64,000 nt of DNA from Trichosporon coremiiforme. Taxonomy: Eukaryota > Basidiomycota > Tremellomycetes > Trichosporonales > Trichosporonaceae. The position numbers were made by a program, and so were the translations under genes. The stretch lies in NCBI GenBank assembly GCA_039545355.1, contig BCJJ01000009.1:1-64000 (forward strand), in the 5' to 3' direction. A model generated the notes under the pieces. It was not told the DNA's origin. It did not search any database and saw nothing but the letters and a program-made list of their open reading frames with translations. Shown here piece after piece: positions 1-64,000 of this stretch (position 1 is the stretch's first letter; each line of letters begins with the position of its first letter).

Positions 1-29
1 CCCCTAACCCCCTAACCCCCTAACCCTAA
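1..29. repeat. Telomere repeat, chromosome end
   Basis: The window opens with four units of the C-rich telomere strand: CCCCTAA, CCCCCTAA, CCCCCTAA and CCCTAA. Read on the other strand this is TTAGGG(GG), the repeat type known from Cryptococcus and relatives. Unit lengths vary (6-8 nt), as is common in tremellomycetes. Only about 29 nt are present, so the assembly stops just inside the telomere. The innermost unit overlaps the last codon and stop of the adjacent oxygenase gene. Confidence 0.93.
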
Positions 30-1173
30 GCGCCGTACATGGCCAGCACATGCCTGTCGACGTACTCGCGCACGCTGATGGGTGGGTACTTGGCGGGGTT
101 GGACTCCGAGAAGGTGCCAGGAATCGCCTTCACGATGGCCTCGGCGTCGGCGCCGCAGAAGTACGGCAGTGAGAAGCGCTCGGGCTGAAGGGGACCAGAG
201 TCGGCGGAGCGTCTGGGTGGGGCGACACGGTGAGTCGTCGAGCGGAGTCCGTCGTTGGACCAGCGCTGGAGCAGGTCGCCGATGTTGAACACGCATGTGG
301 ACGGCGTGACGGGCGGCGCAGGGACGAAGACGCCGGGGCGCTTTGGGTCCTCGACCTCGAGACCGCCGACGTTGTCCTGGAAGAGCAGCGTGAGCGTGCC
401 AAAGTCGGTGTGCGCGCCGGTGCGCGTGTTGTCGGGCGACTCTGTCGCCGGCCACGGCAGCGAAGGGTAGTGCAGCAGACGGAGGTAGTTGTCCTGGTGC
501 GAGTGGTAGCTGTCGAAGAAGCCCTTGTCGATGCCCGGCATACCGATGGAAAGCGCGGTGAGTGCCTTGTTGCGCACGGTGGAGCAGAGGTCCGACCAGT
601 GCTGCAGCGCGGCGCGGAAGTCGGGGAGGTCCTCCTCGTCCGGCCACATGTTGGGGTAGTGGTACGAGCCGTCGGCGTCCTGACGAGTTTCTAAACGTCA
701 GCGGTAGAGTGTAGCTGTAAACTCACGGACATCGAAGGACTGTTTGTTGTCGCCGCTGTTCTTGTCGGGGTTATCCTCGCCACGGAGGATGCGCGTCACC
801 TGTTCCTGTCCTATGCCGGAGTAGCCGCTGAATGTTAGTACGTGAAAGTCGTCGATGCAACTCACCCGCAGCGAGGAGTCTCGGCGGTGCGCGGGAGGAT
901 CTTGCACTTGGCTTTGGCCTCGTCGGGAAGGCTGTGGAAGCGGCGCGACCAGTCGAAGATGGTGTTCACATCGTCATCTGTGATGCCCGTGTTGGTAAGG
1001 TAAGCAAAGCCGACGTCACGGCATGCCTCGAAGAATTGCTTGCCGATCTTCTCATCGAGCTGGGGTGTCAGTGATTGTCGAGCCTGGAGACGTACCTCAG
1101 TGTTGCCCTGGTCGAAGCCTTCAAAGTCGATGATGGGCAGAAGGCCGAGGGTGGTGGGAAAGTCGTTGGTCAT
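26..1173 (-). CDS. 2-oxoglutarate/Fe(II)-dependent oxygenase (isopenicillin N synthase-like)
   Basis: Four exons are inferred: 1096-1173, 866-1059, 727-827 and 26-690, giving 345 aa, a normal length for fungal members of this family. Introns are 36, 38 and 36 nt with GTACGT/GTGAGT donors and CTGAC or TACTAAC branch points. The N-terminal DIOX-N part contains DVGFAYLTNTGI. The C-terminal jelly roll carries the iron ligands H218 and D220 (HTDFGTLTLL) and H278 (STTHRV), and the 2OG-binding R296xS298 (ERFSLPYF). The family oxidises small molecules; the substrate cannot be read from sequence. The gene points at the telomere, and its TAG stop (26-28) lies inside the innermost telomere unit, so no 3' UTR of its own exists in the window. 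Start chosen at the first ATG before the conserved LLPIIDFEGF. Confidence 0.9.
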
Positions 1174-2525
1174 GGTGGGCGTCGGGGTGTCTTAAGTACA
1201 GGTGGAGGTAGCGTGTGCTGGGAGCCCATATCACGCCCTTCCGGAGTAGATATATGCATGGCGTTGACTGCCGCGGGCGTGGAGTGTGACGCGCGTTGTC
1301 GATCATCGGCGTCTGCTTGGAATACCCGCCTCGGCCTTGATGACAGACACGCCGAGCATGGCCGAGGATATAGCAGTGGACGGAGCGTCGCGGTCGGGGG
1401 CGAGCTGGAGACCGAGTGGAATGAACTTTGTTAGTGCGTTGAGCGGGACACCTTACGTCCGACATCCGAGATTGCTTCGAAATGGAATGTCTGTGATTCG
1501 CCCTAGAATGCGGCGGGACACATGTCAGACGCCGAAAGCTCACATGTCCCTATCCTTTCGATCACAGAAGCGCGGAGCTTAAACTGGGGCCTGAGCCCAG
1601 TTCGGGGACCGAAGCGTCGTGGAAGCCGGGATCCGACGTCATGCCACCCTGGAACCTACTGACCCACCGCAGAGGATGCAAAGAAACGCGTCCAGGATGG
1701 TCTGTGGAAATTGACGATATACATTTTCTGGGCGTGTTTCTTCCCCAATGCCCCCCGTGCCTGATGGAAATTCGGCTGGTCGCACCTGCGTCCTAAGCAT
1801 CGACAGCCGCCGCCTTCACGTCGACCCCACGCACGATCAGTCGCGTGATCATCCACATGCATGCATATTCCTCCTGAACACCTGAAGCGCGCCACACAAT
1901 TGTAGTCGGCACTGCTGCCCACAAGGGACGACAAGGTGCAGCTGCCTCTCCCACAGACATAGCTCCCATGCTGCAAACGACAGCGTGCGTAGCCGTGTCA
2001 CGTGATTGCATCCTCGCGATGGGCTAACCTTGATCTCACCCAGCGACAATCTGGTGATGTGTGTCGGCAACTTGCTCAATTATGCAGTGCACCACCTTGT
2101 CTTCTCTATCCGCAGCCCAGAGCCTCGAGGTCTTGAGCAGTAAGTAAGCTTGAGCGAGCGGGGCAGGGGCTGCACTTGCCGCGGGCAGAGTGTCGGAAGA
2201 CATCGGAACAGGCCCTGGGGCACCATTTGGCTACGGAGAGAGCCACCAGCCGACCGAGCACCCTCTTCTCTACCGATGCGCTACCCAGTGGGACAACGTT
2301 GGCTGACGAAGCAAGTTGCCGGGGACGGGATGAGTCGCTCGCCAAGACGCAGGTTCGGGCAAGCAGGTTTCGTGCCTCCGGTGGACCGGCTTCCTGATTG
2401 GCCGGCGTGATCGGCCGAATCGCTATCTGATAAAAAACCATGTCACGGTCCATTCATCTTGACTTGCACCACTCCACTCCATCTCGTTCTCGCCACCCAC
2501 TCCTGTCGTTGTCCATGATCTTGAG
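1174..2525. other. Intergenic, between two divergent genes
   Basis: About 1.35 kb separates the divergently transcribed oxygenase and ferric reductase. Open frames here are short, lack recognisable motifs and overlap each other on both strands, so I see no gene. Its one clear element is the GATA-type site at 2425-2433. Confidence 0.6.
2425..2433 (+). promoter_or_regulatory. ATCWGATAA iron-GATA-type site upstream of ferric reductase
   Basis: The 9-mer ATCTGATAA lies 101 bp before the ferric reductase ATG. It matches the ATCWGATAA consensus bound by fungal iron-responsive GATA factors of the Urbs1/SreA/Cir1 class. The match is exact; regulation is inferred from the motif and the gene downstream. 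Confidence 0.6.
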
Positions 2526-4747
2526 ATGACCACGGCCGCCTCGCCATCCGCGGCGCTCGTTACCCTCCTTCTCCTCGCTACGGCAACCCAGGGGGCCTTC
2601 GTTGGCGGCCCAGGTGCCTGCTTCTCAGCATGCCGGCTGCCTCTCGAATTCATCTCGTTCGCCGACATCGATGGACCATCGACGTGGTCCCACAAGATTG
2701 CTTCGCACGACTTCATGACTTCTCTTGTCGCCTGCATGTCGACCTACTGCTCTCCTGAGGGCATCAACGCCGGCTGGGACCGCTTCGCCTCCATGCGCGA
2801 CCTCGGTGCTCCTGGCACCCCGTTGCCCGCGTTCGCCGACGTGCTCGCAGTCGTGCCTACGGACCCTCTTGTGGTTGACACGCTTGCCCATCAGGGAGAC
2901 ATGTACAACCGCACTATCCTCGTCTCCCCGAGCAACTTCGATGACGGATTCCACACGGACGTGAGCAGCCTGAGATTCTCAGCTGACGGCAGATGGGCTT
3001 CGCGCGCCAACTAGACCTGCACAACTTCTTCGGCTGGTGCATGTATGCCCTGCTGGCAGGAATGACTCTGATCGGCATTGGAAACCGCCTGCTGGCCTAT
3101 GCCGCCAGCCGAGGTGCCGTGACATGGACCGGCAACCTGCTCGAGCCGTGGCCGCGACTCTATGCTTGGTACCGGCGTTACATCGGCACGCCGGCGATGA
3201 TGGGCTACCGCAACGCGCAGCCGTGGGGTATCCTGACGGTTCCAACACGACTTCAGGCCATCCTCATTGGTATCTATGTCACGCTCAACATCGTGATGGG
3301 GTGCTACGGCTACGACACATTCGACCACAACATGTTCTGGCTCGGACGGCAGGACCTCCAGCTCGCGCGCTATGTCGCTGACCGCACGGGCATCATGAGC
3401 TTCTACAACATGGTGCTCCTGTGGCTGCTGGCTGGGCGGAACGACATCGTCCTCTGGCTCAGCGGCTGGAACTACCCTTCGCTGAATCTCTTCCACCGCT
3501 GGACCGCGCGTGTCGCCGTTGTGCAGGGACTCGTGCACTCGGCTGGCTACGCTTACTTGAAGTGGGGCAAGTTCTGGCCCATGATGCGCGAGCGCTACTG
3601 GTGGAGTGGCGTGTATGGTATGCTAGCGATGGGAGCACTCATTCCGCTCTCCATCCTGCCGCTCCGACGTTACGCGTACGAGGCGTTCCTCCTGCTTCAC
3701 ATCGGATTCAGCGCTGCCTTCCTCGCGTTGATGTGTATCCACACCGACATGTTCGGCTACGACCCGTTCGTATGGCTCTGCGTCGGCATCTGGCTCTCCG
3801 ACCGTGTACTTCGCCTGGTCCGTGTTGCGGTGCTCAGCTACCGCGCACTCGGAGCGCGCAACGCCGTGGGCGTCGTGACGGCAATCGAACCTGGCCTGAT
3901 GCGCATCAGCGTTGACACCAGCGTGCCCATCACGCCGCGGCCCGGCGACTACTACTTCCTGTACTCGCCGCACAGCCTGACGCCGTGGGAGAATCATCCC
4001 TTCACCCTCGCCAGCTGGGAGAAGCGGAGTGACTGCACGACTCTCCACTTCCTCATCGCACCGCAGTCGGGCTGGACAGGGCGGCTAAGGGAACGGATCG
4101 CGGCAGCCATCGTCAAGGACAGGGAATCTGCTCCGCTGGTGACAGCTCCAGAGGCTAAACTGCGCGTCCTTCTCGAGGGGCCGTACGGCACCCGCGATCC
4201 TATCGATGAGTACGATCATATCCTGCTTCTTGCCGGCGGAAGCGGTATTGCGGCGATCCTCCCCTACGTCTACTCTCTCGGTCAGACGTCGGAGGACAAG
4301 GGTAAGAAGCGGCGCGTCAGTGTGGTGTGGACAGTGCGTAACGCCGCTTACGCCGCCGACGTCCTTTCCAATGAGCTGGCACCGGCGAGAACTTCGCACA
4401 TCAGCCTTGATCTCTATCTCACTCAGGAGGAGCCTGCGTCTGCTCGCGCTTTCCTGGCGGAACTCGACGTCACGCTCGACAGCGGCTACGGCGCAGTGGA
4501 CCCGGCCGAGGTCGGTGACCGGGATCGCCGCGACGTCGTTTTCACGAAGGGCCGGCCACCGATCCGCGCCCTGCTCGCGGCGCAGATCGAGGCACTCAGC
4601 GGTGAGGAGGGGTCGCGACTGGCAGTACTCGCGTGCGGACCGGGGGCGATGATGGACGATCTGCGTGCAGACATCGCAGACGCGTACGCCTATCCTCTGC
4701 TGCAGGCCGATGCGTCGAGGCTCGAGTACTGGCTCGAATACTTTTAG
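2526..4747 (+). CDS. Plasma-membrane ferric reductase (FRE family)
   Basis: Two exons (2526-2960, 2993-4747) are joined across a 32-nt intron (GTGAGC ... CTGACGGCAG), giving 729 aa. Order of parts: signal peptide (about 1-23); a cysteine-containing extracellular region; about seven membrane segments; a cytosolic FAD/NADPH module. Two heme-ligating His pairs, each spaced 13 residues apart, are visible in HRWTARVAVVQGLVH and HIGFSAAFLALMCIH. The FAD motif HPFTLAS, NADPH motifs EGPYGT and LAGGSGIAAI, and CGPGAM near the C terminus are intact. It should move electrons from cytosolic NADPH through FAD and two hemes to reduce external Fe(III) or Cu(II) before uptake. It is convergent with the next gene (70-bp gap) and has an ATCWGATAA site in its promoter. 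No permease or ferroxidase partner is adjacent. Confidence 0.95.
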
Positions 4748-4817
4748 GGATAGCTGTTCACAGTGTCTTGTTCATGCTATGCTACAGATGTATAATACTT
4801 GAGGGGCTGGAGAGAGC

Positions 4818-6034
4818 TTAGACACCGAAGCTCTGGCCGTCATGGAGATTGCCCCAGACGTGCTGCCCGACCTTACCCCACGTGTAGCCCTTGGCGGTAG
4901 GCTCGGGACCGTCGCCGGGAAGACGCTTTGCCTTCTCCTCGGGACGCTCGGGCTTGCGGACGAGAGCACGGCCGGCATCGGTGAAGCAGACGTGCTCAGA
5001 GAGGCAGTCGCGGTGCGCCCATTTGCCCGACGTCTTGTCTTTCATCTCGTCAAGCAGCGCTTTGAGGTAGGGCAGTTCAGCTTGAATCTCGGCGCGGCCT
5101 TGGGTCTCAAAGAACTTGATGTAGTCTGAGGCCATTAGCTTCAGCATACCTGCAGACCTACTGTAGCGCGCCTTGCAAAGGAGACGCGAAGAAGCGTAGC
5201 GCGCCTGGAGCACTGCATCAACGGCGGCGTCGCACAGGAGGGAGTCGTGCGTGAACTCCCTACCGCCGGGGAGCAATTTGAAGGAAGCCAGGAAGAAGTT
5301 GTTCCAGATCTGCGCCTCGCTGATGTCAGCGGCTACTGAGTATAAGGCGAGCTCACAGCTCAGCGAGGCCGGTGTCGTAGGCTTGTTCGGCCGTGAGGAG
5401 GGCTGGAGACTCGAACCAGGGGATCAGGTCAATGATGCACTCCATGTACCCCATCTGGGAGCGCGAGTAGCCCGCCTAAGTACCCGGCGATACAAACTAA
5501 TGGACAGCATGGCTTACATCCGACACCGTACCGTTCACCTCTTCCTTTGTAGCCTTGATGCGCTTGACGACGACACCAACCGGCTCGATGCGCTCTGCGG
5601 CCTTCTGCGCAATCTTGCGCTTGATTTGCGCGTGAACGACGTTGCCGACCTCGCACTCCAGCAGGGTCATGATCATGTTTGTGAGTCCCTCTTTCGCGAG
5701 CCCCCATTGTGCTCTGCTTGATATCCTTGTTGAAGTCGAAGGGGGGCCTAGCGTCAGGCTGTGCTTCAGCTTTGACTTACCTGGAGACCCAGTTGTGGTA
5801 GTGAAGAAGGGTCACGTTCGACATGTCCATGAGGCGCTCCTCGAGGGTCCAGAGATCCCAGATCTGCGCATTGAGGGACGTGTCTTCCCGGGTTAGGTGC
5901 TTCTTCTCGAGCTTGACGAAGCGGAGGTTAGCGTTGCCTCCGAGGGTGCGAGGCGGAGCGAAGCAGCGCGGGACCAGGACCGACATGGTGAATGCTGCGA
6001 CGTCTCCTCGAAAGGACGTTGGGGTGTGAGCCAT
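4818..6034 (-). CDS. Conserved-looking protein of unknown function
   Basis: I do not recognise this family. Four exons can be joined in frame: 5781-6034, 5518-5713, 5357-5475 and 4818-5319, giving about 356 aa. Introns 2 and 3 are clear (42 and 37 nt, GTAAGC and GTGAGC donors). The acceptor of intron 1 is less certain: three nearby AGs (exon start between 5713 and about 5725) keep the same frame, and I used CAG ending at 5714. The protein is soluble-looking and mostly helical, with aromatic patches such as TLLHYHNWVSR, MGYMECIIDLIPWFES and EAQIWNNFFLASFKLLPGG; no signal peptide or membrane span is seen. An alternative start is the Met at 5986 (MSVLVPRCF). It shares a 567-bp divergent promoter with the AIF-like gene, including the palindromic GATA site. 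Confidence 0.75.
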
Positions 6035-6253
6035 GGCCTTTCGTATGCCTGCAAGCGTGCGCCCAGAGCTTAGCAGTTGCGCCCCTCCTGCATTGTTAGT
6101 CTGTTGAGATGCGAGGCGATCAAGTATGATCTCGCGTCTCGATCTCGCGCGGGCTTCCATCTTTTCGCTGATGATAAATGGCTTTTCATCGCCGCAACTC
6201 TCCGATCTCGGCCAAGTCGGCGATGTCGGCCAGTGACCGTCGGCCAAACCCGA

Positions 6254-6280
6254 CCCCCCCCCCACCCCCCGCGCCCCCCC
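6254..6280. repeat. Poly-C tract
   Basis: A nearly pure C run of about 27 nt, interrupted by single A and GCG. It lies in the divergent promoter between the unknown gene and the AIF-like gene. Confidence 0.8.
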
Positions 6281-6433
6281 TGGCTGCGCACCGGTGGGTT
6301 CAAGCAATGCAATGCATGGAGCACATGCTTTGTAAACGCGTAGATCCGAGAATGGTAGAAGCGCCATGGGCGGTAAGTAGGTGCGGCCGAAGGTTCCGAC
6401 GGAAGTCGCCGCAAAAGTCGCCGCAGCCTTTGC

Positions 6434-6444
6434 TTATCTGATAA
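6434..6444. promoter_or_regulatory. Palindromic GATA site (TTATCTGATAA) in divergent promoter
   Basis: TTATC and GATAA cores meet head to head around a single T, so one GATA core reads on each strand. The plus-strand 9-mer ATCTGATAA (6436-6444) matches the iron-GATA consensus. It lies 166 bp before the AIF-like ATG and about 400 bp from the start of the divergent unknown gene. Confidence 0.6.
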
Positions 6445-6539
6445 ACACCGCGTGCGTTGACTCACCAGCTCGCTTCCGTCGGCATCGTCCATCGTGCACG
6501 CCCACGCTCGGCCCCGACCCACCGATGGACAGGCCTGGT

Positions 6540-6547
6540 TATATATA
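6540..6547 (+). promoter_or_regulatory. TATA box of the AIF-like gene
   Basis: TATATATA lies 55-62 bp before the ATG at 6602, downstream of the GATA palindrome. Position and sequence fit a TATA element. Confidence 0.55.
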
Positions 6548-6601
6548 GCCCTCGTGTTCTTGGGTGCTCCACTGTATCTGTATCTCTCTCCTCTCAACAC
6601 C

Positions 6602-7777
6602 ATGGTCGCTGTCATCAAGAACGTCGTTGTCGTCGGGGGGTCGTATGTCGGAATCGTGAGTGCGCCTTCACGGTGGACGCTGACAACAGAGTACGGCCAA
6701 GGAGCTCGCTGCCATCCTACCCACGGGCTACCGAGTCTTGCTGGTCGAGCCCCACAGTCACTTCCACCACCTGTTCGCCTTCGTGAGTCAGCTTCCCAGA
6801 GGGAACACTGACCCCAGCCTCGCTTCGCCGTCCTGCCGTCGCACGAGCACAAGGCATTCATCCCGTATCGCATCTTTGACAACAATCTGAACGCTATCGT
6901 GCGCGCCAAAGCGCTTGAAGTTCATCCTGACCATGTCGTCCTCGACCGCCCCTGGGAGGGCTCGAACCAGCTGCCCTTCTCGTACCTCGCCATCGCGACC
7001 GGCACGCGCCTGACGCCGCCGGGGACAATGACGGCAGAGGACAAGCTCCCCTCCGTGCAGTACTTCCAGCAGTACCAGAAGCAGGTGCTCGCCGCGTCAT
7101 CAATCGTGATCATCGGCGGCGGCGCCGTCGGCGTGCAGATGGCGACGGACCTGAAGGAGCTCTACCCAAGCAAGAAGGTGACGCTCGTCCAGTCGCGCGA
7201 CCGAGTCATGCCCAAGTTCCACGCCAAGTTCCACGACCTCATCAGCGAACGCTTCGCCGAGCTCGGCGTGGACTTGATCACGGGAAACCGTGTCGTGGTG
7301 CCTGAGGGCGGATTCCCAAGCGACGGATCCTCGTTCAAGGTTCAGCTTAAGGACGGCGCGGAGATTGAGACCCAGCTCGTGATCCCCGCCACGGGCCAGG
7401 TGGCCAACAACGAGCTCGTGCGAACGCTTCCTGGCCAGATCAACCCCGACAACGGCTTCATCCGCGTCCAGTCCACGCTTCAGCTGCAGGACTACCCCAA
7501 CATCTTTGCCGTCGGCGACATCGCGGACACTGGGGCGCACAAGGCCGCCCGTCCCGGTGCCGCGCAGGCTGCTGCTGTTGCGAAGAACATCCGCGCCCTC
7601 ATCGACGGCAACAGGCCGACGGAGAAGTACTCTGTTTCGCCGGCTGGCATCCATCTGACGCTTGGACTGGTGAGTAATCGGTGGTGGGGTCTGGCTGACG
7701 CATAGCAAAAGAACATTGTGTTCCGCAACCCGGCTGCTGAGGGCGCGGAGCCGTCGTTCACGTGGCGCGATGAGTGA
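6602..7777 (+). CDS. AIF/AMID-like FAD-dependent NAD(P)H oxidoreductase
   Basis: Four exons (6602-6655, 6690-6782, 6818-7669, 7706-7777) with introns of 34, 35 and 36 nt give 356 aa, close to the usual AMID length. The N-terminal FAD-binding fold starts with NVVVVGGSYVGI. The NAD(P)-binding fold carries IVIIGGGAVGVQMATDL, and the second FAD motif is NIFAVGDIAD. This is a pyridine-nucleotide-disulphide oxidoreductase fold of the type in AIFM2/AMID and Ndi-like enzymes, but no redox-active CxxxxC disulphide is seen. It probably oxidises NAD(P)H with a quinone or similar acceptor. No transit peptide or membrane anchor is evident. Each intron has GTGAGT and a GCTGAC or CTGAC branch, and the reading frame is continuous across all four exons. 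Confidence 0.9.
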
Positions 7778-8160
7778 GTAGACTTCCAAAGCCAGTGCTG
7801 ACATAAAGCGGAACGGCGGATATGAACATTGGCGGGGTGTGGGAGAGGCGCGGTGTACGTGTCAACTGCATCGACGACTATCATCTCTAGTGTAGCCATC
7901 TGTCGAGGTCTTACCCCTGGTGTCACGGCAGCCAGAGCCGGCGCCGGCTCAGTTAGATGCGAACTCCCACGCGATGTATAATGTATGACTTTAGTCCGTT
8001 TCCGGATCCCTAAACGGGTCGTGCTGTTGCCTTCTCACTGAGATATCGAGGACGTAAAGGCACATCAAGATCATCGTCGAGGGTGGCGGGGTGGGGAAGG
8101 CGCGGACTGATCGTGACGCCCTCTGTTGCGTTCGCGCATGATGTTCATCGCAATTCCAGG
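7778..8160. other. Convergent intergenic gap
   Basis: About 380 bp between the ends of the AIF-like gene and the first F-box-like gene. I see no gene, tRNA or repeat in it. Confidence 0.6.
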
Positions 8161-9171
8161 CTACACCTCCGGCGGCTCAAAGATAAGCATAACCATCTCC
8201 TCCCCAATACGACCCCGAAAGTCCGCCTCACTCTCAAACCGCACGCGCGCCTTGATATCCTCGATATCAGCATACCGGCGCCCAAACTCAATCTCAAACA
8301 TCCAGTCCCAGAAGTACCGGACCTTCTCCGCCTTGTTCGCGAACTGCCTTGGGGGTGTCGGCTCCCACTCCTCGTCCGGGAAAGGCGAGCCGCACCACGC
8401 GTCCCAGGCGTCCATCCCGACGAGTCTCAGTGTCGCGTGCGGAAAGGCGTGTAGGTACGCCAGCGCGCTCGTTGCGAGCTGGTTCAGCAGCGTGCTTCGC
8501 CAGGGACTCTTGGGGCGCGGGCCGTAGTCGTACATTTTTGTCAGAACGCAGACTTCGTGCTCCCTCTGATCGGGTTCGGGTTCGGGTTCGGTGGCTTCTT
8601 CTCCCTCAGTTCTCGGAGCTGAGAGAGCTTCGAACGCGAAGCCAAAGTCGCCCATGCCCCGCTGGTCGTAGCGCAGGTGCAGGATGTTGAGCGGCACATC
8701 GGGGAGCGGACACGCGACGACGAGGTCGTCCTCGGGGTACACTGTCGCGAAGGCAGAGTCAGGTATGTCGACGTTGAAGACGGCGGTCTGGATATTCGTA
8801 CTCGGGAGCTCGAATCGGTGATGCATGTGCGAGAAGAAGCGGACCGTGTTCGGCCGGCTAGCCGTGCTAGAGGGACCGAGGATGACGGCCTGGTCGAAGG
8901 TCTCGGTTCTAAAGACCTGATCGTACACGTCCAGCACGCGCGTCCTGGCCAGTCGCGGGTCCCACGCGAAGCCGCGCTCGGTGTTGCCATCCGACCCACT
9001 GTCGAGGACGCGCCGCACGACGACATGCTGCAGCAGCTTGTGCTGGACTAGCGCATGCAGAGCCGAGGACGTCTGTCCCAGTGTCCGCAGTGTCGTTGCA
9101 TCGCGGTCCGCGTAGAGAGCGGCAAGGACGAGGTCGATGATGTGCGGGTAGAAGGCGATGTCGATGGTCAT
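8161..9171 (-). CDS. F-box-like family protein, paralogue 1
   Basis: A single-exon gene of 336 aa starting at the Met of MTIDIAFYPHIIDLVLAALY. The open frame runs further upstream, but paralogues begin at the equivalent Met. The N-terminal 50 residues have an F-box-like pattern: PHI, a helix, then TLRTLGQTSSALHALVQHKL. The middle contains TVRFFSHMHHRF and an acidic EPEPEP stretch coded by a 6-bp microsatellite. The end, ADFRGRIGEEMVMLIFEPPEV, matches the conserved C-terminal block of the family. Known F-box proteins select targets for SCF ubiquitin ligases; that role here is an inference. It is the member nearest the telomere. Confidence 0.8.
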   Translation of the reverse strand: MTIDIAFYPHIIDLVLAALYADRDATTLRTLGQTSSALHALVQHKLLQHVVVRRVLDSGSDGNTERGFAWDPRLARTRVLDVYDQVFRTETFDQAVILGPSSTASRPNTVRFFSHMHHRFELPSTNIQTAVFNVDIPDSAFATVYPEDDLVVACPLPDVPLNILHLRYDQRGMGDFGFAFEALSAPRTEGEEATEPEPEPDQREHEVCVLTKMYDYGPRPKSPWRSTLLNQLATSALAYLHAFPHATLRLVGMDAWDAWCGSPFPDEEWEPTPPRQFANKAEKVRYFWDWMFEIEFGRRYADIEDIKARVRFESEADFRGRIGEEMVMLIFEPPEV

Positions 9172-9348
9172 GTTGACGAAGTCCAGAGGACGAACGCGAT
9201 GACGCATAAGAGTGCCCGATCCACGTCTCCCACGGTGGCCAAGCGTCGGCCATCTGCGGCGACTATCGTGTGGACGATCTCTCACAACTTGCATACACGG
9301 AACAGTCAGAATACAGGATGGATAAGCAAGCCCAGGCCATAGCAAAGT

Positions 9349-10292
9349 CTACAGCTCGGTGCAGAGTCGGAAAGTCTCCGGTTCCCGACTTCGAAAGTCT
9401 GCCAAGGAAACGAAGTCTATCCGTGACGTGTCGACCTCGTACCACCCGGCGCACAAGTCCCAGAGGTCGGCGACGCTCAACGCGTCCCATGCCTCCGGCA
9501 ACGGCCAGTTCGAGCTGTCGCGATCGAACCAGGCCACGTCCCAGTTCTCGCGTCCGACTACCGTAACGCGCAGGTTCATACTCCGCCTCAGCAGTCCAAG
9601 CGTCTGCTCGATCACAGTCTGCAGCGGTCGGTTCGGCTTCGCAGTCGATGGCCAGGCCGCGCGCCGAGTCGGTCCCGAGTGAACCAACAGCACGACCTCC
9701 ATCGCTGGGTCGTCACTGAGCTCGATGGGCTTGTAGGGATAGTGTACGCTGCACATCAGGCGCGTGCCGTATCGCACACTGACTATCGTGCGCTTGAACC
9801 GCAGGCTGAGAGCGCAGACACAGCTCTGCTCGAAATTGCTGGGCCGCATGCCCGAGACGTCTACGACGTGGATCGCCGTGTCGGCATCCGGCACCCAGGG
9901 CTGGTCGGCGCTGGCGTGCCGGGCGAAGAACCGGACGGTCGATGGCGATGCGAGGCTGATGTCCACGGGGGTGAAGGGGTCGAACACGTCGAGGATTTGA
10001 GGTCTGTCCTCGGTCCAGTCGCGATCGCGGAGCGCGACATGCTTCGTGTACACCTTTCCCGGCCGCACGATGAGGTGGAAAAGCAGGCGCTTGTCCACCG
10101 ATCGCTTCACGGAAGAGGACGTCAGACGCAACGCGCGCAGGGTGGAGGCGTCTCCTGCCTCGTAGACCGAGTCGAGGATTGATTCAAAGATGTGGGGGAA
10201 GGACGCGGCATCGATGCTCGTCCGGACGGGGCGACCTGGTCGTTGGTATATGACTGATATTGCTGCTCACTGAGTCTCGACGGTCGTCCCAT
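9349..10292 (-). CDS. F-box-like family protein, paralogue 2
   Basis: The conserved frame IDAASFPHIFESILDSV has no ATG of its own. An upstream mini-exon solves this: ATG at 10292, exon 10271-10292, a 35-nt GTGAGC...CCAG intron (10236-10270), then exon 9349-10235, giving 302 aa beginning MGRPSRLS. The branch point is not canonical, so the first exon is less certain than the rest. Family landmarks are the RLTSSSVKRSVDKRL segment, TVRFFARHASAD, VVLLVHSGPTRR, and a C-terminal half with LRVTVVGRENWDVAWF. The usual C-terminal vG-eM block is shortened to ADFRSREPETFRLCTEL. Confidence 0.75.
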
Positions 10293-11375
10293 GCTGTGGT
10301 AAAGTGGAGAGGGGTGATGTCGAGTGTGATGCCAGATGTACCGGTTTCGGTGGTAACAAGGGTGTCATTGGATCTGAGTCCGTGCACGCCGAGCGTGGCC
10401 AGATCTGTGACGGCCACCACTGCGCTCAGTCCATAGAGTAGCACAGCTCGACCACCTAGAATGTGTCTGGGTGGAGGGATATGCGTTTATATCGTGGGAT
10501 GCGGGAAAGAAGTCGCGTCGTGCAGAGGTCGTGTCGAGTGGCCTACGAGTCATCTCCGCTGACACGCGTCCAGGAACCAAATACCCGCAAGACTCCATGA
10601 GGGGCTTCTTTGCTCCACTGATCGATCGTCAAACTCCACAACCTCATAGGAATGCATCTGCAAGCGAGCGATTCAACGGAATGCATGCGCAAGCGGACAG
10701 AACGCATACGCATAGCCGGAAGGAAGCCCCACTGTGGGCAGGCGATGCATACGATACTGCTGAGCGGGTTACGGACTTGAGCCTCGTGCCAAGGATGCGC
10801 CGGTGGCGTGCGGCGTCAGCCACCCAGGGAGCGCAGATCTGCCGACGAGCACGAATTGTCGTTCTTCTCCGACGGTTTGTTCCAGCGTCACCATCGTCTA
10901 CTCTTCGGGGGCAGCAACAAGCACGGCCGTGCAAGTGCAGCAAACTCAATATCGACAACGGCGACAAGCAGTAGTGGGGTTTTTCTTCGAAAAGGAACGC
11001 TGGAATCGGGCCGTTTCCGTCGGTATCTGCGGAGAAGAAGGGGGCCTTTCGTCACTTGATGCCTGAGGTTCCCAATTGTTCCCTCGGCTCGCCGAGAGAG
11101 TGTGACACTGACATCACGACCCACTCGCTTAAGATTTCTCCGCCAACGCCGCATCCTGGCTGCGTCTATGCGTCTGCGCACGCAACGGCTCGCTCCAGCA
11201 CGCTAGCCGGTCGCTGAACAAACTTTGCGACGGGTGGTGCCTTGATCCTCCACTGTGCCTCGCGCTGGCAGGGGTGAGCTCCGCGGGAAACTTCCAGTCG
11301 AGCTGGATATGGGATCATGTGGGTGCTGCGGTCGATCATGGGATCGGCCGATCACGAGTCCTCTGGCCTCCCTGC
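10293..11375. other. Intergenic
   Basis: About 1.08 kb between paralogues 2 and 3. Open frames are short and shadow each other on both strands; no motif, tRNA or tandem repeat was recognised. Confidence 0.55.
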
Positions 11376-12230
11376 TTAGGTGTCGACGACGAGGCGGTAC
11401 ATCTCGTCCCCGACCTTGGCGCGGAAGCACGCATGCGAGAGGAAGGTCATGCGCTCGGCATAGTCGACGTGCATATCGAAGACAATCTCGGACGCCCACG
11501 CAACCATGCGCTCCTCATGGACTGCCTGCCAGGTGGACTGGAATGCAAAGCCGCGTTTTCGACGCTCGAGACCCAGGAAAGCGATGGTCAGGCCTGGGTA
11601 GAGCTCGAGCTGGTCCTCGGCCCAGCGGACGACCTTGTTCAGTGTCGAAAAGACGACGGCGCGGTCGCGCGGCCCGAGGTCCAACCCGGCCGCGAAGAAG
11701 GGCGACAGGCTCAGTGTCAGGTGGACCTTGCCGCATGGCTCGATGTCGAAGAACTGGAGCGAGGCGGCGGCATGGGCGTCGAGCACGATCACATTGTGTG
11801 CCCCGGGCAGCATGAAGGGGCGATACTCGAGCGGAGCCGCGTAGCTCATCACCTTGATCAGCGCCTTCAGCGAGGACACGAACGGCACCGGCCGCTGCCC
11901 ATAGATGCGCAGATATCGCGGCCGACACCCGCGCAGGAAGGCCGCGCACGTCCCCCGGCCCAGCATCTCGTCGTCGTAGGGAAACACGTCGATCGTGCGC
12001 ACGTCGCGGTTGCCGCGCGCCCACTGCTGGGTCCACACCTGGTAGTACCGCGTGCAGGGGTGTGCGCCGCTCACGACCATGTGCGACGCAAGCTGCCCGT
12101 CGACGATCGTCTTGGCCGAACGCCCGGCCGCGCGCAGGGCCGACAGCGTCCCGATGTCGTCGGCCGCATGGACGTAGGCGACAATTTCGTCGAAGAGATG
12201 CGGGTAGAACTTGATGTCGAGTGTGGTCAT
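11376..12230 (-). CDS. F-box-like family protein, paralogue 3
   Basis: An intronless gene of 284 aa, the shortest intact member. It begins MTTLDIKFYPHLFDEIVAYV, aligning with the family N terminus, followed by TLSALRAAGRSAKTIVDGQL. The middle diverges (RYLRIYGQRPVPFVSSLKAL), then KVHLTLSLSPFF and AVVFSTLNKVVRW match the family's central strand/helix pattern. It ends CFRAKVGDEMYRLVVDT, the conserved C-terminal block. Function unknown beyond the F-box-like resemblance. Confidence 0.8.
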   Translation of the reverse strand: MTTLDIKFYPHLFDEIVAYVHAADDIGTLSALRAAGRSAKTIVDGQLASHMVVSGAHPCTRYYQVWTQQWARGNRDVRTIDVFPYDDEMLGRGTCAAFLRGCRPRYLRIYGQRPVPFVSSLKALIKVMSYAAPLEYRPFMLPGAHNVIVLDAHAAASLQFFDIEPCGKVHLTLSLSPFFAAGLDLGPRDRAVVFSTLNKVVRWAEDQLELYPGLTIAFLGLERRKRGFAFQSTWQAVHEERMVAWASEIVFDMHVDYAERMTFLSHACFRAKVGDEMYRLVVDT

Positions 12231-12944
12231 GAAGCAACGACAATGGGGATGAGTACGGATTCAGGATCGAAAATGGCGCAGATCCAGAGTAGTGGACGAA
12301 GGGCGAAAATGACCCGGTGTCGGAGGAGCATATGAGGAGAGTCAGCGTCGCTCGCTATGCAGCGAATGCGGGTGGGACAAAAGTTGCCGATGTCCGTGGT
12401 CCTCCCTCCCGTGCAAAGGAAATGCAAATATTCGGATGCAAAGCACTCCGACGACCGCTCATCGCCGCGTCGACTCCGTCGGCGTGGGCCGCCGGAAGCG
12501 AGTAGCAGTGCAGATCTGTTGATCACTGTCATCTGACGTTGCATGCGGGGTGATGAATTGCAGCCAACAGCGCCAACGTCCATTCATGGCATGCCATGCA
12601 TCCACATGCCCGCAAGCTCAGGTCCCTCAGGTCGCTCAGGCGAACTCAGGCAACTCAGGCGACTCAGGACGCTGCTCATAATATCCTCAGCGACCGCATC
12701 ATGCATTGCAGTGAAGATCAGACGATATCAGGCAGAACGCACCCTAGCTCAGGATAAACGATCAGCCAGGTGCAACCAGGCTGCTTGGCAGGCGGGACGT
12801 CCTCCGCAATCCTCTCTCATTCTACCCTCTGCCCTCTCTCCCACAATTGCTGCATGTTGCCTCCGAACTCGGCAGCGAACCGAAACTGAAACTGAACATG
12901 TGCAAAACGAGCTTCCCGGCAGATCTCTTCGGGGATCTATCTCC
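12231..12944. other. Intergenic with a 9-bp minisatellite
   Basis: About 0.7 kb upstream of paralogue 3 and downstream of paralogue 4. Apart from the CTCAGG minisatellite at 12617-12668, nothing was recognised. Confidence 0.55.
12617..12668. repeat. 9-bp minisatellite (CTCAGGnnn)
   Basis: CTCAGG recurs six times, starting at 12617, 12626, 12635, 12645, 12654 and 12663, with variable 3-4 bp spacers. Confidence 0.85.
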
Positions 12945-13967
12945 CTATTCGACAGTGTACAGCCGGAACGTTTCCTCGCCGACGCGATCTCGGTACGCAT
13001 CCTCAGATACAAACTCGGCCCGCTCCTGCAGGCTAGTGATCTCCTCGTCGTCTAGAGATGTGCACTTGCACTGCTGCGCGTAGTGCGGTGCACACGTCCA
13101 ACCCACGCGGGCGTAGTAGGAGAAGACGTAGGACCAGAGCGCCTGGACGGAGACCAGGGGTTCAGGAGGTGGATCTATGGGCCAGAGTTGGAACCAATGC
13201 GGGCTCCAGGTTTCAGCACCGACGAGCATCAGGCGAGCACCGGGATAGTGGCGGAGGTACGCTATTGCGCTGACTATAATCGAATTCAGCAACCCGCGCT
13301 TCTGGTCCGGGTTCTCCGCCGGGCTCTCCTTGACGCCAGCGGACTTGGGGGTGAGGAGGACGACTACCTCATGAGCAGGCGAGGTCGGGGCTGGAACAAA
13401 CTCGGGACACTCATCGCCGTCTCCCCAGAGCACCTCGAACAAGCCAATATTGCTGTCATGCCGGATGTTGATCACGTTCCTGACACCCGAGACGAGACGG
13501 ACCTTGATCCCCGAGCCGAAGAAGTATCCAGCTTCTGTGAAGTGGACGACAGTACTAGCACCGCAGGCATCGGAAGGGAAGCTCTTGCTATCGAACAGCC
13601 GAACCGTGTCAGCTCTGTTCGCTCTGAGGTAACGCGCAACGGCGTCTTCTGGTGCACAGGGGGAAAAGCCGTTCGCAAGGTCAAAATTGCATTGCGGGTG
13701 GTGGTCGAAGTGGTGCACGTCCACGGCCTGGACTTTGGAGCCGACACGCGGGCCATGTGGGCTCAGCCGGAGCCTTCCCCATCGCGTGTGAGCCTGAAGG
13801 TTCGACTTGCCCCTCACGACGATATGGGTTACGAGTTTGTGGTCGACAACATCGCGAACCTCAGAGGAGGCTTGTCGTAGAGTTAGAAGTGTGGGGACCG
13901 AGCGGGATCGGTACAGCTCGTCGACGATGTGGTCGAAGACGTGAGGGAAGTAAGCAATGTCGATCAT
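12945..13967 (-). CDS. F-box-like family protein, paralogue 4
   Basis: A single exon of 340 aa, started at the Met of MIDIAYFPHVFDHIVDELY to match the paralogues. The N terminus shows the F-box-like helix and TLLTLRQASSEVRDVVDHKL. Family landmarks follow: TVRLFDSKSFPSDACG, VRNVINIRHDSN, EVVVLLTPKSAGV, IAYLRHYPGARLMLVGAETW. The end is AYRDRVGEETFRLYTVE. It is the innermost gene of the first block of paralogues. Confidence 0.82.
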   Translation of the reverse strand: MIDIAYFPHVFDHIVDELYRSRSVPTLLTLRQASSEVRDVVDHKLVTHIVVRGKSNLQAHTRWGRLRLSPHGPRVGSKVQAVDVHHFDHHPQCNFDLANGFSPCAPEDAVARYLRANRADTVRLFDSKSFPSDACGASTVVHFTEAGYFFGSGIKVRLVSGVRNVINIRHDSNIGLFEVLWGDGDECPEFVPAPTSPAHEVVVLLTPKSAGVKESPAENPDQKRGLLNSIIVSAIAYLRHYPGARLMLVGAETWSPHWFQLWPIDPPPEPLVSVQALWSYVFSYYARVGWTCAPHYAQQCKCTSLDDEEITSLQERAEFVSEDAYRDRVGEETFRLYTVE

Positions 13968-14779
13968 CCCTGTCCCGTAGATGGAGGAGACGTGAGTTCT
14001 GGAAGTGGGAAGGGCGGGCCATGCTGCGTGCATTCTTATGAACATCACTATCGCGGATGATCGTGCAAATGTCTCGCATGACTCGATGACCCGTCGGGCA
14101 CGCCGGGACGTGGGCTAACACACGCTGGACCCGATATTGGTAGACGGAGAGTGAGGATTCAAGATGGAGATGGTGTGCATTGGTAATGGGGTAGGGGCGT
14201 GCGATTAGATTTGACGGCTTCGGAGCGCGATTGGTAATGACCGGTAGTCAGTGATAGCGGTGGCCTGCCTAAGCCCCGTTCAGCTCGATGGCTTGCTGGC
14301 TGCGCATATGTGATGGCACGTGAGCCCCTATCGTAATCGGCCAATCGCTGACAGCTGAACCCGTTGGCGAAGGCGGCGGTGGGCGCTGTGGAAGAAGGGA
14401 TTGTGCGATCTCGAATTCATCAACACACACTCAGCAGATCGCATTCTACAGTATCTTATCACGGCTTACGTACACCGACTGACCGAGTCCCACTCCTCTG
14501 GAATGCTTCTCTTCTAGCATTCACACTGTGCTCACTGATCAACGCACTTCCGTGCAGAAGATGGCCCGTGTGCATTGGATGCGTGAGAGTGCGCAGCATG
14601 GCGCCATGTCATGACTAGCGCGATCTCGCCTTGCTCGGCTGTCACGCCCGTCCACCCGGCATCAGCTGATAGTGTGACACCCCAGGGGAACCATCCCACA
14701 GGAACCCAGCAAACACTCGGCATTGCTGAGAGATCTCTCATCATGCATCATCCGCATCACCCACGTCCGCGACGCCAAC
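13968..14779. other. Divergent intergenic region
   Basis: About 0.8 kb between the divergently oriented paralogue 4 and the twin Cys-motif gene. No further gene or repeat was recognised. Confidence 0.55.
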
Positions 14780-15663
14780 ATGGCCGCCATGTCGTCCTCG
14801 ACGGCCATGGCCGACATGACGTCGACCCACCCGAAAGACTGCACCTGCGTGTGGTGTACCCTCGTGCGCGACCTCCAGAACGCCGAGAAGCCCGCCCCGC
14901 CCCCACCCAAACCGCCCAGCAAGACCGAAGCCCAGAAGGCAGACATGCTGACGACGCATCCGAAGAACTGCGACTGCGTCTGGTGCAGCCTGGTGCGGGA
15001 TCTGAAGACTGCAGACGCGAACACAGGGAAGGGTGGCGCGGCAACCAAGGCAGCTGGTAGGTGATATTGCTGATTCAGCTGACGGTAGTGAAGAAGGAGG
15101 CCAAGTCTGAACCTCCCAAGCCTCCGAAGGTTGATCCTCCGAAAGAAGCACCGAAGGCTGATCCGCCAAAGCCGAAAGGGGAAATTGGGAAGCCGCCGGC
15201 GCCGCCCAAGTTTGGAGGGCTGAAGAAGGCTCCGCCAAAGCCGAAGGAGAAGGCGCCGCCAAAGCCGCCGAGACAGTTCAAGATGAAGAAGGACGACACA
15301 CCGAAACCACCGAAGCCGCCAAAGGAGAAGAAGGAGAAGCCGCCGAAGCCGCCGAAGGACAACAGTGCAAAGCAGGAGGCGGCGGCGAAGAAGAAGGCAG
15401 ACGCAGAGACTGCCAAAGCGAGGAAGAAGTCTGACGCCGAGGCGGCCAAGCAGGCGAAAGCCGAAGCGAAGGCGGCGAAGAAGGCTGAGGCAGACAGCAA
15501 GAAGACGGAGGCGGCGGCCGCGAAAAAGAAGGCTGCTGAAGACAAGGCAAAGGCGAAGGAGGCGAAGGAGGCGAAGAAGTCGGAGGCGTGGGCGGCGAAA
15601 CAGGCTGATGTCGCGGTTCGCACGGGTTCCAAACTGTACAAGCCCCGCCCGGTGAAGGCATGA
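14780..15663 (+). CDS. Twin HPK-C-x-C-x-x-C protein with Lys/Ala/Pro-rich tail
   Basis: Two exons (14780-15056, 15089-15663) with a 32-nt intron (GTAGGT ... CTGACGGTAG) give 283 aa. I do not recognise the family. The N-terminal quarter holds two near-identical units about 50 residues apart, HPKDCTCVWCTLVRDL and HPKNCDCVWCSLVRDL. Each has three cysteines and a histidine that could bind a metal, for example as half of a zinc site. Next comes a Pro/Lys-rich stretch of PPKPPK-type repeats, then about 100 residues of Lys/Ala/Glu-rich sequence likely to form a charged helix or coiled coil. No signal peptide or membrane span is seen, so a cytosolic or nuclear location is likely. Start is the first in-frame ATG; a second Met follows at residue 4. 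Confidence 0.72.
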
Positions 15664-15786
15664 TTATTGTAGAATGGTTGTATGAGTTCACCCTGACGTC
15701 GATTCACACTGTCTCGGACGATGTCTGACGCCGATCGGCGATACTTCATATCCTGCGTATTCCTACTGATACTTCTAACCGCTAGC

Positions 15787-16461
15787 TTAACCGCCGTACT
15801 CGAGGCCGCGGCGGATCTCGTCGAAGCAAACGGCGATACCGGCCATGAGGGCAATGTCGATGCCAGGCGCAACGGTGAAGAAGTAGGTCTGGTCGTCGTA
15901 GTCGCCCGGCTTGACGGTCATGCTCTTGCGCGACGCCTTGGCGACGGGCTGGGTCGGCTTCTTGGTGTCCTTGTCGTAGAAGGAGAGGACGGCTCCGTCG
16001 CCGGCCCAGTCGCCGTCGAGCTCCATCGTCTGCTCGGAGCCAGACTTGGTCACGACGTCAGACAGGAGGACCTTGGCGCGCGCACCGCCCTCGGCCTTGG
16101 ACTCGTCCTCGACCTTGAACAGCTGCACACCCTCCTTCTTGCCGACCATCGAGGCGTGGACGGTGAAGATCTTGTCGTGGATCTCGTACAGCTCCTGGCC
16201 GGCTGAGTCGACGACGGCTGTAGCGTTAGCAGTGTCAGCTGGTGTGCACTCACTCCTCTTGTTGGTGGCCGAGTGCTTCTTGGCCTTGAGGGTCACGACG
16301 ACATCGCCGTTGAGGTCGGTGATGGCGTAGTCGGTCGGCGAGTCGGCGTAGAGGTTCTCGCGGAGGACGAGCGTGACGGGCTCCTGGCGGACACGGCCGT
16401 ACACGTCGATCGGGGGCGAGACGGCGACGAGCTTGATCGAGTCGTAGTTGTTGTTCGACAT
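15787..16461 (-). CDS. LURP-one-related (LOR / tubby-like fold) protein
   Basis: Two exons (16254-16461, 15787-16217) with a 36-nt intron (GTGAGT ... CTGAC ... CTACAG) that keeps the frame open when unspliced; spliced length 212 aa. Features of the LOR family are visible: LVLRENLYADSPTDYAITD, DLNGDVVVTLKAK, ELYEIHDKIFTVHASMVGK and a C-terminal hydrophobic helix (GIDIALMAGIAVCFDEI) typical of the tubby-like/phospholipid-scramblase fold. Molecular role unknown; fungal members are generally uncharacterised. A TATA-like element lies about 45 bp before the ATG. Confidence 0.8.
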   Translation of the reverse strand: MSNNNYDSIKLVAVSPPIDVYGRVRQEPVTLVLRENLYADSPTDYAITDLNGDVVVTLKAKKHSATNKRSECTPADTANATAVVDSAGQELYEIHDKIFTVHASMVGKKEGVQLFKVEDESKAEGGARAKVLLSDVVTKSGSEQTMELDGDWAGDGAVLSFYDKDTKKPTQPVAKASRKSMTVKPGDYDDQTYFFTVAPGIDIALMAGIAVCFDEIRRGLEYGG

Positions 16462-16504
16462 GGTTGTTGTTGACACGGGGGAGAGGTACACTCGGCCTCC
16501 TCCC

Positions 16505-16512
16505 ATTATATA
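16505..16512 (-). promoter_or_regulatory. TATA-like element of the LOR gene
   Basis: TATATAAT on the minus strand, 44-51 bp before the ATG at 16461. Confidence 0.5.
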
Positions 16513-16928
16513 CAGGCTCGGTCAGGCATTCTCATCGTGCAACCATGCAGTGTGAGTCCCGAGCACGTCTCTCGCCTCGGCAGAAGAGCTAGCAGCTAGG
16601 CGACGAACTGACGTCAAGCACAAGGCTACTGCACGGTGTGTTCCACCACATTCGATCGGCAACCTCGTGATTGCATGGGAATCGGATGTTACGTTGCCTA
16701 GTGCGAGCATCTTCCAACCTGGCCAAACGACGTTTTCCCATTCACCGCGCGGTCACCGATCGATGACCGAGCTCCGTGCGAAGAGACCGAGACTCTGCGA
16801 CAGTGTTCCTGTCGTCTGCCAAGACCGCGATAAAGCACCGAGAGCCGGAGTGGTGCGTCTCCCGACCTCGGCGGGTGGTGGAATACCGCCAGGTAGCCCA
16901 AAACACGGGCCAATGACATCATGGCACC

Positions 16929-16933
16929 AAAAA
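16929..16933 (-). terminator. RNA polymerase III oligo-T terminator of tRNA-Pro(CGG)
   Basis: Five T in a row on the minus strand, beginning 3 nt after the tRNA 3' end. Confidence 0.7.
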
Positions 16934-16935
16934 TG

Positions 16936-17035
16936 GGCACCAACTGGGATTTGAACCCAGGACCACTTCCATTGGATGTTTCATCCGGATCATTTGAACC
17001 CGAAGGAAGTATGATAGCGACTACACCATTGATGC
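16936..17035 (-). tRNA. tRNA-Pro (anticodon CGG), with intron
   Basis: On the minus strand the acceptor stem pairs GCATCAA with TTGGTGC. The T arm is CTGGG-TTCAAAT-CCCAG and the anticodon stem is CTTCC/GGAAG. The loop reads TT-CGG-G with T at position 38, as in other Pro tRNAs, and the discriminator is C. A 27-nt intron (16972-16998) sits at the canonical 37/38 position. The D stem is weak (3 pairs). Confidence 0.88.
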
Positions 17036-17307
17036 ACGCGGGAATCCACGCACTCTCTATGACTGCCCCGCTCAAGAGGATTCCAAAACACGAAATACGA
17101 AGCGATTCGGTGAAGAGGATGCCGCAGAGATGATAAATATCGTCAGCAGCTGATGTGAGCATGTCGGTGCCACAGAGATGCTGCGAGGAGGGGGAAGGGG
17201 CGCAAACCACACTAGTGACGATCAGCCGATCGACCGTGTAGGGCGCAAGTGGAGGAGTCACCTCCACCTGACACGTCCACTCACCCCCTCACTCTCTCCC
17301 AGCTCGA

Positions 17308-18219
17308 ATGTCGCCACCGACCGCGGAGCTCCAGGCTGCGGGCCTGACTCCGGCGCAGGCACAGTACGTCGAGGACAAGCTGGGCCGCGTCACCCTCGTC
17401 AAGGACATGAGCTGGGGCGACATCGACAGCACCGTTCTGCAAGTAGCTCGCAAGGTCGGACCGTTCATCGTCAAGGCGTGTGGTACGGGAACTGGGCGAC
17501 ACCACTTTGACCGCGACATCGCTGCATTCCAGGCGGGAGTGACGGAGCGGCTGGGGTCAAGTGCGGCGAGGCTCCTGCATGCGGATAAGGAGCTCGGTGT
17601 CATGGTGCTGAGCTATCTTCCAGGATCACTCGTGTTCGATTCACCCTTCCCGCTCGACGCCGACACGCACCGCCAGGCGGGCCGTCTGCTCCGCCTGATT
17701 CATGCCGACCCCGCGGTCGACAACGAGTGGGATGGAAAGACCACCCGCCGCGCACTCGGCTGGCTGGACGAGCCGCACCGCATCCCCGCATCCGATGCCG
17801 CCCTCGCCCGTCTCATCCTTGAGGACCGCATCTCTACCCCGCATACAGTAGAGGTCGTCGACACACACGGCGACTATCACCCGCGCAACTGGCTCCGCGA
17901 CGACAATGGCACCGTCAAAATCATCGATTGGGGCAGGTACGAGCGCCGTCCAGCGTTCACCGACTTTGTCCGCTGCGCGTGTCAGGAGTGGGCGGCGAAG
18001 CCCGAACTCGGCTACGCGTTCGCAGAGGGGTACGGTCAGGACCTGCGTGACACGGATGACTGGAAGATGGAGTATCTCCGACAGGCGATTGGGACGGCGT
18101 GCTGGGCCCCGACGATTGGGGACGAGAAGTTTGAGGCGCAGGGGATCAGGATGGTCGCCGAAGCGCTCGAGCTGCTACGCCCACTGGCTACGCGGCTGCA
18201 GAGGGAGGCTACCAGGTAG
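17308..18219 (+). CDS. APH-family phosphotransferase (aminoglycoside/choline kinase-like)
   Basis: A 303-aa intronless protein. The kinase-like fold shows an N-lobe lysine (K56 in FIVKACG), the catalytic loop THGDYHPRNW with D189 and N194, and the metal-binding D207 in KIIDWGRYE, followed by TDFVR. These residues are all present, so an active small-molecule kinase is likely; the family phosphorylates hydroxyl groups on sugars, choline or drugs, and the substrate cannot be read here. No signal peptide. The lack of introns and the bacterial-looking catalytic loop raise the possibility of transfer, but other intronless genes occur nearby. Confidence 0.88.
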   Translation: MSPPTAELQAAGLTPAQAQYVEDKLGRVTLVKDMSWGDIDSTVLQVARKVGPFIVKACGTGTGRHHFDRDIAAFQAGVTERLGSSAARLLHADKELGVMVLSYLPGSLVFDSPFPLDADTHRQAGRLLRLIHADPAVDNEWDGKTTRRALGWLDEPHRIPASDAALARLILEDRISTPHTVEVVDTHGDYHPRNWLRDDNGTVKIIDWGRYERRPAFTDFVRCACQEWAAKPELGYAFAEGYGQDLRDTDDWKMEYLRQAIGTACWAPTIGDEKFEAQGIRMVAEALELLRPLATRLQREATR

Positions 18220-18496
18220 TGTGATGACTACGCTGCCGGGCCCCGGCTCCTGTCTCGGCAGAACTTCTTAGCATGACCTTAGCGACTGACTACGTCTTCT
18301 GATGCACCTAGATCTGATGGCTTGCGGCTGCAGGGATGCAGGAGGGAGTGTACCCGGGCACACGACACCGAGCCCGGCCCGGCGTTACTACCTACTACGC
18401 GTCCACACTGCTCAGGATGCAACGAGCCGAGGACGGGTGGTTGATGAATTTAGCGGGTCCGGAGTGCCAAGACAGGCACGCCGTCCTATCACAGTC

Positions 18497-18505
18497 TTAT
18501 CAGAT
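18497..18505 (-). promoter_or_regulatory. ATCWGATAA iron-GATA-type site, minus strand
   Basis: TTATCAGAT on the plus strand is ATCTGATAA on the minus strand. It lies 198 bp before the peroxidase ATG and pairs with a second site 62 bp downstream. Confidence 0.55.
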
Positions 18506-18558
18506 TTGGCGCCGGCCGAAGAAGACGCTTTCGACCAGTCGAATCCTGCACAGGACAT

Positions 18559-18567
18559 ATCAGATAA
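18559..18567 (+). promoter_or_regulatory. ATCWGATAA iron-GATA-type site, plus strand
   Basis: ATCAGATAA, 136 bp before the peroxidase ATG. This is the second exact match to the iron-GATA consensus in the same promoter. Confidence 0.58.
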
Positions 18568-18694
18568 CTTTTCAGCGCAAAAGTTGCCTGAGTACATACT
18601 TTTCAGCCCTCCTTCACGTCTCGCGAACCGGCCTGCATGAAACGCCAGTGCATGGACGTCTTCAGCGTCGCTCTTCAAACTAACCCACGCTGAC

Positions 18695-20524
18695 ATGCTG
18701 TTCAACATCCTGTCGCTGCTGGCCGCAGCGGCGGCCGCAACGGCGACGACCGCCGAGGGCGAGCCCTACCTCCGCCGTCTGATGACCGACAAGCGCCTGA
18801 TCATGATCGTCAAGTGAGTTGGGACTTAAGCTTCGCTCACACGCAGCCCCTGCCAGGCCGGAGGCACGAACCGAGACAACGCTGCTGAGTGGCTGCGTGC
18901 CTCGTTCCACGACGCCGCGGACCACAACGCCGCCTCTGGCATCGGCGGTATCGACGGCAGCTTCAAGCACGAGGCTGGATACAACGGCAACCGAGGTCTG
19001 CAGATGCGCTCTGTCGTGGCCCAGTACTCTGGCTTCCAGGGAGATGGCGTCTCCTTCGCCGACATCGTCGTGCTCGGCGCCCTCGACGCTGTGCGGTCTT
19101 GCGGCGGACCCATCATCCCCTTCTTCTGGGGCCGTACCGATGTCTCCTCTGGTGGTCCCACCGACGCCCTCCCGGAGGCCGAGGACAGTACCGAGTCGCA
19201 CGTTCAGCGCTTCGCACGTATGGGCTTCTCGCCGTCGGACATGATCGCAATGGTTGCGTGCGGACACACGCTCGGCGGCGTGCACTCAGCCAACAACCCC
19301 GCTCTCACGTCGCAAGGCTACCACCACTTTGACAACACCTTTGCACACTTTGACAACCACGTCGCGGTCGACCACTTCAACGCTGCAAGCCCAAACCCGC
19401 TCGGCCAGCAGTGGGACGCGGCCAACCCCGGTTCCAGCAGCGACACGCGTATCTTTGCCGTTGACGGAAACGTGACCATCGGACGCATGGCACAGAGCGA
19501 CGAGGTGTTCCACCACGAGTGCGTCGACGCGTTCAGCAAGATGTGGAACGACGCCGTGCCCTCCTCCGTCACGCTGAAGGGACCCATGCAGCCGCTCAAG
19601 GTCGCGACCTCGTTCCGCAGCTACATGCGCAACGGCGTCATCAGCTTCAACCTCGGCAACGCGCGCCTATACGACATGGAGGGGCAGTGGTCCTCGTTCG
19701 AGGTCGGGTACTACAACCGCGACGGCTCCGTCGGCACGGACAACAGCATCCTGCAGGTCGGCGAGCTGACGACCTTCGACGTCGGCGTGCCCCTCGAGAC
19801 AAAGGCGTTCAACTTCCTCCGCCCCAGCATCGACCCCGCCACCGGCCTCGGCGGCATGTTCGTCAACGTGCAGATGAAGGACGGCTCGGCGGCCCCCATC
19901 GAGGCGGACTCCTTCCAGCCGTTCCAGGACACGGTTCTCATTGACTACGGCAACCTGTACACGTGCAAGTACAAGGCGGACGCGTCCAAGGTCGGCCTGA
20001 ACATGACCGCAGTCGTGCTGGCGCCCTATGACGCGAGCGACAAGGTCGAGTTTTTCCTGCGCACGTCCTCTGGAGACCAGCTCGTGCGCGGCGCGTACCG
20101 TGGCCCGAGGGACGAGTACTACAATCTCTACAACTTCTTCATCGAGGACATTGATGCCATCGGGCTCACCGACTTTACGGTACAACTGACCCGTTCCGAC
20201 GGCACGGTCATTCGTGACACGCACGGAGACGGTACCCTCTACTCGACCTCGGTCGGTACTTGCGGTAACGGAGAGATATTCCCGTCCAACCCTGTACCGA
20301 GTGGAACTATTGCAAGGCGCAGACAGATCAGCAGCAACCACGAGGCGCCAGTGCCGTGTCCCCGCGGCTGGCTCATGTGCAGTGACCGATGCACGAATAC
20401 GGCGTCCGACCTCGAGCACTGTGGCGGCTGCGCCGGGTTCGGAGGCATCGACTGCACCACTGTCAGCGACGGCACTGTGGCCTGTATCCAGGGCAAGTGT
20501 GTCGTTACGGATGAGAGCTACTAG
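18695..20524 (+). CDS. Secreted heme peroxidase with C-terminal CPL1-like Cys-rich domain
   Basis: Two exons (18695-18813, 18847-20524) with a 33-nt intron give 598 aa. Residues 1-20 look like a signal peptide. The peroxidase domain has the distal R57 and H61 (WLRASFHD) and the proximal heme ligand H180 (MVACGHTLGGVHSANN), as in the plant/fungal secreted peroxidase superfamily. A beta-rich region of about 250 residues follows, with N-glycosylation sites. The last 55 residues (544-598) contain eight cysteines in a CPL1-like pattern, including CPRGWLMC, SDLEHCGGC and a final CIQGKC. It should use H2O2 to oxidise external substrates at the cell surface or in the medium. Two ATCWGATAA sites in the promoter suggest iron-linked control. 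Confidence 0.9.
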
Positions 20525-20795
20525 ACACAGACATGGAGCATGGGTATGCACAGCTTGGACACTAGGGATATGGTTGCACCGATGGGTGCGCCAGCGACTG
20601 GATTGCTGGAACTCATGGCTTTGGGATATGCGGCGATGGGAGTCAACCCACTTCTGCCCGACAGCCAGGGCTCTGTAGGCTGATCTGTTGCCTGCACCAT
20701 CAGCAGCACTGTTATCTGTGTACGGCTTCGGTGCTGCTCCGCCGCTCGGCGCAGGCGTCCGCGCGCTCGGCACCGTTGTCAGCAGCGTGCTCACC

Positions 20796-20873
20796 ACACC
20801 GATGGTGAAATGGTATCATGCATCGTTGCCAAGCGAGTTCGATGCGGTGGGGGTTCGATTCCCCCTCGGTGTA
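20796..20873 (+). tRNA. tRNA-Gly (anticodon GCC), with 7-nt intron
   Basis: Acceptor stem ACACCGA/TCGGTGT, D arm GTGA-AATGGTA-TCAT, anticodon stem CATCG/CGATG, loop TT-GCC-A, T arm GGGGG-TTCGATT-CCCCC, discriminator A. Between A37 and position 38 are 7 extra nt (20832-20838), which I read as a minimal intron. The A1-T72 pair is unusual for Gly. A T5 terminator candidate lies at 20908-20912. Confidence 0.85.
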
Positions 20874-21093
20874 TAGCGTTACGTGCCTTGATGAAGCAAG
20901 AGCGTCGTTTTTGAAGGGAGATGAGGATGAGCGAAGAGGGCTATGGATCAGGCCATTGGGGGATCGGAGGACTCCAGAGGTCAGTGCTCCTGGACTTAAC
21001 GTCTTCCTGTACGTTCCTCTTTTTCTCCTACCTTCCGATGGTTATCCCTTCTTCTGTGAGCGGCGCCGAGCCCTTCCGTGCCCGTCTACGGAC

Positions 21094-21222
21094 GTTCTCG
21101 TGGTGTAGTGGTTATCATACTCTCTTAGGGTGATCAACATCTTGAGCTTTGCCTCCAACGGTCTCTGGTTCGCCAGAGATCGAGCTTGGGAGTGGCCCCG
21201 GGTTCAAATCCCGGCGAGGACC
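21094..21222 (+). tRNA. tRNA-Pro (anticodon AGG), with 56-nt intron
   Basis: Acceptor stem GTTCTCG/CGAGGAC, anticodon stem CTCTC/GGGAG (with a G-U pair), loop TT-AGG-G plus T38, T arm CCGGG-TTCAAAT-CCCGG, discriminator C as expected for Pro. A 56-nt intron (21131-21186) sits at 37/38. Pol III termination is expected at the T run directly downstream. Confidence 0.88.
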
Positions 21223-21223
21223 G

Positions 21224-21228
21224 TTTTT
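21224..21228 (+). terminator. RNA polymerase III terminator of tRNA-Pro(AGG)
   Basis: TTTTT beginning 2 nt after the tRNA 3' end. Confidence 0.75.
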
Positions 21229-21643
21229 GCTCTTTCTGAGGTGTTACATGCATGCAGAATGTGGAGAAATGTGGTTGGAAGACCGGAGATTTGAGGAAGG
21301 GTCTCGTGCGGAGGTCGGATGGTGGTGGTTGGTGGAGGTGGTGGAGGTGGCGCTTGGGCGCATTATTACGAGCTTCATAGGCCGCCGTACTCGACTCTGG
21401 AACATCTGGCCAATATTCTATTGCCCTTTGACTGCTGCGAGACAGATGAAGTAGTCGACAAGGTCAGCCGAAGCTGACAGCAGGGTAAAGTTGAGGGAAA
21501 GCCCGCATCTGCACCATCGCTGCGAACTTGTGAGTTGTGGCAAGCAACGGTATACAGAGCAATGCCGCTGCAACTGTGCGACCTCGTCACAGACCAACTA
21601 TACATGTATCTCTAAAGAGCGCCCACAATTGAACTCATGGCCA
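21229..21643. other. Intergenic
   Basis: About 415 bp between tRNA-Pro and the first broken F-box-like copy. It includes a GGTGG-rich stretch near 21320-21350; no gene was recognised. Confidence 0.5.
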
Positions 21644-22390
21644 TCAGTGCATCAAAAGAGGTTCCTCAGACATCATGAGCTGCAACATGCGCGCGCCCAC
21701 ATGGGCCTCGTACTCGACCATTATCATACGTGCCCAGCAACACTCAAACTCTTGCGAGCGGTGGCCACCCTCATGGGACACCTGAAAAGATCTCTTGCAC
21801 ATGTATAAAGCGCTCATGCTCATCGGATATTTGGAGCAGCTCGTTATACATCGGCGACTCCTCTTCGGTAAAATACCTCCAGTGCCACTGCTCGGAGGCT
21901 AGGAGGACGACAGTCAGAGAGGGGTTGGAGCACACGGCCAAGGTGATCGAGGTCATCCAGATGTGCAACTTCCAGCTGCTGGTCTCGTTACCGCCGATGC
22001 CGCAGGACACGCAGAACAAACATTGGCAACTGCATCCCTTCGTCATGCTGAACTGGCCAGTACCTGTAAGCTGGGCCGGCCTGCAGCCGGCCAACACAGC
22101 GGCACGCATGAACCTCGGTGATTGCGGTCTTGGTCCAGCCCTCCGTGTTGCTGCCCAAAGCACGAGCTCGCGATCGGTGCGCAGCAGCACCCCTTGTGAT
22201 GGATCAGATATGCCATTATACTGCAACGCGAGAACCTTGCGACGTGGAGGGTGATATCGATGCCGTTGTTGACAGACGAACTAGCGAGGCGGTACTGCGC
22301 GAGGGTGCGGTAGTTGCCGCTGAGGTGAAGATGGCAAAGAATGGTGTTCAGGATGTGGGGTAACGCCTGAACATCGAGACTGGATGCCAT
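21644..22390 (-). pseudogene. Decayed F-box-like paralogue 5
   Basis: The family N terminus is clear (LDVQALPHILNTILCHLHL, then YRTLAQYRLASSSVNNGID). After that, homology jumps between all three frames: the TEGW block, the LTVVLLASEQWHWRYF block and the C-terminal VEYEAHVGARMLQLM block are each in a different frame. The copy is about 750 nt against about 1 kb for intact members, because the central INMRY region is missing. Several frameshifts and at least one deletion mean it cannot encode the family protein. Confidence 0.8.
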
Positions 22391-22729
22391 GGCGGGCCAA
22401 GAGGTGGCCAAGAGGAGATGGCGATGAGAAGAAGCTAGACGACGGACGAGCTGTGTTGGCTGTTGCGCAGACTGCGCGAGCGATGGTCAATGGTTCCGCG
22501 ATCGGCGGCGATCGAAAGTGCGCCCCTCCTATGTCGTGAACGAGGCGTGAAACGGGAACTGGCTAGGAAGAAGAGCACCTCGTTCAAGTTTAAGTACCAT
22601 AAAAGTGCATTCGCAATATACAGATACAGCCAAAGACGCCTGAAGACGGAAGTCAGGATGAGGTAGACAGGAGATGCGGGCGGTCAAGGCGTGTGAGGCC
22701 TCCGAGCTTCCCTCCCACTGCGCACTGCC
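22391..22729. other. Intergenic
   Basis: About 340 bp between paralogues 5 and 6; nothing recognised. Confidence 0.5.
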
Positions 22730-23775
22730 CTACTCTGAGAGCATGATCTGGAACATACGGGATCCGACTTGAGCCTCGTACTCCGCCATTGTCAGGAACT
22801 TGATTCGGGCGAGACAGGACTTGAGGTCAACCGCCGGTATCCGGTGGAGGTACCCGGCCAAGAGTAATTTACGTTCAACTTGACACAACACTGCGTCGGC
22901 CTTCTAATTCTCAATTTCCCGAGGACATGTTCCATGTCGCTGTTGGTCTGAGCAGCAAACCAGTCCCACTGCCAGTGTTCGGCAAGTATGACGACTTTCA
23001 AAGCGGGGTTGTGGTGCAAAGCGCAAGCAACCGAAACCGACCAATTTCGGAGAGAGCCCTCGTGCCACGCGTCAACACCACTGCTCACCGGTGTAAACAT
23101 GAGGACCAGCTCCTGGGACTTGTGGACGGTGTTGATACCCAAGAATTCGGGGTGGCTTAGGGGGTCGTCGAGGTACGAGAAAGCGAAATCGGGAGGACAG
23201 AGCGCACAAGCGTCATAGCGCATGTTGATGACCACGCGTTCTGCATCGGAACAGAGCTCGACTTCTCTCTTGTTGTGGATTCCCATTTCCGGAAACGCCG
23301 CTGGCAACTGCGCGGAGAAGTACGCTGGGGACGGGAAGACGATGAAGGTCTCTGCGCCGCATGGGGAAGGGTACGACCTGTACTCGAAGATACGCAGGAC
23401 AGGCATTCTCGCGACAACATCGTCTTGCATTGGCAGGGTCTCTTCGTCCAGGACGGCAACGTGATCGGAAGCATTGTCCGGAAGGCGCACGTCATACACC
23501 GCCTGTATGGTGTCCTTGCGCCATCCCTCCGTGCTGCTGCTCCAGAGTAGCGTTTCGTGGTCGAGCCGAACGGTAGTCACGAGTTGAGGAGACCGAGTTG
23601 ACTTGGGCACGAGAACCTTTTGGCGAGGAAGGCGACTGTCGATGGTGGCCTTGACGAATGTGCTGGTGAGGCGACACTGAGCCAGGGTGTGGTAGTCGCC
23701 GCCCAGTTGGAGTTGGCAGAGAACCTGCTCCAGGATGTGCGGATACGCCCCGGCATCGAGGCATGAGATACCCAT
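22730..23775 (-). pseudogene. F-box-like paralogue 6, frame broken near the 3' end
   Basis: From the Met at 23775 (MGISCLDAGAYPHILEQVL) the frame is intact for most of the protein: CRLTSTFVKATIDSRL, VLRIFEYRSYPSPCGAE, RVVINMRYDA, ELVLMFTPVSSGVD, LAEHWQWDWF. It then drifts into unrelated residues and stops at 22792. The conserved end (ARIKFLTMAEYEAQVGSRM) is present in another frame down to a TAG at 22730-22732. The break lies roughly between 22830 and 22940. This may be a recent frameshift, a sequencing error or, less likely, a missed intron; the 327-aa truncated form could still be made. Confidence 0.7.
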
Positions 23776-23930
23776 GGCGACGCTGAGCTTGATTTGAGTG
23801 TGGATGAGGAAGGAACTTGTGAGATGATTCAGCTGCATGTTGCAAGCGTCCGTCTCGCAGAGAATGCACCCGCGATCGGTGCTACCCTGCGCCCTCCTTC
23901 CGGCAGCCTGTCAGGCCCTCCATTCCCTTA

Positions 23931-24914
23931 TCATGTTCGCTGGGGATGCATGAGATGAAGCATTCGTGAGCCAACTTGGGCCTCGTACTCCGCCGTTGTC
24001 AAGAACCTGATACGAGCGAAACAATGCTCAGGATCAGTCTCCGGCGCTTGGTCGAGGTAAACCAGAATGAGCCTCTTGAACGCAGCCACAAGGCGCTCGT
24101 GCTCGTCCTCGATCCCACTCAACTCCTCCTCTTCAGGTCGGGCAAACCAAGTCCAGTTCCACCCATCAACAAGCAGCACCACGCTTAGCGCCAAGTTGTG
24201 CCGGACGGCGAGAGCGACAGAGTGGGTCCAGTTCTCGAGCAACTGCCTCTCCGCTCCCGCCTCCTCCGTCAACTCCAGCCGTGTCGGCGTGAACAACAGT
24301 ACCAACTCCTGCCGCTTCTCCAACACGCCTATGCGGCGGTACATTGAGTTGCGCAGTTCCGCCTCTGGTGCATATCGGAATGCAAAATCTAACGGAGTCT
24401 CGGCGTAGCGCATGTTGATCACGAAGCGGCTGGCTTGGTGACACAGTTCAACGCAGCGGTTGTACTTCCCCTCTGGGGAGAAGTAGGTCGGCAAGGGGAA
24501 GAGGATGAGTGTCTCGGCCTTGCATGGAGGCGAGAGGGCGCGATAGTCGAAGATGCGCAGGATGGTGACTGCCTCTGACAGACGCGGCCAGTACAGGTCT
24601 CCTGTGACATGTAGGTCGGCTACGACGAAGGAGGTCGGTCGCCAGCCCTCCGTGTCGCTGTCCCAGAGGGGCGAGTCGCGCACGACGGTCAGAGCGGTTT
24701 GGCGGGGAGGAGGTACCGGGTCCACCGGCACGAGTGTTCTGTGCCGGGGCAGGCGGGAATCGATCCTGCGCTTCAGCGCAGAACAAGTGAGGCGGCAGGC
24801 GGCTAGAGTTCCAAACTGCCCCGAAAGGTGGAGGTGGTGCAGCACACTGTCAATGATGTGCGGAAAGGCGGCAGCGTCGATGCTGGCCCCCCCCGCAGCG
24901 TCGATGCTGGCCAT
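23931..24914 (-). CDS. F-box-like family protein, paralogue 7
   Basis: An intact single-exon gene of 327 aa and a good family type. It starts MASIDAAGGASIDAAAFPH, where an 18-bp direct repeat has duplicated the first codons. Then come the F-box-like region (TLAACRLTCSALKRRIDSRL), the TEGW block, LRIFDYRALSPPCKAETLI, RFVINMRYAET, KRQELVLLFTPTRLEL, LSVVLLVDGWNWTWF and the C-terminal RIRFLTTAEYEAQVGSRM. Function unknown; an SCF adaptor role is inferred only from the N terminus. Confidence 0.85.
   Translation of the reverse strand: MASIDAAGGASIDAAAFPHIIDSVLHHLHLSGQFGTLAACRLTCSALKRRIDSRLPRHRTLVPVDPVPPPRQTALTVVRDSPLWDSDTEGWRPTSFVVADLHVTGDLYWPRLSEAVTILRIFDYRALSPPCKAETLILFPLPTYFSPEGKYNRCVELCHQASRFVINMRYAETPLDFAFRYAPEAELRNSMYRRIGVLEKRQELVLLFTPTRLELTEEAGAERQLLENWTHSVALAVRHNLALSVVLLVDGWNWTWFARPEEEELSGIEDEHERLVAAFKRLILVYLDQAPETDPEHCFARIRFLTTAEYEAQVGSRMLHLMHPQRT
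24871..24912. repeat. 18-bp direct repeat duplicating a start codon region
   Basis: GCAGCGTCGATGCTGGCC occurs at 24871-24888 and again at 24895-24912, separated by six C-rich bases. On the coding strand it duplicates the ASIDAA codons of paralogue 7. Confidence 0.9.
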
Positions 24915-25123
24915 CACTGGCGAGGTGTAGTGCAGAATGAGAATGCAAATTGCATGCAGCATTGTTGGACAAAAGATATCATCGACGCATTGTCGTGCCG
25001 CTATGGAGACAACTCGCCAATGACCGACTCCTCAGTCCGCTCGGTGCCTCCGCATACCGCCCCCGCGCCTGCGCCACCAGCACCGCATCGTTGACCGTCG
25101 GTCTACTCCCCCACTCCGCAGAT

Positions 25124-26086
25124 CTACCCCGCGTCAACGAGTGCAGACATGCGCATCCCAGCACGCGTCTCGTACTCTTCCATGCTCATGAGCTCAACGC
25201 GCCCGTGGAACAACTCGGCTGGCCAGCCCTCGTCTTCGTCTGCCTCGACTATGGCGCCGATGAAGTGGTAATGCCATGCCTGCTCCAGTCTCTCCCGCTC
25301 CTCTACTACGTCTTGGAGCCAGGACCATTCCTCCACCTCCTTCTCTGCTGTAAACCAGAGCCAGTCCCAGCCGTCGATGATCAGGGTGACGGTGAGGAGC
25401 GGGTTGGCGTACAGGGCTCCGACAACTGAGGCGGTCCACTTTCGTAGGCGGCCGGTCTCAAGGCTGGAGCTGCTCGAGGCGCGAGTAAACATGAGCACGA
25501 GCTCTTGCCTTTTATGCAAGGCTGGTTGGAGGGGATACGGAGATGACTTCAGGTTGTATGCGAAGCGGAAGTCTGGCGGTTGTTTCGACCCCGGGTCACT
25601 ATTGAAGCGCATGTTGATGATTGTCCGGTTGGAGTCGGGGGGAAGGCGGACGCAACTGTCCTTATGATCGGGCTCTAAGAAATGGAGGGCTGAGGGGAAG
25701 ATGATGACCATGTCCGCTGGGACTGGAGGTAGTTGGTCTTGACAGTCAAAGGTGCGTAACACGGGAACTCTCCGGTGTTGCGTCCACTGCTGTTGGGAAG
25801 CCGAGTCCAAGAGCTGAGGGTGGACGTCGATGAGGTTCTCGATGAGCGGCCGGCGCCAGTCTTCGGTCAGAGCGGCCCAGAACCGTGTGTCTGCCGTCAC
25901 ACTGAGGGTACCGTCGGTGCATTTCTGGAGGATCAAGCGGTGTGGGAGACAGGCGTCAATGACCTGCCGCATGGCGGAGGAGGTTTGGCGAAAGTTCGCC
26001 AGAGTCCTGTGTTGGCCGTCCTGATGCAGGGTGTGCAAGACATCGTCGAGGATGTGAGGGTACGCCAAAGCGTCGATGGTGGTCAT
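25124..26086 (-). CDS. F-box-like family protein, paralogue 8
   Basis: An intact gene of 320 aa from the Met of MTTIDALAYPHILDDVLHTL. Landmarks in order: TLANFRQTSSAMRQVIDACL, VPVLRTFDCQDQLPPVPADM, RTIINMRFNSD, KRQELVLMFTRASSS, LTVTLIIDGWDWLWF, and the end MSMEEYETRAGMRMSALV. It is closest to paralogues 6, 7 and 9, all in the same block. Confidence 0.85.
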   Translation of the reverse strand: MTTIDALAYPHILDDVLHTLHQDGQHRTLANFRQTSSAMRQVIDACLPHRLILQKCTDGTLSVTADTRFWAALTEDWRRPLIENLIDVHPQLLDSASQQQWTQHRRVPVLRTFDCQDQLPPVPADMVIIFPSALHFLEPDHKDSCVRLPPDSNRTIINMRFNSDPGSKQPPDFRFAYNLKSSPYPLQPALHKRQELVLMFTRASSSSSLETGRLRKWTASVVGALYANPLLTVTLIIDGWDWLWFTAEKEVEEWSWLQDVVEERERLEQAWHYHFIGAIVEADEDEGWPAELFHGRVELMSMEEYETRAGMRMSALVDAG

Positions 26087-26317
26087 CACAGATCTCGGAG
26101 GAAAGTCCGTTGTGAGCAATGCAACGAGGAAATGCTCAGTCAAGTGTTATACATGGTCGAGAACGGTGGTTTTCAGTCGGATCTCAGAACGCGAAGCAGT
26201 GCGTGGTGGCGTTCTGCGGACCGAAAGTGCGGCAGCCATGTGCAGAGGCCATACCAAACACAGCGATGCAGTCGGATCCGGTCGTCAGTACTGTAACACC
26301 CTCTCCACAAAAGCCAT

Positions 26318-27353
26318 TCACTGCTGCTGCATGAGCTGGAACAAGCGCGGACCGACGTGATCTTCGTACTCAGCCGACGTCATGAACGTGGTACGGCCGA
26401 GAACTTTCTCCGTCAGTGTGATGCGGCTGTCTAGGGTTCTGTTCCAATAGACCTTCCAGGCGAGAGCCCACTGCTCGGCCTCTTCCAAACTCAGATTCTG
26501 GGTATACTCTGAGTCCTCCTTCGCAACAAACCATCCCCAGTCTCAGTGCTCGGCAAGGACGGTGACTCGCAAGGCTGGGTTGACGTACACAGCAAGCTGC
26601 ATCGAGGTTACCCACTGCGGTATGCCGCCATGGCTTCCGACCATGATGCCCTCAGGTGTGGTGGGGAGCACAACCACGACTTTCTGACACAGCTGCGTGC
26701 TAAGGGATTGAGGCTCGGTGAACCATGGCGGCAAGATGGGCAACAGCTCGTAGCAGAAGAAACAATCGCTCGGCTGCTCGCTTCGGAGGCGCTGGGAGTT
26801 GTACGGCGAGTGGATGACGATGCGTTGCGCGTTTTGCGGGAGGTTGATAACGCTGCCACTGCCGAATGCAGGGTGCGAGGCGGTCGTTGGGAATATGATG
26901 ATCGTGTCGGTGGGACAGGGAGGAAGTGGACGCTTGCAGTCAAAGTGGAGCAGCCGCAAGACTGGAACCTTCCCTGACACCCACCACGGCGTTAGGAAGG
27001 GGAGTAACAGCTTGGCATGAGCCCTGTAGGGATGCACGTCGATGACCCGAGGAATTGGACTGCGAGCCCAGCCCTCGGTGCACGTTTTCCACAGACGGGT
27101 CTGCTTGGGCCTGCTCACGTACAGCGGCCGCCGCGGTTGGCCCCAGGGCGGGTCTTGCGAGAAGCACTCAGCAAAGCTGTCATCTTGAAGGATGACGGTA
27201 TGTTTGGGGAGACGCTGATCGATGACTCTCTTAATGGCTGAGCAGGTGGCGCGACATCGAGCAAGCATCTGATGTTGACCATCGAGGTGGAGCTGGTGTA
27301 GGACGTCGTTGAGGATGTGGGGGAAGACGATGGAGGATGTCGAGGGTGGTCAT
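26318..27353 (-). pseudogene. F-box-like paralogue 9, frameshift and nonsense codon
   Basis: The start is at 27353 (MTTLDI), but a one-base shift follows at once, and the family sequence (VFPHILNDVLHQLHLDG, ARCRATCSAIKRVIDQRL) continues in another frame. That frame holds most of the protein (CTEGW, VPVLRLLHFDCKRPLPPCP, RIVIHSPYNS) as far as LRVTVLAEH. There a TGA stands where paralogues have a Trp codon. The same frame continues afterwards (DWGWFVAKEDSEY, TSAEYEDHVGPRLFQLM) to a stop at 26318. Two independent lesions make this a young pseudogene. Confidence 0.85.
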
Positions 27354-27671
27354 TAATTGCTAGGTGGATTGGAAGTCACAATGAATACGGCACATGCGTG
27401 TTCTTGTATGGCGGTTGCCGCAGACACCGTCCATCAGGGCATTGTTCCACGTCTGCCAGGTCTCCACGGGAATTTGCATGGCGCAAGAAGATTGTTCGTG
27501 TTTCATCAGTGGACATGGGAGGTGGAGGTGGATACGGAGCCCCACTCATTGCCTCCACCAAATTTGTCGCCACCCACCTGACTCACTGCTGCACGACATC
27601 CCTGAAAGCGTCCATCGTCCAAAAATGCATGGACAATGGTCCAAAAGATCAGGATACATGCGTATCTTGCG
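27354..27671. other. Intergenic
   Basis: About 320 bp upstream of paralogue 9, ending at tRNA-Glu. No gene was recognised. Confidence 0.5.
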
Positions 27672-27757
27672 TTCTCCGCCAGGGAGTCGAACCCTGCTCT
27701 ACCGCGATGGAGTCTCTCATTGAGAGGCGGTTATACTAACCGATATACTAGCGAAGA
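27672..27757 (-). tRNA. tRNA-Glu (anticodon CTC), with 14-nt intron
   Basis: On the minus strand the acceptor stem pairs TCTTCGC with GCGGAGA. The anticodon stem is ACCGC/GCGGT, the loop CT-CTC-A plus C38, the T arm CAGGG-TTCGACT-CCCTG, the discriminator A. The intron is 14 nt (27707-27720). The D stem GTAT/GTAT is weak, as in other Glu tRNAs. Confidence 0.85.
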
Positions 27758-28086
27758 GGCCATGAAGACCGCTGTGGACGTACGAGTATAGACGGCGCGC
27801 GCGCAACTCGATTCTGGGGGCCGTGCAGCGCTGTTGTGGAGCCGCTGTGAGCGTAGAGCATGCACTGTAGTTGAATAAAAGACGGCAGAGCGATCGCAGG
27901 GAAGGAAGACTGTAGTCCTCGCGATGGTCGGTTGCTTCATTAGGACCTCGCCGATCACCCGTGCCTTTACCCGCATGGCGCGCATTGTCCGTGAGCGGCT
28001 GCACTAGAGCACGGGAGTGCGAGCGAAGGAGCAACCGCGACAGCGATAGTAAAACATAAGCGCCAGATCCATCTGCTGCGCGACCT
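27758..28086. other. Intergenic
   Basis: About 330 bp; nothing recognised. Confidence 0.5.
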
Positions 28087-28935
28087 GTGAGTCTCCTGGC
28101 CCAGTGCGGAGTACCATGCAGAACGAACGAGTCACTCACGAGCACCAACAATCAGTCGCCCATCCTAGAGAGGGATTGTCTTCCTTTCTCATTGTCCCTA
28201 AGCCCTCACTCACTCTTCGCCTGTCGAGATTACACTTCGACAGGGCCACCCCTCCTCCAGATCCCCCCGAACGACCCTGTCGGCCCTCTAAACAGCGCGA
28301 GCCACGAATGGCCAACGGTCGCTGCAGTACTCACGCTGCTACTTCACCCTCACCTACTCCTACTCCTGGTGGCTGCCTCCCCTACTCCAGAGCAAGGCAC
28401 ACGACCACCCCCGCCTCCCCGTATTAGCCCTCAGTATGCGCGCGGCCGCATCGAGTACGTTTACCGCGAGCGCGGAGCAGACTACGCCTTCACGCTCGCG
28501 ACGAACTCGTACGCCGTTCCCGGCACTGGCAGCGTCTACGTCCGCCATGTGCAGTTCACCTTCGCGACGCCCATTCCCGATGGCGAGCGTGTGCGCGTCC
28601 GGCCCGCTCGCGAGAGACCCCGGCACGAGCCCGACATCTCGCCTGTCTCCCTCACCCGGCCCATCCTCGATGATGAGCCGCCCAGCAATCCTGCACCTCG
28701 ACGCCGCTCACCCGAGTCGAGTCTCCGTGTTCCCCGCGCTCGTACAGAGAGTCCGACGACGATTCTTGCACAAAGCCGTCCACGCTCTGGGACGAACAAG
28801 GTGCTGCCTTCCAATCCAGAACCAGAACCCGCGCTCGAAATGGATGTCGATCAAGTCGAAGACGCCGGTCCCAACGAGCCTGAAAGCCAGATAACCAGCG
28901 ATCACCTCGAGCTGTCGCGCGTCGCGCCCGAGTAG
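28087..28935 (+). CDS. Weak hypothetical protein, start unresolved
   Basis: A long open frame whose second half looks coding from about 28430 (YARGRIEYVYRERGADYAF, TNSYAVPGTGSVYVRHVQF), followed by a Pro/Arg-rich disordered tail and an acidic end (ALEMDVDQVEDAGPNEPES). The frame has no ATG before that region, so a spliced 5' exon or a non-coding upstream part must be assumed. ATGs at 28116 and 28308 are in a different frame. I do not recognise the family; it may be small and species-specific, or not a gene. Confidence 0.35.
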   Translation: MSLLAQCGVPCRTNESLTSTNNQSPILERDCLPFSLSLSPHSLFACRDYTSTGPPLLQIPPNDPVGPLNSASHEWPTVAAVLTLLLHPHLLLLLVAASPTPEQGTRPPPPPRISPQYARGRIEYVYRERGADYAFTLATNSYAVPGTGSVYVRHVQFTFATPIPDGERVRVRPARERPRHEPDISPVSLTRPILDDEPPSNPAPRRRSPESSLRVPRARTESPTTILAQSRPRSGTNKVLPSNPEPEPALEMDVDQVEDAGPNEPESQITSDHLELSRVAPE

Positions 28936-29766
28936 TCGTACGAGTAAGCTAGGCAAGCTACGATGAGCTGACGATCAGATAAGAGCGAGCCGAACTACTG
29001 TTGTTGTACGTTAGTCATGTTCCATCACCCGGGACCCTTGGTCAGCAGGGCTATGAGTGCAATATAATGTCCGCCGTGTCATGCCGCAGCGACGAGTGCG
29101 ATTCCGGGCCGGTGATGATGGTGGGAATGTTGCAAAGACAAGTGTGAATGCGCCGCAGCCTCGGGTTGGAGATGTGTTTGGCGACGAAGGCGAGCTGCGA
29201 TATGGGATGACATCAGGGAGTGGTGGACGGAGATGAGCGATGGGTGGCCGGCTATTGGCTGGTTGTAGGCCGAGAAGCGTGACAGGAGGGGGTGTGATCG
29301 AGCAGTCCCAGACGCATCCTTCTGTGAATTCGCCGGGGGATGAGCATGGTGTGCACGAATTGAACTCTAAGCATACGAAACACGCTGGGCACATGCTGGG
29401 CACAGTCGCCATTGGCAACGTTTGTCATGTCTGAACATGTCATCGCTCGCCGAGGAACGCAGTCGCAGATGTCTTGGTATCCAGTATATCCAGTGTCACA
29501 GATCTCGGCGTGGGATTCGGTATGTCAACAGTGGATGGCCAGAGGAAATGGCCGAGTAACAATACCAGGTCGATCACCAGCACAAGACAGTTCGCGTCAC
29601 ATGAGCACTGCACTCGTTGCACTGCCCGCACGCCCGCACGCCCGCACTCTCCTATCGTCACTCTCCATCTCCTCTGAACCTACTAAATACCAAGCCCATC
29701 GGCCTTCTTCCTCCCTTCTCCCTCAACCACCTCTCACCCACAGTCAGCCAACTCCTCCCAACCACC
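28936..29766. other. P450 upstream region
   Basis: About 830 bp. It contains one further ATCWGATAA match (28974-28982); no gene was recognised. Confidence 0.5.
28974..28982 (+). promoter_or_regulatory. Isolated ATCAGATAA match
   Basis: An exact match to the iron-GATA consensus, but 793 bp before the P450 start and just after the weak ORF. It is much further from a start codon than the other matches, so chance is plausible. Confidence 0.25.
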
Positions 29767-31371
29767 ATGCTCTACCTCGTCGCGGCGGTCCTCGTACCGT
29801 TGGCACTCTACCTCTACCTCTACCCACTCCGCGAAGCTCGCCTTCCCTACAAGAATCTACCCGGCCCCAAGCCCGTGTCTGGCTTCTTCGGCAGCCTGGG
29901 CGAGGTCACCGCCCGTCCCCTCACCTCTCGCTATTCCCACCTCAAGGACAACTATGGCTCGACCTCGCGCTTCCGTGCTCTCCTCGGCAAGTGGCGCATC
30001 GTCTCCACCGATTTGACGGCGATCACCCACGTCCTGAGGCACACAGGCACCTGGCACCGTCACGAAACCTTCAACGTCATGATTGACCGTATCACTGGCC
30101 GCGGCGTGCTCTCGGTCGAGGACGAGGACCACCGCCGCCAGCGCCGCATCCTCAACTCGGCCTTCAACGGAACAGCCGTGAACAACATGGTGCCCATGTT
30201 CTGGGAGGAAGGCCGCATCCTCCGCGACCACATTGACCAGCAGCTCGGCGGCGACGCGGCCAAGCCCCTCGACGTGCTGCAGAACTACACCGGCATCGCG
30301 CTCAGCATCATCGGCCGAGCCGGGTTCAACTACGACTTCCAGTCGCACGAGCGCGACTCGAACCCGCTCGCCGTCGCGTTCAACAACATGATCAACGCCT
30401 CGCTGGAGAACAAGATGGCTGCGCTGCTGCAGAATGTGTTCGCGCTCCCGTTCAACATCAGCCCGACGTCCCACTTTGCGGTGAAGAAGTCGCGTTCGAT
30501 CGTGGACAGCATCGGCTCGCAGATCGTCAAGAACCGCAAGGCCGAGATTGAGCGCGACCACATCTCGCTCGAGAAGGGCGACTATGACGGCAAAGACGTC
30601 ATCAGCCTGTGCCTGCGCGCCAACATGCTTGCCGACCAGCGCGACCGCCTGACAGACGCTGAGGTTATGGGCCAGATCGGTGCCCTCATGCTCGCCGGCA
30701 ACGAGACGAGTGCGAACGCCCTCTCGTGGGCGACCTACCATCTGTGCCAGAACAAGGACATCCAGACCCGACTCCGCGAGGAGGTCATGGCCGTCCCCGA
30801 CGAGCCGTCGGGCGAAGAACTCGACGCCATCCCCTACCTGGACCAGTTTGTGAAGGAGCTGCTGCGTTTCGAGCCCCCGCTGCCGCAGGTCGTGCGCCAA
30901 GCGTCGGAAGACACGGTGATTCCGCTCGGCCAGCCGGTGACGGGGCGCGACGGCAAGCTCATGTCCGAAGTGCACGTCAGCAAGGGCACCGACTTTGTCG
31001 TCCCGATCAACCTCGTGAACCGCCTGCCCGAGATCTGGGGCCCGGACGCAGAGACATTCAACCCCGACCGCTGGGCGCAGAAGGGATACCCGAACACCTA
31101 CATCCCGGGCGTGTGGGGCAACCTGCTCTCGTTCATTGGGGGGCCGCACCACTGCCTCGGCTTCCGCTTTGCGCTGCTCGAGATCAAGGCCGTGTTGTTT
31201 GTGATGGTGCGCAACTATGAGTTTGACTTTATCCCGCAAGGCCCGGAGGTGATGCGTATTGCGCCGGGCATCATTCAGCGCCCCGTCGTGGTTGGGAATG
31301 AGAAGGCAGGTATCCAGATGCCGGTCATGGTGAAGAAACTGTCGGCAGAGGTGCGCGAGCAGGCAGCATAG
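29767..31371 (+). CDS. Cytochrome P450 monooxygenase
   Basis: A 534-aa intronless gene, of usual microsomal P450 length. An N-terminal anchor (LVAAVLVPLALYLYLYPL) is followed by the proline-rich hinge LPGPKPVSGF. The I-helix oxygen-binding motif is LAGNETSAN, the ExxR motif lies in KELLRFEPP, and the heme-binding loop is FIGGPHHCLGFRFA with the axial cysteine. The usual Arg of that loop is His here, which also occurs in fungal P450s. The enzyme is expected in the ER membrane, fed by a P450 reductase. The substrate is unknown; the neighbouring thiolase hints at lipid or side-chain degradation but does not prove a pathway. Confidence 0.93.
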   Translation: MLYLVAAVLVPLALYLYLYPLREARLPYKNLPGPKPVSGFFGSLGEVTARPLTSRYSHLKDNYGSTSRFRALLGKWRIVSTDLTAITHVLRHTGTWHRHETFNVMIDRITGRGVLSVEDEDHRRQRRILNSAFNGTAVNNMVPMFWEEGRILRDHIDQQLGGDAAKPLDVLQNYTGIALSIIGRAGFNYDFQSHERDSNPLAVAFNNMINASLENKMAALLQNVFALPFNISPTSHFAVKKSRSIVDSIGSQIVKNRKAEIERDHISLEKGDYDGKDVISLCLRANMLADQRDRLTDAEVMGQIGALMLAGNETSANALSWATYHLCQNKDIQTRLREEVMAVPDEPSGEELDAIPYLDQFVKELLRFEPPLPQVVRQASEDTVIPLGQPVTGRDGKLMSEVHVSKGTDFVVPINLVNRLPEIWGPDAETFNPDRWAQKGYPNTYIPGVWGNLLSFIGGPHHCLGFRFALLEIKAVLFVMVRNYEFDFIPQGPEVMRIAPGIIQRPVVVGNEKAGIQMPVMVKKLSAEVREQAA

Positions 31372-31842
31372 TCACCCGGGGTAACTTTGGTAGTCGTTAG
31401 GTCAGAAGTGTGTCAGAAGTTGTAGTAGGACAGGGGCATGCATGTGTGTACGGGACAGTGTCGGCCGCGGGTATGGGAAAGTTGGCGCACATGTCCGCGC
31501 GAATCTAGGAATGGAGAGGGCCGAAGGGGGGTGCCGTGGGGTAGAGGAGTCGTGCCAAGGTGGGCTCCGGATGCGAGACTAAGGCTGGGCTAAGCGTGGC
31601 TAAGTCAGCGGCCAGCAGCGCACGGCTCCGTGTGGTCACTCGCTGGCTGGTGGAGGCTTGGACGTACGGTGAGTGGGCGACGGACATGCCCGCCGACTGC
31701 CTACCCGGCTAAGCCCAGGCGGCAGGTACCGGTCACCGGATCCCCCCCGTGCCCTTTTCCCGGAAAACCTCACCTCCAGCCCCATAAAGAGAGCAAACTA
31801 GTTCTTGCATCCTCTTCCTCCCATCCCACCTCACATCCCACA
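31372..31842. other. Intergenic between P450 and thiolase
   Basis: About 470 bp between two genes on the same strand. It probably holds the P450 3' UTR and thiolase promoter; no distinct element was recognised. Confidence 0.5.
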
Positions 31843-33033
31843 ATGGCCATCGACCAGTACCTCCAGAAGAACCCCGACGACGTCGTCGTTACCTGCGCCC
31901 TCCGCACCCCCCTCTGCAAGGCCCGTAAGGGCGCCTTCAAGGACGCAACCTACGACGAGCTCCTCCTCGCGACCTTTGAGGCGGCCAAGGAGAACATTGG
32001 CGTCAAGCCCGAGCAGATCGACGACATCTGCGTCGGCACCGTTACCACTCCCAACGGCCCCAACACGGCGCGTGTCGCCGCGCTCAAGGCCGGATTCCCC
32101 AACACCGTCCCGATCCAGGTCATCAACCGTTTCTGCTCCTCTGGTCTTATGGCGTGTTCGGTGATCGCGAACCAGATCCGCAACAAGGAGATTGACATCG
32201 GCCTCGCCGTCGGATACGACAACCTCACCTTCGCGGGCGGCAAGAGCTTCGACTTCTCCCCCGAGATCATGTCCAACCAGGAGTGCGTGGACTGCACCAA
32301 GCCCATGGGCTGGACGGCCGAGAACGTCGCGGGCGACTTCAACATCTCCCGCGAGCAGATGGACGCCTGGGCCGCCAAGTCGCACCAGGCCGCCGCCAAG
32401 GCCGACGCTGAGGGTATCTTCAAGGACGAGATTGCGCCCGTCCGCGTCCCTCGCGTCGTGGACGGTGAGCGCAAGACGGTCATTGTCGACCGCGACGACG
32501 GCATCCGCCAGGGCACGACCAAGGAGTCGCTCGCCAAGGTCCGCCCCGCGTTCCCGCAGTGGAAGCCCGGACAGACGACGGGCGGCAACGCGTCGCAGAT
32601 CACGGACGGCGGCGCGTTCGTCCTCATGATGACGCGCGCCAAGGCCGAGGAACTCGGCCTCCCCATCCTCCTGAAGCACGTCGCTACTGTTCAGTCCGGC
32701 CTCGCGCCCAGGATCATGGGCATCGGACCCTCCATCGCCATCCCCCTCCTTTGCAAGCGCCTGGGTATCCAGCAGTCCGACATTGACATGTTCGAGATCA
32801 ACGAGGCCTTCGCTTCCATGATGGTGTACTGTGTCCAGAAGCTCAACCTGCCCTGGGACAAGGTCAACGTGAACGGAGGCGCGATCGCCCTCGGCCACCC
32901 CTTCGGATGCACGGGTGCGCGCCAGGTTGCGACGGGATACAATGCGCTCAAGCGCGCCGGCGGCAAGACGCTCGTCACGTCCATGTGCATCGGAAGCGGA
33001 ATGGGCGCCGCGGCGCTCTGGATCCGCGAGTAG
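31843..33033 (+). CDS. 3-ketoacyl-CoA thiolase / acetyl-CoA C-acyltransferase
   Basis: A 396-aa intronless gene, typical thiolase length. The nucleophile is C98 in NRFCSSGL. The conserved NEAFAS, the catalytic His in GGAIALGHPFGCTGARQ and the second catalytic Cys in CIGSGMGAA are all present. It cleaves 3-ketoacyl-CoA to acetyl-CoA and a shortened acyl-CoA in beta-oxidation. No clear peroxisomal signal is seen: there is no evident PTS2 nonapeptide in the first 30 residues, and the C terminus is IRE, not SKL. Localisation therefore stays open. The frame is open further upstream, but the ATG at 31843 fits the family N terminus. Confidence 0.94.
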   Translation: MAIDQYLQKNPDDVVVTCALRTPLCKARKGAFKDATYDELLLATFEAAKENIGVKPEQIDDICVGTVTTPNGPNTARVAALKAGFPNTVPIQVINRFCSSGLMACSVIANQIRNKEIDIGLAVGYDNLTFAGGKSFDFSPEIMSNQECVDCTKPMGWTAENVAGDFNISREQMDAWAAKSHQAAAKADAEGIFKDEIAPVRVPRVVDGERKTVIVDRDDGIRQGTTKESLAKVRPAFPQWKPGQTTGGNASQITDGGAFVLMMTRAKAEELGLPILLKHVATVQSGLAPRIMGIGPSIAIPLLCKRLGIQQSDIDMFEINEAFASMMVYCVQKLNLPWDKVNVNGGAIALGHPFGCTGARQVATGYNALKRAGGKTLVTSMCIGSGMGAAALWIRE

Positions 33034-33529
33034 AAGTAAAAGTGTAGGGTGTAGGGTCATGCATTGTAATAGCAGTTTCATCCATCTGAGCAAGGAGCGG
33101 AGCGAGTTGCGAGTTAGTTGAGAGCCAGCGAGCATAAGGAGCAAGCGGGGCTGAGAGTTGAGTGTGGGACGTGGGACGTGGAGACGGTGGGCAAGGAATC
33201 ATGGATTTCGGCGTTGACCTCGGCCGAACACTCGACACTGCTCGGCAACCAGTGCCTGTGTGCCTAGGTCTGGATGGTCTGGATGGTGGCCGATCTCGGC
33301 GTTTCAGACTGCGATCAGCAGCTTCTTCCTGACATTGTTGCAACGCAAAGCCCAAGGCGGGGGTGAGGGAGGGGAGGGGCGCAAGCCTATGCACGAAGTG
33401 GAGGACAAAGTGTCCGCGTCAACATCCGCGTCAACATCCGCGCCAGCTTCAGCACTGCCAGTGTCTCGCGACGTCCAATCATCCAGCCTGCTGAGTGCTG
33501 GTGGGTTAGTGCGTTGGGTAAAGCGGATG
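33034..33529. other. Spacer before the intron-like array
   Basis: About 500 bp after the thiolase. It contains a short direct repeat (CGCGTCAACATC, near 33416-33441); no gene was recognised. Confidence 0.5.
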
Positions 33530-36500
33530 GTAAGCTCGTGGCGACTCTTGGAGCTGACACACAGATTGGATGGGACGAAAGCTATCACGTTTCTCTCATG
33601 AGCTGACAAGACAGATGGATGAGCTGCCAACGCCCGGGGCGAAGCTGACAACACAGAGCTTGGTGAGCTCAACGGCTGTCTTGCCAGTTGACGTCCAGTC
33701 CATCCGGCACAGGGGTCGGGCTAGAGGTGTCCCCCGAGCTGACAACTCGGGAACACAATGAGGAAATGAAGAGATGAAGAGATGAGACGTGAGACGTGAG
33801 ACGTGAGCTTCTTTCGCTGGGATGAGCTGACAATGACAGATGGGGTGAGCTACGTATCCTGTCGGGTTAGCTCATGTCCAGTCCATGCCGAGCGGAAAGT
33901 GTAAGCTGGGAGGAGTCTGGCAAGCTGACGCGCAGTGGTGAGCTCTCTTGTCATCGCCGTGAGCTTTCCCTTGACCGGACTGGAGGAGCTGACGAGACAG
34001 GCGGTGGTGAGGTATTTGTCCCACACATTAGCTGACGCCCAGTCCATACGGAGTGGCTATTGTAAACTTGGGTATGGCTCTAAGAGGCCGGCCGGCAGGT
34101 GTGAAGGGTGAGCTTCGTCTCGTTCGTTGTAGCTGACAGTCTAGGTGAGCTGCCGAATGTAGCCTCGAAGCTGACCCTGCAGGACTTGGTGAGCTACCCG
34201 ACCTGGAGAGGTTTAGCTCACGTCCAGTTCTGTGCAGAGCACAGAGTACTGTAAGCTTGAAAGGCTTTGAGGGAGATGAAGCGCAGATGTGAAAGGGCGA
34301 GCTACGGTATCGCCTTCGTAGCTGACAGTCCAGGTGAGCTAAGACGAAGACAGGCAGTGATGAGCTACCCGTCCATGAGACCTAGCTCACGCCCAGTCCA
34401 AAGGGACAGTATCGTAAGCTGGATGAATGTCGCGTAGCTAACGCGCAATCGAGAGCCCCTCTTCCCCTTAACGCAAGCTTCTTTGACCCGAAGAGCTGAC
34501 AAACGACAGAGAAGGTTTTTGTGAGCTACCAGATCCGCCGTGCTAGCTCATACCCAGTCCACGCTGCGAGGATAGTGAGCTGTTCGGGCCGTGAGAACGC
34601 TGATGCGCAGGCTGAGATAAGTGCCAGAAGCCCCAAGGAAGTGGTGAACTCTCTTTACTTTTATGAGCTAACGATAGAGTGTAGGTGAGCTAACGTGCGC
34701 AGCCACTCGAGCTCACACCCAGCCGTCGCTCAACCTTCTTTGCCCTCCCTGACGAAAGAGGTGAGCTGGCGATCGTAGTTGCGTGGGCTGACCCCAGACT
34801 CAGCTCAGCCTCCGGCGGGTGAGGTGGCGCCCTTTCCTTTGTCAGCTAACACCCAGCCGAAGTTGGTCTCAGGATACGAACTGAAGTAGGGGACGCACCA
34901 CAGTACACTGAGTGCTGGTGAGCTGTCTCTTGCCCGTCTAGGTGTCAAGCTCACGCCCAATTCTCACGTCTACGGCGTGGCGAGAGTTGGTGAGGTTAAA
35001 AACCGTGTAAGCTTTCGGTCTGTGTTTGGATAGCTGACGATCAGCGGGTCATGGGACTGGACACAGATGGAGGTGAGCTACCAGTCGATCTTTGTTGAAG
35101 CTCACCCACAGAGAGTCGATGGGGATAGGTGAGCTGGCGAATGTCCATCCCAAGCTGACCTCGAACTCGGGTGAGCTACACGCTGACTCAACCGAGCTGA
35201 TCCCAGACCTTGAGGGGTGGATGTAGACGTAGTGGAGGGTCGGCTTTCGTGACCGCACCCGGCGTAGCTGACTGTGCAGCTTTCTGCAAGAACGGTGGGA
35301 ACAGGTGAGCTGGCTAACATCCCTGGCTCGCTGACCCCAGTCTGCGCCAGACATGGGTGAGCTTCACGTTGTTGACCAGAGCTGATACCCAGCTTTGTAC
35401 TTCGCGAATCGCTGTGGAGGGACACAGCAACTTGTAAGCTCTAGTTGCTGGGTTTCGCGTCTCGTCTAGCTGACATGCTGCCGTGCTGTGGAGTAAGCTG
35501 GCCGTCTGTAAAGAGCTGACTGCAGACTCTCTCTAAGTTCATCCGCTTTGGACGCGGATATCTATGGCCGACGGCCAGTGAGTTACTGGAGTCGACACAG
35601 AGGACAGGTGAGCTGCCAGTTCTGTCGCGGTTGAAGCTCACGCAGGATCTACGATGGTACTGGGGATATGTGAGCTTTTCAACTTGACGAGAGCTGACCT
35701 CAGACTCTGGTTAGCTAGTGCTTTGTTGAGTGTAGCTAATCGACAGGTCTAGAGTGGGTCGTTAGACGTCGATGTACAGCCGCAGTGGACAGATGAGTTA
35801 CTTTCCGAGACTTCGACAACTCACGCATAGCTAATAGGGATGGCAATGGATGGGTAAAGTGTGAGAGCGCATTTAATTGGAGCTGACCGCCAGACTCGGG
35901 TGAGCTAGTCGCGAGTGCCGTAAAGCTGATCCCCAGTGGGTAATGTCAAGTCGACACAAGAGGGTGAGCTCTCGCCCTCCATTCTCATCAGGGTACAGCT
36001 CGCCCGCAGGTCTCCTTCTGGGAGAAATGTTTGCTTGACCTTTCCCCTCAAAGCTGACTCCAGGCTCGCAGTAGGCTAACAGTACCGTTGCGTGTTAGCT
36101 AGTCCCCAGTGTGTTTGGGAAAGGGGCGCAGTGACTAGTGAGTTTTAGGGTTAATGTCTGCTGAAGCTCACGCGCAGTTCACTAGAAGGACAAGGGCGGG
36201 GTAAGCTATGCCTCGCACACAGATTGGGTTGATCTCAGGGTCGCGGAGCTGCCGGCCGGCTTGCACGGAGCTGATCCCTAGTATACCCTTCACACACGAG
36301 AGCGAGCTTCAAAGCGGAGGTTGCATGGCTGACATGCAGCCTTCGACGCGGGCCGTGTTGACAGGGGACGTAACGGGCATCAGCGAAGGAGCTGGCGACT
36401 GCATGGGCGTAAGCTGGGGTGTTGTGAAGAAACATCTAACACTCAGTCAGAGTGAGCGGTCAGAGTGCGAGATATGGCACATAGTGGATGGTGAGCTCTC

Positions 36501-38069
36501 TTATCTACAGTACCTCGGTCCAAGCTCACGCACAGACGTCGATGATGGGATTGGAAGCAGCGAGCTGGTCAGCGTGGTAAAGAACGGGTCCTAGCCTATA
36601 AGGGTCAGCTGGTGCGCTGTGAGTAGTTTAGCGACATGCAGCTTTCGGCATGGCCGCTGGGTATATGTGAGCTGCCCGGTATCCTGAACGAGCTGATCCC
36701 AGGATCGGCATAAGCTGACTCGTCGTCGAGCTTCGCTGGCATCTAGCCCGAGCAGTCTAGAGAGGCATGGGGCTTCTCAGCAGTGAGCTTGCGTGTTGGT
36801 GAGGAAGCTTCTTATATATACAGTATGGCTTCGAACTAGCTGACGACCAGACCCTAGTGGCCAATGGCGAAGGTGGCGCACACGAACGGTGAGCTGCCAT
36901 ACGCCGCCGGCTATAGCTACCCACAGCTTTCATCAATGGGGAGGTCAGCTGCGCCCCCTCCGTGGCTAGCTGATGGGCAGAGATGATGGGCGAGCTCTCC
37001 CTCATATCTCTTCAGGCTAACTGAAGAACAGCCCGTGAGCGAAGAGCGAGCTTCAGCCAAAGAAGAGGTAGACAGGGAGCTGCGTGTTTCCCCTTTTGTT
37101 GAAGCTCACGCGCAACCTTCAACGGACCTGCGAGCGGGTGAGGTCTCGTATGTCCCGAATTGAGGTGCAGAGCTGACCCGTGAGCTAGTTTGCACAGAAT
37201 TATCGAGCTGACGACCAGTTATGAGCTCGAGTTATCACGTCGACGAAGCAAGAAGTAGTGAGCTGAGTGGTCCTCGGCGATGAGCTGACCTACAGCCAGT
37301 CATTGTACAGCATGCTCACTTTGCATGAGCTGCGGGACATTACTCGATTGTAAGCTAGAAACCTCTTGCGAAGCTGATCCCCAGGCCAGGGTGTTGTGAA
37401 GAATGTAGGCGGTGGACAGCTGAGCTCTTATGCATGACTTAGTTGAAGCTCACTCTTAACCCTCGGCAATGACGTCGTGGTTAGATGAGTTGCGGAGCTT
37501 GGTGAGCTGGAACTCCGCTTGCCTCGAGCTCACGCGCAGTCTTCCATGGTACAGCTGCAAACATCGCCCACAGCTGATAAAGCACACAGTATTGCGCTTG
37601 GCGGGTCAAAGACATACAACGACAAGCACTGCTGTCGAGTGGAGACGTTGATATAGGCTTGTGAGCTGGGCTACTTGCCCATGAGCTCACCCACAGCCCT
37701 TCCACCTGGACAGAGCAGCAGGCGAGCCTTTCGACACCTGTGCTGAAGTGGCAGACAGGTTTGATGGGTGAGCTTTCTGTCTCTTGAGAGTAGCTGACGA
37801 CCAGTCCTGAAGCTGAGCTGTCTGAGCTGTCAAATTGACAAAGTGCTTGGAACAGTGAGCTGTTGTACGTTGCTAAGCATAGCTCACCCACAGACATGCA
37901 ACTGAAGGAGATAGGCGAGCTGCCGGACGATGTTAATGAGCTGACGTACAGGCTTTGTGGGCAAGCTGCCAAAAGGTTCGGTTCAGCTGTAACCAGACCG
38001 TAAGTGTGAGCTGACATATCTGCTGGCCACCCATCACATTGGCCCGGCGACGCGGAGCTGACAACCAAA
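33530..38069 (+). repeat. Degenerate array of intron-like modules (GTGAGCT...AGCTGAC...CAG)
   Basis: About 4.5 kb made of units with a donor-like GTGAGCT or GTAAGCT, roughly 20 nt of variable sequence, AGCTGAC or AGCTCAC, then 3-6 nt and CAG. Hand counts give about 34 GTGAGCT, 10 GTAAGCT, 28 AGCTGAC and 13 AGCTCAC; chance would give well under one of each. Module length is mostly 35-42 nt, the same as real introns in this window. The 'exons' between modules are 0-23 nt. In the first 1.2 kb, modules form a higher-order unit of about 170 bp, marked by CCAG-TCCA junctions ending at 33698, 33881, 34042, 34227 (TTCT there), 34396 and 34557. Order decays further along. No convincing ORF crosses the region, spliced or not. 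All signals point the same way (plus strand). Confidence 0.85.
33768..33807. repeat. Short GA-rich tandem repeats inside the array
   Basis: GAAATGAAGAGATGAAGAGATGA-like repeats pass into three or four copies of GACGTGA. They interrupt the early part of the intron-like array. Confidence 0.7.
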
Positions 38070-38339
38070 CTGTTCAAGGAGGCTCAGCCTGGTCGCCAAC
38101 CAGACCTCGTACTGCGCCACTCTCACGGCCGTCGCTGCAACCAACTGCCAAACATGTCGTAGGTCGGAATGTGCCCTGTTGAGGGCACTGTGGAACCGCG
38201 AAAGCACCGGACACTTCCCTACCTACACCTGGCATCAGCGTCGCCGATCTCGACAGCCACCCCTCACAACCTAACCGTCCTTCCGTCTTCTTATCCCTCA
38301 CAACAACAGCAAAAGAGGAATCTCTCTATCGAGAGGCTC

Positions 38340-38432
38340 CGACCCCGGCCCGACTCGAACGGACAACCTTCAGGAATCGTAAGATATCCCAGTCATTGGA
38401 ATCTGAAGCGCTACCAATTACGCCACGGAGTC
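38340..38432 (-). tRNA. tRNA-Trp (anticodon CCA), with 20-nt intron
   Basis: On the minus strand: acceptor stem GACTCCG/CGGGGTC, D arm GCGT-AATTGGTA-GCGC, anticodon loop TT-CCA-A, T arm GTCCG-TTCGAGT-CGGGC, discriminator G. The body resembles eukaryotic tRNA-Trp closely (TGGCGTAA, AGGTTG variable loop). The anticodon stem TCAGA/CCTGA has one A-C mismatch. Intron 38376-38395 follows A37. If the stem is shifted by one base it reads as Gly(TCC), but that needs a missing position 26, so Trp is preferred. Confidence 0.83.
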
Positions 38433-39792
38433 ACCGTGATGTGATCACGTGATGGGCAGTCGCTGCTTCGTCGTGAGTCGGGACCGGACAATCCGCACGT
38501 TTTTCTGTGAGGTCCCGCGGAACTGTCAAAGCCAGGAAGCAATGTAGCGGAAGTTCCGCCCTCCTCGACACGCTGTCTTCGCGAACGCTGACCCCGTACT
38601 CTAGATACGCACCCACCGCCTTCTTCTCCTGCCAAAGCCCTCACCCAGATCTGCCCGTAGGGTTCAGGCCCCTTCCAAGTGAGAACGCAACTGGCCCCGT
38701 TGTGTGCGGTTCGCAGACCTTCACATCCAAGATGCAACCATGCAACGGTGTCACTTGCTGAACAACGCCTCGGTGAATTAGGTTGCAGCGGGTTCCTGAA
38801 TCGGTCTGCGACACCAACTAGACCTCGCACCTACTTGTCTCCGCTGCCGAGCATTGACAGCGAGCACTGCTCTGCGCACAGTAGAGGAGTACGAGTGCAA
38901 GTGTAAAGGGCGGCTCATGCTGAACGATGGTGGTTCGTGAACAAGCGATCTGCAACGTCGCGTCCCGCCCACTGCCGACCCAGGGTCTGGGGACGAGATC
39001 GGACTATTTCAGGGAAGGCGGCAGCCGATCCTGCGAAAAATATCTCGTTCTGTGCGAGGCGCACGCGCCACTGACGCGTGCTGACGCCGCTGCGGGCGGA
39101 AGACGAGCACGGCCGGGGTCGGTGGCTGCTATAAGCCAGACATGAATCGTCCACGCACCCTTAAGCCCACTGTGACCAGGCCATCCGAGCCCACCATCGG
39201 CGTCTCGTGCCTGTCACCGTTTTGGGTTGTCCTCTGGCAACTCCGCTGCTGGCGACTGACCTTTTCGGTTCTGCACATGCCGCTCGGGGAGTGGTAATGC
39301 ATCTCGGCCGCTGCATGTGCGAGCAATGCTTGGCCACTCTGTTTCGAGTGGGAGGACTGCTCAGGGCGCCGGGCTGAGCCTTTGGTCACCCAAGCTGCAC
39401 GAAAGACCGGGAGAGGGACCGAAAATCGCAATATTACGTCGCGGCCAGGGCCATGATTTCAGAGAGAATTCTACTTGGGTACTTTGGCTGACTGTGGGCT
39501 TGGGACTTGGTGGGGGATCCTGGGCTACATCAAGGTTGCTCGGCGTTAAACCTGACACAAGGCGCCCGCGGCTGCGCACCAAGGGAGCCAACACTAGCTG
39601 CCCGCATATCTTAGTGTGCTTACCGGCGCGCAACGATGAGTCCAGCCCGCGGAGCCCGGCCCTGCGTGCAAGTCGCTGGGCATACCCCGCGCACAGGTGC
39701 TGCCGATCATTTTGCTGTTCTCCACACTCTCCCACACACTCCTCGGCACCTCTAACCATACACCTACGGCAGCGACCTCGCCCCCTCCGACC
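38433..39792. other. Intergenic
   Basis: About 1.36 kb between tRNA-Trp and the membrane-protein gene. An upstream exon of that gene may lie near its end (39635-39700). Otherwise open frames are short, without recognisable motifs. Confidence 0.5.
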
Positions 39793-42105
39793 ATGAGCTG
39801 GCTAGCTTGGAACCGCCCGACCGGCGCGCTTGCGGTTCCGACACCGGCGAAGCGCGACGAGGGGCAGCCCGCGAACGCAACGTACTGGATGGACATTTCT
39901 GCCGTGGACGGTTTCTGGGCATTTGTTGAGGCCAAGTACTTTGTCTACGAGAGCATGTCCTCGATGGACTACTCTGAGAAGAATCACACTGCATGGTCCT
40001 TCGTGCTGAACCGGAGTTACACCAACACAACTCTGCTCGACCTTCAGAAGGCGCAGCGCGGAGCAGACAGCGAGGTGAGTGTTAAGGACGTGCTCGGCTG
40101 ACCGCAGTATGCAAACGCTGTCTTCAGCTTCAACGCCAGCAAGATCGAACTGGAGTTCGGCGGCACAACTTTCAACGAGTCGTTCCGGATTTACCGACCG
40201 CGTGCGCAGTTCACGGATGTGATCGGAGGGTACACTGCAGAGTCGACCGTGACGGAGGAGTACGATGGCAAGCTCAAGATCAAACGCGACCTCGCCGACA
40301 CTCGGTGGTCGTGCAACCTGCTCTTCTACGCGCAAGGCGACTTTGCGTTCAAGGGCGGCCGGTTAGGCTTTGACGCCCCTGCTGGAACAACGTTCAAGGA
40401 GACGACCGTCCCCGCGATGATTGATGCCGAGCCGAATCCGGCCTTGAAGGCTTACGTGCTCGGAGAAGACCCGGAGGCGGACGCGCTGAAGGCTCTGGAG
40501 CAGCATCCGAATGACCCAGCTCCCCTTTCTCAGTGGTTCGACGACCGCGACGAGCTCCGCGCCTCGCATCTTCCCTTGACCGGGCCCAACGTGCGCGTGT
40601 ACGATGTTCCTGCGAATACAAGTTTGATCTCTGTCAAGGGCCCCCGATGGACACCGCACACGGTTGGCTCGAGATGTTACTTTGCACTCGACCCGCCCAT
40701 GCAGTTCATGGGAGATGTGTGGGCTATGCCATCGAATGGGTCCCGCCTTATCAACGTCACAGACGAGGCCGTTGCTTACGGAAGTGGCACGCCGGGCTCT
40801 GACTTCGACTGGACCGTCCTCAGCAGCAGCGTCGGCTTCGGGCGGCACCCGACGACTGGGATCGACAGTCCCGATGCCTTCCAACCCATTCTCCAATACA
40901 ACGCCGCCGGCACCTACATCACAGCCGGCGAGAGCCAGCACACGTGGGAGCCGGGACCGACCGTTCGAGACGTTCGCCTCTTCTTCTCGCGATTGGATCC
41001 GACGGTCAAGTACACCCTCACCATCGGAGCGCACAATAGCATCTGCGTCCTCAACAATTTGGAGGTGGTTCAACAGACCAATTCAGCGAACAGCAGCGGC
41101 TCGGGCGACTCTGGTCAACCCGACGGCGCGAGCAGTCGCGCTAGTGGGCTCTCCGGTGGTGCGATTGCAGGCATTGTTGTCGGATGCGTTGTTGGCGTGG
41201 CCCTTCTGCTGCTTCTCGCCTTCTGCTGCTGGCGGCGACGCAAGCCGACCTCCAAAGCTGAGGACTTTGAGATCGCGGATGTTTCGACGCATGCACTCGC
41301 GCAGATGGGCGCGCCGACTCCAATCATGCCTCAGAGAGACTTTCCGGACCGGCAGACGGTATCCCAATCTTCGGACGACAGCAGGTTCGCCACGACCTCC
41401 GGAGCAGGCACGAATATTGGCACGCTGGGGACGCTCGGCACAAACTCAACGTCATCGAACACGATGGGCCAAGATGCGTCCTTCCTTCCGACAATTGTGC
41501 GACACGAAGAAGACGCTGGGTCCCTGGAGGCGGAGCTACCAGAGGGCACGCGCGGTGGCGAGGTCGTGCTTCCGCCCGTGTACCGCGACGAGTGGGTCGA
41601 CAGACGTGGCGGACGCGGGCTGGGCATCAGCACCGACGTCTCGCGCTCCGATCCCTCGGCACTCACCGCGGAGGAGATCAAGTACCTCGGCCCCCCCACG
41701 CCAGGCGCAACGCTGTCGTCGCCCATCACGCCTGGCTCGACGTCTGCACACACCTTCGGACACTGGATGAACCAGCCTCTCTCCCCCGGCGCCCAAGTCA
41801 GCCCCATTAGCTCGCAGCCCCGCTCCCCACTGTCAACCACCACCCCGACCGGCAAGACGCCTCTGTTCCCGCTGCAGACCTTGCCGCAGGCGTTGTCGCA
41901 GCCGGGCTCGTCGCCCGATTCTCCAGCCACCACGTCTCCAACCTACTCTGCTGCAGCGACGTCGCCGATCTCGCCACTCGACTCGCAGCCGACTGGTTCA
42001 GTGCCAGAGACGAACCCACTCGTGACGCCGTTCCCCCCCGGCGTCCAGCCATCGGACAGCACCCCGACCACCCCGAACGGCTTCCCGAAGGACGTGAAGC
42101 ACTGA
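39793..42105 (+). CDS. Single-pass membrane protein with glycosylated ectodomain and S/T/P-rich tail
   Basis: Exons 39793-40074 and 40108-42105 with a 33-nt intron (GTGAGT ... CTGACCGCAG) give 759 aa from the first ATG. I do not recognise the family. The ectodomain of about 440 residues has many N-glycosylation sites (NAT, NHT, NRS, NTT). One membrane span follows (GAIAGIVVGCVVGVALLLLL) with a CCWRRRK stop-transfer. The cytosolic tail is long, disordered and Ser/Thr/Pro-rich. A signal-like stretch, LPIILLFSTLSHTLLG, lies in frame just upstream (from 39700) but without an ATG, so the true start is probably in an earlier exon. It could be a cell-wall sensor or adhesion-type protein; this is inference from topology only. 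Confidence 0.78.
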
Positions 42106-44476
42106 GCTGGCGCCCCGTTTAGAAGAACACGGACATTCTTAAATCATCTTCCAAGCGCGATGCTCGCTTACCGCATCGATTAGAGGTGAGGGTGACCTGC
42201 ACCCTCACATGTTGTACACAGTAGATTGTCATGGTATACATTTTCACGCACACGCACGCACAAGGCGATCGAGTCTTGTGAGACGCTGACGAACGTGCAC
42301 GTGCTAGAGTAGCAGCTGTGGGCCACCAGCCTAAGCCTGGCGTCAGTCTGGGGGCATTCCACATTTGTGCTGACGGGACAGGCCACGGAAATCTCTCTCA
42401 TTGAGCAGCAAGGCTGGACATCGGGCACGACGCATCGTTAGTCAGGCTCCGATGATAAGAATCGGGCCACACGCTCGGCCACCGGGACCGGCCCGACAAC
42501 CGACGACCGGTGTCCCTCCGTTGGGGTCGGCGGCTGGCAACGGGTGATCGCGGCCGACGCAACGGCCCCCACACCCCGCAACAGCTTGCGTCATTACTGG
42601 CAGGCTAGCGCGTAGTCCGAGTGTCCGCGCTACTGCAACCAGACGCTCGCCTGACCGGATTGGGACACGTTCCATCCCAGCTGACGTTGGCGCGCCTGAC
42701 TTTTCGTCTAGCCTTTGTTTAAGAACATGCTAACCTGGTCTACAGATAGAGGCCTTCCCAATGAACATCGATCGATTACTGTGAGGCCGTGCTGTGTTGC
42801 AGTCGCTTGAGACATGGGATCTGCGGTTGTCTGGTCGCGCTGAGCGCCCATGGGTAACAATCAGCTACTGCGCCCTCTCGCGCCTTCTCAACAGGTGTTC
42901 GGCGACGGTTCGCTTTTGCATCTCCCTCATCGATGACAGTCTCCAGCCGTGTGTTACCGGCCTGATCCACCCCCAGCCACGTCCTCAAGTGCCCCACTCA
43001 ACACGATCTCTCCCCTTCGACATTGATTGCGGGGAATTCCCGCTATCGTTCCCCCAGGAATGAGCCCCGTTCGACGACGTCGACGTGCCCCAGAGTGGAG
43101 AGCAAGTGTCGAGCGGACTGGAGGTGCCGCTCAATCCTGAGACGGTCGGGGTCGTCTTCGGCCGTGCAACGTCCTCTGCCAGCATCACACGACCTGCGAG
43201 CCCCGTGGAGGTCAGCTGCGCTAGCGCCGTGCTCCACAGCCCCACCGATGCCCCAGTGATGTAGACACAAGACCGAGGTCGTTCATGGTTCCCGTGAATG
43301 TGCGCGCATACCGACCGTTTCCTCGCCCGGGTGTACGCACGCACGCTCGGCAATGATCAAAACTGCTCATGCAGAGCGGTTTGGGTGCGGAGCAACTCCT
43401 CGGGCTTGCGGAACGACTGTGATCCCCACCCCGAGAGGTCGCCGTGCCGCCCAGGTGTTCTGCCGGGGTGTACCGTGTCAGCCGCCCGTGCCGCTCGTGC
43501 CGACCAGTCGTCGTGCCAGAAAGAACCACCAGGTACCGTGACATGCCGTCGCGTGCCGGGCCCGCAAGGGCGAAGCAGGCTTAAGCAGGAGCGCCTACGT
43601 AGGTACGGGGAGGTACGTTCAGCGACTTTTCTGGTGTGTGAATTGACTAAGCACGCTCATGGTCCGAAGACCAGTCAAGTGGTCCAGAGACCCTCTCAGG
43701 ACCATGGCCGAGGCGGTCCGTCAATTGGCTGACGTTATTGTGGTTTTCCCGACATTTTTCAGCTGAGAGCGGCAACCCCACTTGTCCCCTGCGTCCCTCA
43801 CCCGAGGCATGCTTGTCATTGGCTGTTCGCCGTGGACACCGACGCTTCACCCAGCAGTTGCCGTTGCATGCCTGCTCATGCCGCGGCGGACGCTGCTATT
43901 ATTGGTGCGTCCTGTCCATGTGAGAGGCTTGGACAGGGAGGACAGGGTTGGGGCAGGGTGCCGGTGACCTCCTCCAGCCACGGTCCAGAGATCAACCCCC
44001 TTTCCCAGCAAAAGGTTGCTGCGTGCCTGCGCTTCCACACCCACTCTCTCCGTATCTCTTGCCGCTCCTCAACGGCCGGTGTCGTCTTTCCGCGGCGACA
44101 TTCGAAATATTCGAACACAACCCGACCCGGGACATCCGGCAAAGAGCGGTCCCACAGGGCTCCTCGCACTCCAAGGTGTTCAGGAATCAGGCAGTTTGCG
44201 GGCGACCCGGCGGGGCTCTACAACGATGTGGGGGCACCTCGGGTGGGATGTTCGATAAAACCGACGTGCGCTAACTGGACTGTTGGAAAAATCGATGCTA
44301 GCCTGACATCTATAAGAAGGGGAAGTCTTTCGGTTCGAGGAAGCCCCACAGTCCCACCCCTCTCCCAACAACAGCAAACAAGGAGTCAAAGTTGATCGAC
44401 ATTGATAATCGACGATTGATCACGGACCCGAGAACACACACCTCCACCACCCAGCGCCACCAAGCCACCACCACCT
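42106..44476. other. Long intergenic region upstream of the MFS gene
   Basis: About 2.4 kb. Open frames are short and overlapping; none shows a motif or consistent coding character. A TATA-like element is at 44311. Rare or lineage-specific small genes cannot be excluded. Confidence 0.5.
44311..44317 (+). promoter_or_regulatory. TATA-like element of the MFS gene
   Basis: TATAAGA, 166 bp before the ATG at 44477. Confidence 0.4.
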
Positions 44477-45988
44477 ATGTCGGGAATCACTGCCGACCAG
44501 CGCGTCTCTGTCGAGAGCAAGCCTTACGAGGACCGCAAGGAGGCGCTCGACGACGATGTCGACCGTCACTATGCCGTCGAGATCCCCCAGATCCTGAAGG
44601 ACGCCGGCCCCGAGGAGCAGGGGCGCATCGACCGCCGTGTCACGCGCAAGATTGACATGCTCCTCATGCCTCCCCTCGTCATCCTGTTCATTCTCAACTT
44701 CCTCGACCGCAACAACGTTTCGACCGCCAAGGTCGGCGGCATGACCGACGACCTCCGCATGTCTGGCCAGGAGTTCTCCACGGTCGTCGCTGTTCTTTTC
44801 GCCGGTTACATCTCGCTCCAGGTCCCCTCCAACATGGTCGCGTCGCGCGTCAAGTGGCCCTCGTTCTACATCTGCTGCATGACTGCTGCCTGGGGAACCG
44901 TCTCTGCCTGCACCGGTGCCGTGAACAACTACCACGGCCTTCTCGTCTGTCGTCTCGTTCTTGGATTCACCGAGGCCGCCTTCTTCCCCGGCGCCCTCTT
45001 CCTGCTGTCGCTCTTCTACACGAAGCGCCAGATCGCCTTCCGCACCGCCATCCTGTACTCTGGCTCGCAGCTCGGCAATGCCTTCGGTGGTCTGTTCGCC
45101 ATGGCCTGTCTCCAGCTCGACGGCACGCACAAGCTCGAGGGCTGGCGCTGGCTTTTCATCATTGAGGGCGCCATGACCGTCGGCTTCTCGCTCCTCTTTG
45201 CCACCTTCATCCCCAACCGTCCCGAGACCTGCCGCTGGTTTACCGAGGCTGAGCGCGCCCAGGCTGTCTACCGCCTCCAGCTCGACCGCGCCACCAAGGA
45301 CGCCTCGTCTGAAATGTCCATCGCCACCGCCACAAAGCTCGTCTTCACCGACCCCAAGGTCTACCTCATCATGATCGCTCTCACCGTCAACTTTATCGCC
45401 TCTGCAGTCACAAATTTCTTCCCTGTGGTCATTCGCGAGATGAACCCCGCCTACTCGAAGATCCAGAGCCTGGGAATGACTGCCCCGCCTTATGTTCTTT
45501 GTGTTATCACCATCTGGATCATGGGTTACTGGTCTGACCGCATCCAGCGCCGCACCATCTTCGTCATCGTCTCTATGGGTGTCAATGTGATCGCCAACAT
45601 CATCGCTGTCGCCACGACGAACGTTGGAGCGCGTTACTTTGCGATGATGCTTATGCCGGCGTCGTTCTACACCTCGTCGACGATCATTCTCTCGTGGATG
45701 TCCTCGACGATTGTCGGCCCTGACATCAAGAAGGCCACCGCTTTCGCCCTCATCAACGCCGTCGCCAACACGAGCAACATCTGGACCTCGTACCTCTACT
45801 TCGGCGCGCCCCGCTACGTCGTCGCGTTCGGCGTCAACCTCGGCGCGTCTGTGGTCGTCATCCTCCTCATCCTCGTTCTCGCCGGCTACCTGACCCGCCT
45901 GAACAAGAAGCTCGACAACGGCCAGTCGCTCGGCAAGAACGGCCCCACCGACGTCCAGATCGAGGGCGGCTTCCGCTTCCAGACCTAA
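44477..45988 (+). CDS. MFS transporter, allantoate permease (Dal5/anion:cation symporter) family
   Basis: A 503-aa intronless gene with about 12 membrane segments and a 60-residue cytosolic N terminus. Diagnostic segments are RRVTRKIDMLLMP, ILNFLDRNNVSTAKVGG in the first loop, VPSNMVASRV, RLVLGFTEAAFFPGALFLL and WRWLFIIEGAMTV, all typical of this family. The central loop carries WFTEAERAQAVYRL. It imports organic anions or amides such as allantoate, ureidosuccinate, vitamins or small peptides by proton symport; which one cannot be told. Location: plasma membrane. Confidence 0.93.
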   Translation: MSGITADQRVSVESKPYEDRKEALDDDVDRHYAVEIPQILKDAGPEEQGRIDRRVTRKIDMLLMPPLVILFILNFLDRNNVSTAKVGGMTDDLRMSGQEFSTVVAVLFAGYISLQVPSNMVASRVKWPSFYICCMTAAWGTVSACTGAVNNYHGLLVCRLVLGFTEAAFFPGALFLLSLFYTKRQIAFRTAILYSGSQLGNAFGGLFAMACLQLDGTHKLEGWRWLFIIEGAMTVGFSLLFATFIPNRPETCRWFTEAERAQAVYRLQLDRATKDASSEMSIATATKLVFTDPKVYLIMIALTVNFIASAVTNFFPVVIREMNPAYSKIQSLGMTAPPYVLCVITIWIMGYWSDRIQRRTIFVIVSMGVNVIANIIAVATTNVGARYFAMMLMPASFYTSSTIILSWMSSTIVGPDIKKATAFALINAVANTSNIWTSYLYFGAPRYVVAFGVNLGASVVVILLILVLAGYLTRLNKKLDNGQSLGKNGPTDVQIEGGFRFQT

Positions 45989-46155
45989 AAAGTGCATTCT
46001 GCTGCATCATTCTGCATATCTGCATCTTCCATAGGCATACCCAGAATTGTAATATCAATGTAAATGTTAGACCACGCCACCTGATCCTCCACCGGCCGCC
46101 ACCCTGGAGCTCCACACTGACGCTGATCACTGACGATCACTGACCACGCATGCTT

Positions 46156-47299
46156 CTACTTGGCAGCAAGGAGGTCTGCATACCACCTCTGCGCAACGTC
46201 GGGATGCGACCTTAGCCGCGACTTGAGCAGGTTGTCGCCATACGTCTCGAAGATCTGGTCATCGTGTGTCGTGTCGACCTTGCGCTCCCCCCTCTCCCCG
46301 TCCACCTCACGCTTCAGTTCCTCCGGCAGGGTAATCTTCGGCAACCTCGCCTCGAGGCTCGGGTTGAAGAACATGGGCACACTAATGCGTTCTTCGCCGG
46401 GCACGACGCGGTGCACCGTCGCCTTCAGGTATCCGTCGGTAGCGAGCTCGACCATCTCGCCAATGTTGCACACGAACCCGTCCTCGGGCGCGGGGGCGAC
46501 GTCGGCCCATGCCCCGTCGCGCCAGACCTGCAACCCGCCCACGCCAGGCTGGACCCAGAGCAGGGTCACGCATCCTCCATCCTTGTGCGCGCCGACACCG
46601 AGTGCCTCGTTTTCGCTGCGGTCTGAGGGTGGGTACCGGACAATCTTCATGCGTGTCGTCGGGTTCTCAAAGTGTCGGTCGAAGTAGTCCTCCTCCTGGC
46701 CCAGCGACCGTGCCCACGCCCTGAGGAGCAGGTGCGCCGCGTCTCCGACTACGCGCTGCCACTCGCCCACAATGTCCTTCATCTCCGGCACGCGGGCCGG
46801 CCACTGATTCGGCCCCGGCAGACGATAGTAGGCTGGCTTGCCCTCGAGTTCCTCGGCGCTGAGGGCCGGTACTTCGGGCCAGATATCGAGCATCTCGCGC
46901 GTGTTCGCCTCGCCCTGTGTGCGCTCGCCGAAGGGGCGGGTGTAGCCTGAGAATCGTGGTCTGTCGTCAGCTCTCCACTCCCTCATCTGTGCTCGCTCAG
47001 CAGACATCGAGCGTCTGAAGAGCCAAGAGCCAGGCAATCGGCCACGCTCCCACTCACGAATTGACCATCTCGATCTGCTGCTTCTCCTCGTCGGGGAGGG
47101 CGAAGAACTCCCTCGCGCTCTGCAGTATCCGCTCCCCGAGGTCGCCGAGCGGCACACCGACGAGGTAGAAGAAGCCGATGTTGCGCGTCACGTCGCGGAA
47201 CTTGCGCTCGAACGCGGCCGCCGTATCGGGGTGCGCGAGGTCGCGCAGGTCGAGGATCGGCAGCGACGCATCGGTCGGGGCTGAGGCCTGGGCTGTCAT
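46156..47299 (-). CDS. 2-oxoglutarate/Fe(II)-dependent oxygenase, second copy in the window
   Basis: Exons 47058-47299 and 46156-46960 give 348 aa. The 97-nt intron is long for this region. The DIOX-N part has LPILDLRDLAH and NIGFFYLVGVP, with the exon junction at MVNSPRFSGYTR. Iron ligands are H206 and D208 (GAHKDGG) and H264 (TVHRVV); the 2OG anchor is R272xS274 (ERISVPMFF). All catalytic residues are present. The central KDGGCVTLLWVQPGVGGLQV differs clearly from the telomeric copy, so the two are distant relatives, not a recent duplication. Substrate unknown. It is convergent with the MFS gene (167-bp gap); a shared catabolic role is possible but unproven. Confidence 0.9.
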
Positions 47300-50200
47300 C
47301 GTGAGTAGGTGTGAGTGGATGTAGGTAGAGAAACGAGCAGTGTGGAGGATCGATGTGGACGACGATGAGTGGACAGGGTGGTCACGCGCTCGGGGAGCCG
47401 TTGATAAGAACGTGAGTGCAAGCCCACATGACGTGATTGCCGGAGTTGGCCGAGGCGGAGTTCCTCCATCAGCCGAAGCGTCAACGCATTTTCATATTGT
47501 GCATCTCTTCATATTGTGCATCTTCAGCTACTGCTTTTGGGGAAGATGATACGCATACATGCGCTTGGGTCACTGACATGCCCGGGCTTAAGCATCAGGG
47601 ACGGTGCTCGACCAGGCTACAAGGATCGTTGGTGGGATGAGTACGGAGCTTCGGACCGACACCCCTAACAGGCATGGCTACCTCACAGCGAGCAGGGGCG
47701 CTTGCGTCTCTCATCTATCACTTAACGAAAGGCACGCTCAGCCTACTGTCCAGCTTCGAGTTTTGGCGGTTGATGTGCGTTGCGCAGATTCTGCGCGAGG
47801 ACGCGCTGACGCATTTGGCATACCACGGTTTGAAACCCGCGACCTCCCCTCCACAGCTGGACCGTCATTCTCGGACCGCTGTATTGACGCGACAGGGACC
47901 GGCTTGGCGACCCGTCAAGCTGCGATGTGACTGGGGACATCGTGCCCTCTGCCTGTGGAAAAGGACGTCGGTCTTTCGTGAACGCACCGGGTGATGACCT
48001 GAAGCTTGAGCACAGCTGTCTGGGCAGGTTTCGCCGATGCACGCAACACGGAACCTTAGGTGGTCTCACGGGAGGTTCCAGATGCAGTTCGTCATGATGT
48101 GTGTTGCAGAACCGTTTGCTGAAACGCTTTGGGTTTGATGACTGTCGAAACAAAACATGTTGGCAACTCCCACTTCTCAGCATATCGGCGGTCCAGACCT
48201 CCCCACTGGTCGGTTTCGGGTTCCAACGATGGAGACTGCAAATCTGTCGTCAAACGTCTCCCCATTCGTCAGAGATCTGCATCAGATACATTACTGATTG
48301 GGCGGTGCACGATAAACGACTGAATGTCCAGGTTGTCGCGGGTTGTCGCGGATGTCGCGGGCATCGGGCTGTAATGACCGTCGAAACGCGCTGGAATCGT
48401 GTCTTGGGTATTGAGTGGTTTCGGGTGTCGACTTGCTGAAACATCGCGTCTTGCAGAACGGTGTCAGTGGGAAGCCGTGCTTCGTGCTTGGGATGCGTGG
48501 CAAAAGTGAGTGTTGAGGGGACGGACAGATGCGTGTAAGACGTGTGTGCTGTGGATGACTGTGGATGGGGTGGATGGCACGTGACCGGTTTCTCGATACT
48601 CGCAGCTTGAGCTTCTCCGACCTGTCGTGAACGACCCGTGAAGTCAGATCCGTCTGTATGCGACGGTGCAGCTCGGTCGGTCTAAGCGTCTAAGCCTCTG
48701 ACGTTGCCTTCAGCCAGTGCTGGCCTAGCAAAGGTTACTACTAGCCGCTGCGCATTGCGATTCATGACCGTCCGAGACTTGTCAAGCGCGATTAGCTCTC
48801 CGGCGCCACCGACGTCGAGAGGCTGCGTACGCATCCACCCACTGAAAGAACGAAGGCTCGAGGGGGGGGGATGGAAGGCGAGCCGCAAGCCAATCTGTGC
48901 CGAGAATGCGCTAATGAAACCCAAGTCGTCGGTATCTGTGCTAATCTCGAGCTTGTTCGTGTCAGCAGACGTGCAGGTCGCGGATGGGTCGTGTCAGCGT
49001 CTAATTTGTCAGTTCACCCGTCCTCGCCGTCAGTCGAAGGAAACGCGCTGCTGACGGGCTTACCGCCAGCGACAACACCGCCTTGGCCGCCACTTCCAAT
49101 CCTTCTCGGACGGGCAATATCAAGCTGCTTGATGGAGCAACTGGGTGTGGTGGATGGAGTGAGAACCGCTAGTGCAATTGAGATACGTAATAGGCAGACG
49201 AGCAGAAGGCAGTGGTGATTCCTGTGCGCCGATCCTCAAGTCCGATCTGCCTGCCGCTGTCTTGCTCAGGCGCCTTGGCAGCCGCAGCACCGAACGACGA
49301 GGCAGCAACGGAGCGGCATCCGGCTTCTGGCTTGCGTGCGGAGAGCTGTGCGGCGTCACGGTATGCGGCTTGCGGTGTTCAGAGTGCTGGAGCTGGAGCC
49401 GGATGACCCGGAGCGACCGGGAAGCTCAACCGCTCCTCTCCCTTAATGACGCATCAATGGATGGCGCAACCTATGGCGGCGCAGGAGCGTAGCATGAGCG
49501 CTACGGCTGGAGCTCTGCAGAGCTGCAGAGGCTTGCCAGTCGTGGACTTCGCAGAGAACGGCGAATGGGCTACAGTGCAGAAGAAAAAGCTACCGTTACG
49601 TCAGACCAATAGTCCGGTTGAAGATCAGGAGACTCGTGGCGTCCCTTGGCGATCCCTGGCTCAATTCCTGATCTACCAACTCGCTCCATCGACGGACGAG
49701 CGGACAGCGGACGACGGACGAGACGGACAGAGCCCGTTTGCAACATTTCGCTTTGCTGGTTATTGGCCGCAAGACCTACCGCGAGCGGAGTGACGTTCGT
49801 TCAGCCTCACAGCCTCAAAGCGCGAGATCGAGAATGCGGCGGTCGGACAATCATCGGAGCGCCAACGTCTGACGTCTATTGACTGCTGACCTTGCACAGC
49901 TACATTGCACTGACGGGGCGAGTGTGAGAATGACCTCGGAATATAGGCCAGGGGAAAACAGAGCGAACGGACGAGACGATGCGTACGAGATGGAGCGATA
50001 TGGAGCGCGAGTAAGCGAGGCCACGAAACGAGCTGGAACCAACGTTGGCTGGACACTAGGCGGCAGCAGCCATGGCTTGCGCACGGTTGGGGTCTCGAAG
50101 CTTGGGACGCCCCCGGTCGTTGCAGGTGTACACCAGACGTATGCGATTCGGCTCGTTTGGATGTCATAAGTTACACGCTTAATTTACTAGTGCCTCTCTC

Positions 50201-52005
50201 CAACTCAGGCTGAAGCAAGCGCGGTGGGCTCACGCAGCGTCTGTTTCGTGCGTTTCGTCCGTAGAGAGTAGAGACCAGTCCCGGACAGAGGCACCGACGG
50301 CGGACCTGTCCGCAAGTTCTAAGGATAGACAGCAGTCTTGTCTGGTGTACACATCGGCGAAACAAGGACACGGCGGAAGTGCACTGCTCCACGCTTCCTC
50401 CTGGCCCCTCTCCATGCTTCTCGCTCAGGACTTGCGGCTGGATCGAGTGACAGACGCTCCATGCTCCCTGCCGCCTCGACGCCTCTTGCAATATTGCTTC
50501 CATGTCTGCGGCGCAGGGCAGAAGGCTAGCAGGCTGCTGTGCAGGGCCAACAGCCGGCGCACAAACATGTTGACACCCAGTGCAGCCTATCGTGTGCACG
50601 CCTGTTCCGGGAGGCGAGCGCCGGTGCTGTCGGTTGGTTCCAGCGCGCATCGCAGAATTGGCCCAACAGCCCGTGGTCGCTCTTAGCTCGCGGATAGTTT
50701 GATTCATGCGGCCCTGCACTGATCGCTGCCAGCCTGATGGGCATGCATGCGCACATCGTCGCATCACGCGGGCTGAGCGCCTGTTATGCTTGCTCGTCCA
50801 TTCAGATAACAAAGTTCACAGCTTTGGCATGTCTCGCCACTAGCGCGACCGACGATTTCTGACGGCGGTCACAGCTGCGAGATGCTTCCTGCGATCCTGC
50901 TTCCTGCGACGGTACTCTCGTTGCGCTGCTATAGCCACTGCTTTTGCTACCGCTGCGACCCCCGGAATTCTGGCTGACACGATGCGGCACCCCGACCGTC
51001 CGGCCGGCCCATGCTGGACGATTCGCTGGGGACCTGTCAGTTACATCAGGACATCAGGAGCAACGGATTTGGGGGCTCCCAAATGACCACGGCGTTTACG
51101 AGGCACGAAGCAGTTACGGTGGGCATTGGGGCCATTATTGGGTGGTGGTGTCCAAGAATATTTGCAGTCGACAGTCTTGGGACGCCGCCACATGCATATC
51201 GCGTGCAGGCATAGCGTCAGCAAGTCACCATTCAGCCGCCTTCAGGCAGGATCGCCAAGCCTCCAGGTCTGCTCACTTGCTCACGATGACGCCGGACATA
51301 CCGGAGTTTACGACAGCACCAGGAAAATAAGCGTATACAGGGACATGGACAGGGACCCCCGCCGGTCCCCTAGCCTCCTAGCCTCCTGGCTCCTCTCCTT
51401 GTCCCCCCCCTACCCCTCCCCCCCTCTCCCCTGCGCGGCCTCCAAGGCCAGTCACCGCGTCTGCCGTTGGAGCATGGAGCTCTCCCAGGACCTTGGTCAT
51501 CTGCATCCCTGGGTCCTAGCTTGGCCAAGCTTGCTTGGGCTCGCGCAACTGGGGCAACGGCTCACCACCCAAGCGGGCAGCTCGCTGAGAAGCTGAAGCT
51601 TCCAGGAGCCAAAGCGACGACCCCATCCCAGTCCATCCCTGGCCGTCGCCTGCGATATGCGGCCGTCCTGCGTCCTTGCAGCCGTCCTGGCGTCCTTTGC
51701 CACAAATCATGCGACCCCTCGTATAATACTCCCTCCATCTCGTCGGTAAGACCTGCCCTCCCCTCATCGTTGCTCTCACAACACTCACCACTCCTTTACA
51801 CACCGCTCACTCCGCTTCACTTGTGACCGCCCGGTGGCGAAGCGCGCAGCGCACTCCTCAACGACCCGACCCGTACACGCCTACGACCTCGTATCATGAT
51901 TTAATCGCGAACCCCCAGTACCGCCATCTCTCACCACTCACGACCCGCATACCCGCAACGTTTATCCGCTTCATCAGCAATCTCCGACCAGTTTGATCTG
52001 AGACC
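47300..52005. other. 4.7-kb region without recognisable genes
   Basis: All open frames are short, overlap on both strands and lack motifs. Small-scale features are a 9-bp repeat (GTCGCGGGT-like, about 48335-48362) and G- and C-homopolymer runs near 48860 and 51410. Short words such as TTGCAGAAC, TTGCTGAAAC and GTCGAAAC each recur within 48.1-48.5 kb. It may contain ncRNA, regulatory DNA or decayed sequence. Confidence 0.5.
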
Positions 52006-53256
52006 ATGCTCACCGTGTCTCCGAAGCAGACCGATCAGCTCGCCAACAAGAAGCTGCAGTCGCCTATCCACTTCTCCCCTCCTCCTCAGCGTACCCGGCT
52101 CGCGCCACCCGTCGCCCCACGCCGCTCAGCGACCATGCCCGCCCCCGACGTCGAGCCCCTCTCTTTCGCCAAGGTGCCCATTGCGCGCCCCTCGGCCAGC
52201 ACGCTCCTGAACATGTCGACGGACACGGAAGTGACGTCTGATTGCGGCGAGCAGCTGTCGCGCTCTCCCTCGCTGCTGACGTCGCTTATTCAGAGCTCGC
52301 GCATCGTGTCTGCGTCGAGCAGCGTGGCCAACTCGCCCAACAGCAACTCGCACTTCAGCTCGCTTCCGCACGCCAAGCCGATCCTGCGCCGCGTGTCCTC
52401 TGGCCAGACGTCGGCCATCACGAGCGGCGACGAGCAGTCGGACCTCGAGCGCAGCAGGACGCGCGCCAAGCCCTCGCTCGCCATCGCGCTCGGTCAGCGC
52501 CTTGAGCCCCTCGCCGAGCGCCAGGGCTCGCCCGAACCCGCGCACCGCAGGACTCGGCTCAAGTTTGCCGTGACGCCGCGGCCGCTCCAGCTCGCGTCGG
52601 CGTGCAGCTCGCAGCGTGCCTCGCCCGAGCCCTCCTTCAGCGACGAGGACGAGTACGACGACGAGGACCTCGCCACGCCCGGGTTCTACTCGGACTCGGA
52701 CAATGGATACCAGGAAGACTCCGAGGACGGGTTCACGGACGACGACGAGCCCTTCCTGCCCCCCGCGTGGGGCCAGCGCCGGCCAAGCTGGACGCCGTAC
52801 CGTGCCCCGTCGGCGCCGATCCTGCAGACGGTCAAGCCCGAGTGTCGCGGCCGCATCCGGATCGACGACGACCGCAGCGCGCTCAAGTGCTCGCGACACC
52901 GCAGCCCGCCCCCCGAGGCTAGGGTGAGGGTACGCGATGCTGCGCCGCCCGCCGCGCGCTCGCCCTCGGCGTATGAGCTCTGCCGGCGGAGGGGGAGCAC
53001 GGGCCAGCGCCCTTTCCTGGGGTACTCTGGCCCGAAGCCGGCGCCGCAGTCGCGCGGCTGGCGATCAGACGACGCCCGCCCGCAACAGGCGCAGCAAGCG
53101 CAGCGCGCTCGCTCCCTCACGCACAAGACGAGCGCAAAGGACCTGTCCCGCCGCGACTCGGCGCCGGCGCGCGTCGACGAGGTCCACGCCGCCGGAAAGA
53201 CGGAGTGCGCCCACCCCAAGGGCGGGCTCCGCAAGGTCCTCACTGCGTTCCGATAG
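52006..53256 (+). CDS. Disordered Ser/Arg-rich protein with acidic patch
   Basis: A 416-aa intronless protein, family not recognised. The N-terminal half is Ser/Pro-rich with short motifs that look like phosphorylation or docking sites (ILRRVSSGQ, RLKFAVTPRP). Around residues 205-250 lies a strongly acidic stretch (SDEDEYDDEDLATP, SDSDNGYQEDSEDGF). The C-terminal part is Arg/Ala/Gln-rich and basic, ending GGLRKVLTAFR. Almost all of it is predicted disorder by eye. It resembles fungal regulatory scaffold proteins in composition only. The long 5' region (about 51700-52005) is pyrimidine-rich, as in fungal promoters. Confidence 0.75.
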   Translation: MLTVSPKQTDQLANKKLQSPIHFSPPPQRTRLAPPVAPRRSATMPAPDVEPLSFAKVPIARPSASTLLNMSTDTEVTSDCGEQLSRSPSLLTSLIQSSRIVSASSSVANSPNSNSHFSSLPHAKPILRRVSSGQTSAITSGDEQSDLERSRTRAKPSLAIALGQRLEPLAERQGSPEPAHRRTRLKFAVTPRPLQLASACSSQRASPEPSFSDEDEYDDEDLATPGFYSDSDNGYQEDSEDGFTDDDEPFLPPAWGQRRPSWTPYRAPSAPILQTVKPECRGRIRIDDDRSALKCSRHRSPPPEARVRVRDAAPPAARSPSAYELCRRRGSTGQRPFLGYSGPKPAPQSRGWRSDDARPQQAQQAQRARSLTHKTSAKDLSRRDSAPARVDEVHAAGKTECAHPKGGLRKVLTAFR

Positions 53257-53830
53257 CATTTCTGCATTAGACAGACCCCCATAGACTCCCAGTTTGTTGT
53301 TGTATGTGACAGTATGACCTAGCACCACACAGTGTAACGCAGGGTGGCTTGTCCGTTTGGCCATTCTCCATTTCTCCGGTCCGAGAGTGGAGTCGGCATA
53401 TGGGACGAGGGGTAACTGTTCGCATGCCTCCTCTGCACTTGGCAGTTCTCACGAGTCCAGGACATTGCATGCTCTGGGGTTCGTCTTGGCTCTGTGTTCT
53501 CTGACGATCTGAAAAAGCATGCTGCAGGCTCCGGTGTGTTCGGTCACGGTACGACGCATTCTTTCCACGACCCAAGGCCCATGAGTCCTCGGCATTGTCC
53601 GGCAAGCCAGAGGTAACATGTGGATAAGGTCTTTGCGCTTCTTGCAGAACTGGCAGAGCCTGCAGAGTCTATCTCTATTACTGAATCGTGACTGAACTCT
53701 GTGATGACGAACTGAGATGCAGGCTGGGCATGGCTGGACGAGGCTGAGCAGGCTGGGTGAATAGAAGCCACCAGCGCCTGTATTCTACGTACAAGCGAGC
53801 TTGAGCCACAGTTTGGCAGGCTGCAGAGCA

Positions 53831-53852
53831 GGCTGGGCTGGGCTGGGCTGGG
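53831..53852. repeat. GGCTG pentanucleotide repeat
   Basis: Four tandem copies of GGCTG plus two bases. Confidence 0.85.
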
Positions 53853-55424
53853 TCAGAGTCTGGCAGAGGTCAAGAAGTTTCGAGGACTCGTAGTTTGGGC
53901 CGCAATAACGGGCGAAATAGTCATCTTGTCATTGGGCCATACAATTTTCTAATGCGAAATTAGGGTTGAACTTGGCCGGATGAGCCGAACCACCCCTCCC
54001 AATTCAAGACGAGTCCCTATGATTAGGAGAGTGTGGATTGGATGGAGTTTGGGTGCTTGTACCTCTTCACCAATCCCTATGCTGACCCTCAGCGGAGCTC
54101 AAACTCCTCACGCCATAGTCGGATGCGTGAGAGTAGGGAGTATAGGGACCAGGAGATGGAACCAAATACGAGGACCGACCCTCTTGAACTGGCAGATTGG
54201 CTGGACTGGACTGGGTCTCCACCAGGTCTGAGACTCGAGCAGGTCCACCCAGGCCCATAAGGGACATTGGGGACGATGGGGAAGAACGGCTCAACCAACC
54301 CAGGCCCGACCCAAAGGTCCAAGGAACAGCGAGACCAAAGTGCGGCTCGCGACTCGCGGCTCGGAGCATCACATGCATGTCAGTTGGCTGCTTGTCAGTA
54401 GGATTCTCGGCGGTGGATGCCGCGGCGAATCCATCCCTAGGGCCAGGCTCGATCTGTACTAGGACTGGAGAGCCGGAGGAGAGGTCCGCTCAGCAACACA
54501 CTGATACTGGCCAAGACACCGTGTACGGTAGGTGGTGATGGTGGACAGGGGAGCAGGGATGCGCTAGTGTCCGCCGGGCGTCGCCAGACCTCGAGGAGTC
54601 GCTCGCACGCAGCAAACGCAGCGCAGAGCCCAGCCGTTGATGAGCTAGCCGCTGATTACTAACGAAGTCTTGTATATCGTTCCTCGGACGTAACAGGCAG
54701 CGTCGCAAGTCGGGTCCTGTCGACGCAGACTGCGAGTTTCGTGTTGCACCGCGTCACACCTCGTCGTCTCTCGTCGAACTCGCGTACGACGAACAGTTGA
54801 CCGAGGATCGTCAAGGCGATCTGCAACACGTACTCCAGTCTACGTCTCCCTACTACGATGCAACATGCAACGTCAAACGGCGGCGGCTACTGCGGTCTAT
54901 TCCGAAGCGGGTCTGGAGCGGCACCGGTCTGGTGACGCGAAACGCGCCTCGAGCGGTCATGGCCGCCCATCCGCGTCTGCCACCCCCCTTCCAGTCATAC
55001 ATGCTGCGATTGCCGTTGGCGAAGACCGGCGCTCATGTAGAGAGGTAGAGAGCAGGGCATGTGAGCATTCCCCGGTGACATGTTCGGAACATGCTGCATA
55101 AAGCAGTGAGACCTCCGGACGCCACCACCTGGGACGCCGCATGCCGTCCATCTGGAACATCTGCGCCATCTGGGACATCTGGGACATCTGGGTCGGGAGA
55201 CACAGCCCACATGTCCTGTGACTGCGGTCTGAGGGGTGAGTGGGGGTTGTCTCATCTCATGCACCATGCATGCCGCACGCTGGATCGCGGCATGAGCGGA
55301 ACTCGGGACCCAGCGATCTCGGCGATCTCGACAGATCTCGGCGTGCCGTTCTTGCCCACTGCCTCATCGCCTCGCATACTTGCCCCCATCGCCGCTCATT
55401 GACTCACAGCCTCGCGCACCCATC

Positions 55425-55452
55425 CACTCTCACTCTCACTCTCACTCTCACT
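55425..55452. repeat. ACTCTC microsatellite
   Basis: About 4.7 copies of ACTCTC in a pyrimidine-rich strand. Confidence 0.85.
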
Positions 55453-55714
55453 CGCTTTGCACACTCACTCTCTTTGCCCGTTCGCTACAATGTAACAATG
55501 CCAAGTGCCTATGCATATGCCTACTTACACTACACTACAATATGAACGTCAATGTTCGCGTTTTTGTATGTCTTGCTCTTAACCCTGAGCGCGATGCTCC
55601 GCGCATGCTCAGCGTACCCAACAGGTCGACAGCTTGGCGCATGTCATCCCGCTAAGCGTTCGCTCGACGCAACGCTCGGCGCTGCGCGCCTCATGTCGCG
55701 CCTCATGTCGCGCC

Positions 55715-58700
55715 TCACACCGCGCCGCGCTTCGTCGGGCTCTCGCTCCTCTTAGGAGACCCGCCCTGGAGACTCATGGGCCTGAGACCACTGTTACGGC
55801 GCTCGACGGGGGGCGGGCCCGCGCTCTTCCACTTGCTCCCGAAGAAGCCGCTGACGCTCGCGCCCCACCCGCCAATGGCTGATCCGATCGGCGCGAGTGG
55901 GGACGACGGCGTGTTGCTCCCGCTGCTGCCCGATGCCTGCGAGGCGAGGGACACGCCTGAGGCGCTCGCGTTGCTGACGCTCGCCTTGGAGGCTTGTGAT
56001 GCGCCGGAGACTCGGCGCCCGTTTGCTTCGCCACCGTTTGCGGCAATGGCGGCGCGGCGCGCGCGCTCCGCTTCCAGACGGTTGTTGACCTCGCTGCGCA
56101 CGCCGTCGAAGGCGCGGAACAGCGTGGAGGAGACGGTTGCGCCGGCATTGGCGAGCGTCTCGCGCGTGCTCTCCAGCGTCTCGTCGATGCGCAGGTCGTG
56201 CAGACCCTCGGACAGGCGGATCGAGAGGTCAGACACGGCAGTCGCCTTGCCCTCGCACGGGTGCCTCGGCTCCGAGAGGTCAAAGATCGTCGGGTCGGTG
56301 CACTGGTCCCAGATCTCGGCGGCTGGCGTCATGCGGAAGTACTGTGCGAACGGCTCGCCGAAGTTGATGAGCGGGTTGACCTCGGTCGTGACCCCGGTCG
56401 CGGCAGGGGGCGCACTCGCCAACGGGCCGTGCCCGATAAAGTCGGCGTACTTGATCGACGCGAGGAAGGCGCAGATGTACTCCTCGAAACGCGCGCGCAG
56501 GTCGTCGTCGCTGCCGACAAAGCCCGGCCGCTCGCCCTCCGGCAGGTTGTACGTGTCCTCGACGACACGCACCATCTCGTTCATCCACGTGCGGTCCGCC
56601 GCCGTCAGCCCAACGACGCGCTCGAGCTTCGGATCCGAGAACGTGAACGTGTTCTCGTCAATGTTCACGAGCAGGTCGTACGAGCAGTCCCGCTGCTGCG
56701 TAACAATCTGGTTCGTTGTCCCCACGAGCCACGAACGTGCCGCGAGCATGTCAATCTGTTGCAGCGGGAGGTACGGCTGGAAGCACGAGTCGGTGCCGAA
56801 CAGGTTCAGCGCTTAGGGTCAGCTTTCTACTCGTGGGAAGGCACTCACGAAGTCCCATGTACCGCAGCAGACTCGCCCGGTCGCTCGTCCGGAGGGATGT
56901 TGGTCGCGTGCGCTGCTTCCTAGCATCGAGCTCGGGCGAGCCGCAATCACGCAAAGCCATCAGAAGTCCTGGGATTAAGGAGACCAGGCTGTATTGGTAC
57001 GTGCACAGCATCTCCACGGGGTATCCAAACAGCATGATGCGACGCTGCAGCAGCAGCATCTTGAGCAGAATCAGCGTGCGGTGGCGGAACTTGTGGACGA
57101 GCTCGCGCAGCGAGGTGCCTGATGTCAGCTGGCTCACACGGCAGGAAGCTCACCCATGTAGATAGCGCTCTCGCCAGCCTTGCCCTCCAGGCTCGCCTCG
57201 AGACTCGTGTAGAAGTCCTGAAGGATCTGGGTGCTACCGAAATCACGCTGCGCGAAGAACGCCTTCGTAACGACACCGAGGCGGTCGCGGACGGGACCGA
57301 AGACGGGCTGCGACGCCAGCACGATGACCGCCTTCTGAACCATACTGCGCGTCACATCCGACGACTTCTGCAGCAGGTCCGCAGCAGCAATCTGTCTGTT
57401 GCACCTGAGGTCAGTTACACCGGCGAGCAGGAGTAACTCACGAGATACCGAACAACGTCCTGCGTGGCGGAATCTCGCTAGTAGTCGGCCCCGGAGGATT
57501 GAAAGTACAGTGCTGTCGTCAGTCAGCGTCAGTGAGAGACCAACTCACGAAGTATGAGTAGTCCTCCTCGCTGAGGTGCGCTCCGTCGGGGAGGGCGAGG
57601 AAGGGCAGCAACCGGGCAAAGTTCTCGTCGGCCATGAGGGCATCGTGCAGCGATTGCGGGTAGGCAAACTCGACCGTGGGCCCAATCTGGTGTCAGTTAC
57701 GAAGGGAGTACAGTCAACTCACCAGGTGGTTGAAGTCAACGACAGCGACACCAAGCACGAGGTCGACGTCGCCGTCGCGGACGGTCGTGCCGACGTTACT
57801 GAGACCGAGGGAAGCAGCCTGCTGGCTCGCCCTCGAGTTGGCGAGGTTGCCATAGATCGTGCGCTCGCTGGCGGTCGGGCTGGCGGCCTGCGCACTGCCG
57901 TTGTAGAGCCTGGTGGCCGGGCTGGAGAACTGGCTGCTAGCCCTCGAGTACTCGGACGCAGGGTAGAGGGGGTCCTCCTTCCAGCCGGGCGACTCGTCTC
58001 CGAACCCGACTTCCTCGAACGAAACCGAGGACGTCTGCGACACGGCCGACGCACTCGACGTATTCCGCTTGTGTTTCGAGGGCGTCTTCATGTCTGGCAG
58101 GGTGGCGGGTACCTCGTCCTTCTCCTCCTCGCTGCTGGCGATGATCTCTTCCTTGTCGACGTCCTTCTCGCGCTCCTTCTGGGAGATGAGCGACTGCCGG
58201 GCGTTCTCCTTCGTGAGGATGGACTCGGCGATGGGACCCAGTGGGCTGACGACGGGACTCCTGGGACTGCCGGAGCTGCTGGGAGTAGCACTGCGGGCGG
58301 GAGAGGAAGGAACGGGAACAGGTTGAGAGGGGGCGGTGGCGATGGGAGTGCTCGTGCCGTCGTCGTCTTCCTTGTGCACGGCGCTCGAGTTCATCCTGTT
58401 GCCGAACAAGGCAGAAGCTGCCGCGGTCGTGGCCGATCCGTTCGCAAAGGCAGAGGTCGAGCCCCAAGCGGCGGCACTGCCCGAGGCGTCGCTTGCCGTC
58501 CCGCTGAGATCGCTGGCGTTGCTGATCCTCCTGTCGAGGGGCGAGTCGATGTCGTCGTCCTCTGCGCCACCACCTACTCGTGACGCCATGATTGCGCCAA
58601 TGTCGAGGACGGGTCTGCTGCTGGCTGGCTTGGGGGAGGAAGGTGGTGAGCGGTCCGAGGCGGAAACGTTGCTAACGTTGGAGGTCTCGCGGGAGAGCTC

Positions 58701-58808
58701 GAGCTTGTCTGGGACGTCCTTCGTCGGGCTCATGGAGACTGAGCGGAAGGATGCGGAGCTCGGGGAGCTGGGCGGGGAGTCGTCTGTGGTTGCTGATCTG
58801 ACCTCCAT
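55715..58808 (-). CDS. AVL9: AVL9 homologue, late secretory pathway (DENN-like)
   Basis: Six exons (57723-58808, 57549-57686, 57442-57512, 57154-57404, 56849-57118, 55715-56811) with five introns of 35-37 nt give 970 aa. The first 345 residues are Ser/Pro-rich and disordered. The AVL9 domain then begins with LVLGVAVVDFNHLIGPTVEF, followed by LLPFLALPDGAHL, EEDYSYF, TLFGISCNRQI, DVTRSMVQKAVIVL, FAQRDF and later HKFRHRTLILLKMLLLQRR, with a conserved end near FLASIKYADFIGHG. The last 200 residues are low-complexity. In yeast, Avl9 acts in exocytic cargo traffic from the Golgi and is related to DENN proteins. Exon joins keep frame and consensus at every junction. Confidence 0.92.
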
Positions 58809-59693
58809 GGTGGTTGTGATGAGGAGGAGGAGACAGAGTCAGGTGTTGCCGAGTGCAAAGTCGAGCAAGCACACTCGGAACAGCCTGATGCGACACGCTG
58901 CCGGAGGAGCAAGGGGAGCAGGGTCAGTCCAACGGGCGCTCAGGCACGGATATGAGGGGATGGAGGCGGAGGAAGGCGGCAGCGCTGAGCTCCGCGCGTC
59001 AATCAGCCCCCCCACGCGCGTTTGATCCCGTCACATACAGCAAGCAGTCTAGTCTACAAGAGTGACAAGTGTGGTGGGTGCAGTGGCGATGACGAGAGAG
59101 TCGAGAGACAACGAATAGAGACTTCCCGTCTCTTGACAACCCCGTACATGACAGATCGAGGGCATCTCTTTGGTCTTCATTGCAACGCTGTCTTAGATAA
59201 ACGTAAAGCATATGTGCATCTGTCTGCTGCTGCGTATCTCCTCCCCCATCCCCACACTGTCATTCTCATCGCCCCTTCACACATTGGCCAGACGCGATGG
59301 GAGGCGCGTCGGTCCGTCAGGGACCGGACTCTCGGGCCCTGTTCTTCTCCTGCCAGCCTGGACATCAGAGCCCCGCCGGGCCTCCTGTGCCTAACCCGCA
59401 GCGTCGTGTGCATACGCTCAGTGTCCTGTAACGCTCAAGTGCTCATCCATCACCACTGCAATCTACTCGTGTAGCAGAAGACAGTCTTGAGAAGAGCCAA
59501 ACTCTCTATCAGTACACTGTCGTAAACAGCTCTCCGCTGGTCCATTCAGTAAAAGCATCAATGCAACCAAGTTCGGAGGTTCACTTCTTTCACATTCAGA
59601 AACCATCTTAAAAAGAAACTACTGAACGAACGTTTTCCAAAAAGCACTTCTTCAAAAACACTTCACAAACAACTACTTCAAATTAACTTTGCT
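58809..59693. other. Intergenic
   Basis: About 0.9 kb between the AVL9 start and the stop of the large repetitive gene. The AT-rich 200 bp before 59694 are probably the 3' UTR of that gene. No gene was recognised. Confidence 0.5.
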
Positions 59694-62600
59694 TTACTTC
59701 TTGTCAGACGAGACGAGGTTGCTAACACCCTCCTTGGCCTTGTGAAGGAGACCACCCGAGGACGAGTTGTCGCCGGTAGTCGACGAGGTCGTGCCGGTGG
59801 TGCCGGTGTTGTTGTTGTTGCCGGTCAGCTTCGAGGCCATGCCAGAGAGACCGCCAGAGTTGCCGTTGCCAGTGGTGCCAGTGCCGGTGGTGCCGGTGGT
59901 GCCAGTAGTACCAGTTGTGGCATCGTGGTATGCGCCGGGGATGTGCTGGCCCGAGCCAGTTCCGGTGGTACCGGTCGTGCCAGTGGTGGAGCCAGTGGTG
60001 CCGGTGGTGCCAGCGACATGGCTGCCAGCGCCCGTAGCGCCAATACCCGCGCCAGTACCAGCTCCGCTCCTCAGCGAAGTGGGACCGGTGTGGATACCTT
60101 GCTGTCCGCCAGCGCCGTATCCAGCCTCACCCTGGCGAAGGTGCTGGTTGTTGTGGTCGCTGGTGCCCGCGCCAGCGGTACCAGTCGACCCGACACCAGA
60201 GCCGGCGCTGCGGCCAGAAAGGTCCTTGTCGGCCGCGGACCCGGTGACGCCGTGTCCCGAACGACCGGTCAGGTCGCCCGTGTTGTCGTGCTGAGTGCGC
60301 GACGCGCCCTGGCCGGAGTACTCCTTGGTACCGCCGGAGGTGGTGCCGGTGCCAGAGGTGCCGTAGTTGTCACCAGTGGAACCGTAAGTGCCAGAGCCAC
60401 TGTGGTGGTGCTGCTGGTGCAGCTGGCGCTCCTTGACGCGGTCGTACTCGTGCGCGACCTGGGAGCCCGTGGGGCCAGAGCCCTGGTCGTAGCTGTCATA
60501 AGCGCCGGTCACGACGGGGGGACCGCGGCTAGTAGGGCTAGCCTGGGTGCCCGACGCGGTGCGGCCGTGCGACGACCTGTCGAGGTTGGGGTTGGCGCGC
60601 TGGGAGTGCGAGGAGAACTGGTCCTCGCCCAGCCTTGAGTCGTCAATCACACCGACGTAGCGCTCCTCGTAGCCTGGACCGGAGGAACCGCCAGCGAAAC
60701 CGATGGGGCCGCGGGACGAGCTGTAGTAGTCGTCGTCGTCGTAGCGGTTGTTGCCGCGGCGCGAGGACTGGTTGTAGTCGTCATCGTCGTGGCGGCGATT
60801 ACGGCCTGCGGCGTAGCCCGCGCCTCCGCCGAGTGCGGCGCCTCCAGCGACACCGGCAATGTTGGCAAGGTTGCGCTGGTTGTTGCCCCGTCCAACCTGG
60901 CCGGTGGAGTAGTTGGAGTAGTCGTCGTCGTCGAAACGTTCCCAGTCGCGCTGTCCGCGCTGGCCCTGGCCCTGCTGGCCGCGACCGAAGGTGCCACGGT
61001 TGTTGCCCGAGGAGAAGTCGGAGGGGTCAGCCCAGCCGCCGGCGCCGACGATGTTGCGTCCGCTGTCGAGGTCGACACCGCCGATGATACCACCGCGGCC
61101 ACCGGCGCCGAAGCCCTGTCCGCGGCCGTAGTCGTCGTCATCATCATCGTCGTCGCGGTTACGGCGGTCGCGGTGGTCCGTGCCGTCGAGCGCGTTGCCG
61201 TACTTGTCATCAGTGCTGCGGCCGTAGGCTCCAGCTCCGCTGCGCTGGCCCTGGGTGCGCTGGCCCGAGGAGCGGTTGTTGTCGTCGTCGAGGTACGAGC
61301 CGACGGTGCCGCTGCGGTTGCCGCTGCCGGAACGGTTGTAGTCGTCGTCGCCGCCGTAGGGGGCAATGGCCTCGGTGCCGGTCGCACCGCCGCCGTGGCG
61401 GTTGTGCAGGCGCTGGGGCTGCCCGACGACGGTCGTCTCCTGCTTGCTGCTGGTGTAGCGGCCAGAGGTGTCGTGCGGGTAGTCGGCGGCCGAGTCGCCG
61501 GTGTAGCTGTCGCCGCCGGCTACGCCGCGCTGGCCACGGCCCGAGGAACCGTAGGCGCCCGCTCCGGTCGTGCCGGACGTTGAAGTGGTACCGCGGGTTC
61601 CGCTGATACCGTGCTGCTGCGCGACCTCGTCGGCGCGCTGCTGGGCGCGGGTGCCCGTGCCGACACCGCCAGAGGCGGGGGTGTGGGTGCTGCGCTCCTG
61701 GGCGTCGTAGAACTGGTCGTCGTCAGAGTCGCCGTCGCGGTGGCGGCGGGAGGCGCCGTAGGCACCTGCTCCGGCGAGGGCACCTGCACCAGCGCCGAGG
61801 GCGGTGTTGCGGCCCGTGTGCGACTGGTTGCGGTTCGACGAGCGGTTGTAGTCGTCGTCGTCGTAGCGGCCAGAGGTGCCGCGCTGGTTGCGGCCGTACG
61901 AGGACTGGTTGTAGTCGTCGTCGTAGCGGTTGCCGCGCTGGTTGCGGCCGCTGAAGCCCGAGCCACGGTTGTAGTCGTCGTCATCGTCGTAGCGGTTGCC
62001 GCTGCCGAAGCCAGAGCCGCCACGGTTGCCACCGCCGTAGCGCTGGTTGTCGTAGCGGTCGTCGTAGCCGCGCTGGTTGCTGCCGTAACGGTCGTTGTCA
62101 CGGCCGAAGGCGGCGGTGCCGCGGTTGCCCGAGCCGGGGTAGTTGCGGCGGTTGTCGTAGTCGTCATCATCGTCGTCGTGGCGGTGGCGACGGCCGGCGG
62201 CGTAGCCTCCAGCAGCACCGGCGCCGGCGCCGAGGGCACCAGCACCAAGGGCGCGGTTGCGGTTAGACGACGAGCGGTTGTAGTCGTCATCGTCGTCGTC
62301 ATAGCGGCCGCCACGGTTGCGCGAGCCGTAGCCGGATCCGCGGTTGTAGTCGTCGTCGTCGTAGCGACCCGAGGTGTTGCGGCCACCCTGGAGCTCGGAG
62401 GGGTTGGCCCAGCCGCCGGCACCGGCAACGTTGCGACCGACGTTGCGGTTGCGGTTCGAGGACGAGCGGTTGTAGTCATCGTCGTCGTCGTCGTAGCGAC
62501 CACCGCGCTGGTTGCGGCCGTAGCCGGAGCGGTTGTAGTCGTCGTCGTCATCGTCGTAGCGGTTGCGCTGGTTGCGGCCGCCGGCGATGCCGAGAGGAGT

Positions 62601-64000
62601 GCTTCCGGCGTTGGAGCCGATGCGGCGCTGGCTCGAGTCGTCAATGTAGCGGCCCGACTGAGGGTCGTAGATCTGCGACTGCTGCGCGATGGGGCGTCCC
62701 TGGCTGTCGTAGGCACCCGCGGCGCGAGAGCCACGAACGGTGGTCCAGCTGCCGTCAGGGTTGCGCCTGCGTTCCTCGTGCTCGGCAGCGAGGTAGGCGG
62801 CACCGGCACCGAGGGCGCCACCGGCACCAGCGCCTAGCAGGGCGTTGCGACCGGTGTGGTCGTCGTCGTAGTCGTCCTGGCCTCGAACCCCGGTCTGGCG
62901 GTTGTAGCCGCGGTCGCCACGGTTGTTGTTGTAGTAGTCGCGGTCGCGGTCGTTGCCGGAGCCCGAGTAGATGGCACCAGTGGCGCGGTTGTCCCGGCCA
63001 GAGCCGGGGTAGTTCTGGCGCGAGTCGTGGTCGTCGTAGCGTCCCGACTGGTTGCGGCCAGTCTGGCCGGTCTGAGCGCGACCAGTGCCGGTCTGGTTGC
63101 GGCCAGACTGGTTGTAGTGGTGGTCGTCATCGTCGTGGTCGCGGTGGCGGCCGGCGGCGTAGCCACCAGCGGCACCGGCACCAGCTCCAGCAGCACCGGC
63201 GCCGAGGGCGCGGTTGCGGTTGGAGTGGTCGTCATGGTCGTCGTAGTGGCCAGACTTGTTGTAGCCACGTCCGGACTGGTCGCGGTTAGAGTAGGAGTCC
63301 GTGGGCCCGTCGGTGAGGAGGCCCTGGACACCGTGGGGGTCCGAGGATCCAGTGGTTCCAGTGGTGCCAGTTGTGCCCCTGGTGCCGGTAGTGCCCCTGG
63401 CGGAGTTCGACGGGTCGTCGGTGAGAAGGCCCTGGACACCGTGGGTGTCGCTGGTTCCAGTGGTGCCAGAAGTGCCCCTGGTGCCAGTGCGAGTACCTTG
63501 GTTGCCCTGCTGGTTGTTGTTGGAGCCAGAGACGAACTGACCAGTGTGGGGGTCAACACGACCGTCACGCTGGGATATCTGGTTGCCGTCCTTGTCGTAG
63601 ACGGCCTGGTGGCCCTTGTCGCCGTGGCGGGAGGCAGCAGCGCCACCAGCAGCACCGGCGGCAGCACCAGCACCGGCGCCGAGAGCGGCGGCAGTGCCGG
63701 CACCGTGGCCGGAGTGGTCAGTGGTGCCGGTGGTACCGCGCTGGCCCTGCTGGACACCCTGCTGGCCCTGCTGACCGGCAATGTTCGAGACAGTCTGGCT
63801 GGGGTGGCCGGTCTGGCCACGCTGGCCCTGCTGACCCTGCTGACCGGCGAAGCCAGAGCCACCCTTGGGGCGGCCGTCGGCGTCGAAGAAGATCTCGCTG
63901 CCGGGCTGCTCAACGTAACGGCCGGTGTTCATGTCAAGAATAGAGGTCTTCTCCTTGATGGGCTTGCCAGTCTTGCCGTTGATGAGAGTCTTGGTCTCAA
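59694..64000 (-). CDS. Large Gly/Asp/Thr-rich repetitive protein with glycine-zipper modules, 5' end outside window
   Basis: An open frame of about 1434 residues runs to the window edge, so the start is missing. Family not recognised. Three repeat types are interleaved. First, six hydrophobic Gly/Ala segments of about 25 residues (e.g. NRALGAGAAGAGAGAAGGYA), rich in GxxxG and followed by a basic RHR. Second, many DDDDDDYNRSS-type units with Arg/Asn/Gly. Third, TGTTGTTG runs and Gln/Gly-rich stretches. Near the N-terminal side are short units naming residue pairs, such as MNTGRYVEQPGSEIFFDADG and VDPHTGQFVSGS, that repeat loosely. The C terminus is GLLHKAKEGVSNLVSSDKK. Charged low-complexity sequence with glycine zippers resembles stress or membrane-associated hydrophilic proteins, but this is speculation. 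Confidence 0.85.
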   Translation of the reverse strand, partial: ETKTLINGKTGKPIKEKTSILDMNTGRYVEQPGSEIFFDADGRPKGGSGFAGQQGQQGQRGQTGHPSQTVSNIAGQQGQQGVQQGQRGTTGTTDHSGHGAGTAAALGAGAGAAAGAAGGAAASRHGDKGHQAVYDKDGNQISQRDGRVDPHTGQFVSGSNNNQQGNQGTRTGTRGTSGTTGTSDTHGVQGLLTDDPSNSARGTTGTRGTTGTTGTTGSSDPHGVQGLLTDGPTDSYSNRDQSGRGYNKSGHYDDHDDHSNRNRALGAGAAGAGAGAAGGYAAGRHRDHDDDDHHYNQSGRNQTGTGRAQTGQTGRNQSGRYDDHDSRQNYPGSGRDNRATGAIYSGSGNDRDRDYYNNNRGDRGYNRQTGVRGQDDYDDDHTGRNALLGAGAGGALGAGAAYLAAEHEERRRNPDGSWTTVRGSRAAGAYDSQGRPIAQQSQIYDPQSGRYIDDSSQRRIGSNAGSTPLGIAGGRNQRNRYDDDDDDYNRSGYGRNQRGGRYDDDDDDYNRSSSNRNRNVGRNVAGAGGWANPSELQGGRNTSGRYDDDDYNRGSGYGSRNRGGRYDDDDDDYNRSSSNRNRALGAGALGAGAGAAGGYAAGRRHRHDDDDDDYDNRRNYPGSGNRGTAAFGRDNDRYGSNQRGYDDRYDNQRYGGGNRGGSGFGSGNRYDDDDDYNRGSGFSGRNQRGNRYDDDYNQSSYGRNQRGTSGRYDDDDYNRSSNRNQSHTGRNTALGAGAGALAGAGAYGASRRHRDGDSDDDQFYDAQERSTHTPASGGVGTGTRAQQRADEVAQQHGISGTRGTTSTSGTTGAGAYGSSGRGQRGVAGGDSYTGDSAADYPHDTSGRYTSSKQETTVVGQPQRLHNRHGGGATGTEAIAPYGGDDDYNRSGSGNRSGTVGSYLDDDNNRSSGQRTQGQRSGAGAYGRSTDDKYGNALDGTDHRDRRNRDDDDDDDDYGRGQGFGAGGRGGIIGGVDLDSGRNIVGAGGWADPSDFSSGNNRGTFGRGQQGQGQRGQRDWERFDDDDYSNYSTGQVGRGNNQRNLANIAGVAGGAALGGGAGYAAGRNRRHDDDDYNQSSRRGNNRYDDDDYYSSSRGPIGFAGGSSGPGYEERYVGVIDDSRLGEDQFSSHSQRANPNLDRSSHGRTASGTQASPTSRGPPVVTGAYDSYDQGSGPTGSQVAHEYDRVKERQLHQQHHHSGSGTYGSTGDNYGTSGTGTTSGGTKEYSGQGASRTQHDNTGDLTGRSGHGVTGSAADKDLSGRSAGSGVGSTGTAGAGTSDHNNQHLRQGEAGYGAGGQQGIHTGPTSLRSGAGTGAGIGATGAGSHVAGTTGTTGSTTGTTGTTGTGSGQHIPGAYHDATTGTTGTTGTTGTGTTGNGNSGGLSGMASKLTGNNNNTGTTGTTSSTTGDNSSSGGLLHKAKEGVSNLVSSDKK

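Follow-up and report, generated by a model that had tools for sequence, protein, structure and literature searches.

The window analysed here, a stretch of 64,000 nucleotides, contains a tandem array of 54 intron-like modules that is best read as one member of a class of arrays of introns of about 35-39 nt, each array lying downstream of a gene of the same direction. To judge from the sequence patterns described below, we find it somewhat more probable than any mixture of the alternatives that these downstream arrays are non-coding rows of minimal spliceosomal introns, that tandem duplication enlarges them and that most of their units are spliced. Window position 1 is the start of contig C9 in a 42-Mb, partly duplicated genome of 134 contigs, and the first 26 bases of the window are telomere-like CCCCTAAC repeats.

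Units were called with a model combining donor, branch and acceptor (cut-off 10 bits, length prior centred on 37), and the module consensus in the array is GTRAGCT...AGCTGAC...CAG. In the array interval, the model recovered 54 non-overlapping units on the forward strand and 10 on the reverse strand, where some matches have to be reckoned with, since GTGAGCT reads AGCTCAC on the opposite strand. Twenty dinucleotide shuffles of positions 33501-38100 gave 0-5 units each (mean about 1), and the rest of the window (54.7 kb) 12 and 11 units on its two strands. The dozens of intron-like units pointing in one direction that had been proposed in the first-pass annotation are thus recovered in number and orientation, and so is their length, given there as 35-42 nt: the median is 37 nt (interquartile range 36-38), and pattern matching alone, without the length prior, still yields mostly units of 33-42 nt. 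Its array limits, 33530..38069, stand at the start and are shortened at the end, which falls at about 37951 at 10 bits. The intervening "exons", described as 0-23 nt long, correspond to part of the spacing: 27 of the 53 gaps between units are no longer than 25 nt (median 25), including two of zero length in which an acceptor is directly followed by a donor, but others exceed 100 nt and the largest reaches 199 nt. The strict pattern GTRAGCTN{14,24}AGCTSACNNNCAG has 992 matches in the genome and 0 for the reversed control; 12 of its matches lie in the array on the same strand, against 0.054 expected from the genome-wide rate. The donor is GT in 48 of the 54 units, the six others being GC (4), GA (1) and AT (1). 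Within the array, Tandem Repeats Finder reported a single short tract (33783-33807); a comparison of the array with the whole genome, by a search that skips very common words, matched only the array itself; and no known RNA family was found in the array by Rfam (E<=1, 33000-39700), whose only hit was the tRNA gene outside it. The features of the window and the genes upstream of the comparable arrays are collected in Table 1.

Table 1 Features of the window, and genes lying upstream of intron arrays in the genome
Feature	Location	Strand	Basis or remark
Thiolase gene, start approximate	31933..33033	+	ORF, Pfam, homeolog
Gap between thiolase stop and array	33034..33529	.	C10 alignment, 71%, to about 33425
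Tandem array, 54 intron-like modules	33530..37951	+	donor + branch + acceptor model, unit listing
Six diverged higher-order repeat units, 134-181 nt each	33838..34812	+	alignment; borders by eye
Downstream flank	38161..39800	.	C10 alignment resumes at about 38161, 71%
tRNA gene just past array	38340..38432	-	Rfam RF00005, 44 bits; ARAGORN
Next protein-coding region downstream	39660..42105	+	ORF; C10 synteny, 80%
Upstream gene, thiolase	C9/C10	same as array	script prediction, Pfam
Upstream gene, NIPA-like	C12	-, same as array	
Upstream gene, protein kinase	C12/C6	+ (C12), - (C6), same as array	
Upstream gene	C1:2037	same as array	script prediction, outside the Pfam test
Upstream gene	C14 (- array)	same as array	no Pfam hit
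Upstream gene, S-adenosylmethionine synthetase	C14	+, same as array	
Upstream gene	C1:2193	same as array	no Pfam hit
Upstream gene, chromate transporter	C5	same as array	
Upstream gene	C1:2263	same as array	no Pfam hit
Upstream piece, phosphodiesterase-like	C2:996	same as array	
Upstream piece, YVC1-like	C22	same as array	

The donor, branch and acceptor signals of the array units are the same as those of protein-verified introns in a DMC1/Rad51 gene, which is present in two homeologous copies (C2 and C4, 79% identical); the protein translated from the C2 copy after removal of 18 predicted introns contains a Rad51 domain (1.6e-111). Of the introns listed for the two copies, 7 of 17 and 12 of 21 have a GCT donor. 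Within coding introns as a whole, the array introns belong to a minority subclass: of 130 coding introns found without bait, 71 carry T and 40 carry C at donor position +6, and of 279 array introns 23 carry T and 227 carry C. The match to real introns that had been claimed for the modules accordingly holds for length and only partially for signals. With a flat length prior, coding introns with GCT donors have a median of 37 nt and those with GT at +5,+6 a median of 38.5 nt. The tandem arrangement is specific to the AGCT subclass and does not extend to the commoner GTRAGT class: genome-wide, there are 407 cases of an AGCT-type acceptor followed by a donor within 28 nt (9 in reversed controls) and 86 ACTRAC/GTRAGT neighbours (60 in controls).

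The conservation of individual positions was also considered. When one position at a time was left out of the scoring, T at +2 was retained in 84% of the window-array units and positions +4 to +7 in 92-96%, but this test is too noisy to decide on the GT, since coding introns scored in the same manner give 81% for T at +2. Across 304 units from nine arrays, no strongly conserved base was seen beyond +7 or before the branch heptamer, and conservation at the positions scored by the model is partly by construction. These patterns bear on the possibility that the array is a satellite at the DNA level, whose AGCT heptamers are protein-binding or recombination sites merely resembling splice signals. 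AGCT repeats are a feature of immunoglobulin switch regions, the donor and branch heptamers of the array are nearly reverse complements with a common palindrome AGCT, and the GT does not stand out as specially invariant in the noisy leave-one-out scoring. Nevertheless, introns with these very signals are used in DMC1, one orientation prevails in the array, and the G at exon position -1, the short fixed spacing from branch to acceptor and the absence of conservation beyond +7 or before the branch all look splice-like, which makes a DNA-level satellite very improbable.

Donor position +6 covaries with branch position 2 (C with G, T with A) in the 130 coding and the 279 array introns, to an extent reached by 0 of 500 shuffles in each set. 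A helix between donor and branch by way of their common self-complementary AGCT is a possibility suggested by this joint variation. In coding introns, +6 also covaries with branch position 5 (1 of 500 shuffles) and +7 with branch position 1 (2 of 500), the latter not as Watson-Crick pairs, so that the existence of two intron classes would explain the signal between +6 and branch position 2 equally well. The U1 snRNA, sought to see which donor it fits, was not found with Rfam (E<=1). The 10-mer GTGAGCTGAC was considered as a common source of donor and branch and rejected, as neither the positions following +7 nor those preceding the branch show an enrichment for it.

When the exons of the window array are joined, stop codons occur at the rate expected by chance: the three frames contain 24, 40 and 42, a total of 106, compared to 107 (sd 8.1) in shuffles, and stops are likewise at chance rate in the homeologous array on C10. 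The longest open run of the window array is 120 codons, close to the shuffle mean of 110 (reached by 93 of 300 shuffles), and 91 codons at a stricter cut-off (reached by 250 of 300). The longest CDS proposed by a gene finder measures 321 nt, below the shuffle mean of 426 (45 of 60 shuffles reach it), and the summed coding score, -75 against a shuffle mean of -116, falls far short of the values for the two copies of DMC1, +164 and +86. The statement of the first-pass annotation that the joined exons give no evident ORF is borne out by these stop counts and by the near absence of codon bias. The remains of an extremely split gene, which it had also envisaged, find no support in the sense of a protein gene, given the chance-rate stops in the window array and its homeolog and the existence of many such loci.

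A related possibility is that the intron calls did not resolve a rapidly evolving protein gene split into dozens of microexons. Microexon families such as the schistosome MEGs and the aphid bicycle genes have many very short exons and evolve fast, and the exons of the array are likewise very short, numerous and fast-evolving; coding exons of DMC1 itself go down to about 11 nt. Some scores also point in this direction: out of 60 shuffles in each case, 2 reach the total gene-finder score of the window array, 5 its summed coding score and 2 the longest CDS of the C1:2037 array. In the open-run and stop test, which covered nine arrays, those of C5 and C1:2037 have at one cut-off a long open run as rare as that of DMC1 (reached by 5 and 8 of 300 shuffles), although at the other cut-off 183 and 41 of 300 shuffles reach it. 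Yet, contrary to the microexon families, the window array has neither an open frame nor a marked codon bias; the best coding scores of C5 (3.5) and C1:2037 (3.1) compare with 155 and 61 for DMC1; four predicted proteins of other arrays have no Pfam domain at family cut-offs; and the exons of the repeat units in C5 and L065 do not vary in steps of three, as judged by eye. A microexon gene is therefore an improbable explanation. The coding reading is rejected for the window array on frames, codon scores and Pfam, and less strongly for C5 and C1:2037; we read the class as non-coding on this sequence evidence, with the least certainty for these two arrays.

The first-pass annotation had asked for a search of the genome for other arrays, and at least a dozen further clusters of adjacent units came to light among roughly 100 of the 407 and roughly 100 of the 113 places. 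They are located on C1 (several), C2, C5, C6, C12 (two), C14 (two), C22, C25 and C29, with intron-like units additionally in C10 and C17, and eight arrays measured in the same way have intron medians of 36-38 nt. The nearest upstream gene, predicted by script, is on the same strand as the array at all 11 readable independent loci (Table 1), which has a chance of 1 in 2048 if strand is a coin toss; outside this count are C17, which has an opposite-strand transposase-like ORF upstream, C25, which is ambiguous, and C29 and C1:2242, where no gene was reached. Pfam supports 7 of the 10 upstream proteins tested. The distance from the predicted stop to the first unit ranges from 130 to about 1525 nt across loci. 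In the window it is 496 nt, and the upstream gene is a thiolase (Thiolase_N 1.8e-59, Thiolase_C 2.3e-41) with a homeolog at C10:44096-45236 (91% identity); the tRNA gene on the other side of the array is also present in the C10 sequence. Two other arrangements were discarded for C12: at 443-446k the array does not form the 5' leader of the gene that follows, as the next gene found runs the opposite way, and the arrays do not point outward from a common centre, as they sit behind two separate genes.

The homeologous copies allow a view of how the arrays evolve. The C10 array has the same place and strand as the window array, with 16 units in 1.4 kb, and between flanks that align with those of C9 (Table 1) only stretches of 75 and 45 nt can be aligned inside the arrays. 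The kinase loci of C12 and C6 are 77.5% identical over 775 columns, of which the first 300 or so are coding; their alignment stops about 70 nt before the C12 array, and the arrays (44 units in C12, 29 in the part of the C6 array examined) are then unalignable, except for a 181-column match between the stretch before the C12 array and a place inside the C6 array. Between the arrays of C5 (29 units) and C17 (13), pieces 98-270 columns long can be aligned, with 62-72% identity. Place, direction and signals thus persist while much of the array content turns over.

A partial record of duplication is seen within the window array, where each of the six higher-order repeat units contains several intron modules. 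In the first intron of these units, signal columns are 91% identical (232 of 255 comparisons) and other columns 47% (140 of 296), and exon columns are 58% identical (108 of 186, five units), figures to be read with the repeat borders in mind, which were chosen by eye at donors, a choice that favours splice signals. Five units have a pairwise score of 0.393, a value attained by 6 of 367 controls; control pairs score 0.310 (sd 0.033). Head-to-tail repetition in the window array concerns this segment only, as a lag test gave no period over the full array; higher-order periods were obtained for C1:2037 (lag 4, z 3.7) and C5 (lag 3, z 2.8), some 160 lags having been examined in such tests. The suggestion of an introner-like element turned satellite thus retains its partial higher-order tandem repeat and loses the near-identical copies elsewhere that would go with it. 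The same data are relevant to the idea that the array is a fossil, once spliced as a transcript or gene and now decaying without function. The six non-GT donors, the apparent lack of special conservation of the GT in leave-one-out scoring and a donor downstream of DMC1 that C4 keeps intact and C2 has lost are in its favor. However, the signals keep 91% identity in the repeat although the intron interiors have drifted to 47%, and the C9 and C10 arrays both retain signals after diverging far beyond their flanks, so that a fossil seems unlikely.

Several steps may be proposed for non-coding arrays of spliced introns, the reading that we prefer. Transcription of the array region would run in the direction of the upstream gene, either as read-through or starting at a promoter within the intervening 0.13-1.5 kb; that the array belongs to the transcript of the upstream gene, rather than to a separate RNA, is nearly an even proposition, leaning slightly to the negative. 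Splicing would remove most modules and turn the 4.4-kb array into a short, changing RNA, and it is rather probable that most modules are really spliced. The array would grow and shrink by tandem duplication and loss of whole-intron segments, the duplication being visible in part, and such growth could be tolerated since a new copy would be nearly harmless as long as it is spliced out. Selection or turnover would retain the splice signals, while intron interiors and exons are seen to drift. The odds seem balanced as to whether the mature array RNA has essentially no selected function. On this reading the array would be above all a splice-erased satellite, and a regulatory use would come second. 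We tentatively propose, as a possibility somewhat less likely than not, "splice-erased satellites" as an undescribed class of loci, in which the AGCT intron subclass multiplies by tandem duplication downstream of genes into rows of dozens of introns with hardly any exon. Array content would escape selection because each copy is spliced out, and homeologous arrays would retain their position, orientation and splice signals, the remainder turning over faster than the flanks. Among the earlier suggestions, a putative intron-dense non-coding RNA offers the best fit, in view of the chance-rate stops, the constraint limited to signals and the same-strand downstream position.

Densely spliced transcripts might instead be a source of small RNAs by entering the RNAi pathway, a route for which the stalled spliceosomes of Cryptococcus are a precedent. 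This genome has RdRP and Piwi families, and the array content turns over fast. Yet the intron signals of the arrays are strong and stereotyped rather than poor, some of the RdRP and Piwi matches of a six-frame search contain stops, and no transposon link was seen at most loci; a small-RNA source would hence seem about as improbable as a microexon gene.

No description of tandem intron arrays was found in the literature searched, which left most subscription journals outside; this agrees with the first-pass annotation, which likewise knew of no described element of this kind. Introns without coding exons occur in snoRNA host genes and intron-containing lncRNAs, and the array is likewise made of introns without coding exons; contrary to snoRNA hosts, its introns are too short for a snoRNA and it contains no Rfam family. 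Fungal introner-like elements resemble the array in being stereotyped spliceosomal introns in large numbers, but near-identical copies are required of them (PMC4457414), whereas array units are not near-identical copies and lie side by side outside coding genes. The nearest process is intron gain by tandem duplication (PMC4974935), in which a duplicated segment with splice signals multiplies introns; it concerns single introns in coding genes there and dozens in non-coding tandem here. Recursive splicing with zero-length exons (PMC5126111, PMC2773006) shares the acceptor directly followed by a donor, in long animal introns there and in a row of 37-nt introns here. Hybrid Trichosporonales are named in PMC6730849, and RNA reads of hybrid Trichosporon species are given as DRA007586 in PMC6642101; the present genome may be such a hybrid, to judge from its size and its duplicated syntenic blocks.

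The multiplication of introns is an old open question that has mostly been studied in coding genes, where a bad gain is costly. If our reading is true, the arrays would be a place where intron gain by duplication runs almost freely, they could show how introns multiply once they are irrelevant to a protein, and homeologous arrays would allow intron gain to be compared inside one genome. The array also asks how the spliceosome handles dozens of 37-nt introns with exons often of 0-25 nt, a size that leaves hardly any room for exon definition or for the usual exon-junction deposition, and raises the question of whether such arrays can be spliced thanks to a helix that joins the 5' splice site to the branch.

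In DMC1, intron-like units go on past the stop codon and resemble copies of the last short exons of the gene; these downstream units, which give no lag-2 signal in the C2 copy, have one in the C4 copy (z 3.0).

The coding introns of the genome fall into two classes. An AGCTNAY branch is found in 54 of the 59 coding introns with GCT donors, the GTRAGCT-type subclass used by the arrays, and in 20 of the 76 whose donors have GT at +5,+6 (both counts include the baits). Among the unbaited coding introns, branch position 2 covaries with donor +6.

Short exon-intron pairs also run on beyond the stop codon in the two DMC1 homeologs (C2 and C4 copies) and resemble duplicates of the gene's final coding exons. 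One donor past the stop is kept in C4 and lost in C2. In the six-frame search of the genome assembly, stops were found inside some RdRP and Piwi matches on contigs C11, C32 and C17, which possibly correspond to introns or pseudogenes.

The place upstream of the array is taken by a chromate transporter in contig C5 and by a transposase-like ORF, named by eye, in C17. In the window, the contig starts with the telomere-like repeat CCCCTAAC, which puts the array ~33 kb away from what is probably the end of a chromosome. Close to this end, eight ORFs of ~270-395 aa share, by eye, the motifs FPHI...L...S and look like a single paralogous family. At 59.5-64 kb of the window GC reaches 0.71, the AT skew is strong, and several frames hold long open ORFs rich in Val, Ala and Thr; this stretch is a low-complexity coding region with more than one candidate frame.

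Positions of the features described above
Feature	Sequence	Positions	Strand or orientation
Telomere-like repeat	window	1-26	
Eight ORFs	window	8161-14114 and 22792-27349	-
Transposase-like ORF	C17 locus (L067)	579-1446 (reverse-complement numbering)	opposite to C17 array
Low-complexity coding region	window	59.5-64 kb
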